A stretch of 46,664 bases of DNA from Saprospiraceae bacterium (lineage in GTDB: Bacteria > Bacteroidota > Bacteroidia > Chitinophagales > Saprospiraceae): assembly GCA_013214355.1 (NCBI GenBank), contig JABSSL010000105.1:1-46664 (forward strand), read 5' to 3'. The notes under the pieces are model-generated. The model did no database searches. It saw only the letters and a program-made list of their open reading frames with translations, and was not told the DNA's origin. Below, piece after piece: positions 1-46,664 of the stretch. A program made the translations under genes and the position numbers. How positions within the stretch are numbered: the first letter of the stretch is position 1; the number at the start of each line of letters is the position of its first letter.

Positions 1-207
1 TTGGTTTTGGACAACTTCCAGGATAAGCCAGCTCAGCTGATCGTCCGGGATGCCTTTGGCAAAACGGTGAGACAGATCGACCTCGATTCTGCGATGGGCG
101 TGAACATGCCGCTGGAAGTACAGGATCTGGCGCCAGGTGTCTACATCATCAGTCTGATTCAAGATCAACGGTTGATGGGGAGCAAGCGATTGGTCGTGCA
201 GCCGTAA
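1..207 (+). CDS. 3' end of a T9SS cargo protein (type A sorting domain)
   Basis: Only the last 68 codons are in the window; the true start lies to the left. The visible residues form the beta-rich tail typical of a T9SS type A sorting domain: a strand around LIVRDAFGKTV, then the hallmark LAPGVYIISL, then a closing strand ending in KRLVVQP. In this family the domain directs export across the outer membrane and is removed or used for surface anchoring. The function of the missing N-terminal part cannot be told. The stop at 205-207 is followed four bases later by a strong hairpin shared with the convergent gene. Confidence 0.85.
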   Translation: MVLDNFQDKPAQLIVRDAFGKTVRQIDLDSAMGVNMPLEVQDLAPGVYIISLIQDQRLMGSKRLVVQP

Positions 208-211
208 GGCC

Positions 212-254
212 GTTCTACATTTCCGAAGTCTTCGAGACTTCGGAAATGTAGAAC
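212..254. terminator. Bidirectional terminator hairpin, 20-bp perfect stem
   Basis: The arms 212-231 and 235-254 are perfect reverse complements over 20 bp, with a 3-base loop (tcg). The hairpin lies between two convergent genes and so could end both transcripts. It contains the stop codon and last 12 codons of the minus-strand TPR-CHAT gene. There is no long U-tract on either side. Confidence 0.8.
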
Positions 255-3200
255 CATTTCTTAACCAGCCAGCCCATGATAAGTAAGACCGGTATACTAA
301 GCCACCACCAAGACCAGCCCGTCCCAACGGCAATCGGTCCAACATCTCCTATCAGTATAAAGGGAGCCCAGTAAAAAGGATGCGCTTTGATATTCGACTG
401 CTCTTCAAGAAAACGAATTTTGGCTTGATGCAAAGCCTCATCCTTTGGTAGGTTTTGCTGAATGTTCTCATAGAACTGATACATCAATTCTTTCGTCGTC
501 TCATCATCAATACTCCAAAGTGTGGTTAAAGTACTCTTGGCCCCCGCATAGGCGAAGCCACGAGCTAAACTAATGATCCCCTCCCCTCTCTGATATTTGC
601 CCAAGCCAGTTTCGCAAGCACTCAGTACCACCATGGCTGCATTGAGCCGCATATCATAAAGATCTCGCGTAAAAAGAACACCTTGATCTTGTTCGATGCT
701 ATCGGGGCTCAGTGCGATATAGGAAAAAGCATCCGCTTTATCATTCAGTACCCCGTGGGTGGCTAGGTGAATGATATTGTAGGCAGGTGCTTCAGCTTTG
801 AATTCCTCCACGGTAGCATACTTGCTCACTTGGGCGGGTTGCATTAATTCCCCAATCCGCTCTACCTCCTGCTGGTTGTAGGCTAATGGATCAAAGGGAC
901 CGTCCTCAGCAAAGCTGGGCGCTATGCCTAAAAAGAATTTCGAAGGCTTAACCTGATAATTAGTTACCATTTGATGAAGTAAAGTAGCGGAGAAGGCATA
1001 GCTGATCTGATGCCGTTTAATGAGATAAGTATAAGACTTAAAGCGAGATATTTTTTCTGGGTATTTCTCCAGCAACAACTCAAAAGGGAGATAAGACAAA
1101 GCTCCATCCGGAATGATGATCAATTCTTGGGGTAAAGCCTGATCTGCCAAAGGGGCAAATACCTTCTCGTAGATACGGTGGGTGTAATCCGCAAATACCT
1201 CTAGGAATATATTAGCCGATTCCGTACTTGCCGTGGGAAAAGCCGTGATGGCTTCCCTTATATTAGCCATCCAACGCTCCAACTGAAAATCAAAAGGAAC
1301 TTTGAATAGTTGCTTCTGATCTGGCGTCAATAAGAAAATATAGAGATGCTCTTGGCCCAAGAAATACTCTATCAGTCCCTTTTCTCCGAAAAGCAATTCC
1401 TTTCTCACCTGTTCACTGCTGATCAACTGCTGATCATATTTCAATTGGTAATATCGAGCGTCCATTTGCTTCACTTCCTCCATCAAGGTTCGATGCTCTC
1501 CCTTCCACTTGGCTATCTCTTGATTGAGCTGAATAATGGAATCCCTACTGTCCGTTTCACTACTACTATTGAGCCAATCGTATCTTCGCTTCTCCCAATA
1601 GCCGATCTTGTCCAGAATCATATTCTCTCGCTCCTTCAGTGTTTCGGGTAAATCATTAAAGTTGAGCCCCTTGGATCGCAACAAAGCATCCAACAAACTC
1701 AGACTCTTACTTTTCTCGAAATGATTAAAGGCAGCCTCCTCCCAATCCTCTCCTGCTTCCCCTTTCTCTATCAAGGCATGTAGGCATGATAAGGCCCCTT
1801 CAAAAATTTCGAAGTTGGAAGCCACTAGAGTCTGGCGAGAAAGATCATCTTCGTAAATCAAACGGGTAGCATCCAAGAAACGGGTAGCTTTCGCATAGGT
1901 TTGGTAGGCTTCCAACAAGGTGGCCTGGTCCTGTGATTTTGCCAATAGACTGCGCGCCTTGGACTGTAACAAAGACAAATAAGCGGCCGGGATTTCCACC
2001 TGATCTTCAGAAAACAGAGACAAACCCTCCTCAGCCACGCTTAGGGCTTGTTGGGGATCCTGTAGTCGGCCATGTGCTAGGCTGATATTATTGAGGTAGT
2101 TGGCCAGTGCTGGGGATCTCTCCGGAAAGCTCGCTTTGGCCACTTCGTAGGCTCGGGTAAAATAAGTGAGCGCTTCTTGGTGTTTGCGCTGGTTATAGTA
2201 AAAGATGCCCAGATTATTGATCGGCAATAAAGTACTGATATGTCCTACCCCAAAGGCCCTTTCCGCAAGGGCCAGCGCCTTCTTGTAATAGTTTTCAGCT
2301 TCGGTAAACTCCTGCAGATCTAAATAGGCATTGCCCAGGTTGATTAGTGATGTACCGAGGTCTGGATCATTTCCTCCTAGTGTCTTAGCTTTAATGCCAT
2401 AAGCCTCCTCCAAATACACTAGACCTTCCTCCAAACGCCCTACTCTCCTACAACTAGTCCCCAGGTTTTCATAGAGCGCAGATAAATACAGTTGATCTTG
2501 GTAAGGACTTTCTTGCAGTACGCGTAGTGCCTCCTGATATATATAAAGTGCATTCCCGTAATCCCCTAGGTTAGCATAGCAATTCCCCATATCATTAAGG
2601 CTCTCGCTGATAGATGAGTGCACCACAAACAAACCAGCGCGCAATTGATAGGCACTGTCATATTGCGATAGGGCTTGGGCATAGCGTCCTTCTTCTTCTA
2701 GGCTATTCCCCATGCGGGTATGCCAATTGGCTAAGTCCATCTGCTGGCTAGGGAAGCGACGGAAGATTTGAATGGCCGACTGATAGGCTTCTCGGGCTTC
2801 CACTAGTCGACCTTGGGCTTGATGGTATCTAGCGATCTGTAACCAACTTCTTCCTAGACTAGGATGTCCATTTGGATATAGCTGGGCTCGCACATCTTTA
2901 GCCTTCTCCGCATACTCAAAACTAGCTTTGAAATCATTTTGGTAAAACCGCAGATCTGCCATGTTATAATAGGAAGAGGCGAGATCGGGGTGAATAGCTG
3001 GAAGTTCTTGTCGCCGCATCCGCAAAGCAGAGGTTAGCCACTTATCGGCAACTCGGTCCTGTCCAATGGCCAAGTAGTAGTTGCCTAGGTTAGAATGGCT
3101 GTTCGCCAGTTCTGGATGCCCCCAATCATAACGCTTTTTCCGAATCTTCAAGGCTTGTTCATATCTATTTTGTGCCAGATTGAAAGCACGCATATTCATA

Positions 3201-3559
3201 TGGTAGTTACCCAAATCATTGTATATCTTCGCCAAATCCAATTCATCTAGATCAGGATCTCCTGTCGCTAGGGTAAGCCCCTTTTGAAACAGCATTAAGG
3301 CCGAATCCAGAGCCGATTGCTCCAAGGCTACATTTCCTAAAATATGATAAGCTAAAATGATTTGGGATGGGTACTCTTGCGGGCTATTCTGGATTTGGGC
3401 CAAAACATTGGTGGCCAACTGCTGAGCCGTGGCGAAATCCGCTTCGCTCAGGGCTTGATCCGCTTGGGTAAGCACAGAATCGATCTTTGGGGGAATATTT
3501 TGGGCTTTCGCCGTAACGTTTAACCAAATAAGGCAACTAAGTAATACAAGCCGGTCCAT
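215..3559 (-). CDS. TPR-CHAT protein with C-terminal membrane anchor (CHAT 1)
   Basis: This 1114-residue protein starts at an ATG (3557-3559) with a signal peptide ending near TAKAQ. Residues about 60-560 are a long row of TPR or kinesin-light-chain-like repeats (LGNYYLAIGQ, NMGNCYANLGDYGNAL). The C-terminal third is a CHAT domain (caspase/separase fold) with its His in HLATHG (H935) and Cys in SACETG (C982). It ends with a hydrophobic segment (about 1082-1100) followed by Lys-Lys and a short tail, so the protein is probably anchored in the inner membrane with TPR and CHAT parts in the periplasm. CHAT proteins are known or presumed proteases that use TPRs to select partners. It is divergent from a sigma/anti-sigma pair. 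The two other CHAT proteins here lack the C-terminal anchor. The substrate is unknown. Confidence 0.9.
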   Translation of the reverse strand: MDRLVLLSCLIWLNVTAKAQNIPPKIDSVLTQADQALSEADFATAQQLATNVLAQIQNSPQEYPSQIILAYHILGNVALEQSALDSALMLFQKGLTLATGDPDLDELDLAKIYNDLGNYHMNMRAFNLAQNRYEQALKIRKKRYDWGHPELANSHSNLGNYYLAIGQDRVADKWLTSALRMRRQELPAIHPDLASSYYNMADLRFYQNDFKASFEYAEKAKDVRAQLYPNGHPSLGRSWLQIARYHQAQGRLVEAREAYQSAIQIFRRFPSQQMDLANWHTRMGNSLEEEGRYAQALSQYDSAYQLRAGLFVVHSSISESLNDMGNCYANLGDYGNALYIYQEALRVLQESPYQDQLYLSALYENLGTSCRRVGRLEEGLVYLEEAYGIKAKTLGGNDPDLGTSLINLGNAYLDLQEFTEAENYYKKALALAERAFGVGHISTLLPINNLGIFYYNQRKHQEALTYFTRAYEVAKASFPERSPALANYLNNISLAHGRLQDPQQALSVAEEGLSLFSEDQVEIPAAYLSLLQSKARSLLAKSQDQATLLEAYQTYAKATRFLDATRLIYEDDLSRQTLVASNFEIFEGALSCLHALIEKGEAGEDWEEAAFNHFEKSKSLSLLDALLRSKGLNFNDLPETLKERENMILDKIGYWEKRRYDWLNSSSETDSRDSIIQLNQEIAKWKGEHRTLMEEVKQMDARYYQLKYDQQLISSEQVRKELLFGEKGLIEYFLGQEHLYIFLLTPDQKQLFKVPFDFQLERWMANIREAITAFPTASTESANIFLEVFADYTHRIYEKVFAPLADQALPQELIIIPDGALSYLPFELLLEKYPEKISRFKSYTYLIKRHQISYAFSATLLHQMVTNYQVKPSKFFLGIAPSFAEDGPFDPLAYNQQEVERIGELMQPAQVSKYATVEEFKAEAPAYNIIHLATHGVLNDKADAFSYIALSPDSIEQDQGVLFTRDLYDMRLNAAMVVLSACETGLGKYQRGEGIISLARGFAYAGAKSTLTTLWSIDDETTKELMYQFYENIQQNLPKDEALHQAKIRFLEEQSNIKAHPFYWAPFILIGDVGPIAVGTGWSWWWLSIPVLLIMGWLVKKWFYISEVSKTSEM

Positions 3560-3954
3560 TCTACTCCTGAAATCTTTTGCCTACCAAAGTAGCAGAAGTA
3601 TTTTGTAATTGCTCTATCTTTGGATGAATATTCGCCAGATACCTAAGGATTAGGATTCTTTGGCCGATTATTCCAAATATAAACCCAAGAAAACCATGAA
3701 ACTTGCTACAAACGGTACGAACCCGTATTTTCGGCTTTCCAAATGCTTAATTGTTTACATTTTAGTCCCAAACATCGTGCAAAATCAGTGCGCTATTTTA
3801 CCGGATGTTTAGACGACCGCATCACTTAACATTTTTCGTCAGTCTTTGTGTACCCATTAGATTCGAACCTAGTTCTCGACTAAAAATCCAGTTTGTCTAA
3901 AAAAATTGAAAAAAATGCCTCCAAGTAGAGGACATTTTAGTTTGTTAAACCCAC
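3560..3954. other. Divergent intergenic region between CHAT 1 and sigma factor 1
   Basis: These 395 bp must carry the promoters of both divergent units. On the plus strand 3615-3622 (TATCTTTG) matches the Bacteroidota -7 consensus TAnnTTTG, and on the minus strand 3674-3681 (CAAATATA read on plus) matches it too. Neither has a convincing -33 TTTG at the usual spacing, and the plus-strand one lies 330 bp from the sigma start, so both are weak candidates. No RNA gene or small coding region was seen. Confidence 0.4.
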
Positions 3955-4548
3955 ATGAATATGATAACGACATTTTCTGACAAGGCTATTATCGAAGCTA
4001 TTGGAGCAGGAGGACAAGAGCGGCAGAAAGCTATCGCCTTCATTTACAGGGACAAAGCCTTAAAGAACCAAATCGTTGCCTTCGTAAAAAACCATAATGG
4101 AAACCATGAAGATGGAGTCGATGTATTTCACGAAGGAATTATAGCTTTTGATAAAAATATCCGCAGGGGAAGTTATAAGGGCGAAGGAAAGCTCAAAGGA
4201 TATCTGTACTCCACCTGCCGATTTATCTGGCTAAACAAATTGAAAAGGAATAAGAAGATCGTTTATACTGAGGAAGAAGCACAACTGGATCAGGTGCTAC
4301 ACGAAAACCCTGAATCCCTTTCCTTGGCCGAAGAGCAAAAAGATTTATTGAGGAAGCTATTAGGCCAGTTGGATACTAAGTGTGGTAAGATCCTAGAACT
4401 TTGGAAACTCTCTTACAGTATGGACGAAATTGCTCAGCAAGTAGGATTAAAAGACGGGAGTATTGCCCGTAGACAAAAGTATAACTGTTACCAAAAATTG
4501 TTACAAATTGTAGACAAAGCACCAAATTTGAAAAACATCTTAAAATGA
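3955..4548 (+). CDS. ECF-like RNA polymerase sigma factor (sigma 1)
   Basis: This 197-residue protein has the two-part layout of an extracytoplasmic-function sigma factor. A region-2-like helix carries DVFHEGIIAFDKNIR (about 58-72), followed by the basic stretch LNKLKRNKK. A region-4-like helix-turn-helix carries YSMDEIAQQVGLKDGSIARR (about 158-177). It would recruit RNA polymerase to a small regulon and is probably held by the membrane protein encoded 7 bases downstream. It is clearly related to sigma 2 at 30297 (shared DxFxE and D.N.R in region 2, YSM.EI in region 4) and not to the more classical ECF factor at 42450. It diverges from the CHAT 1 gene. Confidence 0.88.
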   Translation: MNMITTFSDKAIIEAIGAGGQERQKAIAFIYRDKALKNQIVAFVKNHNGNHEDGVDVFHEGIIAFDKNIRRGSYKGEGKLKGYLYSTCRFIWLNKLKRNKKIVYTEEEAQLDQVLHENPESLSLAEEQKDLLRKLLGQLDTKCGKILELWKLSYSMDEIAQQVGLKDGSIARRQKYNCYQKLLQIVDKAPNLKNILK

Positions 4549-4555
4549 TAATCCC

Positions 4556-5323
4556 ATGGAGGCGAACAATAATCATATCGACCTTATCGAAAAATACCTA
4601 AGCAATGACCTCTCAGTAGAGGAGCAACAAACGTTCGATCAAAAGGTCCATACCGATAGCGAATTTGCCCATGAATTCGAAAAGCGTCAGGCTGCACATA
4701 TAGCTATTGACTTCCTAATCGCAGAATCTCTAAAGAGTGAACTAGAGGCCCTAGAGGAGGAAGAGGAGCAGGGAGGGAAGGTTATTTCCCTACAGAAAAG
4801 AAAAAGAAACCGGATGGTTTTATTATCTTTAGCTGCGAGTTTACTACTGCTAATTGGCTATTTTTCATTGGTTAATACTAGTGGTGACCTGGGAAGTACA
4901 GGACCTCAGTTGGCCGCCGCGAACTACGAAGCTCCAGATTATAATATACGGCGCGGGAATCCCACAGTTGATTTCGAAGACCTTTTGACCAAGGGGATCA
5001 GTGCCTTGAAACAACGAAATTATCAGGCCGCCATAACCACCCTCGATTCAGTCGCACAGAGCAATGAATATTACGTTATTGCACAGTTTTATCTAGCCCA
5101 TGCCTATTACCAGGCAGAGCAGTATACCGAGGCTGAAGTAGCCTTTGATCTCGTCAGTGCCAGCAATGATATTCGATACCAGGAAGACGCAGATTGGTAT
5201 AGCTTATTAGCTTGTCTAGCCAAAGAAGGTAATTGCACCGAAAAAATAGATAGATTGGCTGATGACAATGGGCACTCTTATCAACAACAGGTCATCTCCA
5301 TCCGAGATGGCCTCCAAAACTAA
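4556..5323 (+). CDS. Membrane anti-sigma-like protein with periplasmic TPR
   Basis: The protein has 255 residues. The N-terminal helical part (IEKYLSNDLSVEEQQTFDQK) resembles Bacteroidota anti-sigma regions that lack zinc ligands. An acidic stretch (about 64-72) and a basic stretch (KRKRNR) precede one transmembrane helix at 87-106. Residues about 140-230 after the helix look like two or three TPRs (ISALKQRNYQAAITTLDSVA, AHAYYQAEQYTEAEVAFD). The topology implies a cytoplasmic sigma-binding part and a periplasmic TPR sensor. It follows the sigma gene by 7 bases, and its N-terminus and layout match the protein at 30886. That it binds and silences the sigma factor is inferred from gene order and layout. 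Confidence 0.78.
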   Translation: MEANNNHIDLIEKYLSNDLSVEEQQTFDQKVHTDSEFAHEFEKRQAAHIAIDFLIAESLKSELEALEEEEEQGGKVISLQKRKRNRMVLLSLAASLLLLIGYFSLVNTSGDLGSTGPQLAAANYEAPDYNIRRGNPTVDFEDLLTKGISALKQRNYQAAITTLDSVAQSNEYYVIAQFYLAHAYYQAEQYTEAEVAFDLVSASNDIRYQEDADWYSLLACLAKEGNCTEKIDRLADDNGHSYQQQVISIRDGLQN

Positions 5324-5363
5324 ATTTGCTAATTAATACTCTACCTCAATAAAACTAAAAATC

Positions 5364-6164
5364 ATGCGTAACCAATTTCTACAAACGACTTTATTGCTCC
5401 TTGCACTATGTCTTAGTTCTACCTTGTCCCTTGCGCAAGAAAAGATGTCATTTGAAGAGACACTTTTCAATGTGAAGGAGATCATGAGTACCTCTGATGA
5501 ACAAGCGGCAACAACCCGTCGGCAAGCAAAATTGGATGCCGCATTGGTGGGTTTCCTCGAAACCGACTTCATGACAAAATTTAAGGAGATCAGACTTGAA
5601 GCGGAAAGCTTAGCCGCCACCTTTAAGGCACACCAGATGGACTTTCAAGCCTCTGAAGTAACTAAAGTCAGAAAGTCTTACACGGCCATAGCTAACAAGT
5701 TCAACCTGAAATTGAGAGACATCAAATATGATTTCCTCAATAAGAAGAAGCTCAATATGATCCGAAAATACCCGGATATGTACTCCGGCAACCTGGAGAA
5801 TTCCTTGAGGGAGCTACAGGATGAATATTCTCAAACCTTCGAACGAGACGTGGCCGATGTTACTGGTAGTGACACTTATGCTGCAGGACCTTTGGTAGCC
5901 ATCTTCGGTATCATCAAACTGGCAGTAGAATTCACTGACTATTTGACTCGCGTACGCTATGACGCCCGCCGGATGAAAGAGGAACATCTTGATATGTACC
6001 TTATCGAAGCCTTCAGCTTCCGCCCTTGGGATGATATTATGGCCAGTGAAGGTAATACGGAAAAGCCTTATGAAGAGGAGGAAGAATATTACGATGAGGA
6101 AGAAGAGCACGGACTAAATCCGTTCGGCGAGACTAAAACCAAAAAGAAAAAGAAAAAAAATTAA
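5364..6164 (+). CDS. Secreted protein of unknown function, charged tail
   Basis: I do not recognise a family. The 266-residue product starts with a clear signal peptide ending at LSLAQ. The mature part is mostly predicted helical and rich in Lys, Glu and Asp, with a short more hydrophobic stretch (AAGPLVAIFGIIKLAVEF, about 174-191) that may be buried or a weak membrane segment. The last 30 residues switch from a run of Glu and Asp with Tyr to six or more Lys. The gene lies 40 bases after the anti-sigma gene on the same strand and is probably in its operon, so it may be part of the envelope response or a target of it. The other two sigma/anti-sigma pairs have no homologue of it. Confidence 0.7.
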   Translation: MRNQFLQTTLLLLALCLSSTLSLAQEKMSFEETLFNVKEIMSTSDEQAATTRRQAKLDAALVGFLETDFMTKFKEIRLEAESLAATFKAHQMDFQASEVTKVRKSYTAIANKFNLKLRDIKYDFLNKKKLNMIRKYPDMYSGNLENSLRELQDEYSQTFERDVADVTGSDTYAAGPLVAIFGIIKLAVEFTDYLTRVRYDARRMKEEHLDMYLIEAFSFRPWDDIMASEGNTEKPYEEEEEYYDEEEEHGLNPFGETKTKKKKKKN

Positions 6165-6976
6165 GTACTGTAAAACATAGTAAAACGGAGTACAGGTTAT
6201 TAGTTATTGGTAACTAGTGTATTGTCAAGAAGATAATATTTTTTGCCTTTACTAAGTACCTTACTCCTAGCCACAGCTCCTAAAGGAAAAGGCCTTGTTT
6301 CTTTTTTTTTCGGAGAAATTATTCTAATTTCGGTTTGTAATCCTAGTAAACACCAAATTGAAAATGTGTCTCATCTAAAATTGCGAGCTTATTTATTCTG
6401 AATAACAATCGCACGTTTTACAGACTCATGCTACCGGGCTGCAGATAGATTCGCAGTCATCAATGAACATTCTTGCATCATCACCCAAGTCTTCTAAACG
6501 AAAGATGACGATAAGCGTCACGATAACGTAACTACTGGATTCACAACCCCCTGGTTTTTACTTCGCTTAGCTGCTTGTTAATGAGATTTTGATCAATTGC
6601 TCCTAATTGAGGCTGAATGGTATTGTCCGTACCGATTGATCCTCCTTACAAAAGGCAAAGCAAAATATTTTTTGACTAAGTGGTAACACAGTCCATCGGG
6701 GCTTCATTAATAATCGAATTCACAAAGTTCTTTGAAATAATTTGGCCGGAATTACCCCCCCCTGTTTTAGGGTTACACAATGACGTTTTGAAAAAATCAC
6801 CCCGAAATGTTAAGAAAATCTTAAAATTATTTTTTTGGAGGACATATCCTGACCTCCAATTTACAATAACATGTAAGCAATTAATTTCAATACAGTGGTT
6901 AATCAACCCTTTCGATTTGACCGAAAACTCTGGTAACCAATTCGAAAACATTTAACCTCTAAAAATCACTATTATC
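6165..6976. other. Long non-coding stretch before the subtilisin gene
   Basis: These 812 bp are AT-rich. Two overlapping open frames of about 91 codons on opposite strands near 6676-6955 lack family resemblance or a good start and look like chance. A T-run at 6300-6309 follows a short palindrome (AAGGCCTT) and might end the sigma 1 operon, but the stem is weak. No tRNA, known riboswitch or clear -7 box was seen. Confidence 0.5.
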
Positions 6977-8365
6977 ATGAGAAATTTGTTTTTAACCTTC
7001 TTCTGTCTTGCAATCTGCGCTACTGTTGCATTCGCTCAAGATCCAGGAAACCCTGGAAAATCTGACATCCTTAGCGAGGAAAGCGACCTAGTGAAGGAAC
7101 AAAAATCAAAAACTGCTAAATCAATTGCGCCTAAGGGCACTGAAGTTCCTGTTAAGAAGTCCAAAACCAGTACAGCCAAAAAAATTCCTGGCCAGTACAT
7201 CGTGATTTTGAATGAAGATCAGGCTCAGTTTAAGTCTTTTGCTCAGCAAAAATCCAGTGAAACTAGTCGTGAAAGCCGAGCGGCAGCGGCGAAAAAGCAC
7301 GAGGCTGCTGCGAAAAAGGCTATTATTAAAGCAGCTGGTGAAATGGGCGTTTCTGCAGCAGAAATTGACCAGATCTTTACCGGTGCACAGAGTGGTTTCT
7401 CTGTTAAGTTGAAAAACAAAAAATCTGCTAGCGGTTGGTTTACAAAAGCCAAAAGCTCCAAATCTACCAGTGAAGTAATCGAAGATCAAGAAGTAGAGAT
7501 CTCTGCTCACTCAGTAGAATCCGTTATCGAAGGTAATACTGCCGCGGCTTGGGCACCACAATATGCTGACTATGGTAACTGGGTAGCTGGTGGTTGTAAC
7601 TGTAACGGCTACGGTAAGTGGATCTGGGTATTGGATACCGGTATTGACTTGAATCACCCTGACCTTAACGTAAGAGGTGGTGTATATGCTAGATCTTTTG
7701 TTCCAGGTGAGAATACTGCAGAAGACCTTCATGGTCACGGTACACACGTAGCTGGTATTTCAGCTGGTAAAAATAACAGCTTTGGTGCAAAAGGAATTGC
7801 TTACAATGCTTGGGTTGTACCTGTAAAAGTATTGAATCGCTACGGAAGTGGATCTTGGTCTGGTATCTTGGCTGGTTTGAACCACGTATACCGATATGGA
7901 ATCAGAGGTGACGTAGTTAACATGAGCTTGGGTGGATCTATCAGTGCTTCCGCTCCCCCTACTGCAGTAGAAAGAGCGATCAAGAGACTAGCTAACAGAG
8001 GCATCTACGTTGTAATCGCAGCTGGTAACAGTAGCAAGCATGCAAGAGGAGCTACTCCTGCCCGTGTAAACGGATCTAAGATCTACACTATCGCTGCTAC
8101 TCAAAAGAGTCCATACTGGTGGGCACACAGATTCGCTAGCAACTACTCTAACTACGGTAAGCCACCTGTAGACTTTGCAGCTCCTGGTTCTAGCATCTAC
8201 TCTACCTACAAAAATGGTGGATACGGATACATGTCTGGAACTTCTATGGCAGCTCCAAACTTCGCTGGTGCACTATTGTGCGGAACGAAGAACAAAAAAG
8301 GATACTACTACTACAAAGTCAGTCCTAGCAGCCACAAATTGTACGTAATTCGTGCGAAGAACTAA
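6977..8365 (+). CDS. Subtilisin-family (S8) serine protease with I9 propeptide
   Basis: The protein has 462 residues. A signal peptide ends at AFAQ (21). Residues about 72-145 form an inhibitor-I9-like propeptide (GQYIVILNEDQAQ to FTGAQSGFSVKL). The S8 domain follows with Asp220 (VLDTGID), His254 (HGHGTHVAG), the oxyanion Asn in VVIAAGNSS, and Ser423 (SGTSMAAPNFAG). A Lys/Ser-rich linker (about 145-165) separates propeptide and catalytic domain. It ends 39 residues after the catalytic Ser with no T9SS sorting domain, so it is probably exported by Sec and may stay periplasmic or leave another way. The S8 half favours GGT, GCT, TAC and AAC codons, unlike its neighbours, which hints at strong expression. 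The inhibitor gene downstream has a domain resembling this propeptide. Confidence 0.95.
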   Translation: MRNLFLTFFCLAICATVAFAQDPGNPGKSDILSEESDLVKEQKSKTAKSIAPKGTEVPVKKSKTSTAKKIPGQYIVILNEDQAQFKSFAQQKSSETSRESRAAAAKKHEAAAKKAIIKAAGEMGVSAAEIDQIFTGAQSGFSVKLKNKKSASGWFTKAKSSKSTSEVIEDQEVEISAHSVESVIEGNTAAAWAPQYADYGNWVAGGCNCNGYGKWIWVLDTGIDLNHPDLNVRGGVYARSFVPGENTAEDLHGHGTHVAGISAGKNNSFGAKGIAYNAWVVPVKVLNRYGSGSWSGILAGLNHVYRYGIRGDVVNMSLGGSISASAPPTAVERAIKRLANRGIYVVIAAGNSSKHARGATPARVNGSKIYTIAATQKSPYWWAHRFASNYSNYGKPPVDFAAPGSSIYSTYKNGGYGYMSGTSMAAPNFAGALLCGTKNKKGYYYYKVSPSSHKLYVIRAKN

Positions 8366-8427
8366 ATAGAAGAAGGATAGATTAACAGACGCTCAGCGTT
8401 TGAAGATCTTTAAAAACTGAATCATTT

Positions 8428-8463
8428 AGAACAGCTTCAGGTCAACTGGCCTGGAGCTGTTCT
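8428..8463 (+). terminator. Terminator of the subtilisin gene
   Basis: The arms 8428-8441 and 8450-8463 pair over 14 bp with one wobble and an 8-base loop. The stem lies 62 bases after the stop and is followed by a T-rich stretch (tcttctt). Confidence 0.75.
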
Positions 8464-8923
8464 TCTTAAATAATGGCTCAAAAAAGCTCTCTTTTTGAGG
8501 AAAAGATGTTCACCCTACCGTGCTAGTTGTTTTACCTGCTCAAGTTTCCATCTCAATCTTCTCCTTGCTACTACCGTAGCATTCTCTAGTCTCAAATAAA
8601 AGTTTCTCCATTTAGTAGGTTTCTCGTAAAATGGACTGCCTGATCGCCGTTCTATCCATTTAAGTAGAAAGTCGACCAATTATCCACGATTTCGACTTAA
8701 CTATCCAAGAAGTATTGACCTTTACCCTTGAATCATCGCAAATTTGTCCCGTATACGTAGAAGCCAGCTCCCCTTTATGGCTTTGTCTCAGACTTACTAT
8801 CCCTCAGTTAGCACTAGCACTATCTTTTCCTGTTATTCGTATCTGGTGATCACATCGATCTTGACCTTGGTTTAGCCTAGCGTCATCACCATCCCCTTTT
8901 CATAACTTCTAAAATTCTGCAAC
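8464..8923. other. Non-coding stretch before the inhibitor gene
   Basis: I see no coding region, RNA gene or convincing promoter motif in these 460 bp. With the terminator just upstream, the inhibitor gene most likely has its own promoter here. Confidence 0.45.
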
Positions 8924-9526
8924 ATGAAAATAAATTATACCTTTTTCTTGCTGGCTTTTGTCATGGTATTCATGGCCAGTTGCAATACATCTCCCAAAAA
9001 CAATCCTCAGGCGGTCACTGAGAAAATGACTGGAGGTGGAGATGACTGTATAGACGAATCATTGAAAGGTGAATATCCCTGTACCAAGGAAAAACGGCTA
9101 GTCTGCGGTTGTGATGGAAACACCTATGATAATCCTTGTTTGGCCAAAAAGGCAGGCGTATCCAAAACGACCGAAGGCCCTTGTACGAGTGGTTCCAACA
9201 AAGCTACGAGTTACATTATCCAATTAGATCCCTCGGCTTTTCCCGAAATAGAGAAGTTTGAAAAGGATAATCCAGGTAGCGATCGACCTAGCGCGGGAGG
9301 AGAAAGTGAAGCAGAGAAGTTTGCTAAAAAGCAAATCGTTAAATTTGCTAAGGAAAAACTGGACATTAAACCCACACAAATTACTCAATACTACAGTGGT
9401 CTCCTTTTTGGATTTGCCGCCACCATTCCGGCTAATAAAATTGACAGCTTTTTGGCCAAGCTAAAAACATTGAAGGAAGTCTCCAGCTACGAAGTAGACG
9501 GAGTTATGGATATCAAAAACAATTAG
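8924..9526 (+). CDS. Two-domain protease inhibitor lipoprotein: Kazal plus I9-like
   Basis: The protein has 200 residues. The signal peptide ends in a lipobox (FMASC, Cys20), so it should be a lipoprotein. Residues 42-87 form a Kazal domain with six Cys (42, 53, 61, 63, 72, 87) and the signature VCGCDGNTYDNPC. By alignment with ovomucoid third domain the reactive-site P1 residue is Lys55, expected to suit trypsin- or lysyl-type proteases. Residues 96-197 look like a stand-alone I9 subtilisin propeptide: a first strand SYIIQLD, a helix AKKQIVKFAKEKLD, then ITQYYSGLLFGFAATI and a closing EVSSYEVDGV. This resembles the propeptide of the upstream S8 protease (AKKAIIKAAGEMGV, FTGAQSGFSVKL). It lies between an S8 and a trypsin-fold protease gene, so it probably protects the cell from one or both. 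Target identity is inferred. Confidence 0.88.
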   Translation: MKINYTFFLLAFVMVFMASCNTSPKNNPQAVTEKMTGGGDDCIDESLKGEYPCTKEKRLVCGCDGNTYDNPCLAKKAGVSKTTEGPCTSGSNKATSYIIQLDPSAFPEIEKFEKDNPGSDRPSAGGESEAEKFAKKQIVKFAKEKLDIKPTQITQYYSGLLFGFAATIPANKIDSFLAKLKTLKEVSSYEVDGVMDIKNN

Positions 9527-9641
9527 AAGCCACCTCTAGCACGTATTTTTGGATACTTTTTATCACCTAATTTCCCAACAAGTTTCGATTTAGGAAAGGA
9601 TAGCAATTATCTCTACCCTCAGTCGATGAAAATGCTTTCAA

Positions 9642-12323
9642 ATGAAAAAGCTTACAATTCACTTGTGCCTCCTCTTATTTATAACCCCGTTTCTGGGGGC
9701 ACAGAACGCAACTATCAACCCAATCAACCGAGATCTTTCCACAGTTGAACAAAAACGCATGGTACAGCTCGACAACCAAGGGCTTTACGATGAAGAAATG
9801 AAAAACCGCGAAGCTGGTGAGCTTCCACATTTTGCTCATAAACTCCTAGTTGATTGGAATTCGGATGAGGATGGTACCTGGATATCTACCCAAGGAAACC
9901 TCGCCGTTTGGAGACTGCGAATCACCTCAAAAGAAGCTAAGTCTCTGAATTTTGGCTTCAGTAAGTTTCGCTTACCTCCCAATGCCAATCTAATTTTGTA
10001 TACCACTGACTTTAAGGACCTGGTAGGGCCCTTGACCAGTGCTGATAATAAAGAGCATGAAAGACTTTGGACGCCTATCGTCCTAGGAGATGATGTAGTA
10101 ATCGAAGCTCAGATACCTCAAGATGAAGTAGATCAATTTGCGCTAGAGATTAGTGAGGTCAATCACGACTTCATGGGTATCAATAGTTTAATGACCACCT
10201 CTGCATGCCATATTGATGTTAACTGCGGTACAGCCAATGGTCACCCTGAAATAGAAGATTTTCGAGATCAGATTCAAGCCGTAGCGATGTACACTTTAAA
10301 TGGCGATCGTACTTGTTCTGGCGCACTGATCAACAATACGAATCAGGATTGTCGGCCATTCTTCTTGACCGCTAATCACTGCGATATCGATACAGAAAAT
10401 GCCGCGACCATTGTCGCCTATTGGAATTACCAAAATAGTAGCTGCCGGGACTTGGGAAGTGACGCTAGTGGAGCGGACGGAGATGGACAACTAAGTGTCT
10501 TTAATATGGGTGCTAGTTTAAGAGCGAGTACCCCTAAGACAGATGTTGCCCTAATTGAATTTGACAATGCTGTTCCAAACAACGCCAACGCCTATTTCGT
10601 GGGGTGGGATCTAACGGAAACTATGGCTACCAAGGTGATCGGCATTCACCATCCACAAAGTATGGAGAAAAGGATCTCTTTCGAGAATGATGCTGTTTTT
10701 CAAGGTACTAATAATGGTGATGCCGATGAAAACGGCAACTATATCATAGTACCAGACTGGGATTCTGGTGTGACGGAGGTAGGATCATCTGGTTCTCCTC
10801 TATTTAACCAAGATGGCTATGTAATCGGCCAACTCTTCGGAGGTTTGGTCTATGATGATGTGAATTGCGGCGCCGGTGAGCAAACAGACTTCTACGGCTG
10901 GATCAATAAATCTTGGGAAGGATCAGGTTCTATGGATACACGTCTAAGAGATTGGCTAGATCCTCAGGGAACTGGTGTTACCTTGCTGGATGGCAAGTAC
11001 CAGGATGGTTGCCAAGCTTTGTCTATTGCAGATACCTATCAGGCCGTTTGTGCACTAGACAACAACCAAATCAGTTTCGATCTTACGGCAGGGTCCGGCG
11101 GTTCTGTGAATTTGAGTGTGATAGAGAAGCCAGGAGCCATGACGGCTAGCTTTGCTTCTTCAAGCTTGCAAGCAGACCAAAGTACGACCTTGACGCTAGG
11201 GAACCTGAGTGCTTTACCAACCGATGATTATACCATTACGGTACAGGCTAGCTTTGGAGGCAGTACTTCGGAGTTCACCTTATTATTGGTCCTCTTACAG
11301 AACGTACCCGATTTGGTGAATTTGACAGAGCCTGCTAACGGCTCCGATGGTGCTCAATTGACGCAACCACTCAGTTGGGACCCTGTAATTAATGTAAACA
11401 GTTATTCCTTGCAACTGGCTACTGATGCTGACTTCCAAAATATTATAGCAGAGGCGGTTGACTTCGTTGGTACTACCTATCTACCTGGCGTAGTGCTAGA
11501 TCAAGGAACTTTACATTACTGGAGAGTAAGAGGAAACAATGCTTGCGGTACTGGAGATTGGTCCCCTACAGCTAGTTTTACCACTTTGGATAACAATTTC
11601 CAGGGTTGCATTACCTTGAATGGCCTCGATCTTCCCATCAATATCGATGTAGCAGATTCCGGAGATTACACCTCAACTATTAACTTTCCTTTTGGAAGTG
11701 ATGAGGATATCGTTGAAAAGATTAGAGTGATAGATATCAAAGGTGCGCACAGTTGGATTGGAGATTTAACGATGCGACTAGAAAGTCCAAAAGGTACCAC
11801 CGTAACTTTGATCGAAGAAGAATGCTTTGACTCCGAAGATTTTGAGATTGGCTTCGATGATTTGAGTCCTTTCCCACTTTCTGCCTTGGAGTGTCCTTAC
11901 GAAAACAATATCATTTATGCTCCTCAAGATTCTTTAGCTAACTTTATTGGCGAAAACCCGAATGGAGATTGGAAACTAACTGTAGCAGACGGCGTACCAG
12001 ATGATGGAGGTGTTTTCAATAGCTGGACAATAGAGATTTGCCTTGGGATGGTTAGTCCTACTCGTGAAGTCATTCCACCAAGTAGTATCAAATTATTCCC
12101 CAATCCAGCCCGAAACACGGTATTCCTAGCAGTAGATCACCAGATTAGTACCCAGGACATGATGGTAAATGTGCTCAATCTGCAAGGAAGTCGTTTATTA
12201 ACACAACGGGTGAATGCTACCAATGCTACGGAGCTGGACATTTCACAAATGGCCCCGGGAATGTACATTGTACAACTATTAGTCGAAGGACAAATGGTCA
12301 ATAAAAAACTAATTATCCATTGA
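9642..12323 (+). CDS. Trypsin-fold secreted protease with P-domain and T9SS signal
   Basis: The protein has 893 residues. A signal peptide (ending GAQ, 21) is followed by a beta-rich prodomain (about 22-185) of the kind seen in lysyl-endopeptidase-like proteins. The trypsin-fold domain (about 188-430) has His246 (LTANHCD), Asp301 (KTDVALIEF) and Ser383 (VGSSGSPLF) with several Cys, as in lysyl endopeptidases. A fibronectin/Ig-like domain (about 545-645), a proprotein-convertase P-domain (about 653-803, IGDLTMRLESP, NGDWKLTVAD) and a type A T9SS sorting domain (KLFPNPARN, MAPGMYIVQLL) follow. It should be released or surface-attached. Lys specificity is a guess from family layout. It is the first gene of a tight three-gene run, 4 bases before the C1 protease. 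Confidence 0.93.
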   Translation: MKKLTIHLCLLLFITPFLGAQNATINPINRDLSTVEQKRMVQLDNQGLYDEEMKNREAGELPHFAHKLLVDWNSDEDGTWISTQGNLAVWRLRITSKEAKSLNFGFSKFRLPPNANLILYTTDFKDLVGPLTSADNKEHERLWTPIVLGDDVVIEAQIPQDEVDQFALEISEVNHDFMGINSLMTTSACHIDVNCGTANGHPEIEDFRDQIQAVAMYTLNGDRTCSGALINNTNQDCRPFFLTANHCDIDTENAATIVAYWNYQNSSCRDLGSDASGADGDGQLSVFNMGASLRASTPKTDVALIEFDNAVPNNANAYFVGWDLTETMATKVIGIHHPQSMEKRISFENDAVFQGTNNGDADENGNYIIVPDWDSGVTEVGSSGSPLFNQDGYVIGQLFGGLVYDDVNCGAGEQTDFYGWINKSWEGSGSMDTRLRDWLDPQGTGVTLLDGKYQDGCQALSIADTYQAVCALDNNQISFDLTAGSGGSVNLSVIEKPGAMTASFASSSLQADQSTTLTLGNLSALPTDDYTITVQASFGGSTSEFTLLLVLLQNVPDLVNLTEPANGSDGAQLTQPLSWDPVINVNSYSLQLATDADFQNIIAEAVDFVGTTYLPGVVLDQGTLHYWRVRGNNACGTGDWSPTASFTTLDNNFQGCITLNGLDLPINIDVADSGDYTSTINFPFGSDEDIVEKIRVIDIKGAHSWIGDLTMRLESPKGTTVTLIEEECFDSEDFEIGFDDLSPFPLSALECPYENNIIYAPQDSLANFIGENPNGDWKLTVADGVPDDGGVFNSWTIEICLGMVSPTREVIPPSSIKLFPNPARNTVFLAVDHQISTQDMMVNVLNLQGSRLLTQRVNATNATELDISQMAPGMYIVQLLVEGQMVNKKLIIH

Positions 12324-12327
12324 TACG

Positions 12328-13911
12328 ATGAATAGAATACTAAGTATTTGCGCCTTATTGCTGTTCGTTGTCCCAGTCTTTAGCCAGTCTTTTCCGACAG
12401 GCTTGGAATTTGATGATGAAGCCTATGAGTCGCAAGCCTTTACTTCTAGCGAAATTCAATTCGAAGGATCAAAAGCAATGGTGCGCCAGGTAGACCTGGC
12501 GCCCTATTGTCCTGAAATCCGGCACCAAGGAGATATTTCTTCTTGTGTTGGCTGGTCAGCTGGCTATGGAGCCCTGACTATTGAACGAGCCATAGCCAAT
12601 GACTGGACGGATAAAAGTATGATCACAGAGAATGCCAATTCGGCCTTATTTATTTACAATCAAGTACAAAAAGGAGATTGTACCAACGGAATTGTGATCA
12701 GCAAAGCCTTAGAAGCACTCCTAGAAAAAGGCAACTGCCTAGCCAAGGAATATGATTTTGATGTGAACGACTGCGGCAGAGAGCTTACCGATAACCTCTT
12801 TGCAAGCGCTCGGCAATATCAGATCAGTGACTATGTTCCTCTCTTTAAGAGTAAGGCCCCAGCAGAGGAAAAGATTCAAATGACTAAACGTGTTTTGTCC
12901 CAGCGTAAACCCGTAGTGATCGGGATGCGGATTCTACAAAATTTTCTACAGATCCGAGAAGGAGACAAAAGCTGGTGGCCTGCTATCGGAAGTCAGACTC
13001 CAGCTGGAGGCCATGCCATGGTAGTAGTGGGCTTTAATGATGACAAGTTTCGCCCTAGAACCAAAAATCCAGACCCTAACATGGCCGGCGCCTTTAAGAT
13101 CATGAACAGTTGGGGAAAAAACTGGGGAGACGATGGCTTCATTTGGGTTCGCTATGCGCATTTTGCAGAGTATTGTCGGTATGCCTATGCGCTCATTCTG
13201 CAGGACGGGGCGCCAATTGATCTTTCGGAAGAAGCAAATGTAGCTGCCCAGGATGGCCCCAATGCCGCCACGGCTACAGCTACGGCTACCTCCACTGCTG
13301 CTGCCTCCGCTGAAACTCGAAGACTCAGAAACCTATCGGGTTCCTTTGGTTTTCAGCAATTTACAGGCGAATGGAATGGTAACGAGCCCATCTTCGAAGA
13401 GGCCAAAGTCAAATTACAAAATGGCTACTACACCCTAGCGGGAAGATCTAAGGTTAGGGATAGATTTCAACTCTATGTAAAGAGTGGTTTCGACAATGGC
13501 TATATTTATGTCTTTAGTGTAGATCCAACAGGTAGAATCCAGGTGCACTTCCCCAAGAAACAATCTAACAATATCAATCTAAAAGCTCGCGAATCAGCCA
13601 TGGTCATGAGTGGAGGCGCCTTACTGAACATTCCTGGTGGCAAGAAGGTTTTGGCGCTCAATAACCCTGGAGAAGATCACTTGGTGGTCCTATTCTCCAC
13701 CCAAAAAATCACTCAAGAACTCCAATCGTTCTGTGAAAAGTTATTCAAGGACCAAGATGATCTGGTTAGTTCTATTTACAAAAAGCTGAATCAATGGATG
13801 ATTACACCAACTGATATTACCTATTCTCGCTCTGGGATGGGATTTGATGTCAGCACCAGAAGCGAAGGAAAAATTGTACCTATAATATTAAAAGTTAACG
13901 TCTCAGAATAA
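12328..13911 (+). CDS. Papain-family (C1) cysteine protease with DUF4384-like domain
   Basis: The protein has 527 residues with a signal peptide ending at VFSQ. The C1 domain starts almost at once, without a long propeptide: oxyanion Gln67 (IRHQGDISS), Cys73 (SCVGWSAGYG), His229 (GGHAMVVVGF) and Asn260 (KIMNSWGKNWGDDGF) are all present. An Ala/Thr-rich linker (about 305-330) leads to a C-terminal region (about 345-475) resembling DUF4384 (GYIYVFSVDPTGRIQVHFP), a domain often found with caspase-fold and kinase proteins. No T9SS sorting domain is seen, so it is probably periplasmic. It sits 4 bases after the trypsin-fold gene and 7 bases before the caspase-fold gene, in one apparent operon. Confidence 0.92.
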   Translation: MNRILSICALLLFVVPVFSQSFPTGLEFDDEAYESQAFTSSEIQFEGSKAMVRQVDLAPYCPEIRHQGDISSCVGWSAGYGALTIERAIANDWTDKSMITENANSALFIYNQVQKGDCTNGIVISKALEALLEKGNCLAKEYDFDVNDCGRELTDNLFASARQYQISDYVPLFKSKAPAEEKIQMTKRVLSQRKPVVIGMRILQNFLQIREGDKSWWPAIGSQTPAGGHAMVVVGFNDDKFRPRTKNPDPNMAGAFKIMNSWGKNWGDDGFIWVRYAHFAEYCRYAYALILQDGAPIDLSEEANVAAQDGPNAATATATATSTAAASAETRRLRNLSGSFGFQQFTGEWNGNEPIFEEAKVKLQNGYYTLAGRSKVRDRFQLYVKSGFDNGYIYVFSVDPTGRIQVHFPKKQSNNINLKARESAMVMSGGALLNIPGGKKVLALNNPGEDHLVVLFSTQKITQELQSFCEKLFKDQDDLVSSIYKKLNQWMITPTDITYSRSGMGFDVSTRSEGKIVPIILKVNVSE

Positions 13912-13918
13912 CTCAACG

Positions 13919-16906
13919 ATGAAACGCTTACTCATAACCCTAGCAACCATTATCCCCTTCTTTTTGGCCGCCCAGCCTAGCAAAACACCCCTTTGGGATG
14001 ATATCATTGGCACCAATAATTCTAATGTACTCAGCAAGGTGATTGAAGCTACCAACGGTAATATTGCTGCCGTTGGAGAAGTACATGGGGGCGGTAAAAA
14101 TGGGCTTTTTGTCCTCTACGACTTCAGTACCGGAACTCAACTAAAGCGTAAGAGCTACGGCGGTAAAAAAGATGATGTCTTACAATCTATAGTACAAACG
14201 GCTGATGGCCATTTTATTCTAGCTGGCTATTCTGCCTCTTTCAATGCTAAAGCCGCTGGTTGGCTAATTAAGGTAGACGAAAAAGGCAATGAAATTTGGC
14301 AGCAAGACCTCGGCACTGGAGCGGAAAATCGCTTCTATGAACTGGTCATGCTACAAGATCAAAGTTTGGTCGCTTGTGGAATCAAAGATGGTCGATTGTG
14401 GATGTATAAGTTTGATAGTGATGGCAAAAAGATTTGGGACAAGACCCTAGTCGCTGTGCCCATGGGTACGGTACAGGGAATGCAAGTCAACGCCAAGAAT
14501 GAAATCTTCGTTACAGGTAATACGGTCAAATCTGGTGATACCCGAAAAGACAATATCTACGTGGTGAAGACCGATGCTAGCGGCAAGCATATTTGGGGCC
14601 ATGAATATGGAGAAAAAGGATGGGAAGAAGCCCAAGATCTCATCATCACTGCAGATGGAAGTGTGGTTGTAGTAGGAAATACGATCAATGGAGGTTTTGG
14701 AAAAATAGACATGCTGTTGCTTAAGATTAATGCCCTTTCCGGCACCCAACAATGGTCTGCAACCTTTGGAGGGCGTGAAGATGATTTGGCCTCTTCAGTC
14801 ATTGAAACTTTCTCTGGTGAATTTGTCGTTGTTGGCAAAACTTACTCCCATGCACGTGGAGCTAGAGATAGCAATGTACGTCTAGTTGGTGTAGGTAGAG
14901 GCGGAGATCGTCTATGGGAAGTAGATCCCGGCAAAGAAAAAGACGACGAAGGGCGCCATATTTTGCAGCTGCATGACGAAAGCCTCCTTTTCGTTGGCCG
15001 TACCAATCAGCGAGAAAATGGAGCATGGGTCACCCGCCTCGCCGCTTTAAAACCACCTACCCTTATCTCAGCCAAAGGAGAATTCAACATCGCAAGAACC
15101 AAGTTTTGGTTAAAAACGGCTGATGGATACCTCCAGCCCAACTCTCGTTCCTACGTATCCTTTAACATCACGAATCAAGAATCATTCGATTTAGACAATG
15201 TCAGTGTCCGATTGGTGGATCAGAGTCAAAACCAAGAAATTTCCTATTGGGCCAATACTTATCTGGGGCCCTTGAAGCGAGGCGAGACGAGGGAAGTCCG
15301 TATTCCGGTCTCAGCCAAACAGATTGCAGAGACCTCAGATAATCGCTTTGGTGTTACAGTACTGTCTAGTAATCAGCCAATTTCAGCCTTTACGGAAGTA
15401 ATTAAGACCAAGAATCCAAGACCAGCCACGCTGGTTATTGCCAAGGACTTCGTTAGGCCAGAAGGTAATACGGAATTCAGTCCTCGGAACATCACTTTAG
15501 AGGTAGAAAACAAGGGTGACCAAGTAGCCAATGGCGGTAAAGTGATCATCAATGCACCAGAAGGCATCCAGGTATTAGGGGGCCGTGAGCTACCTTTGGG
15601 ACAGATCCTCCCTCGTGCCCTCAAGCGCTTGAATATCAGGGTGCAAAAGAAGGCACAATTTGAAGGAACTAGTACGGTCATAGAATGCGTAATCATCGAC
15701 GCCCAAGGGAAGAGAACCCGTAAGAACATCAATGTGAGCTTTGATGTATACGTAGCGGCAGATGGCTTTGAGGATATTCTATTTACCTCCCCCAATGAGG
15801 CGAAGATGAATATCAAACGCGTTACTTCGGACCGCGCCAACTTCCGTATTGAAGCCACGATTAGTACCGCCCAAGGAAATCTTTCCCCGCAAGATGCACG
15901 CGTGAGAATAAATGGAAGAACGCCGGACAATTCTAAAATGGATGAGGAAAACTTACAACCTCCTACACAACGTGCTGGGAAGTTTCGCTATGCTTACGAA
16001 AATGTACTTCCATTGGAAGAGGGTGAAAACAGAATCACCATTGAATTCAAAACGGATAATGGTATTCTGCAATCTCGAGAGCTCATCGTAAACTATACGC
16101 CCAGGAAGCCTAATCTACACGTGCTATCCATTGGCATTCCACATCAGGATTTGAAATACACTACTAATGACGCCAAGGATTTCGCTTCGATGTTCCAAAA
16201 TCAAGCAGGCAAGGATAAAACCTATGAAAGAGCTTTTGTTGAGTCCTTGTATAGCGCGGAACAGACCAGAAAAACCCCCATTTATGCAGCTTTTGCAGAT
16301 CTTCAGCGTCGATATCGTAACGAAAACCGAGAAGACCAGATTAAAGATGATGATGTATTGATCGTATTTATCTCATCACATGGAAAAGAAGACAATGGAT
16401 CTTTCAAGATTTTGGCCTCAGATTATCATCTGTACCCCACCGCAGCCATGATCGATTATCAGAAGGAGGTCCTTGAAATCTTGGAAGGTATTGAGTGTAA
16501 GAAATTTGTATTCATCGATGCCTGTCATAGCGGTGCAGCAGAAGGCGGAAGAGAATCTTCCATCCAAGTGCGCCGCGCACTAGAAAAAATCAACAATGCC
16601 TACCCTGGCTTAAATGTGATTACTTCTAGTCAACAGGATCAACTTTCTTACGAAGACGATCAATGGCAAAATGGTGCCTTCACGGAGGCCACCATGGAAG
16701 CCTTCAACAACACACTTTGCACGGACGATAGCGGCTCCTATTTGGCCGATACAGACAGTAACAAGTACATCACTTTTGATGAACTATATGACTTCCTGAA
16801 AAAACGTGTACGCGGCTTGGTTAAGACCATAAAAGGCAAAGACCAAATGCCGAAAAAGAATGAGAATGAGAGTGGAGGAGATTATCCAATTTTTATCCTT
16901 CACTAA
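13919..16906 (+). CDS. Secreted caspase-fold (C14) protein with propeller N-terminus
   Basis: The protein has 995 residues with a signal peptide ending at FLAAQ. Residues about 20-380 are a repeated pattern typical of a beta-propeller (DGHFILAGYS, DGSVVVVGNT, SGEFVVVGKT). Two or three Ig- or CARDB-like beta domains follow (about 390-725). The caspase-hemoglobinase domain spans about 730-990, starting LHVLSIGIPHQDLKYTTNDA, with His821 (ISSHGKED) and Cys869 (FIDACHSGA). It lacks a T9SS sorting domain, so it should act in the periplasm unless exported otherwise; bacterial caspase-fold proteins are more often cytoplasmic. It is the last gene of the run begun at 9642. The substrate is unknown; the co-encoded C1 and S1 proteases are candidates for activation or as partners. 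Confidence 0.92.
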   Translation: MKRLLITLATIIPFFLAAQPSKTPLWDDIIGTNNSNVLSKVIEATNGNIAAVGEVHGGGKNGLFVLYDFSTGTQLKRKSYGGKKDDVLQSIVQTADGHFILAGYSASFNAKAAGWLIKVDEKGNEIWQQDLGTGAENRFYELVMLQDQSLVACGIKDGRLWMYKFDSDGKKIWDKTLVAVPMGTVQGMQVNAKNEIFVTGNTVKSGDTRKDNIYVVKTDASGKHIWGHEYGEKGWEEAQDLIITADGSVVVVGNTINGGFGKIDMLLLKINALSGTQQWSATFGGREDDLASSVIETFSGEFVVVGKTYSHARGARDSNVRLVGVGRGGDRLWEVDPGKEKDDEGRHILQLHDESLLFVGRTNQRENGAWVTRLAALKPPTLISAKGEFNIARTKFWLKTADGYLQPNSRSYVSFNITNQESFDLDNVSVRLVDQSQNQEISYWANTYLGPLKRGETREVRIPVSAKQIAETSDNRFGVTVLSSNQPISAFTEVIKTKNPRPATLVIAKDFVRPEGNTEFSPRNITLEVENKGDQVANGGKVIINAPEGIQVLGGRELPLGQILPRALKRLNIRVQKKAQFEGTSTVIECVIIDAQGKRTRKNINVSFDVYVAADGFEDILFTSPNEAKMNIKRVTSDRANFRIEATISTAQGNLSPQDARVRINGRTPDNSKMDEENLQPPTQRAGKFRYAYENVLPLEEGENRITIEFKTDNGILQSRELIVNYTPRKPNLHVLSIGIPHQDLKYTTNDAKDFASMFQNQAGKDKTYERAFVESLYSAEQTRKTPIYAAFADLQRRYRNENREDQIKDDDVLIVFISSHGKEDNGSFKILASDYHLYPTAAMIDYQKEVLEILEGIECKKFVFIDACHSGAAEGGRESSIQVRRALEKINNAYPGLNVITSSQQDQLSYEDDQWQNGAFTEATMEAFNNTLCTDDSGSYLADTDSNKYITFDELYDFLKKRVRGLVKTIKGKDQMPKKNENESGGDYPIFILH

Positions 16907-17068
16907 GAAGCTACTTGAATTTAACCATATGGTTTTGTTACGACCTTTTTTCCGCCACTTTTCGGCTTTTTTTCGTCAAATAGCGCTGCTATTCTCCTCA
17001 AAAAGAGCCTCAATTGGCAAAAAAATATGCCTGTAACAAACTCCAAAAGCCAAATTCAAACAGCTTCT
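16906..17068. repeat. Fold-back (MITE-like) element of about 163 bp
   Basis: The arms 16906-16984 and 16988-17068 are imperfect inverted repeats that meet at a 3-base centre (gct). Near-identical blocks include AGAAGCT, TTGAATTT, TTTGTTAC and, at the centre, AATAGC/GCTATT. It begins at the last base of the caspase-fold gene's stop codon. No open frame lies inside. It may be a decayed miniature transposon or a large terminator-like structure. Confidence 0.6.
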
Positions 17069-17094
17069 AAGAAGCTCCATAAAACTCAACCCTA

Positions 17095-17132
17095 TGACGG
17101 TGAGGAAAGCAATATGCTACTCCTCACCGTCA
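17095..17132 (+). terminator. 12-bp hairpin, terminator or attenuator
   Basis: The arms 17095-17106 and 17121-17132 (TGACGGTGAGGA and its complement) are perfect with a 14-base loop. No U-tract follows, so it may be a leader structure of the large adhesin gene and not an end of the protease operon. Confidence 0.5.
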
Positions 17133-17220
17133 AACTGACTGCCAGCCTACTTATTTTTATAAGGGTATGCTTCGGTACCGATTTGGGGATTACCAAATAA
17201 GTACTTAAGGCGGGTCAGTT
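17133..17220 (+). promoter_or_regulatory. Possible structured leader of the adhesin gene
   Basis: Outer arms AACTGAC (17133-17139) and GTCAGTT (17214-17220), and inner arms TACTTATTT (17148-17156) and AAATAAGTA (17195-17203), enclose a GC-richer core. The structure lies 45 bases before the start codon at 17266. No known riboswitch class was recognised. Confidence 0.35.
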
Positions 17221-17265
17221 GTTTTGCATCAGTACCCTTGAAACCTGTGTCTCAACTTTCATCCC

Positions 17266-20200
17266 ATGTTTAATGCTCGGATAACTCTTGTCGCATTATT
17301 CGTAACTTCCTATGCCTACCTCTCTGCACAAACCACCTTTTGTACGGTTGGCTTTGATCAACTGTCTCCTAATTCCTTGGAGTATTTCGTTGCCGGCAGT
17401 CGGTTCGCAGATGCGGATAATGATGGTGATTTAGACTTTTTCGCCTTTCGGCCAAAACTTGTCGACAACACCTCTACTACCCCACCCGAAATCAGGCTTT
17501 TCCAAAATAATGGAACTAGCTTTTCCCTTTTCACCATAATAACCACAGATCGCTTCGATCTGGCAGACATCAATGGAGATGGCCTGCTCGATATCGTATC
17601 TATCGATCCCGATATTGGTAATGCCATTCGATTGCACCTCAATACGGGCACCTCTTTTACCTTGGTCCCTGTTTACACAGCTCCTGCCAGCGTCACCTTT
17701 GCGGGTACCCCCGAATTCGTCGACTATGACAATGATGGGGATTTAGACATCAGCTGCGGAGTCACCAGACGGTCAAATGGAGCCGTATTTATCCTGGAGA
17801 ATGATGGCTTTTTGGGCTTTACTCAAAGAGAACTATTTGCCATCAGTGGTTCGGGACGAAATACCGTAACTGACGTCAAATGGCGAGATATTGATAACGA
17901 TGGCGATCACGATTGCTGGGCTCTATTTGAAGGAGCAGATGCTGCTGGTAATTTCCGAACCTTCCCAGATATCTATATGAATCAAGGAGATGGAACTTTC
18001 AACAGTGCCATCGCTCGACCACCATCCGCCGACCGGAGCCTCCTTGAAGATTTTGACAATGATGGTACGGTAGATATGATTGTCTGGGGTGATGGCTTCC
18101 AATCGAATAACCCTGGAGCTAATTTCCGCTACTATCGAGGTGGCCCTTCTGGCACCAATGGTTTTGTAGGAAGCACCTCAACCGGTACCAATGAAAACAT
18201 ATTTGATATCGTCACCTTTGACTTCGATAACAATGGATTCCTGGACCTCATGGTCTACACCAGCAATAGTCAAACTTTCAATAGAAGATACACCATCTAC
18301 AGAAATGATGGTAGCTCCTTCACGCCAGACATCTTCGGTCCTAGCACCACCTTCAGTGCTCCATACTTTGCCGACTTCAACAAAGATAATACCGCCGATT
18401 TCGCTAATGCTACCTTTGTAGTTGGCGCTAGTATTGCGATCAACTACTTCCAAGGGAATGCTCCCCAATCTACCTGCCCCAACAATACTCGGCCTTTTGC
18501 CCCTACCAGCCTTAGTTCTCAAGTCGACGGCAATAGCGTAAACCTTTCCTGGATTGGCGCGGATGCGAATCAAAATAGTGCTTCTTTAACCTATGAGATC
18601 TTTTTACGCAATCAAACTACTGGCCAAATCCTACACGCCCCCAGTTCTGATCAAAGCAGCGGACTGCGGAAAGTAGCTGCTCCGGGACGCCACGGCAGCA
18701 GTGGCAGTTGGACTTTTAACAACCTTCCAGATGGTCAGTATGCTTGGCAGGTGCAAGCCATTGATAATTTCTATAGCGGTAGCCCTTGGACAACAGGTGA
18801 ATTCACCATTGGCCCGGCCCCTTGTCCCGCCTATACCCTAGACCAAGAGACTAGTCCAGGTTTTAGTAGGTATTCCAAATTTGCAGACCTTGACAATGAT
18901 GGCGATAAAGACCTAGTAATTATTCAGGATAACGGAGATAACCCTCCTCAACTACATATACTGCAAAATAAAGAAGGGACGCTTCCACTCCTAGATCCCT
19001 GGACTGAAAACCAAATCCTCGCCGAACACTTTGATTTGGGAGATGCGGATAATGATGGTGATATAGATATCGTATTTGTCGATAATACAGCTATCTATCT
19101 ACTGGTAAATAATGGAGGACTATTCGAACGCAAAGAAATCTTCAATTCCATCGAAGGCTGGACAACTTCCCGGCCAGCATTCCTAGATTATGATAATGAT
19201 GGGGACTTAGATGTTGTCCATTACAATAGTGTGTTTTTCACCCAATTTAATGGCTTGGCCTTCTATGAAAACCGGGGCGGCTTGGATTTTGGCCCTGGTA
19301 CCGATTATCAGTTTTCAGAAAACACCGTGTCAGATCTAAGAGTAGCAGATTTTGATAATGATGGGGACACCGACGTCATCACCGAAGAACGAAACCCATT
19401 CATCCCAGACCTTCCACATCAAATTAATATCTACTTGAATGAGGAAGGAACCTTCACTTTGGGGCCCAATGTGGGTTCCACAGGACAAGGCTTGGGGGGC
19501 TTTGATATTGGAGATATTGATAATGATGGTGATTTGGATGTAGTTGGCTCAGGATTGTTTCAGTTTGGTGCATCCACCCGTTTTTACCTCAATGACAATC
19601 TAGACTTTGCAGAGGTTCCCGTCCTGGACCAAGGCTTTGGACATCTGCGGTTGGGAGATTACAATAATGATGGATTTCTCGATTTAGTGGCCAGTACCTT
19701 TGTATACACCTCCAGTCCTACGGCTCCCAACGTAGTGGAGTTTACCCAACTTTTCCAAAATACAGGCGGCACTTCCTTAGCTGCGGAAAATATCAACTTC
19801 AGTGTCCCTAACCTTTCTTTTCTGAAAGTAGGGGTCCGTCCTGAATGGGTGGATTTTAATGATGATGGAATTCTTGATATCTACCAGCAGTACTTCGCCA
19901 CCTATAACGAAACGAATTCAGAGACAGTCTGGCAAGATAGGGGTTTGTTATATCTCAACGAATCTACCTGTGAAGTCAATACTCCCCCTAGTCCACCTTC
20001 AGGATTGGACGTAGATATCAATGAAACCGATGTCCTTTTAAATTGGAAGGACGGTTTTGACCCTGAACAACCTTCCAACTCTTTATCCTACAAAGCCTTT
20101 TTGTATGATGTACAAAATCAGATCTTTTTACAACCACACGGTCATCCTGACAATGGTTATCGCCATTTGGTCCAAATAGGAAACCAGTTCCAAACTCGAT

Positions 20201-23200
20201 CATGGTTAGTTAAAGATTTGCCAGATGGCGAATACTGTTTCAAGGTACAAGCCATTGATCATGCCTTTGCAGGAAGTAGTTGGAGTGAAGAATTGTGCTT
20301 CACCATACAAAACTGTCAGTTGACTACTCAGGCTATCGCCATCCCCCCTGTTATCTGTGAAGGTGAAACGGCTAATTTAAGAGCCATTTCATCCGGAGGA
20401 ACCGGCACTGTACAGTACCAGTGGAACAATGGATTGGGTACGGGGCCAGCTAAAACGGTCAACCCGCTTTCTACCACTGTGTATCAGGTTACGGCTAGGG
20501 ACGAAGCAGGCTGTACCGCTACAGATACAGCGGTAGTCGTGGTGAATCCACTTCCCATCGTGATAGCCAGCCCAGATACGGCCATCTGTGAGGGAGCCTC
20601 ACTTACCTTAATCGCTACCGCTAGCGGGGGCAGTGGAGGCAATTATCAATACCTCTGGGACAACGGCCTGGGTGCTGGCGAGACCCACAATGTAACGCCA
20701 ACGATTAGTACTGACTATGCAGTGGCCGTACAAGATGGAAATGGTTGTGTCAATACCGATACCGCCAATGTAATTCTAAATCAGCGTCCTACCGTAATGG
20801 CGGCCCCAGATACCACTATCTGCGCAGGAGAAACAGTAACTTTAATAGCGACTGCCGGTGGAGGTAGCGATGGATACAGCTACACTTGGGATAACGGCCT
20901 GGGTGACGGACAGACACATGATGTCACACTAGATACAAGTACTACTTATTCCGTTACGGTAACCGACTCCTTTGGTTGTGCCGATCGAGATCAGGTCACC
21001 GTAATAGTCAATCCATTACCTAGCGTAGATGCTAGGCCAGATACAACCGTTTGCCAAGGCGAGCCGGTAGTCCTAATTGCTGTTCCGAGTGGTGGAAGTG
21101 GGGCCAATTATCAGTTTTTGTGGGACAATGGCCTAGGAGCAGGACCTACCCATACCGTCAACCCTTCCGCTGACACAGACTATGCGGTAATTCTTAGAGA
21201 TGGAAACAACTGTACGGCCACCGATACCGCTAATGTATTCATCAGTTTACCCCCCAACGTCCTTGCTGAACCTGATACCAGTATTTGTGCAGGTGAATCT
21301 GTTCTACTCTCAGCCGCTGCGAATGGTGGTGCTGGAGGATACACCTACACTTGGGATAATGGTCTAGGTAATGGTCCTACACACACTGTCAGTCCTGATA
21401 CAACTACTTCTTATACCGTCACGGTGACCGACGAAGCCGGATGTACAGATCAAGATGTGGTCACGGTAACCGTCAATCCGTTGCCAATGGTAGTTGCTGG
21501 TCCGGACACCTCCATTTGCGCGGGTAGTCCAGTTACCTTGACGGCAGTTGGCACCGGAGGCAGCAATGGAAATTACAGCTTCGAATGGGATAATGGCTTA
21601 GGTACTGGCCCTTCACAAACAGTCACACCAACAGACACGATCACTTATACCGTAACCGTGACCGACGGGAACAACTGTACAGCCACAGATGAGGTTACCG
21701 TAGCTGTTCGGCCAAGCCCTACGGTAAACGTTACTACAGACACTAGCATTTGTGCCGGTCAAAATGTCCTACTCTCTGCTACTGCTAGTGGTGGCAGTGG
21801 TTCTGGATATATCTTCAACTGGGACAATGGTCTGGGGACTGGCCCATCACATACCGTCACGCCCACGCAAACGACTATATATACTGTAACTGTAACTGAT
21901 GCCGATGGATGCACCGCTACTGCTCAAGTAACGATCACAATTAACCCACTCCCAACCGTCGACCTGGGTCCAGATACTAGCATTTGCATTGGCGAAGAAC
22001 TATTCCTTTTCGCCTCTGCGACGGGTGGAGATGGTGATTATACCTTTACTTGGGATAATGATCTGCCCCCCGGGCAATCTCAAAACGTAAGTCCGACTGT
22101 ACTCACTACCTATGCGGTTGTAGTTGAAGACGGAAACGCTTGCCAGGCTACTGATTCTATCACAGTCCTAGTGAATCCCTTGCCAGGAATCGAAGTTCAA
22201 TCTGTGAATTGTGATCCTACGCTAACAACATATCGTGTTGAGGTACAAATTGAAAGTACACATACCCTTTCAGCCCTTTCGGGAGAAATCATAGATAACG
22301 GTGGCGGAAGTTTTTCTATCACCAGCATCCCAGTTGGTACTGACTTACAACTAATCATTACTGATCCGAATGTAGAGTGTAGTGCTCAAGAAACCGTAAC
22401 CGCACCGGATTGCAGTTGTCCAACGGATATTCCTGCTCCTATTAGTGGTGGAGATCAGTTGTATTGCATAGGCGATGACATCCCTCCTCTGACGGTTAGT
22501 GTAGCAGATACCTTATCGGTTAATTGGTACGATGCAGCGAGTGGTGGACAATTGCTCTTCCAAGCAAGCACAACTTTTACCGCTCTTGCTCCTGGAACTT
22601 ATTATGCAGAAGCATTCGTGCTCACTAGTGGATGTCCCAGTCCGACACGTACGGCCGTGAGTCTCATTGAATTGGCCTTACCTACAGTAGCTATCTTAGG
22701 AGACACGATCATCTGTGCAGGCGAGTCTACGATTTTGACCGCGACCGGTGCCGATACATACAGCTGGAGTACAGGTGCCTCTACTGAGAGTATTGAAATT
22801 ACTGAAGCAGGAAATTATACGGTGACCGGCACTGATGCCAATGGTTGTGTTGCCTCAGCTACGGTACAAGTCAGTGTTAATGAACCGCTAGAAGCTGCAT
22901 TTGATAATCAAAATGTATTGTGTAACGGTGATGCTACTGGTATTGCCAATGTTGGGGCCTTAGGGGGTACACCTCCTTATGCGTACAATTGGTCAAATCA
23001 AGTAACGGGAACAACGAACCCTGGCCTCACGGCTGGCGTCTATTTCCTAACGATTACCGATAATAATGACTGTACCCTAGAGACCAGTACCGAAATCACG
23101 GAACCGGAGGCGATTGAAGTCGTCATAACTACCGATTCTGTCAGCTGCAACGGAGGTGCCGATGGGCAGGCTTCCTTAGCCATCACTGGAGGAACGCCCG

Positions 23201-25713
23201 GTTATAACGTGATTTGGCCAGATCAATCCACCGCACTTTCCAGAACGGACTTGGCAGCGGGAAGCTATGAAGTGTTTGTTTCAGACGTTAATCAGTGTCA
23301 AGTCACCGTTACGGTGCTGATTGGTGAACCTGATCCCATCTTCATCGAGCCCCTTAATATCCAGGATGCGTCTTGTGCCGGGGCTTCCGATGGTTCCATC
23401 AGCCTACAAGTAGGCGGCGGAACAGCTCCCTATGATATCCAATGGTCTAATGGAGCGACGGGCGAAACGGTGGAGAATTTGGCTGCTGGAACTTATGATG
23501 TAAGCATCAACGATGCCAATAATTGTCCGACTGGTCAGACTTTTACCATTGGCGAACCGGAAACATTGGAAATTAGCGATGCTCAAATTGGTTCAGCCTC
23601 TTGCGAAGGGGCCAGTGATGGTTCCATCAATTTGACTATCACAGGCGGAACTCCTCCCTATAGTTTTGTCTGGTCCAATGGCAGTACGACAGAAGACTTG
23701 TTGGACGTGCCAGCAGGAACTTATAATGTAGAGGTGATTGATCAAAACCAATGCGATGTGCGTGGTAATTTCACCATTGGAAATGCTACCACAATATTCC
23801 TAGGCCTCACGAGTACAGATGCCAGCTGTGGTGAAAACAATGGCTTCGTTGACCTGAGCATTGATGGAGGAACGGCCCCATTTACATTCGATTGGAATAG
23901 TGATGGTTTGGGAGATAATGATGATCCGGAGGACCTAGAAGAATTAGGCGCTGGACAATATTTCGTATCCCTTACCGATGGGAATGGCTGTATTGCCTTT
24001 TCTGATACCGCTACCGTAAACGAAATCCCTTCCCCTGTCATAGAAATAGTTAGTGTCACTCCATCTATCTGTGACGCTTCGACAGGCGCTATCGACATAG
24101 AAGTGACGGGAGGAACTCCTCCCTATAATTATCTGTGGTCCAATGATATCACAAATCAAGATCTGGCTCAAGTATCCGAGGGGGTATACACTGTTATTGT
24201 TACCGATCAAACCCAATGTAGTGTTTCCCAAGAAGTCGTGATAGAGTGCTTTAATCCTTGTACAGTGGCTGTGGGAACCATGGGGACGGAGAAACTAATG
24301 GCATGTGAAAATGAAGTCCTGACGGCAAGCTACGACAACACAGGGGAAGTCATTGGAGAAGGTGAAGTTCGCCAATTTATCATACATAGCTCGGCAGGAA
24401 CAGTGCTCGGCGATGTAATCTTTGCCATCCTGGATGAACCCACCGTGTTCTTCATCGAAAGTCAAATGGAAGCTGGAGTAGAATATTACATCTCCGCAGT
24501 AGTTGGTAAGGATAATGGGAATGGCCAAGTGGATCTCAACAATAGCTGTTTGGCTGTGGCTGCTGGCACGCCTTTCTCCTTTGCAACAGCCCCCACGGCC
24601 CCGGCAGAACTGAGCGCAACCAACACCGTATTATGTTCCGGGCAGACCTTAGATTTGGCAGTAAACGTACCTTTAGATGGAGAGATATCTTATCTCTGGG
24701 AAACACCGCGTGGCGCATTTGTGACTAATGAGTCTGAATTACAATTAGAAAATTTCACGGCGGACGATATAGGAGACTATTTTGCCTCCTACAACATCAA
24801 TGGCTGTGAATCTGATCAACTTGGACCGCTATTCATCACCTTAGATGAAAGTGCTGCGGCCGTGAGTGGCGGAGAGGATATCTTAAGTTGTGGGGATACA
24901 GAAGTGACCATGGCCGCTACTTTACCGGATGGGACCACGGGAACCTGGTTCACCTCCTCCCCCGCCAGGATCCTCGAACCCGAAAATCCAAACACGGTAG
25001 TAGACTCCTTAATCAGTGGAGAGAATATCTTCATTTGGATTGTGAATACGGGTAGCTGTATCGTAAGAGATTCCGTGACCGTCTATCACGCCGTGAATCC
25101 CTCCACCCAAGACAAGGATGTGCTGCTACAGGCCGATAAAGCCGCCTTACTCCTAAATAAAGACTTACTGTTTGATGCCATCACGCAGACCATCCCTGAT
25201 AGTCAATTGACCTTTACCATTATCAAAGAACCTGAGTTTGGTGAGTTATCGGATTCTTTAGCCGGCTTATATTATATCAGAGATTTTGATGTACAGGAGG
25301 ATATTGAAGTTTCCTTTACCTATGAAGTATGCAACAATGATCCAGAATGTGGGGCCCTATGTAGCCAAGCCAATGTCAATCTAACGGTCAGATTCCTAGC
25401 CTCTGAGATCATCTCGTATAAGCAAGCCCTTCGCCCGACCGGGAAAAATCCCGTTTGGAAATTCACTTTATTGCGAAACCTCAGTGATGCCAGAATTACT
25501 ATTGTTGATCGTTGGGGTCAGTTGATCTATTCTCAGTTTTTCGATTCTAGTGAATTTGATCTTTTGAAAGGGAACACCTTGGTCGGCTGGGAAGGCCAAA
25601 ACACCAAGGGGCTGCTGTTGCCTTCCGGGGCTTACTACTTCCTGTTCGAGGGGACGCTTGCCGATGGCACTAAACCGCAACCTGAGAAAGGAATCATATA
25701 CCTCCTAAAATAA
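17266..25713 (+). CDS. Giant repeat-rich surface adhesin, T9SS type B cargo
   Basis: The protein has 2815 residues with a signal peptide ending at LSAQ. Two FG-GAP/VCBS-like regions (about 45-400 and 535-900) hold some 14 Asp-rich loops such as DYDNDGDLDI that probably bind calcium. Each is followed by a fibronectin-III-like domain ending in DGQYAWQVQAIDNF or DGEYCFKVQAIDHA. Eight tandem Ig/PKD-like repeats of about 78 residues occupy 1016-1640 (hallmarks DTSICAG, WDNGLG, NPLP). After further Ig-like domains, six SprB-like repeats span about 1873-2328 (GGTPPYSFVWSNG, AGTYNVEVIDQNQC). The last 85 residues are the gliding-motility-associated sorting domain (RITIVDRWGQLIY, GAYYFLFEG). SprB-type proteins are mobile surface adhesins in gliding relatives; gliding here is not shown. 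A PorP/SprF gene follows. Confidence 0.93.
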   Translation: MFNARITLVALFVTSYAYLSAQTTFCTVGFDQLSPNSLEYFVAGSRFADADNDGDLDFFAFRPKLVDNTSTTPPEIRLFQNNGTSFSLFTIITTDRFDLADINGDGLLDIVSIDPDIGNAIRLHLNTGTSFTLVPVYTAPASVTFAGTPEFVDYDNDGDLDISCGVTRRSNGAVFILENDGFLGFTQRELFAISGSGRNTVTDVKWRDIDNDGDHDCWALFEGADAAGNFRTFPDIYMNQGDGTFNSAIARPPSADRSLLEDFDNDGTVDMIVWGDGFQSNNPGANFRYYRGGPSGTNGFVGSTSTGTNENIFDIVTFDFDNNGFLDLMVYTSNSQTFNRRYTIYRNDGSSFTPDIFGPSTTFSAPYFADFNKDNTADFANATFVVGASIAINYFQGNAPQSTCPNNTRPFAPTSLSSQVDGNSVNLSWIGADANQNSASLTYEIFLRNQTTGQILHAPSSDQSSGLRKVAAPGRHGSSGSWTFNNLPDGQYAWQVQAIDNFYSGSPWTTGEFTIGPAPCPAYTLDQETSPGFSRYSKFADLDNDGDKDLVIIQDNGDNPPQLHILQNKEGTLPLLDPWTENQILAEHFDLGDADNDGDIDIVFVDNTAIYLLVNNGGLFERKEIFNSIEGWTTSRPAFLDYDNDGDLDVVHYNSVFFTQFNGLAFYENRGGLDFGPGTDYQFSENTVSDLRVADFDNDGDTDVITEERNPFIPDLPHQINIYLNEEGTFTLGPNVGSTGQGLGGFDIGDIDNDGDLDVVGSGLFQFGASTRFYLNDNLDFAEVPVLDQGFGHLRLGDYNNDGFLDLVASTFVYTSSPTAPNVVEFTQLFQNTGGTSLAAENINFSVPNLSFLKVGVRPEWVDFNDDGILDIYQQYFATYNETNSETVWQDRGLLYLNESTCEVNTPPSPPSGLDVDINETDVLLNWKDGFDPEQPSNSLSYKAFLYDVQNQIFLQPHGHPDNGYRHLVQIGNQFQTRSWLVKDLPDGEYCFKVQAIDHAFAGSSWSEELCFTIQNCQLTTQAIAIPPVICEGETANLRAISSGGTGTVQYQWNNGLGTGPAKTVNPLSTTVYQVTARDEAGCTATDTAVVVVNPLPIVIASPDTAICEGASLTLIATASGGSGGNYQYLWDNGLGAGETHNVTPTISTDYAVAVQDGNGCVNTDTANVILNQRPTVMAAPDTTICAGETVTLIATAGGGSDGYSYTWDNGLGDGQTHDVTLDTSTTYSVTVTDSFGCADRDQVTVIVNPLPSVDARPDTTVCQGEPVVLIAVPSGGSGANYQFLWDNGLGAGPTHTVNPSADTDYAVILRDGNNCTATDTANVFISLPPNVLAEPDTSICAGESVLLSAAANGGAGGYTYTWDNGLGNGPTHTVSPDTTTSYTVTVTDEAGCTDQDVVTVTVNPLPMVVAGPDTSICAGSPVTLTAVGTGGSNGNYSFEWDNGLGTGPSQTVTPTDTITYTVTVTDGNNCTATDEVTVAVRPSPTVNVTTDTSICAGQNVLLSATASGGSGSGYIFNWDNGLGTGPSHTVTPTQTTIYTVTVTDADGCTATAQVTITINPLPTVDLGPDTSICIGEELFLFASATGGDGDYTFTWDNDLPPGQSQNVSPTVLTTYAVVVEDGNACQATDSITVLVNPLPGIEVQSVNCDPTLTTYRVEVQIESTHTLSALSGEIIDNGGGSFSITSIPVGTDLQLIITDPNVECSAQETVTAPDCSCPTDIPAPISGGDQLYCIGDDIPPLTVSVADTLSVNWYDAASGGQLLFQASTTFTALAPGTYYAEAFVLTSGCPSPTRTAVSLIELALPTVAILGDTIICAGESTILTATGADTYSWSTGASTESIEITEAGNYTVTGTDANGCVASATVQVSVNEPLEAAFDNQNVLCNGDATGIANVGALGGTPPYAYNWSNQVTGTTNPGLTAGVYFLTITDNNDCTLETSTEITEPEAIEVVITTDSVSCNGGADGQASLAITGGTPGYNVIWPDQSTALSRTDLAAGSYEVFVSDVNQCQVTVTVLIGEPDPIFIEPLNIQDASCAGASDGSISLQVGGGTAPYDIQWSNGATGETVENLAAGTYDVSINDANNCPTGQTFTIGEPETLEISDAQIGSASCEGASDGSINLTITGGTPPYSFVWSNGSTTEDLLDVPAGTYNVEVIDQNQCDVRGNFTIGNATTIFLGLTSTDASCGENNGFVDLSIDGGTAPFTFDWNSDGLGDNDDPEDLEELGAGQYFVSLTDGNGCIAFSDTATVNEIPSPVIEIVSVTPSICDASTGAIDIEVTGGTPPYNYLWSNDITNQDLAQVSEGVYTVIVTDQTQCSVSQEVVIECFNPCTVAVGTMGTEKLMACENEVLTASYDNTGEVIGEGEVRQFIIHSSAGTVLGDVIFAILDEPTVFFIESQMEAGVEYYISAVVGKDNGNGQVDLNNSCLAVAAGTPFSFATAPTAPAELSATNTVLCSGQTLDLAVNVPLDGEISYLWETPRGAFVTNESELQLENFTADDIGDYFASYNINGCESDQLGPLFITLDESAAAVSGGEDILSCGDTEVTMAATLPDGTTGTWFTSSPARILEPENPNTVVDSLISGENIFIWIVNTGSCIVRDSVTVYHAVNPSTQDKDVLLQADKAALLLNKDLLFDAITQTIPDSQLTFTIIKEPEFGELSDSLAGLYYIRDFDVQEDIEVSFTYEVCNNDPECGALCSQANVNLTVRFLASEIISYKQALRPTGKNPVWKFTLLRNLSDARITIVDRWGQLIYSQFFDSSEFDLLKGNTLVGWEGQNTKGLLLPSGAYYFLFEGTLADGTKPQPEKGIIYLLK
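20314..22185 (+). repeat. Eight tandem coding repeats of about 234 bp
   Basis: Eight successive units encode about 78 residues each, sharing a Cys-containing start (SICAGE-like), a central WDNGLG and a closing TVNPLP-like link. The units differ at the DNA level, so this is an old protein repeat and not a recent expansion. Confidence 0.85.
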
Positions 25714-25727
25714 CCACTTAAAAACCT

Positions 25728-25763
25728 CCCAGTTGGTAGCAACCTTTTGTGCTACCAACTGGG
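25728..25763 (+). terminator. 14-bp hairpin between adhesin and PorP/SprF genes
   Basis: The arms 25728-25741 and 25750-25763 pair perfectly over 14 bp with an 8-base loop. It lies 14 bases after the adhesin stop and 19 bases before the PorP/SprF ATG. Partial termination or mRNA processing here could set the ratio of the two proteins. Confidence 0.7.
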
Positions 25764-25782
25764 CAAATTGATAACACTCAAC

Positions 25783-26784
25783 ATGAAATACTTATATTCA
25801 CTCATAGGCTTATTATTCCTCAGCCAAGTGGCTTTTTCCCAACTCCTAACGCCCTATACGCTCTATCGAGACCAATGGGGGGTAGTAAACCCTGCTAGCA
25901 TCTCCAACAACTTCACCGTTGATGAGTACACCTTTTCCATAGCTGCTACGGATCGCCACCAATGGCTGGGAAACGGCTTCAACTGGGATTACAGCCCGAA
26001 CACACAGATTCTCAACTTCGAGGGCGTTTTAGAAGATGACAATATCGTAGTGGGTGGGCATCTCATGTCAGATCGAACGGGTGCCTTATCCACCGTTGGT
26101 GCTTACGGGCGCTTTGCCTATATGATTCCACTGGACCGCCTAGGCCGCCAAGCGCTTTCCATTGGTCTCTCCTTAGGTCTGGTGCAAACCCGCTCAAGAA
26201 TCGATGGCTTCGATTCTAACTTCTTCGATGTTCCAGAGGAGGATATTGTCGCTGGAGCGGTTTGGAATCCCGATGTCAGTTTAGGAATGTTCTACTTCAA
26301 TGAGGATATTTGGTATGCCGGCATTTCTATCCCACAAATATTGAGTTTTAGTGCAGAATTTGGGGAGGACCAGTTGATTTACAGTTTAAGACAGCCTCGT
26401 CACTATTATGCGGTGGCAGGTGGGTACATCCCTTTTGATTTTTTCGGATTCGGAGATGGCTCTTCTTATCTAGAGCTCTCGGGCTGGGCTCGCTACTTGC
26501 CACTTCGGCAAAGTAAGACAGATTCCTTTGCGCATCTGTTTAGAATTGATGGTAATGCCCGCTACCAACACAATCAGATTGCTTGGATAGGTTTTGGCTT
26601 AGGCTCCGCCTTGGCATTGGATTATACCTTTTTGCATACCGAAATGGGCTTTATCGCAGGGGAAAACCTAAACTTGGGGAATAGTCAACTGAAGATTGGC
26701 TTAGCTCTAGATTTCACCATTGGTAACCCGCTGCAACGTTTGGGGCCAAGTGCCGAGATTAATGTGATGTTTTCCTGGTATTGA
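25783..26784 (+). CDS. PorP/SprF-family T9SS outer-membrane protein
   Basis: I chose the ATG at 25783, giving 333 residues, because it begins the signal peptide MKYLYSLIGLLFLSQVAFSQ; a TTG 36 bases upstream lies in a hairpin loop. The mature start LLTPYTLYRDQWGVVNPASI is typical of the family (family members show an early Asn-Pro-Ala segment), and the rest is a beta-barrel pattern ending in aromatic Trp-Tyr. In gliding relatives, SprF is needed for secretion of the partner adhesin SprB and is encoded next to it. The position after the type B cargo gene fits a dedicated partner. Confidence 0.9.
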   Translation: MKYLYSLIGLLFLSQVAFSQLLTPYTLYRDQWGVVNPASISNNFTVDEYTFSIAATDRHQWLGNGFNWDYSPNTQILNFEGVLEDDNIVVGGHLMSDRTGALSTVGAYGRFAYMIPLDRLGRQALSIGLSLGLVQTRSRIDGFDSNFFDVPEEDIVAGAVWNPDVSLGMFYFNEDIWYAGISIPQILSFSAEFGEDQLIYSLRQPRHYYAVAGGYIPFDFFGFGDGSSYLELSGWARYLPLRQSKTDSFAHLFRIDGNARYQHNQIAWIGFGLGSALALDYTFLHTEMGFIAGENLNLGNSQLKIGLALDFTIGNPLQRLGPSAEINVMFSWY

Positions 26785-26789
26785 GGCCT

Positions 26790-26828
26790 ATCAAAGGGCC
26801 TGCAAACAGTGTATGCAGGCTCTTTGAT
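26790..26828 (+). terminator. Terminator after the PorP/SprF gene
   Basis: The arms 26790-26804 and 26814-26828 pair over 15 bp with one G-T wobble and a 9-base loop, starting 6 bases after the stop codon. There is no strong U-tract. It could also slow the convergent esterase transcript. Confidence 0.7.
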
Positions 26829-26906
26829 ATTGGACAAAACAGTTGGGACAATGGCCATAAATGAAGGTAGCTGCTACTCTTGGTGTTTTAGTCGTATCAA
26901 GTTCAA

Positions 26907-28154
26907 CTAATTCTTTTCCAGTTGCTTAATGATCTCAAGCACCGAATCATCTTGTTTAAGTTCAATGGATTCCTTGAATACCTTCAGCGCTCCTTTTGTA
27001 TTTCCTTTTGACATATAGTAGTACCCCAGATTATTATATACAATGGGATGATTAGGATGCAACTCGATGTTGTACTCAAATAACGCAAGCGCCAAATCTT
27101 CTCTCCCCGATGGAGCTATTCCAAATGCAAACGAATTCAAATATCCTTCCATTGGGACCACCTCATACCCCATTTTCGCAGTAATCATTTCATAGTGCGC
27201 CCTAATTCTTTCTACCAAATCTGATTTCCCCTGATACTTCGGATGATAGTAATCCATGATTTCAGGAAAGGAGTAATAATGATAGAGTTTTCTTAGACCA
27301 TCATAGGTCGACTTATGAGGAATGGAGAAGTGATTTTCATTAGGATAAAACTTAGAGGAAATATTGAGTGACCATTGATTATTCTTAATCTTTTTCAGGA
27401 ATACCCGATTAGGAATGGAGTTCATGATCGTAAAGTCTGAATCGTCCATCATAACTTCTTCTTCTGTCAGAAATGTTGGTTTCGTACTACCAACTGCAAA
27501 AAATAGGTGCTCTGTAGAAAGATCAGCAGTACTCAATGTGTCTAGAATTTCCTCCATGTATGTCCCATCGGCAAACCCTAAGGCTGGATCAATAGAAATA
27601 TAGTTGTCAAAGTATTCCCTTTTTCGCAATAGTGCCTCAAAGGTAATGAGTCCACCTAAAGAATGACCGATGAGGGTTCGATGCTTAGAGGTGGAGTAAT
27701 TTGATTCAATGAAGGGAATGAGTTCTTCCGTCAGAAAGTCTAAGAATATTCCACCCCCTCCGGTTATTTCTAAAGTTGTGCTGTCATTGGCAATCATTCC
27801 TTTGACCGGAGATAAGTCTCTATTTCTATTGGTATTGGGTATGCCCACAATCAGGGATCTCGGAATAAGATCGTTACCCAAGGGAGCCGCGCTTAAAAAG
27901 TCGATGGTGGAGACCGTATGTAGAAATTGAGTTTCAGCATCCAGAACAAATACCACTGGAAGATTACTCATCTTTTCATCCATACCCCAAAAGCCCTTCG
28001 GCTGGTGTATAAATACTTGCCTATTTTCTTTCAGGATTTTTGATTCAAATTCAATTGTTTGTCCGATGGACATTTCGCCACCCTTCTTCAGACTTTGCCC
28101 AGATAGGTTGAACTGAAAAAAGATAAAGAAGGAAAGGATCGAGAGATACTTCAT
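26907..28154 (-). CDS. Alpha/beta-hydrolase esterase (enterochelin-esterase-like) with TPR tail
   Basis: The protein has 415 residues with a signal peptide ending at NLSGQ. The central part matches the putative-esterase family (esterase D / Fes-like): PVVFVLDAETQF, SLIVGIPNTNRNRDLSP, the nucleophile elbow GHSLGG (Ser165) and a likely His275 (NENHFSIPH). Residues about 345-410 add one or two TPRs (IVYNNLGYYYMSKGNTKGAL). It probably hydrolyses an ester in the periplasm; the substrate is unknown. It follows the OmpA-domain gene after a terminator, so it is likely transcribed on its own. Confidence 0.88.
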   Translation of the reverse strand: MKYLSILSFFIFFQFNLSGQSLKKGGEMSIGQTIEFESKILKENRQVFIHQPKGFWGMDEKMSNLPVVFVLDAETQFLHTVSTIDFLSAAPLGNDLIPRSLIVGIPNTNRNRDLSPVKGMIANDSTTLEITGGGGIFLDFLTEELIPFIESNYSTSKHRTLIGHSLGGLITFEALLRKREYFDNYISIDPALGFADGTYMEEILDTLSTADLSTEHLFFAVGSTKPTFLTEEEVMMDDSDFTIMNSIPNRVFLKKIKNNQWSLNISSKFYPNENHFSIPHKSTYDGLRKLYHYYSFPEIMDYYHPKYQGKSDLVERIRAHYEMITAKMGYEVVPMEGYLNSFAFGIAPSGREDLALALFEYNIELHPNHPIVYNNLGYYYMSKGNTKGALKVFKESIELKQDDSVLEIIKQLEKN

Positions 28155-28314
28155 CGTAGCCTAGGTTATCAGTAATTTCTCTTGAATAGGAGCACCAGGA
28201 AATGTAAGCGAGTATGTGAGCCATTCATCCACAATGGAAGTACGCTCAAAAGTTTGTAGAGCTCACCAAGGCGCCGGCAGATAAGTTAATTTTTTTCAAT
28301 AGGATTGGCACAAA

Positions 28315-28360
28315 ATACCCGAAGTTCTCTTACAGCATAACTATAGAAAACTTCGGGTAT
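28315..28360 (-). terminator. Terminator of the OmpA-domain gene
   Basis: The arms 28315-28330 and 28345-28360 pair over 16 bp with one mismatch. Read on the minus strand it starts about 60 bases after the stop codon and is followed by TTTTG. Confidence 0.75.
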
Positions 28361-28421
28361 ATGCAGCACTACAGGTGCTATATTGAGAAGGGCAGACTAG
28401 GTTCTAACTAAAGATGAATCC

Positions 28422-29654
28422 TTAATTGATTCGTAATACCTTGATGTCTACCCGCTGGTTCTTCTGACGTCCTTGTCTCGTCCTGTTATCCGCAATAGGT
28501 TTGGCACTTCCATAACCCCGCGTTTGAAGTCGAGTACGGCTAATTCCCTTTTTCTCTAGGTACTTAGCCACTTCTTCCGCCCGCTCTCTAGAAAGCTTAG
28601 CACGCATATCCGGAGCAGGTAAATTATTAGTATGCCCTCCGATTTCAACCACTACCTTTCGATTACTAATGAGGAAGGAATAGATCTCATCCAAAGTCGG
28701 GATAGATTCACTGGTGATTGTTGACTTATTGGCCTCGAAGAAAAGTTTATTGACCTGTATGGTCGTACCTTCTTTCAATTCTCCGATTTCCTTACCTTGG
28801 AATATTACAGGCTCCTTCTTCGGCGCAGGGGCAGGCTCTGCCGCTACGGGTTTTTTCTCTGCAGGTGCCGGCGTCACGGGTTTGGGAGTAGCAGGCGTTT
28901 TCACCGGTGGTTTGGCTTCCACTACCTCAGGCTTAGGAGCTGGAGGAGGGCTGGAAGCTTTTTCCTCAGCAGGCTCTGGTTGACTTACTTCTGCTACAAT
29001 CTCCTCATCACAAGCAACGGGGATGATACCAGAAGCATTGTCCAACAGGATATTACCATTATATGGGAAAAGAGTTGGCGTTTGGTAGAAAGCCTCCAAG
29101 ATGATGTAGGAATAATCATCTACCGGCTCAAATTTGAATAGGTAGCGCTTCCAGTTATAATTGATCACCATACTACTTTCTCCTAGGAGGAATTTCTTAT
29201 CGCAATACCCAAAGCCACCATAAATTCTCAGTTTGGCAGGTGTATTGTAATTGGCATCCTTACCCGTAGTCTTGGTTTGACTAATATAAGTACTTGATCG
29301 CGCCAAGTCTATTTGAAAGCTATAGCATTGTCCCTTCTTCAAGGGCTGGCTTAGTTTTTGACCAACAGACTCCCAGGTATCATTATCCCGAACTACCATA
29401 CCTAAATAGGTATAGCCATGATTTGCCGGTTTCTGGACTTTAAACTCATTGTTAGGGCTTGGTTGTACATCTGGCTCCGTTTCTTCAGGGAAGCCACAGT
29501 CCAGCCAACCTGAAGGGGCACTACTGACTCTAGGGTAGTCCTCAAAAGAAGGGTTCTTCAATCTGATCGTATCCTGGCTTTGACCATAAACGATATTGAT
29601 AGCAAGAGAAAGAATTACAAGGGCGATTAGTCTCCTCTTCATAAAGCGCTTCAT
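28422..29654 (-). CDS. OmpA-family protein with N-terminal carbohydrate-binding-like domain
   Basis: I prefer the ATG at 29652-29654 (410 residues), which gives a normal signal peptide with a basic start and VYGQ end; a TTG at 29696 is an alternative. Residues about 20-220 look like a galactose-binding-like beta-sandwich (NPSFEDYPRVSSAPSGWLDC, ILLDNASGIIPV). A Pro/Ala/Lys-rich linker spans the cell-wall distance to a C-terminal OmpA domain (LFFEANKSTITSESIPTLDE, LSRERAEEVAKYL, GRQKNQRVDIKVL). The usual Asp of GHTD is Asn here (GHTNN), a change I recall as common in this phylum. It probably links the outer membrane to peptidoglycan. Confidence 0.88.
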   Translation of the reverse strand: MKRFMKRRLIALVILSLAINIVYGQSQDTIRLKNPSFEDYPRVSSAPSGWLDCGFPEETEPDVQPSPNNEFKVQKPANHGYTYLGMVVRDNDTWESVGQKLSQPLKKGQCYSFQIDLARSSTYISQTKTTGKDANYNTPAKLRIYGGFGYCDKKFLLGESSMVINYNWKRYLFKFEPVDDYSYIILEAFYQTPTLFPYNGNILLDNASGIIPVACDEEIVAEVSQPEPAEEKASSPPPAPKPEVVEAKPPVKTPATPKPVTPAPAEKKPVAAEPAPAPKKEPVIFQGKEIGELKEGTTIQVNKLFFEANKSTITSESIPTLDEIYSFLISNRKVVVEIGGHTNNLPAPDMRAKLSRERAEEVAKYLEKKGISRTRLQTRGYGSAKPIADNRTRQGRQKNQRVDIKVLRIN

Positions 29655-30296
29655 TTTCACTACTAACGATGATAGTATGTCTAATTGTTTTACCAATTTA
29701 AAAAATATTTTGTTTTAACGGGTGGAATAGACTGCTAAGGATATAATTCCTGCGTCCTAGGTGTAATACACTATAAGGGATTATGATTCCCTCAATTTGG
29801 TCTGGTAGTTATGCTGTAAGGTAGCTACATGGCTGCTTGAAACAGAACAATAATAACAAATTCCCAAGGAGGAGAGGGAGTTTTAGGTAGCTGTCTTGAG
29901 AAATCTAGACAAAGATAGAGATTTTTGGGAAGAATGGCAGGATACCACCCCCTGGCAGAAAACATTTAAGCGACCGAACGGATTTAAACGAAGCGGGTAT
30001 CGTGCTATCTGGAAAAAGCAATTGAAAAGAAATTCAGCAATTTTGTAATTTTAGGAATAAAGATATATCATAATACTTAAGGGGATCTTTATCTAGATAC
30101 CGGTAAAGCCCCAATGGTACCCACTAACTTCATAGTCCTATTGGCTCTTGAGTTTGGTTGCCCAGCAAATCACTAGTGAAGGCCCCAACATTGTCTAAGA
30201 CAGTACTCTACATTCCTTCTTGCTATGATTTGTCAAAAAAAAGCAAATTAATTCCCATTATCAGGGTACCTAAACCCAAAATACTGCACTAAGTAC
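29655..30296. other. Non-coding stretch between divergent OmpA and sigma 2 genes
   Basis: These 642 bp carry the upstream regions of two divergent genes. I see no coding region, RNA gene or perfect TAnnTTTG box; TATGATTTG at 30224-30232 is one base too long. A small hairpin (AGGGATTATGATTCCCT) lies near 29777. Confidence 0.4.
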
Positions 30297-30893
30297 ATGG
30301 AGATTACAGATCAATTGCTGATCGAATGCATCAAGAGTAGTGATTCTAGAAAACGCAACTGGGCCTTTTATCAGTTCTACAGCGATGAAAAAATAAGAAG
30401 CTGGGCACGAGCTTACATTCAAAATCAGGGAGGGCAGTTGGAGGATGTGGAAGATGTTTTCCAAGAATCGATTATAGTTCTGGATCGGAATGTGAGAGAA
30501 AATCGATTTGAAGGAGGAAGTGCCTTGATGACCTACTTTGGATCCATCATCAAATGGAGTTGGCTAACGTACAAGCGCAAGCAGAAACCATTTTCCGAAT
30601 TGAAGGCAGAATTGATTAAGGAAAATGTAGAAAGCATTGAAAATGACTTTATCAAAGAAGAAAGGAAGTCACTTATCAATTTTGCCATCAGTAAGTTGGA
30701 TGAGCATTGTAGAAAACTACTGAGCCTGTATAAACTTGATTACTCTATGAAGGAGATCAAGGAACTGCTCAATATCAGTAGTCCTGCTCTAGCCAAAAAG
30801 CAAGCGTTCAATTGCCGGAAGAAACTAAGAGCCATCTTTTTAGATAATCCAGGCCTCTCGGGGGCCTTAAATATAGATCTTGACAATGTCTAA
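30297..30893 (+). CDS. ECF-like RNA polymerase sigma factor (sigma 2)
   Basis: This 198-residue protein has a region-2-like part with VFQESIIVLDRNVRENRFEG (about 58-77) and a region-4-like helix-turn-helix with YSMKEIKELLNISSPALAKK (about 156-175). It is a paralogue of sigma 1 at 3955, sharing the DVFxEsII.lDrN.R pattern and the C-terminal Cys-containing helix. Its stop overlaps the ATG of the next gene by 8 bases (ATGTCTAA), so the two are translationally coupled. It probably controls a small envelope regulon. The TPR-CHAT gene converges on this pair. Confidence 0.88.
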   Translation: MEITDQLLIECIKSSDSRKRNWAFYQFYSDEKIRSWARAYIQNQGGQLEDVEDVFQESIIVLDRNVRENRFEGGSALMTYFGSIIKWSWLTYKRKQKPFSELKAELIKENVESIENDFIKEERKSLINFAISKLDEHCRKLLSLYKLDYSMKEIKELLNISSPALAKKQAFNCRKKLRAIFLDNPGLSGALNIDLDNV

Positions 30894-31857
30894 GTCGAAT
30901 CATTTCGATGAAATAGAAGCTTATCTCACGGGGCAAATGTCTGAGGCCAAGCGGCAGATATTTGAGCAGCGTTTATCGAAGGAGAAAGACCTTGCGATGG
31001 AGTTCGAATTGCAAAAACTCGAACATCAAAGCATGAATGTATTAATCGAACAAGATCTTAGATCTAGTATCACATCCTGGGCAGACGCTCCTCCTGTCAA
31101 CCCATTTGGGGAAGAAGATGCGAAAAAAAGCATCGTGGATAACCCAAATAAGCCCCCAGCCAAGGTAGTACCGATAGGTGCTAGCCGCCGCCGACTTCTG
31201 TGGATGGCAGCCTCCATTGCGGTCTTAATCTTGACGGCAATCGGGGTAAGCAGATATCTCGCGCAAGATCCTTCGACAGCTGAAAACAATATCGCCATAC
31301 AGGGTTTTCCAATTCCCATTGAACCACCTGACACTACAACAACTACTAATCCTAAGCCGGGGCCAGTCATTCCCAAACCTCCAAAGAAGATTTCCCCTCC
31401 TCCTAAGGATTACGGCTTGCTAGCTATCGCGGCTTACGATGATAGACAAACAGCGTTCCCAAAGTTCGCCCCGCAGTTGAGAACTGGTGATGCCAAGACG
31501 GATTCCTCGGCCGTAGTTCAGGCCGCAGAAGCCTTTGATAGCGATGACTATCAAAAAGCCATTGACTTCTTAGGATCTCCTAAATCCGGAGACCAGAGCC
31601 ATGTCCGCTACCTCCGTGGGCATACTTATTTCCGCTTAAAGGATTACGAAAAAGCCATTCCGGAATTTGCCTTTTTGGTGGCCAATGAGCTTGTGCCCAA
31701 GCATGAAGAATCCCGCTGGTATTTACTCTTATCCTATTTGGCGGAGTACGAGAAGTACAAAGAGGCCTTTGAAAAGTTAGGGCAAGAACTAGCCAACGAT
31801 CCTTATTCTACCACCTATAAAGATAGAGTCGCCAAGCTTCTGTCCGAGGTGCAATAA
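30886..31857 (+). CDS. Membrane anti-sigma-like protein with periplasmic TPR
   Basis: I chose the ATG at 30886, which overlaps the sigma stop; a TTG lies 6 bases upstream. The 323-residue product has an N-terminal helical part (IEAYLTGQMSEAKRQIFEQR) related to the protein at 4556, a basic stretch, one transmembrane helix (103-125), a Pro/Thr-rich linker (about 140-175) and TPR-like repeats (about 210-320, AAEAFDSDDYQKAIDFL, TYFRLKDYEKAIPEFAFL). The predicted topology puts the TPR in the periplasm. The sigma-inhibiting role is inferred from gene order. It ends 9 bases before the convergent TPR-CHAT stop. Confidence 0.8.
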   Translation: MSKSNHFDEIEAYLTGQMSEAKRQIFEQRLSKEKDLAMEFELQKLEHQSMNVLIEQDLRSSITSWADAPPVNPFGEEDAKKSIVDNPNKPPAKVVPIGASRRRLLWMAASIAVLILTAIGVSRYLAQDPSTAENNIAIQGFPIPIEPPDTTTTTNPKPGPVIPKPPKKISPPPKDYGLLAIAAYDDRQTAFPKFAPQLRTGDAKTDSSAVVQAAEAFDSDDYQKAIDFLGSPKSGDQSHVRYLRGHTYFRLKDYEKAIPEFAFLVANELVPKHEESRWYLLLSYLAEYEKYKEAFEKLGQELANDPYSTTYKDRVAKLLSEVQ

Positions 31858-31866
31858 TAATTGGCT

Positions 31867-34800
31867 TTAGGGGTGCAATGGGCTCATATCCCCCACACCA
31901 ATCATAGCGGCCCAGAAAAAAGGATGCTTTCGTGTATTATCGCTTAGCCGTACATGCGCCAGCTTAGCATCGTGGATGGCCATGACCTTGCCCGTTCCTG
32001 GTTCTTTAAGGTTCTTGTATATATTAATGGCCAGGTCCTTTGTTGCCGCATCTTCTACTACCCATAAAGTGGTAAGGATAGACTTAGCCCCTGCGTAGGC
32101 GAACGCTCTAGCAAGACTAATAATGCCTTCCCCAATTTCTAATTGCCCTAAATTGGTTTCACAAGCGGACAATACGACTAGATCTGCCTGTAGATTATGA
32201 CCATAGAGTTCTCGTACATAAAGCCGTTCATGATCCGTTGGATGGTAAAAAGCTAAGTACGATTGAGCTCCATTTTTTGCATCTGCTATGGCATGTGTAG
32301 AGAGATGTAGAATCCTATATTTGGAGCCATCTTTGATGAAGCGATCTTTGGTTGCTTCCTTCTGTATCAGGGCAAGTCCCCCCTCCTGCTTAACCGCAAA
32401 ATCTACCGCTTCTTTCGAATATTTTAAATCCGCGAAACTTCTCCGAAAAGCAACATCTGCCGATCCTGTTGAGATTGTATCCAAGGGATAGAAAGGTGCA
32501 AATCCAAGAACGCCATCATTCCGCCCTTTTCCAAAATCACGCTGAGTCATTTCCTTAAGCATGCTTGAGGAATAACAGTAGCTAAAACGAAATTCCTTGA
32601 GTAAAAAAGGATAAGTATCAAATCGCCCGATGGATCCAGGTTGGTCACTTAGTAAAGCAGCAAATGGGATGTTCGCGATATGACCATCCGGAACGATGAT
32701 TAGCTCCTTAATTCCCGTCAATTCATCTTCTATGGGAGCAACTAGCTTTCTATATAGCGTTTGCGCAGATTTAACATATTTTCCTAGGCTTGCCTGATAA
32801 ATGCTATCTCTTCTCATTCCCAAAGGGATACCATGATAAGCGGTAATACTGGTTCGAAATTCATCAATCAGTTCAGTGAGTGGGAAATCTCTTCTGACCA
32901 CCCCATGACTGAACCCATCCTGGGTGATCAGGAAAATATAAATATTTGAATTGCCTTCATAATAGGATAGAATGGCCTGCTCAGGCCCCGATAAACCACC
33001 TTGCACCTCCTCTAAGGTTTGCACCTCCGTTTGATGCATCATGCGGTGATAGTCAGGATAATCTCTCTCCATTCGATCCAGTAAGTTGTAGAATACCTTC
33101 TTTTGCTGGAAGCTTTCCGCCTTTGCTTTGCGCACGGTACTATCATCCGGATCAAGCCTATTGAGGAGGTTTTGATATCGATTCTCCGCAGCAAGGGCCA
33201 AACCTCTCAATCGACTTTCTTCCTCAACTAGTTCGGTACTTATGTTCTTAAAACGTTTTACCCTACTGCGATTCACCGCTTCTAACAAGACTAGGGATTT
33301 ACTTTTTTCCAGATACTGAAAAGCTTTACGATCCCACCCCACCTTGGGTTCAAGTTGATGCAAGATCAATAGGACACCGATACACTTCTCGTACGCTACT
33401 TTGTTAATATTCGCAAAACCGATCTTACTTGCCTCTTCCAAATAACTCCCCCGCATATAATCTAAAAATCGAGCATAAGCATCGTAGTAGGCAAAAGAAC
33501 TACGCAACGAATCAAGACTAGCACCTGCATTAAAGTTCCAATACTGGTTCTCTGCTTTATTCCAGAGTAGATAGGCAAAATCACCTGGCCGGATGGCTTC
33601 TTCAAAAGCATCCAATTGGCGCCACTTTGGATGAATAAGATCAAGCCCTTTATCATAGTATACCATGGCGCTATCAAACTGCGATAGGGACCGGTATGTT
33701 AGACCCAAATTATTATAGGGCTGAAGCAGAAAAGTACTCTCTTCCCCGAGTTCAGTTTTAATCAGATTAATTATTCGTTTGTATTCAAGGATGGCTTCAT
33801 CATATCGCTTTCTGTAATAGATGAGGTCAGCCCGAGTAGATCGGATTTGAGTGGTTTGATTAGTAAACCATCCACAACTTGGAAAGTCAGACTTAATCAA
33901 CTTGCTAGCCTGCGTCAACAATTCTTCCGCATGATCAAACTGTTCCTGTCTCAATTTGAGCAATGCATAATCATGTAGCATAAAACCCAAGCTATTGCGG
34001 AAAGCTAGCCGCTGGTCACTTTCGAATATCTCTTTTGCCAGTTGAAAATGTGTTTCTGCCGCTTCGAAATCTTCAGCTTCACGATAAGTAGCTGCTAGCG
34101 CGTGATAGCATTTAGCTAATTTAATGGGGGCATCCTCGGCATGTTCAATTAGCAAATCTTTGGCTGCTTCTAGGTACTGTATGGCAGTTTCCCCATCTCC
34201 CTGTTCCCGATAACCCGCTCCCAAATCTCTAAAAATCGAAGCTCTCTGAAAATAACTGCCCTGATGCTTATCCAATACGTCTAGGGCATCCAAAGAGATT
34301 TTAATAGCTGACTCATGATCTCCCGCAGCATGCTTTACGAGCGCTAAATATTCTGCCGTTTCATACAGTCCCAATGGATCTTGCTCCGCATTTTGAACCC
34401 TCAAGCTATGCGCTTTGCGGAAGTATTGTTCAGCTTGTTGATCATCTCCAAGCTCCCCCCAATAGGTTCCCAGATAAGCATAGGTATGAGCCAGTTCATT
34501 GGAAGTATCCTTGCCCTCAAATTCTGCTAAGACTTGATCAATCAATTTCTTGGTAGTGACGCAGTCACCTATTGCTAGGTAAGCCTTTATCTGCAGGTTC
34601 CACACCTTAAAACGCCGAGTATTTTGCGCCGATGAGAGGATTTGCTCCGCCTGTTCTAGCTGTTGAAGGGCAGCTTTATAGTCGTGCAACATTACCATAC
34701 TAGCACTTTGCAGCGTGAGTAAGTCGACACGAAGCTCTTGCTTGGCATTTTCATCCAAACTGTTCAAGGTTTTGTTGGAAAGTTCTAAAGCAGCCACATA

Positions 34801-34911
34801 TTCAGCCTGCTTATATAAGTCTCTAATGGGGTCCAATTCATCAGCAACTGGATTATTAAGGTAGAACCCTAGCATAACAATGGCAAAAAGCGAAAGGATG
34901 GTTTCTTTCAT
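31867..34911 (-). CDS. TPR-CHAT protein (CHAT 2)
   Basis: The protein has 1014 residues with an N-terminal hydrophobic signal (ILSLFAIVMLGFYLNN). Residues about 30-440 are TPR repeats (YLGTYWGELGDDQQAEQYFR, NNLGLTYRSLSQFDSAMVYY). A helical linker with KSLVLLEAVNRSR precedes the CHAT domain (about 700-1010), with His873 in HLSTHAIAD and Cys917 in SACETNLG. Its C-terminal domain (RAFAYAGAKSILTTLWVVED) is closer to CHAT 3 than to CHAT 1. It ends in KHPFFWAAMIGVGDMSPLHP with no membrane anchor, so it should be soluble in the periplasm. It converges with the sigma 2/anti-sigma pair across 9 bases and follows the channel genes after a terminator. Confidence 0.9.
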   Translation of the reverse strand: MKETILSLFAIVMLGFYLNNPVADELDPIRDLYKQAEYVAALELSNKTLNSLDENAKQELRVDLLTLQSASMVMLHDYKAALQQLEQAEQILSSAQNTRRFKVWNLQIKAYLAIGDCVTTKKLIDQVLAEFEGKDTSNELAHTYAYLGTYWGELGDDQQAEQYFRKAHSLRVQNAEQDPLGLYETAEYLALVKHAAGDHESAIKISLDALDVLDKHQGSYFQRASIFRDLGAGYREQGDGETAIQYLEAAKDLLIEHAEDAPIKLAKCYHALAATYREAEDFEAAETHFQLAKEIFESDQRLAFRNSLGFMLHDYALLKLRQEQFDHAEELLTQASKLIKSDFPSCGWFTNQTTQIRSTRADLIYYRKRYDEAILEYKRIINLIKTELGEESTFLLQPYNNLGLTYRSLSQFDSAMVYYDKGLDLIHPKWRQLDAFEEAIRPGDFAYLLWNKAENQYWNFNAGASLDSLRSSFAYYDAYARFLDYMRGSYLEEASKIGFANINKVAYEKCIGVLLILHQLEPKVGWDRKAFQYLEKSKSLVLLEAVNRSRVKRFKNISTELVEEESRLRGLALAAENRYQNLLNRLDPDDSTVRKAKAESFQQKKVFYNLLDRMERDYPDYHRMMHQTEVQTLEEVQGGLSGPEQAILSYYEGNSNIYIFLITQDGFSHGVVRRDFPLTELIDEFRTSITAYHGIPLGMRRDSIYQASLGKYVKSAQTLYRKLVAPIEDELTGIKELIIVPDGHIANIPFAALLSDQPGSIGRFDTYPFLLKEFRFSYCYSSSMLKEMTQRDFGKGRNDGVLGFAPFYPLDTISTGSADVAFRRSFADLKYSKEAVDFAVKQEGGLALIQKEATKDRFIKDGSKYRILHLSTHAIADAKNGAQSYLAFYHPTDHERLYVRELYGHNLQADLVVLSACETNLGQLEIGEGIISLARAFAYAGAKSILTTLWVVEDAATKDLAINIYKNLKEPGTGKVMAIHDAKLAHVRLSDNTRKHPFFWAAMIGVGDMSPLHP

Positions 34912-35064
34912 GTTTCGGTCATTTTAGGAGCAATGAAATTGTATGAGCGCTAGAAGTTGCTATCCTCCTCAGTGGCCCAGCTTGCTACTGTATTCGCAAT
35001 GTCTGGATTGACGAAGGGTCCGGGTTGGAGTATCATATATACGATAAACACTAATATAGAAAAA

Positions 35065-35086
35065 GCCCGGGACATTTGCCCCGGGC
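35065..35086 (-). terminator. Rho-independent terminator after the channel genes
   Basis: The arms 35065-35071 and 35080-35086 (GCCCGGG/CCCGGGC) pair perfectly with an 8-base loop, extended by a wobble and an A-T pair. On the minus strand it is followed by TTTTTC. It is about 150 bases after the stop of the MotA-like gene and separates it from CHAT 2. The rest of 34912-35236 shows no coding region; it should hold the CHAT 2 promoter, but no clear box was seen. Confidence 0.85.
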
Positions 35087-35236
35087 CTCCCATTAAATTA
35101 ATGGTATAACAACCATTCAATACTGCTAAGGCGCATGTCGATAAATCGCACTCTAAACAGGAGTATCAAAGTTCGTAGGGATGATGTTGAAAGGGATTCT
35201 GCTTGTATAAAATGTTGGTAATAACTGCCGTTAGAT

Positions 35237-35995
35237 TTAAGCATTGACGACATAAATTCGGCTGATTAAATTGTCAATGATGTAGGATTTTGCTCTTGAG
35301 TAAAAGGTATCCAGATCTTCTAGATATCGATGGTAAAAGAAATTTAGAACCAAGCCCAGTAATAAAGCCACCAGGGTCGTATCAAAGGCCATATTAAGGT
35401 GTCGAGTTATTTCGGGCATACCTTCATCCGTTTGTGCCAGATGGGAAAGGCCAATAGCCGTGGAAAGGCCAATCAAAGTTCCAATGAAACCCAGGGAAAC
35501 GATGGCATTAATCATATATCGTACCAATTCGAGGTTTCCCTCTCTTTCATTTTTATTGTTATCCACTTGCGCGTCTAGGACTTGCAGGGTGTCGCTGATG
35601 GATTGGTCATTGCGATATTGCGTACACGCTTTCTTGATGAAGTTAGCCACTAAGAATTGAAATCCTCTTTTTTCAAGATCTATCGCGCTGAGCTTGATTT
35701 TAGCTACATCTTGTGGGGATATCACCAATTGATCCTCCACCGGAAGTAGGTTTAAGTGGAAGCCTTCGTATTGTTTCTTTACATATTTATGATTGTTACG
35801 CAGTTCAAGTAATCCATAAACGAAGGCGCCGTAAATCAATAAATGAATGAATGGATTCCCTGTCCCTCCTAACAGCGCTATTAATCTGGATACAGCGGGA
35901 AAGCCACTAAAGAGATCGGCCATAATAATTAAGATAATCCAGCTAGTAAGTGCTACGCCAATGCTGATAATGAGTTGAAGCGTTCGAGTATTCAT
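35237..35995 (-). CDS. MotA/TolQ/ExbB-like proton channel subunit
   Basis: The protein has 252 residues with four likely transmembrane helices (about 7-29, 47-65, 160-184 and 203-222) and a cytoplasmic loop between helices 2 and 3, as in MotA and TolQ/ExbB. The third helix has GFIGTLIGLSTAIGLS and the fourth MAFDTTLVALLLGLVLNFF, where family members line the ion path. It pairs with the next gene upstream on the minus strand (27-base gap), which has the single Asp-bearing helix of a MotB/ExbD partner. It probably uses the proton gradient to move or open its partner. It is not an obvious GldL, and its partner is not an ExbD by the rest of its sequence. Confidence 0.85.
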   Translation of the reverse strand: MNTRTLQLIISIGVALTSWIILIIMADLFSGFPAVSRLIALLGGTGNPFIHLLIYGAFVYGLLELRNNHKYVKKQYEGFHLNLLPVEDQLVISPQDVAKIKLSAIDLEKRGFQFLVANFIKKACTQYRNDQSISDTLQVLDAQVDNNKNEREGNLELVRYMINAIVSLGFIGTLIGLSTAIGLSHLAQTDEGMPEITRHLNMAFDTTLVALLLGLVLNFFYHRYLEDLDTFYSRAKSYIIDNLISRIYVVNA

Positions 35996-36022
35996 GATGG
36001 TTGTATTTAAAATGGTTGTTAA

Positions 36023-36922
36023 TTATTTTGTTATTGAGAAGGAGCCATCAGCTCTCAAATTGACGGTTCCAATAAGCGTTCTTTGTTTGCGGTTGAGCTT
36101 GAGTGTTTTGTAGAAACGTTCTCCTTTTTCTTTGCTGTTTTGGCCACGCGTATAGACCAACCCACGGATGGATACTGAGGATCTGTTCTTTTTACTATCC
36201 TTGAATTGAGCGTAAAGCTTGTAGGTACCAGGAATGACCTGATCAAATTGTCGAACGGCTTCCAGGGTCGTTCTTACATCGCCCCCGATCGTCCAACCAA
36301 TTTTTGATTTACCACTATCCCAAAAGCCTATCTTGCTGTGCTTTCTTTTGCGCCCATAAACACAACTTCCATCTTTACAGACAAAGAGATCCACATTATC
36401 TGCTATATCCTCCCAGGTTACTTCGAAAGAGACTTTGCAAGGAACGGAGGGCGGATCGCCTTTGTAGCCCTTTTCGGGAGGTGGAGTTTTCACTAAGACT
36501 TTTTGCGGACTTGAGGGCTTTACGGGTTTCTCCCGGATTTTATTGACTACTTCTTTCGGTTCCACCGCTGGTTGTGCCGAAGCAATCGGCTGCTCGATGC
36601 TCTTGACTTCTGGGCAGCGTGGGCACACCGGACAAGGGGTAGGAGGAGGCATAGGAGGGCATTCCTCCGTACCTGGCATTTCCTTCAATCCGCTGATTAA
36701 GACCAATAAGGTGTCCCCTGCATTTCTATTCACAAGACTATCGGGCAGAAAGCCAAAAATCTGTTGCTGGGAAGTATCAATAGAGGCAATAACTTGGGGT
36801 ACTTTTGCTGAAGGTTCGCCTCCTTTTGGAGTAATGATAAACAAAAAGATCACAGCCCCTAATGCTCCCGATAGTAAGTCCAAAAAGGACAAGTTGAACA
36901 TCTGAGCACTTCTTCTAGACAT
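36023..36922 (-). CDS. MotB/ExbD-like anchor helix fused to a YfaP/DUF2135-like domain
   Basis: The protein has 299 residues. It starts with a short cytoplasmic end and one transmembrane helix bearing Asp15 (LSFLDLLSGALGAVIFLFII), the layout of MotB/ExbD/TolR proton-channel partners. A Pro-rich linker follows with clustered Cys88, 97, 100 and 103 (TPCPVCPRCP). Residues about 162-270 resemble the YfaP/DUF2135 domain (SFEVTWEDIADNVDLFV, PGTYKLYAQFKDS), which usually reads DVDLHV. The C-terminal part should lie in the periplasm. No peptidoglycan-binding OmpA domain is present, unlike MotB. With the MotA-like neighbour it probably forms a proton-driven complex; what it moves is unknown. Confidence 0.78.
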   Translation of the reverse strand: MSRRSAQMFNLSFLDLLSGALGAVIFLFIITPKGGEPSAKVPQVIASIDTSQQQIFGFLPDSLVNRNAGDTLLVLISGLKEMPGTEECPPMPPPTPCPVCPRCPEVKSIEQPIASAQPAVEPKEVVNKIREKPVKPSSPQKVLVKTPPPEKGYKGDPPSVPCKVSFEVTWEDIADNVDLFVCKDGSCVYGRKRKHSKIGFWDSGKSKIGWTIGGDVRTTLEAVRQFDQVIPGTYKLYAQFKDSKKNRSSVSIRGLVYTRGQNSKEKGERFYKTLKLNRKQRTLIGTVNLRADGSFSITK

Positions 36923-37080
36923 GGTACTTGAATTTAGGTTGTTATATGGTCAAGCCGTGGTTGGGATCAATATCCTCAAGTTTGCACTATTTTCAGATGA
37001 GTAGTGAACATACTATCTCCAGGCCTACTGAAGGCTATTGATCTCTGCAACCCAGCATTGAGAATGATAATTAATGGCGA

Positions 37081-37359
37081 TTATCCGGTCTTTCGGATAA
37101 GTTTCACAAGGGGCAATGGTCTATCTTGGCTATCCCCCAATGTATTGTTAGGTAAAGGGAAGGAACAATGAGTGCATTTACTTTCTTCACTAGAGGTCTC
37201 GCCTCCACAGTTCGAGCAAGTCGTCATCCTTATCTCCTTTTCTTGCACCGGCTCTTCGCCTACTTGAGGCCTTGGAACTAAACTAGCAGGCATATTACAA
37301 TAGTGACAGTGCGGGGTTCCAATGGCATGTACTTCTCCACAGTTTTGGCAGACTAGCAT
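37081..37359 (-). CDS. Small double zinc-ribbon protein
   Basis: The protein has 92 residues and no signal peptide. Two zinc ribbons each have two CxxC pairs: Cys4/7 with Cys18/21 (CQNCG, CHYC) and Cys48/51 with Cys62/65 (CSNCGG, CTHC). A short linker and a basic C-terminal tail make up the rest. Such ribbons usually mediate protein or nucleic-acid contacts. The gene starts 5 bases after the outer-membrane-barrel gene and 158 bases before the MotB-like gene, all on the minus strand, so co-transcription with the barrel is likely. The function is unknown. Confidence 0.8.
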   Translation of the reverse strand: MLVCQNCGEVHAIGTPHCHYCNMPASLVPRPQVGEEPVQEKEIRMTTCSNCGGETSSEESKCTHCSFPLPNNTLGDSQDRPLPLVKLIRKTG

Positions 37360-37364
37360 AACTC

Positions 37365-38159
37365 TTAGTATTTAAGGCCAGCCTCGAAATCAAAATGATG
37401 CTCGTAGCTTACCGTGAAGGAGGTAGAATGATTAAAACGTTGTCCAAATATTCCAAAGGTATCTTTGAATCGATTATTGTAGGAATCCTCCATGCCAATG
37501 TCTAGGTTGAGCTTAAAGTGTAGTTTTCCGCGCTCCCCTACCGGAGTTACAAAACCTGGGCTCAATACAAAACTGGCTTCCATTTTTCGGTATTCATCAT
37601 CCAAGCCATCTCCAAACCCGTAGTCCAGAAAGGCAGGACTCATAATGTCCTCAATATCAAATTCACTAATGATTTGTCGGCTATCCCCGGTAAAGTCTAG
37701 CATCTGGAATTTTCCCGAGATATCTGCATTCAATCCAAAATTCAGGGCTACCCCTGCTCCAAGTGTCAAGCCTGATTCTTCGCCAAACAACTGAAATCGA
37801 AGCATAATTGGAACCGTCAAGTAGTTTAGTCGTTCTTTCAAATCATAGTATCCATAATCTTGATATCCGTCGTTATTAAAGTCCCGGTCAAAGAATTCAG
37901 TGGGCGTCTCTACATTGGCTCCTTTCTGATTAAACTGGATACCACTGATAATCGCCCATTTGTTGAAGCGGACACCAAAGGTTGCTCCTCCAACCACCCC
38001 CCCCAAGGCAGTATTAATGTAATCCTCATTTTGATCCTGGTAACGGAAATTAGAGAAGTTGTACCCGCCCGTAGCTCCAACAAAAACGGAATTGGTTTGT
38101 GCCGTTGCGGAAATAGTGAAGAGTGCGATCAAAGCGCAGCTGATCGTTAGCTTTTTCAT
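37365..38159 (-). CDS. Outer-membrane beta-barrel protein (OMP_b-brl-like)
   Basis: The protein has 264 residues with a signal peptide ending at ATAQ. It shows alternating strand patterns typical of small porin-like barrels of this phylum (VFVGATGGYNFSNF, LTLGAGVALNFGLNADISG, FTVSYEHHFDFEAGLKY). The loops are rich in Asp and Asn (DRDFNNDGYQDYGYYD). It is first in an apparent unit with the zinc ribbon and the channel pair. A specific substrate cannot be read from it. It is separated from CHAT 3 by a strong terminator. Confidence 0.85.
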   Translation of the reverse strand: MKKLTISCALIALFTISATAQTNSVFVGATGGYNFSNFRYQDQNEDYINTALGGVVGGATFGVRFNKWAIISGIQFNQKGANVETPTEFFDRDFNNDGYQDYGYYDLKERLNYLTVPIMLRFQLFGEESGLTLGAGVALNFGLNADISGKFQMLDFTGDSRQIISEFDIEDIMSPAFLDYGFGDGLDDEYRKMEASFVLSPGFVTPVGERGKLHFKLNLDIGMEDSYNNRFKDTFGIFGQRFNHSTSFTVSYEHHFDFEAGLKY

Positions 38160-38260
38160 AATAACAAGCTTTAGAAGTTTATTGAATAATTGTTTTGCCC
38201 TTTAGTGTAGAGAATAGAGAAGCGGTTACCCTATCGGTGATTTTTTTTGAAAAAAAATTA

Positions 38261-38289
38261 GGGGCAAGCATAAATCGGATGCTTACCCC
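38261..38289 (-). terminator. Rho-independent terminator of CHAT 3
   Basis: The arms 38261-38271 and 38279-38289 pair over 11 bp with one wobble and a 7-base loop. On the minus strand it is followed by a run of eight T, 26 bases after the stop codon of CHAT 3. Confidence 0.88.
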
Positions 38290-38315
38290 TTGATATTCAG
38301 TATTAAATCTTACTT

Positions 38316-41300
38316 CTAATTTAATGGTGACATATCTCCTACGGCAATGAAATTGGCCCAGAAGAAGGGGTGTTTATGACTATTCTCACTCCGTTTCAGG
38401 TGCTGTTGCTTAGCCAGATACAGGGCTCGATCCTTCGTCTCGCCCTGTTTGAGGTGGATATAGAAGTCTCGCGTGAGGTCCTTCGCTACGGCATCATCCA
38501 CAACCCAAAGCGTGGTGAGCATACTTTTGGCCCCAGCATAGGCAAAGGCGCGGGCGAGGCTGATGATGCCTTCGCCGCCTTTCAGTTCACCATTAGCAGT
38601 CTCGCAAGCGGAGAGTACGACGAGATCAGCATTTAATTTTAGATTGTACAATTCACTAACGTATAGATATTCGTTTTCCAGACTGTCTTCCTTTTCAACG
38701 AAAGCTAGGTAGGAAAAGTCTCCCAGTCTTTCGTCAGCTACTGCATGAGTAGATAGATGTAAGATTCTGTATTGGCTAGCTAAATCAAATACCAATTCTT
38801 CTGTTGCATCTTTCCCCAAATAATACTTACCATCCCAAAGTTCACTGGCTAGCGACACCTCCGGTCCACTACTAGGTAAGGGCAATAAGTCTGTTCTCAG
38901 AATAGTCTCTTTAACAATGATGGTATCGACCCCATTTGGAAGTTGCTTGATAGAAATATCAACCCCTTGATCTAATTTTGAGTACCCTTGCGTGGCAAAG
39001 GGGGCTAAGGCCAATAAACTCCTTGTCGGCGGAGACTCATGCCTTTTTCTGATCATTTGCTGAAGTAGAGTGGCCGAGTAGCAATAAGTAAGTTGATGCT
39101 TTTTAAAGAAAAAAGGATAGGAGTCAAAGCTTGACCGTTTGCCAGGATTGCCTGTTAATAGTGCTCCAAAAGGTATATATCCCAGTACTCCATCTGGGAT
39201 TATAATCACCTCTTTTCGGAGCTTAGCCTCTACGGGAGCAATCAATTGTTGATAAAGCTTAGAAGCCAAATCTATGTAGGCGTTAAGTGTTTTCCCGTAG
39301 AGGGCATCAGATCTTTTCTTTTTCTCTGTTCCATAGTATCCAGTCAAAGAGGCCTGGAAGTCCTTAACCCATTGAACTAACGGAAAAGAGCCCTTAACTT
39401 CAGTTACACTAAAATCATCTTGCTGAATAGTGAAGATCAAGATGCTACTATCACTTACTGAGTATTCCAGAAGTGTCTGATCCTCCTGTAGCAGGCTATC
39501 TTGTAAATAATCTAATTTTGCAGTAGTGAAGTCGTACTTCAGTCGATAATACAGCGGAAAATCTTGCTCTAAAGTCGATTTAAACCGCTCATAGTCGGCC
39601 TTCAGGTTAAAGAGTTCTTCACTGATCCGCAGAAATGTACTATCGCCCTGTGGTACTTTAGTGGCCAACTTTTCCTGTCGCCTTTTCTCTAAATTAGTAA
39701 TAGATAACCTTAGTGATTCCTCTTGTTCTAGCACAGATGTGGGTATGCCTGCAAATTTGACAGCTCTCGATTCATTAAAGACCTTGTGAAGGGCGAAAGC
39801 TTTGGATGATTCTGCAAATGCAAAGCTTTTATCGAAGTACTTGGGATCATTGGTTTGCTGATACCTCAGATAATTAACCAATGACCAACCCTTGTAATTT
39901 GTACTTGACAACGAAACTAGATTGGGACGTGAATTAGGGCCAAGATCTTTTGTAAGCGCCTCAATAACAGTGGCTGTATAGGAGGAGTATTGATCGGCTT
40001 TCTCCAAGTCTTGAGGATTCCCTAACCTCAGGAATTCAGATCGATGGAGTGCAGAAGTAGTATATAAAGAAGGGATTAACCGATAAAGATCACTAACATT
40101 AGCCAGGTCTCCCCCCTCTCTAAAACCAAAAGATTTTAGACATTTCTCATAAGATTTCATCGCCTTCTCAAAATTCCCCATTACCTCATGGATATTTCCT
40201 AGCTGGAAATAGAAAGTAGCGACCTCTGGATCAATCTCTCCAAAACCTAATTTGCGCAAAGTCAGACTCTCTTCCATATAAGCCAAGGCATTTTCGTAGT
40301 CGCCCATGTGTCGATAACAGAGCCCAATACCACTTACAACGGTAGCTAAATTAGGATGCTTATCCCCAACAATTTTTATGAATAGGTCTTTAGATTTCTC
40401 ATAGTATTCAATGGCAGTCTTGTAGTCCGTTAAGCTTTGATAGCTACGTGCTAAGTTATGGTACTCTCCAGCTACAACCATATCTGCTCTACCCAGCTTC
40501 TGCATAATGTATTGGATGGACTTCTTTTGGAAAACAATAGCCTGTTCATGCTCTCCAGCTTCGTTAAAAATACCTGCGAAACCAGAATATATCGTAGCTA
40601 CGGTGGGGTGACCATTAGGAAATAATACTTGATACCTTCTCAGTGCTTTCTCATAGTATCCAAGTGCTTTTTCAAAATCTGCCTTGCTTTTGAATAAGTT
40701 ACCAAGATTGACATAGGCATCTGCGGCTTGTTTACTAGCATCTCCGTACCTCCTTAGAATGAGGTCAAGGGCAATTTGGAGGTATCTGATTGATTTATCA
40801 ATAAAACCTTGCCTGTAATAAACTATTGAAAGATTAGAATAAGAAACATCAATATCCGACATCAGCGTATCCGGCTGGGCTCTCCTGATCTCAATTGCCT
40901 TTTGATGATAAGCCAGACTACTTTCATAGTCTCCCAGATTTGTATACTCAACTGCAAGGCTATTTAGCGAATGGGCCGTTTGTAAATGCCCGTCACCATA
41001 TAAAGTCCGGATTCCTTCACTTGCTTTAATCTTGTACTGGATTGCTTTATCAAATTGGCTCAATGCGCTGTAAAGAACCCCTAGGTTTTGGTAGGTACCT
41101 AGGATTCTTTTCTGATCTGGGTTTGGCACCTTGAGTCTCATTTCAAGTGCCTTTTCCCATTCCTTGATAGCTTTCACATAATCTCCTTGCAGATAGGATA
41201 ATAATCCAATACGGTATATAGCATCAGACAACTCATTGCTCTTGCCAATAGACCTCTGATATATTCCAATTGTCTCGTTAAGCTTCTCCTGGGCCTGTAT

Positions 41301-41459
41301 ATAATCCCGGATATTTGTCAAGCTATCAACTTCTTGGATGAGTGTTCGAGCTTTGGCAGTATCTGCCGTAATGGAAGCGTTTTCTTTAGATTCTTGGGAA
41401 AAAAGACTGACAAATGTCAAAATCTGGAAGAAAAACAATAATCGACCTTTCATGACCAT
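38316..41459 (-). CDS. TPR-CHAT protein (CHAT 3)
   Basis: The protein has 1047 residues with a signal peptide (LLFFFQILTFVSLFSQ). Residues about 35-470 form some ten TPRs of about 42 residues (LGVLYSALSQFDKAIQYKIK, NLGNLFKSKADFEKALGYYE). A helical linker (SKAFALHKVFNESRAVKF) leads to the CHAT domain (about 720-1045), with His905 in HLSTHAVADE and Cys952 in SACETANGELKGGEG. The end KHPFFWANFIAVGDMSPLN closely matches CHAT 2, so the two share recent ancestry. No C-terminal anchor. It lies 314 bases after the anti-sigma 3 gene on the same strand, the third sigma/anti-sigma/CHAT association in the window. Confidence 0.9.
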   Translation of the reverse strand: MVMKGRLLFFFQILTFVSLFSQESKENASITADTAKARTLIQEVDSLTNIRDYIQAQEKLNETIGIYQRSIGKSNELSDAIYRIGLLSYLQGDYVKAIKEWEKALEMRLKVPNPDQKRILGTYQNLGVLYSALSQFDKAIQYKIKASEGIRTLYGDGHLQTAHSLNSLAVEYTNLGDYESSLAYHQKAIEIRRAQPDTLMSDIDVSYSNLSIVYYRQGFIDKSIRYLQIALDLILRRYGDASKQAADAYVNLGNLFKSKADFEKALGYYEKALRRYQVLFPNGHPTVATIYSGFAGIFNEAGEHEQAIVFQKKSIQYIMQKLGRADMVVAGEYHNLARSYQSLTDYKTAIEYYEKSKDLFIKIVGDKHPNLATVVSGIGLCYRHMGDYENALAYMEESLTLRKLGFGEIDPEVATFYFQLGNIHEVMGNFEKAMKSYEKCLKSFGFREGGDLANVSDLYRLIPSLYTTSALHRSEFLRLGNPQDLEKADQYSSYTATVIEALTKDLGPNSRPNLVSLSSTNYKGWSLVNYLRYQQTNDPKYFDKSFAFAESSKAFALHKVFNESRAVKFAGIPTSVLEQEESLRLSITNLEKRRQEKLATKVPQGDSTFLRISEELFNLKADYERFKSTLEQDFPLYYRLKYDFTTAKLDYLQDSLLQEDQTLLEYSVSDSSILIFTIQQDDFSVTEVKGSFPLVQWVKDFQASLTGYYGTEKKKRSDALYGKTLNAYIDLASKLYQQLIAPVEAKLRKEVIIIPDGVLGYIPFGALLTGNPGKRSSFDSYPFFFKKHQLTYCYSATLLQQMIRKRHESPPTRSLLALAPFATQGYSKLDQGVDISIKQLPNGVDTIIVKETILRTDLLPLPSSGPEVSLASELWDGKYYLGKDATEELVFDLASQYRILHLSTHAVADERLGDFSYLAFVEKEDSLENEYLYVSELYNLKLNADLVVLSACETANGELKGGEGIISLARAFAYAGAKSMLTTLWVVDDAVAKDLTRDFYIHLKQGETKDRALYLAKQQHLKRSENSHKHPFFWANFIAVGDMSPLN

Positions 41460-41773
41460 GGGTTAGATGTGTAGATTAATTAAATATAAAGAATTCCTTT
41501 ATGGGATTACAGCTCCACCTCACACAAATTTTTCGAGGGAAAGGCAGAAGTAAAACTCCATAGGAAGGATCACCATGGAAGGTGCCTCTAAGTATTTAGT
41601 GTAGGTAATCAGTGGGTGGTTACCCGAAAGGAAGGAATAGTTAAGATCTGTTAGCGGGAGGGCTATACAATCGTGAAAGCTGGAGGTTAGAACGCACCGA
41701 AAGATCAATCTGTCAATGGTGCATCATTTTTTCAATCTGGGAAAAGAAAAGCGCAAGACAGGTTCACAAAGAT
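41460..41773. other. Non-coding stretch between anti-sigma 3 and CHAT 3
   Basis: These 314 bp show no good coding region, strong terminator or clear -7 box. CHAT 3 may have its own promoter here or be read through from the sigma genes. Confidence 0.4.
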
Positions 41774-42433
41774 TTACCCTCGAATCTCCAATAATTCGAG
41801 CGGAATAATTTGCTGAGCAGATAGAACTGCCTGAGTGGGTGGTAATAGATGAGTTTCAGAATCGGGCAGAGCTGCGGCCACAAAGGTACGCTCAGCTGCA
41901 GTCTGGACTCTTGAGGGTTTATTGGTATTCAGCCAAGAAGGTAAATATTGGAATAGATTTGACTCCAACAACTGCTGCCGCTGATCAGAACTATCTTCTG
42001 GTGCTTCTTCTACATCCAAGAAAACGGTATCGACAGGTCCTTGAAAGAAAGGCTGGTCGCTTCCAGAGCTATCTAAACCAGGGGTATTGCCAGGTATGCC
42101 GGAAAGATACAGCAGAACGAAGGCCAAACTTGCTAAGGAAACTTGCCAAACAGGAACCTCCCACTGAAACCACTTCTCCCAGAAGGCTTTCTTTTGGGGT
42201 GCAGCATGTCGTTGCCGCATTTGAGCCATTAGACGATCCTTAAGTACAGGAGAAGGGCTTGGAGTCTGCTGGTGCAAGGCTTTACTCACCCCAATTAAAC
42301 AGCGGTAATTTTCATAGGTAGCTTGATCCGTCTCTTCCAATACCACACTTCTTTCTGCCCCTGAGAGCTGGTCCCAAGATTTATCAGTCATCAGCTGAAG
42401 TACCTTTTCCGAAAAATTAGCTTGCTGTTTCAT
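41774..42433 (-). CDS. Probable membrane anti-sigma factor (anti-sigma 3)
   Basis: The protein has 219 residues. An N-terminal helical part (about 1-80) without zinc ligands precedes one transmembrane helix at 94-112 (VPVWQVSLASLAFVLLYLSG). The C-terminal part (about 115-219) is acidic and Ser/Gln-rich, without TPR, unlike the two other anti-sigma-like proteins here. The gene follows the classical ECF sigma gene by 16 bases, which is the main reason for the call. It probably holds that sigma at the membrane. No close family was recognised. Confidence 0.68.
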   Translation of the reverse strand: MKQQANFSEKVLQLMTDKSWDQLSGAERSVVLEETDQATYENYRCLIGVSKALHQQTPSPSPVLKDRLMAQMRQRHAAPQKKAFWEKWFQWEVPVWQVSLASLAFVLLYLSGIPGNTPGLDSSGSDQPFFQGPVDTVFLDVEEAPEDSSDQRQQLLESNLFQYLPSWLNTNKPSRVQTAAERTFVAAALPDSETHLLPPTQAVLSAQQIIPLELLEIRG

Positions 42434-42449
42434 TCTTCTTCTATTGATT

Positions 42450-43031
42450 CTAATAGCTTTCTGGTTTAAATAAATGTAATGACTTTGCCAACTTTCTTAA
42501 CGCGTAGTACAATCGTGACTTCACGGTCCCTTCTGGACAATCCAGGATATCGCTGATCTCCTTAATACTTTTCTCTTCTAGATACCGTAGGACAAAACAT
42601 TGTCGATGTTCATCTGAAAGACGGTTCAAAGCAGCCTCTAGTTCTTTCTTAAAGTACTTCCGATCACTACATTCAAAAAAAGAATCTTCTTGTAAACTAA
42701 GATCAAGGGGCAGTTCAGCAGTAATTTCGGGCTGTCGAGAATGGCGTCGGTATTCGTTTTTCACCATGTTGGCTGCTACCTGAAACAACCAACTGGAGAA
42801 ATTGCGATCCGGGTCGTAGAGGTGCGGCTTGTTGATGATTTTCATAAACAACTCCTGCGTAAAGTCTTCCGCCTTCTGTTGCTCCTGCCAAAGCATCCGA
42901 TAGAAGTATCGGTGCATTTTTTCTCCATAACGGTCATACAGCACACTAAATGCACGCTCATCTCCCTTGGTGATGAGTCGCATTAACTTGGCGTCCGGAT
43001 ACCCTCGATATGAAGAGCGGAAATTTAGCAT
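42450..43031 (-). CDS. ECF RNA polymerase sigma factor (sigma 3)
   Basis: This 193-residue protein is a standard ECF (sigma-24-like) factor. Region 2 carries FSVLYDRYGEKMHRYFYRML and AEDFTQELFMKI, with the typical WLFQVAANMVKNEYRR at its end. Region 4 carries LSDEHRQCFVLRYLEEKSIK and EISDILDCPEGTVKSRLYYA, the DNA-reading helix-turn-helix. It is a different lineage from sigma 1 and 2. It lies 132 bases downstream of the EAD11-like membrane protein gene and just ahead of its likely anti-sigma. Confidence 0.93.
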   Translation of the reverse strand: MLNFRSSYRGYPDAKLMRLITKGDERAFSVLYDRYGEKMHRYFYRMLWQEQQKAEDFTQELFMKIINKPHLYDPDRNFSSWLFQVAANMVKNEYRRHSRQPEITAELPLDLSLQEDSFFECSDRKYFKKELEAALNRLSDEHRQCFVLRYLEEKSIKEISDILDCPEGTVKSRLYYALRKLAKSLHLFKPESY

Positions 43032-43140
43032 ATTCCTTCTCTGGCAATTATTGCTTTACAAGCGTTTTAAATTAGTCAACTACCAATCGTGTATTCATGC
43101 CTATATACACCAACCTTTACCTTCCGTTCAAGGTCTGATC

Positions 43141-43160
43141 ATTTTTTTTGCAAAAAAAAT
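43141..43160. repeat. Perfect 20-bp A/T palindrome
   Basis: Nine bases (attttttttg) mirror their complement exactly. It starts 4 bases after the stop of the EAD11-like gene on the minus strand. It lacks a GC stem, so it is at best a weak terminator. Confidence 0.45.
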
Positions 43161-43163
43161 CAA

Positions 43164-44261
43164 TTACTCCTGATTTCTTATCGTATCTGGTCTTGAAATA
43201 AGCGAATCTACCGGAATCAGTTGCATTTCTTCTGTCAATGAATCTGGTGGTGGGGGTGGGGGATTAGGATCTCCACTATCATCCATCGGAGGCAAGAAAA
43301 AATACCCAATGCTAACAATCAGCAAAAGGCCAAGGAGTGGGCGAAGGTAACTCTTTCGATTACTTCTATCTATTTCGGGGCCCTGTATCGGATCTTCTTT
43401 TTGTGGTTCCTCTACATCAGTCGGGGTTTGGGGGGTATATTCTATGTGTCGATCTACTGTTTCTAACCCAATATCATGTACAATTTTAGGTGGGGGAGCC
43501 GCTTCTTGTCCGCCAAATTGCAGCCGATAATCGGAGGATTTAAAGCCCGCAACGCCTGGAACCGTTTTCACCGTCTCGGTGTAGATTTCCACCTTTTCCT
43601 CCCATACAATCTCTCTAACTCTTTCTTTTCCTTGGACTATTTCAACAACGGAAATTTTAATCAATAATGGATGAATGCCAGCTTTCAAGGGAGTAACATA
43701 GAAAATCCATTCCGTATAAGCCTCCTCTTCTAAGAACTGCTCCTCACTGGATAGACTTCGGATGGAAAAGGCAGGATCGCTGGTTGGATCAAGTAGTTCT
43801 GCCTGCATCACTTCGGCAATCCGTACCGTTTTCAAAACCACAGAAGGTTGCAATTCAATGTTTGTCAGAATCACATCCTCCTCATAAGCCAACCTTATCA
43901 CGCACTTCGTCTCCCGGGATACCTTCATCTGATCCGGTACATTATATAAAAGACTACCCTGTCGCTTTTTCTTATTGCCCCCCGGGGCTTTAGAAAAATC
44001 AGTGACTTCAAGAGACTGGATGAACACGATAAGATCATCGCGAATTCGGTTGTACCGCAGATCCAATTCATACTGGGAAATCGTCCCTCGGATTTTGGCC
44101 TTGTTCGCTTCTTTCAACCTAGATTGTAGCTGGATTAACTCCGCAGCACGGATAGATTCTACGGGGAGTACATCTTGCAGGACTTTCAACACATCACCCA
44201 TTCCTCGAGATATTCGAAGCAATAGGTCTTTCTGTAGATATTCCAGGTTTTTTGCGGTCAT
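43164..44261 (-). CDS. Membrane protein with EAD11-like death-type adaptor domain
   Basis: The protein has 365 residues and no signal peptide. Residues about 5-84 resemble effector-associated domain 11 (EAD11): two to three helices with LIQLQSRLKEANKAKIRGTI and YNRIRDDLIVFIQSL. A beta-rich domain (about 108-232) follows, of a type I recall from bacterial caspase and STAND proteins (IRSLSSEEQFLEEEAYTEWI, VTPLKAGIHPLLIKI). After a Pro/Asp-rich linker comes one transmembrane helix (305-324) and a short Pro-rich end outside. EADs recruit matching effectors in bacterial conflict and signalling systems, so this is probably a cytoplasmic, membrane-tethered adaptor. It is upstream of sigma 3 on the same strand. 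EAD assignment is from memory of the family pattern. Confidence 0.7.
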   Translation of the reverse strand: MTAKNLEYLQKDLLLRISRGMGDVLKVLQDVLPVESIRAAELIQLQSRLKEANKAKIRGTISQYELDLRYNRIRDDLIVFIQSLEVTDFSKAPGGNKKKRQGSLLYNVPDQMKVSRETKCVIRLAYEEDVILTNIELQPSVVLKTVRIAEVMQAELLDPTSDPAFSIRSLSSEEQFLEEEAYTEWIFYVTPLKAGIHPLLIKISVVEIVQGKERVREIVWEEKVEIYTETVKTVPGVAGFKSSDYRLQFGGQEAAPPPKIVHDIGLETVDRHIEYTPQTPTDVEEPQKEDPIQGPEIDRSNRKSYLRPLLGLLLIVSIGYFFLPPMDDSGDPNPPPPPPDSLTEEMQLIPVDSLISRPDTIRNQE

Positions 44262-44568
44262 AGTGGACAGGCTTCCATCGATTTCAACTTTTCAAATATA
44301 ACGAAATGCGCCTCGAAAATTTTCTCCTTAAGGAACATTTTTCCAGTAACGCAACAAAAAGGAAGCTAGAGGAGTTGATACAAAAGGAAGAAAGCCCTAA
44401 GATTAAGATGGGAGAACCAAATTTATGAAATCTAGGTTAAGAACATGTCCTTAGCGATAATTGACTTCTATAAGGCAGATTATGAAACTCCTACTTGGAT
44501 AAATCCTGGCAGAAGTTAGCGCACTTTTCCGCACATCTCAATAAAAAAAACAAGTATATTTGCGGTCT
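44262..44568. other. Divergent intergenic region between the EAD11-like gene and lepA
   Basis: These 307 bp hold the promoters of both genes. Apart from the lepA -7 box I see no motif, hairpin or coding region. Confidence 0.45.
44555..44562 (+). promoter_or_regulatory. lepA promoter -7 box (TATATTTG)
   Basis: This is a perfect match to the Bacteroidota -7 consensus TAnnTTTG. It ends only 6 bases before the ATG at 44569, so transcription would start almost at the start codon and the mRNA would be nearly leaderless. No good -33 TTTG was seen at the usual spacing. Confidence 0.65.
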
Positions 44569-46359
44569 ATGAAGAATATTAGGAATTTTTGTGTGATTGC
44601 CCATATTGACCACGGGAAGAGTACCCTCTCGGATAGGCTATTGGAATATACCAATACGATCTCTGAGAGAGAGATGCAGGCACAGGCCCTGGATGATATG
44701 GAAATCGAGAGAGAACGCGGTATTACGATCAAAAGTCACGCCATTCAAATGTATTACAAGCATACAGATGGCGAAACCTATACCTTTAATTTAATTGATA
44801 CCCCGGGCCACGTTGACTTTTCTTATGAAGTCTCCCGCTCCATCGCTGCCTGTGAAGGTGCATTGCTTTTGGTTGATGCTTCACAAGGTATTCAAGCACA
44901 AACTATCTCCAATCTATATCTAGCCATTGAGCACGATTTGGAAATCATTCCGATCCTTAATAAGGTGGATATGGAGAGTGCCATGATCGACGAAGTTTCG
45001 GAGCAGATCATGGATCTAGCGATGTGCGATTTAGAGGACATCATACATGCCAGTGGAAAGACAGGACTAGGGGTGACAGATATCTTGTCAGCGGTGGTTG
45101 AACGGATCCCCGCTCCAAAGGGAGATGTAAAAGCGCCTCTGCAGGCATTGATCTTTGATTCCGTTTTTAATCCTTTCCGAGGAGTGATTGCGTATTTCCG
45201 GATCATGAATGGTACGGTACGCAAAGGCGACTTGGTTCGGTTTGTAAATACGGGGAAGGAATACAATGCTGACGAGATCGGCATTCTGCAACTTAATCAG
45301 GTTCCGAAGAAGGAGTTAAGTGCAGGTAATGTAGGCTATATCATTACGGGTATCAAAAACTCGAAAGAGATTAAAGTAGGGGATACCATCACACACTCCA
45401 AAAATCCTTGCGAAGAAGCCATTAAGGGGTTTGAAGATGTGAAGCCGATGGTATTTGCCGGTATCTTCCCCATTGATAATGATGATTTTGAAGACTTACG
45501 GGATAGCTTAGAGAAGTTGCAGCTAAACGATGCCTCTTTGGTGTTCGAACCAGAAACTTCGGCTGCCTTAGGTTTTGGTTTCCGCTGTGGATTCTTGGGT
45601 ATGTTACACCTGGAGATCATCCAGGAAAGGTTGGATAGAGAATTTGGCCAAAACGTAATTACCACCGTTCCAAACGTATCCTACTTTGCCTACACCAAAA
45701 AAGGGAAAGAACTAGAGATTCGTACACCGTCTGAATTACCTGAAGCTACCTTGCTCGATCGGGTAGAAGAGCCCTACATTGTGGCACAAATTATTACCAA
45801 GCCCGAGTATATCGGCTCGATCATGACACTTGCCATGGAAAAGCGAGGCATGATGAAGAAGCAGGACTATCTCACCCAAGATCGGGTAGAGCTCACTTTT
45901 GACCTACCCCTGGCTGAGATTGTCTTTGATTTCTATGATCGTTTGAAGTCCATCTCGCGCGGATATGCCTCATTCGACTATCAACCCACTGAATATCGAC
46001 AGTCTGACTTGGTTAAGCTAGATATCAAGCTAAATGGTGACCCGGTGGATGCCCTTTCTGCTCTGGTACACCGTGAAAAGGCAGAAGCTTTTGGACGTAA
46101 GATCTGTAAACGACTGAAGGAATTGCTCCCAAGGCAGCAATTCATGATCGCCATACAGGCCGCCATTGGCGCCAAGATTATTGCCAGAGAGACCATCTCT
46201 GCCCTACGTAAGGATGTAACTGCCAAATGTTATGGTGGTGATATCACACGTAAGCGTAAACTGCTGGAGAAGCAGAAAAAAGGTAAAAAGAAGATGCGTC
46301 AAATTGGTAATGTAGAAGTTCCACAGAAGGCATTCTTAGAAGTGCTAAAACTGGATTAA
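44569..46359 (+). CDS. lepA: Elongation factor 4 (LepA), ribosome-associated GTPase
   Basis: The protein has 596 residues from the ATG at 44569; a TTG 9 bases upstream overlaps the -7 box and is unlikely. GTPase motifs are complete: G1 [10 protein letters not shown]2 region [11 protein letters not shown]3 DTPGHVDF, G4 NKVD and G5 SGKTG. EF-G-like domains follow, and the LepA C-terminal domain with [20 protein letters not shown] and [20 protein letters not shown]. It binds translating ribosomes and helps translation under stress. The full length and sequence are ordinary for the family. It is divergent from the EAD11-like gene and most likely a neighbour by chance. Confidence 0.98.
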
Positions 46360-46374
46360 CACAAAGAACTGATA

Positions 46375-46540
46375 TAAGTAGTGTGACAATAGATATTCCT
46401 AATTTTTAGCTGCGTCTTTCGAGACCATGCTTCGTTAGTAAAATTCTCACGTAGCCTACGGCTATGCTCGATTTTACTGCCTCACCTGGCCTCGAAATTC
46501 ACTACCTAAAATTTCACGATTACTTTGGTCATACTACTTA
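46375..46540. repeat. Fold-back (MITE/REP-like) element of about 166 bp
   Basis: The arms 46375-46456 and 46460-46540 are imperfect inverted repeats around a 3-base centre (tac). Matching blocks include TAAGTAGT, TTTCGAG, AGTAAAAT and TAGCC. The outer sequence TAAGTAGTGTGACAA recurs at 46539-46553 as TAAGTAGTGCGACAA, making a perfect 14-bp palindrome at 46533-46546. It begins 16 bases after lepA. The rest of the window to 46664 shows no coding region. Confidence 0.65.
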
Positions 46541-46664
46541 AGTAGTGCGACAAAAGAATTCATGTATTCTGAAGTTCTTTGAAATTAATGCAAAACTCAG
46601 TGCCAAAATGAGTTAATATTTCTTTGACAGCTTTGACCATTGTACGGCGAGAGAAAAAGTGTTT

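Follow-up and report, generated by a model that had tools for sequence, protein, structure and literature searches.

One gene in a Saprospiraceae genome joins a Kazal domain to a homologue of S8 subtilase propeptides within a single predicted lipoprotein and lies between an S8 subtilase gene and a gene of the lysyl endopeptidase type. It occurs in the window, by which we mean the whole 46,664-nucleotide stretch analyzed here, a contig (C8) of an 11.2 Mb genome. The gene order recurs in related genomes, and both domains are plainly under purifying selection. We infer that the protein is lipidated, that it sits on the periplasmic side of the membrane, that it inhibits proteases, and that each of its two heads has its own target. 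Our preferred explanation, to which we assign a probability of about 0.6, is a lipid-anchored, two-headed inhibitor that, like the potempins of Tannerella forsythia, guards the cell that makes it against that cell's own proteases.

The inhibitor gene (8924..9526, forward strand) is an open reading frame with an ATG start that encodes 200 residues. Two sister genomes carry orthologues that are 83.5% and 82.5% identical to it. Its seven cysteines comprise C20, at the lipobox, and six in the Kazal part (42, 53, 61, 63, 72 and 87). The signal peptide and lipidation cysteine (8924..8983, forward strand; lipobox VFMASC) were assigned by eye alone. In both sister proteins the residue before the cysteine is Asn, which makes the lipobox less usual, and Cys20 plus the next ten residues show no difference among the three fused proteins. 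Acidic residues after the lipidated cysteine are described as a surface export signal (PMC5080379). No acidic run occurs from Cys20 through the tenth residue past it, and positions +2 to +6 hold no acidic residue, so a surface export signal of that kind is absent. The anchor, with lipidation itself predicted, would face the periplasm.

The first-pass annotation read this protein as a fusion of a Kazal domain and an I9-like propeptide domain, and both parts are borne out. The Kazal domain (9047..9184, forward strand) is of the bacterial CGCDG type. It matches Pfam Kazal_1 at E 4e-4, a near miss at 20.8 bits against the curated cut-off of 21, and Kazal_2 also falls short (19.4 bits, cut-off 22.8). 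In a phmmer search of PDB sequences, leech tryptase inhibitor (1an1, E 1.9e-5) came out as its best solved relative, and a Foldseek search with the inhibitor model returned two Kazal inhibitors, 4hgu (E 0.044) and 1an1 (E 0.047). The six-cysteine frame and the reactive loop are both present (C42, C53, C61, C63, C72 and C87, with CGCDGNTY). Relative to the classical frame, Cys V is replaced and the CGC motif carries an extra cysteine. This CGC variant is found in all 56 Kazals matched by pattern, which come from 28 of 29 loci of the order.

By position, P1 is Lys55 (codon 9086..9088, forward strand), the second residue past the second Kazal cysteine, and it is Lys in all three fused proteins. 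The cysteine frame, the position of the reactive loop and the Lys P1 are common to this domain and to Kazal (I1) inhibitors such as leech LDTI, from which it differs in being fused to an I9-like domain. Basic P1 residues are frequent across the Kazals of the order: 17 of 56 distinct domains from other genomes have one (9 Lys, 8 Arg). Within the source genome, five other Kazal domains in four loci carry T, Q, I, E and E.

The putative target of the Kazal head is encoded 115 bp downstream (9642..12323, forward strand), an arrangement in which the gene of a predicted lipoprotein immediately precedes that of a T9SS protease. Its product has a P domain and a T9SS tail (Por_Secre_tail, E 1.4e-12 in a Pfam scan), and phmmer aligns it with lysyl endopeptidase 4nsv (E 9e-56, residues 187-455) and with Achromobacter protease I (API), 1arb (E 3e-53, residues 187-453). 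On 1arb, His246, Asp301 and Ser383 fall on the triad positions and Asp416 falls on chain residue 225, and Phe399 occupies the position of His210. We take Asp225 of API to set the preference for Lys, and we assume the triad numbering and the roles of residues 210 and 225 in the same way. On these alignments the downstream trypsin-fold gene is of the lysyl endopeptidase type, and we call it LysC. It had been suggested that Lys55 would suit a trypsin- or lysyl-type protease such as the downstream one; a Lys P1 does stand beside a gene of the lysyl type, with binding itself a prediction. The Kazal frame with its Lys P1 and the likeness of LysC to 1ARB both argue for self-protection. Against a pairing of the Kazal head with LysC count the frequency of basic P1 residues in the order and the Phe at the His210 position.

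Two further protease genes follow on the forward strand: a papain-like C1 peptidase (12328..13911; Peptidase_C1, 1.8e-9) with a DUF4384-like region that scores under the cut-off, and a caspase-like C14 protein with PQQ-type repeats (13919..16906; Peptidase_C14, 1.6e-12). In all four sampled genomes of the genus, the C1 gene comes after a LysC gene and the caspase gene after C1. The cluster as a whole (3955-16906) runs from a sigma-factor-like protein (Sigma70_r2 at 22.3 bits, where the cut-off is 24) through a TPR protein, one of 266 aa, S8, the inhibitor, LysC and C1 to C14/PQQ, and the order is identical in the sister locus L001. Bordering it are a 1114 aa TPR-CHAT protein (215-3559, reverse strand) and a 2815 aa protein with SprB repeats, PKD and FG-GAP domains and a CHU_C T9SS signal (17266-25713, forward strand). 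Promoter and terminator scans for operon signals stayed at about the level of shuffled sequence.

The I9-like domain (9206..9514, forward strand) does not match Pfam Inhibitor_I9 and does not reach its curated score, and a search of the whole source genome with that family gave nothing at E 1e-3. The clade's own S8 propeptides also lie below the cut-off (8.7-16.1 bits or no match), and a stand-alone I9-like copy scores 13.2 bits against a cut-off of 21.2. Taken alone, the Pfam result would have told against the I9 reading, which a profile built from relatives restored. This profile, A1, was made from seven inhibitor sequences with S8 proteins excluded, and it matched four S8 propeptides of the source genome at 3.6e-9 (the neighbor), 4.2e-9, 3.7e-8 and 1.2e-7. 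Profile-profile alignment by hhalign against 11 S8 propeptides gave E 1.2e-16 and a probability of 98.8. Single-sequence searches with the I9-like part found S8 propeptides weakly (E 0.076 for the S8 of the window, 3e-4 for that of C179), and within a small set of ORFs, S8 proteins of other genera matched at roughly 1e-7. As judged by these profiles, the I9-like domain is homologous to S8 propeptides well beyond chance.

A resemblance to the propeptide of the upstream S8 protease in particular had been noted, and of this the kinship with the S8 class stands, on both A1 and hhalign, and specificity for the neighbor does not. The flanking S8 and an unlinked paralogue score alike (3.6e-9 and 4.2e-9), so the propeptide likeness points to the class as a whole, and a pairing with the neighbor is not visible at the level of sequence. 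That the head is not closest to the neighboring S8 counts against self-protection. The shared motif lies exactly where it had been placed (AKKQIVKFA at inhibitor residues 134-142, AKKAIIKAA at S8 residues 112-120) and arises at rates of 5e-6 and 3.5e-5, respectively, in 200,000 shuffles each. We also considered the head as a recent copy of the flanking S8 propeptide and rejected this, as inhibitors and S8 propeptides of the genus stand apart in a domain tree, in which the split has weak support (79/92) and long branches.

An AlphaFold2 model of the I9-like region (residues 95-191), computed from a five-row alignment of two inhibitors and three S8 propeptides, has the propeptide topology. No PDB entry reached E 1e-3 in Foldseek. 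The top rows (E 0.026-0.079) were MORF proteins (0.026), which we take to be members of the plant DAG-like group, the two Kazal structures above, and chains of 91-92 residues from a fungal S8 protease that presumably represent the prodomain; the MORF match and the 92-residue chain, at E 0.069, lend weak support to a propeptide fold. Plant DAG-like genes are described as related to the inhibitor I9 domain (PMC5515838). Glu190 and Asp192 are unchanged in all seven inhibitors, and their Glu-x-Asp spacing resembles that of Glu69 and Asp71 in the BPN' propeptide, which are described as capping helices (PMC6993865). The tail after Asp192 (9500..9523, forward strand) is a candidate active-site segment by analogy with the I9 mechanism; residues 194-200 have pLDDT below 50.

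Upstream lies the subtilase gene S8a (6977..8365, forward strand; Peptidase_S8, E 7e-35), the putative target of the I9-like head. Its catalytic residues D220, H254, N351 and S423 are present by motif, the Pfam scan found no T9SS tail, and its propeptide (7190..7501, forward strand) is matched by A1 at 7193-7507. In two sister genomes, G373 and G433, a second subtilase gene, S8b, sits immediately before the inhibitor (L001 6109-7578 and L064 732-2132); these copies are 94% identical to each other and about 60% identical to S8a. The corresponding site in the window is 8613..8674. On one side, 8201-8612 aligns with L001 5505-5911, the stretch that ends after S8a, and on the other, 8675-8744 aligns with L001 7711-7780, the stretch after S8b, so intergenic DNA is retained on both sides of the place where L001 carries S8b. 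A tblastn search with S8b found no remnant in 8363-8923, and no orthologue is among the four S8 genes found in the source genome (the nearest is 64% identical). Either loss in the source genome or gain in the sisters would account for this. An inhibitor that stays where S8b is missing counts against a self-protective pairing with the adjacent S8.

The fusion is present in three of four sampled genomes of the genus (G000, which is the source genome, G373 and G433), with the order S8, inhibitor, LysC, C1 and caspase in each; contig C366 of G373 and L001 share gene identities and were counted once. In the fourth genome (G307, 80% complete) LysC, C1 and caspase are kept and the contig stops 211 bp short of LysC, cutting off the place of the inhibitor. 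The first-pass annotation had asked whether the same fusion would be found beside S8 genes elsewhere or mostly away from proteases. Both sister genomes have an S8 gene before it, and all three fusions lie between S8 and LysC; the refuting outcome did not arise, and this position argues for self-protection. Samples of the order (298 genomes, among the matches listed), family (398), phylum (395) and class (395), as well as plasmids and viral contigs, yielded no fusion beyond the genus.

In the order, 115 of 298 genomes match the inhibitor, nearly all through the Kazal part; outside the source genome, the matches listed are Kazal-only except for one S8, and loci L002-L004 match in the Kazal part only. 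The I9-like part is matched in nine of the 398 family genomes: four of the genus, four of genus g28 and one other. The g28 matches are ORFs of 440-446 aa, and both of the two checked are S8 proteins. A TreS-maltokinase-like protein that matched the I9-like part in the family sample was taken as a chance match. The phylum and class samples returned the source genome only, and plasmids and viral contigs returned nothing.

All four genomes of the genus also encode a secreted I9-like protein without a Kazal domain (149-163 aa, with uncertain starts; L069 9194-9643 on contig C161 of the source genome, L067, L068 and L065), a candidate for a bacterial counterpart of POIA1. No S8 gene lies near these genes in stretches of 14, 11, 8 and 3.5 kb. 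Such stand-alone copies away from S8, together with the Foldseek result at 1e-3, count against self-protection.

Selection on the fused gene was estimated from three species pairs. Full-length dN/dS is 0.03-0.07; the Kazal domain gives 0.006 and 0.04 with the third pair saturated, the I9-like head 0.03-0.06, and the signal peptide and linker 0.13-0.22, all rough ratios with dS at 0.8-3, near or at saturation. The homology to S8 propeptides, the predicted topology, the Glu-x-Asp pair and the low dN/dS argue together for self-protection.

LysC-like genes occur in 182 of 398 family genomes at 1e-40, and from this list we inspected 80 LysC loci outside the genus, many of them truncated where the contig stops, and with more than one locus from some genomes. 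A Kazal gene is present in two, both from genus g186. In one (L146 7346-11280, G343), a T9SS LysC is followed 83 bp on, on the same strand, by a three-Kazal protein that is a predicted lipoprotein by eye, with Lys, Arg and Lys at P1. The other (L206, G409) likewise has three Kazals on that side of its LysC, again with Lys, Arg and Lys at P1, and both sampled g186 genomes carry the protein. Basic P1 residues in four of four domains from the window and L146, against the background of 17/56, would have p of about 0.008 under independence, an assumption that tandem domains violate. In the reverse direction, none of 39 Kazal-centered loci contains LysC at 1e-4, and S8 occurs in three, two of them weak matches. 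The pairing of Kazal and LysC recurs but is rare. The g186 locus supports the predicted Kazal-LysC half of the pairing and, with the potempin precedent, speaks for self-protection; the counts of 2/80 and 0/39 speak against it. In a separate locus (L166; G011, contig C81), a Kazal near 9598 lies about 6 kb from an S8 at 2849-3505; in the catalytic domain, this S8 and the one in the window share 52% identity.

The closest precedents differ from this gene in instructive ways. Potempins of T. forsythia are lipoproteins encoded directly before the KLIKK T9SS proteases (PMC7296668, PMC4404884), and their specificity for the downstream enzyme is given in PMC7296668 as unpublished data. As with our gene, a small lipoprotein, predicted in our case, is encoded immediately ahead of a protease; the descriptions in those papers, on which our comparison rests, mention no Kazal or S8-propeptide domain and no pairing with two proteases. 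PMC6993865 names stand-alone propeptide-like inhibitors from Pleurotus (POIA1), yeast (the peptidase B inhibitor), Arabidopsis (SPI-1) and Plasmodium (SUB1-ProM, whose gene is syntenic beside subtilases), as well as TgMIC5; they span fungi, plants and apicomplexans. These have the propeptide fold outside a protease, and inhibit S8 enzymes; the fold is shared by prediction here. The inhibitors named there are eukaryotic and free-standing, whereas ours is bacterial, predicted to be lipidated, and joined to a Kazal head. In Bacteroides, C10 proteases are accompanied by neighboring, cotranscribed inhibitors (BtiA, BtiB and Bfi), with membrane-associated and periplasmic inhibitors discussed in PMC3462683; inhibitor genes there adjoin protease genes within Bacteroidota, as here, but the targets are cysteine proteases and the inhibitors are one-headed, with a predicted beta-sheet, staphostatin-like fold. 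The fusion had been thought undescribed, and among the papers listed by our search of the open-access literature on Kazal domains with I9, bacterial lipoproteins or Saprospiraceae, none dealt with a Kazal and S8-propeptide fusion. The parts are known and the principle is known; the combination is new.

If the protein protects its producer, the Kazal head would offer Lys55 to the S1 pocket and block the LysC encoded directly downstream, should LysC turn active either ahead of its T9SS export or following it. As a free-standing relative of S8 propeptides, the I9-like head would cap subtilases of the S8 group, with its C-terminal tail lying in the active site as a product-like inhibitor. The idea that each head matches one of the two flanking proteases survives in the domains, the S8 kinship, the LysC type and the conserved position; it is weakened by an I9-like head that is no closer to the neighboring S8 than to other S8s. 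A more elaborate version, in which the fusion acts as a timer or switch coupling two clans in a protease cascade rather than as a double lock, strikes us as very improbable: the Kazal bait would first hold active LysC, which would then cut the lysine-rich I9-like head and free the subtilases.

The same evidence bears on three other explanations. The inhibitor might face outward and block foreign proteases of prey, competitors or eukaryotes, in which case its S8 and LysC neighbors would mark a general proteolysis island. Kazal proteins are indeed common in the order away from LysC (115/298 genomes; LysC in 0/39 Kazal loci), and lipoproteins of Bacteroidota can be surface-exposed according to PMC5080379. 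We nevertheless consider an outward role unlikely, given the position kept between S8 and LysC in three genomes, the missing acidic export signal past Cys20, a Lys P1 that fits the neighboring enzyme type and a propeptide homology that points to the cell's own S8s. Less likely again is a role for the I9-like head in folding, as a chaperone that acts in trans on S8 or S8b-type enzymes and leaves inhibition to the Kazal head. S8 propeptides are described as serving as both chaperone and inhibitor (PMC10580911), and S8 genes do lie upstream, but the S8 genes here retain their own propeptides, so a chaperone in trans would be unneeded, and the propeptide-like proteins named in PMC6993865 are inhibitors. 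We are just as doubtful that the head is a relic or a non-inhibitory binding module in this genome, made for S8b for example, with only the Kazal domain active. An inhibitor retained without S8b in the window, and a head that by sequence is not tuned to S8a, would fit such a relic; the invariant capping residues Glu190 and Asp192, the four S8 genes found in the source genome and a dN/dS of 0.03-0.04 for the I9-like head in two pairs that involve the S8b-less genome all argue for a working domain.

If the two-headed, self-protective inhibitor is real, one anchored bacterial protein would lock two unrelated classes of protease. The potempin principle would then extend from Tannerella to other Bacteroidota, and a bacterial propeptide inhibitor fused to a Kazal domain would add a contrast to the free-standing propeptide inhibitors named in PMC6993865, all of which are eukaryotic.
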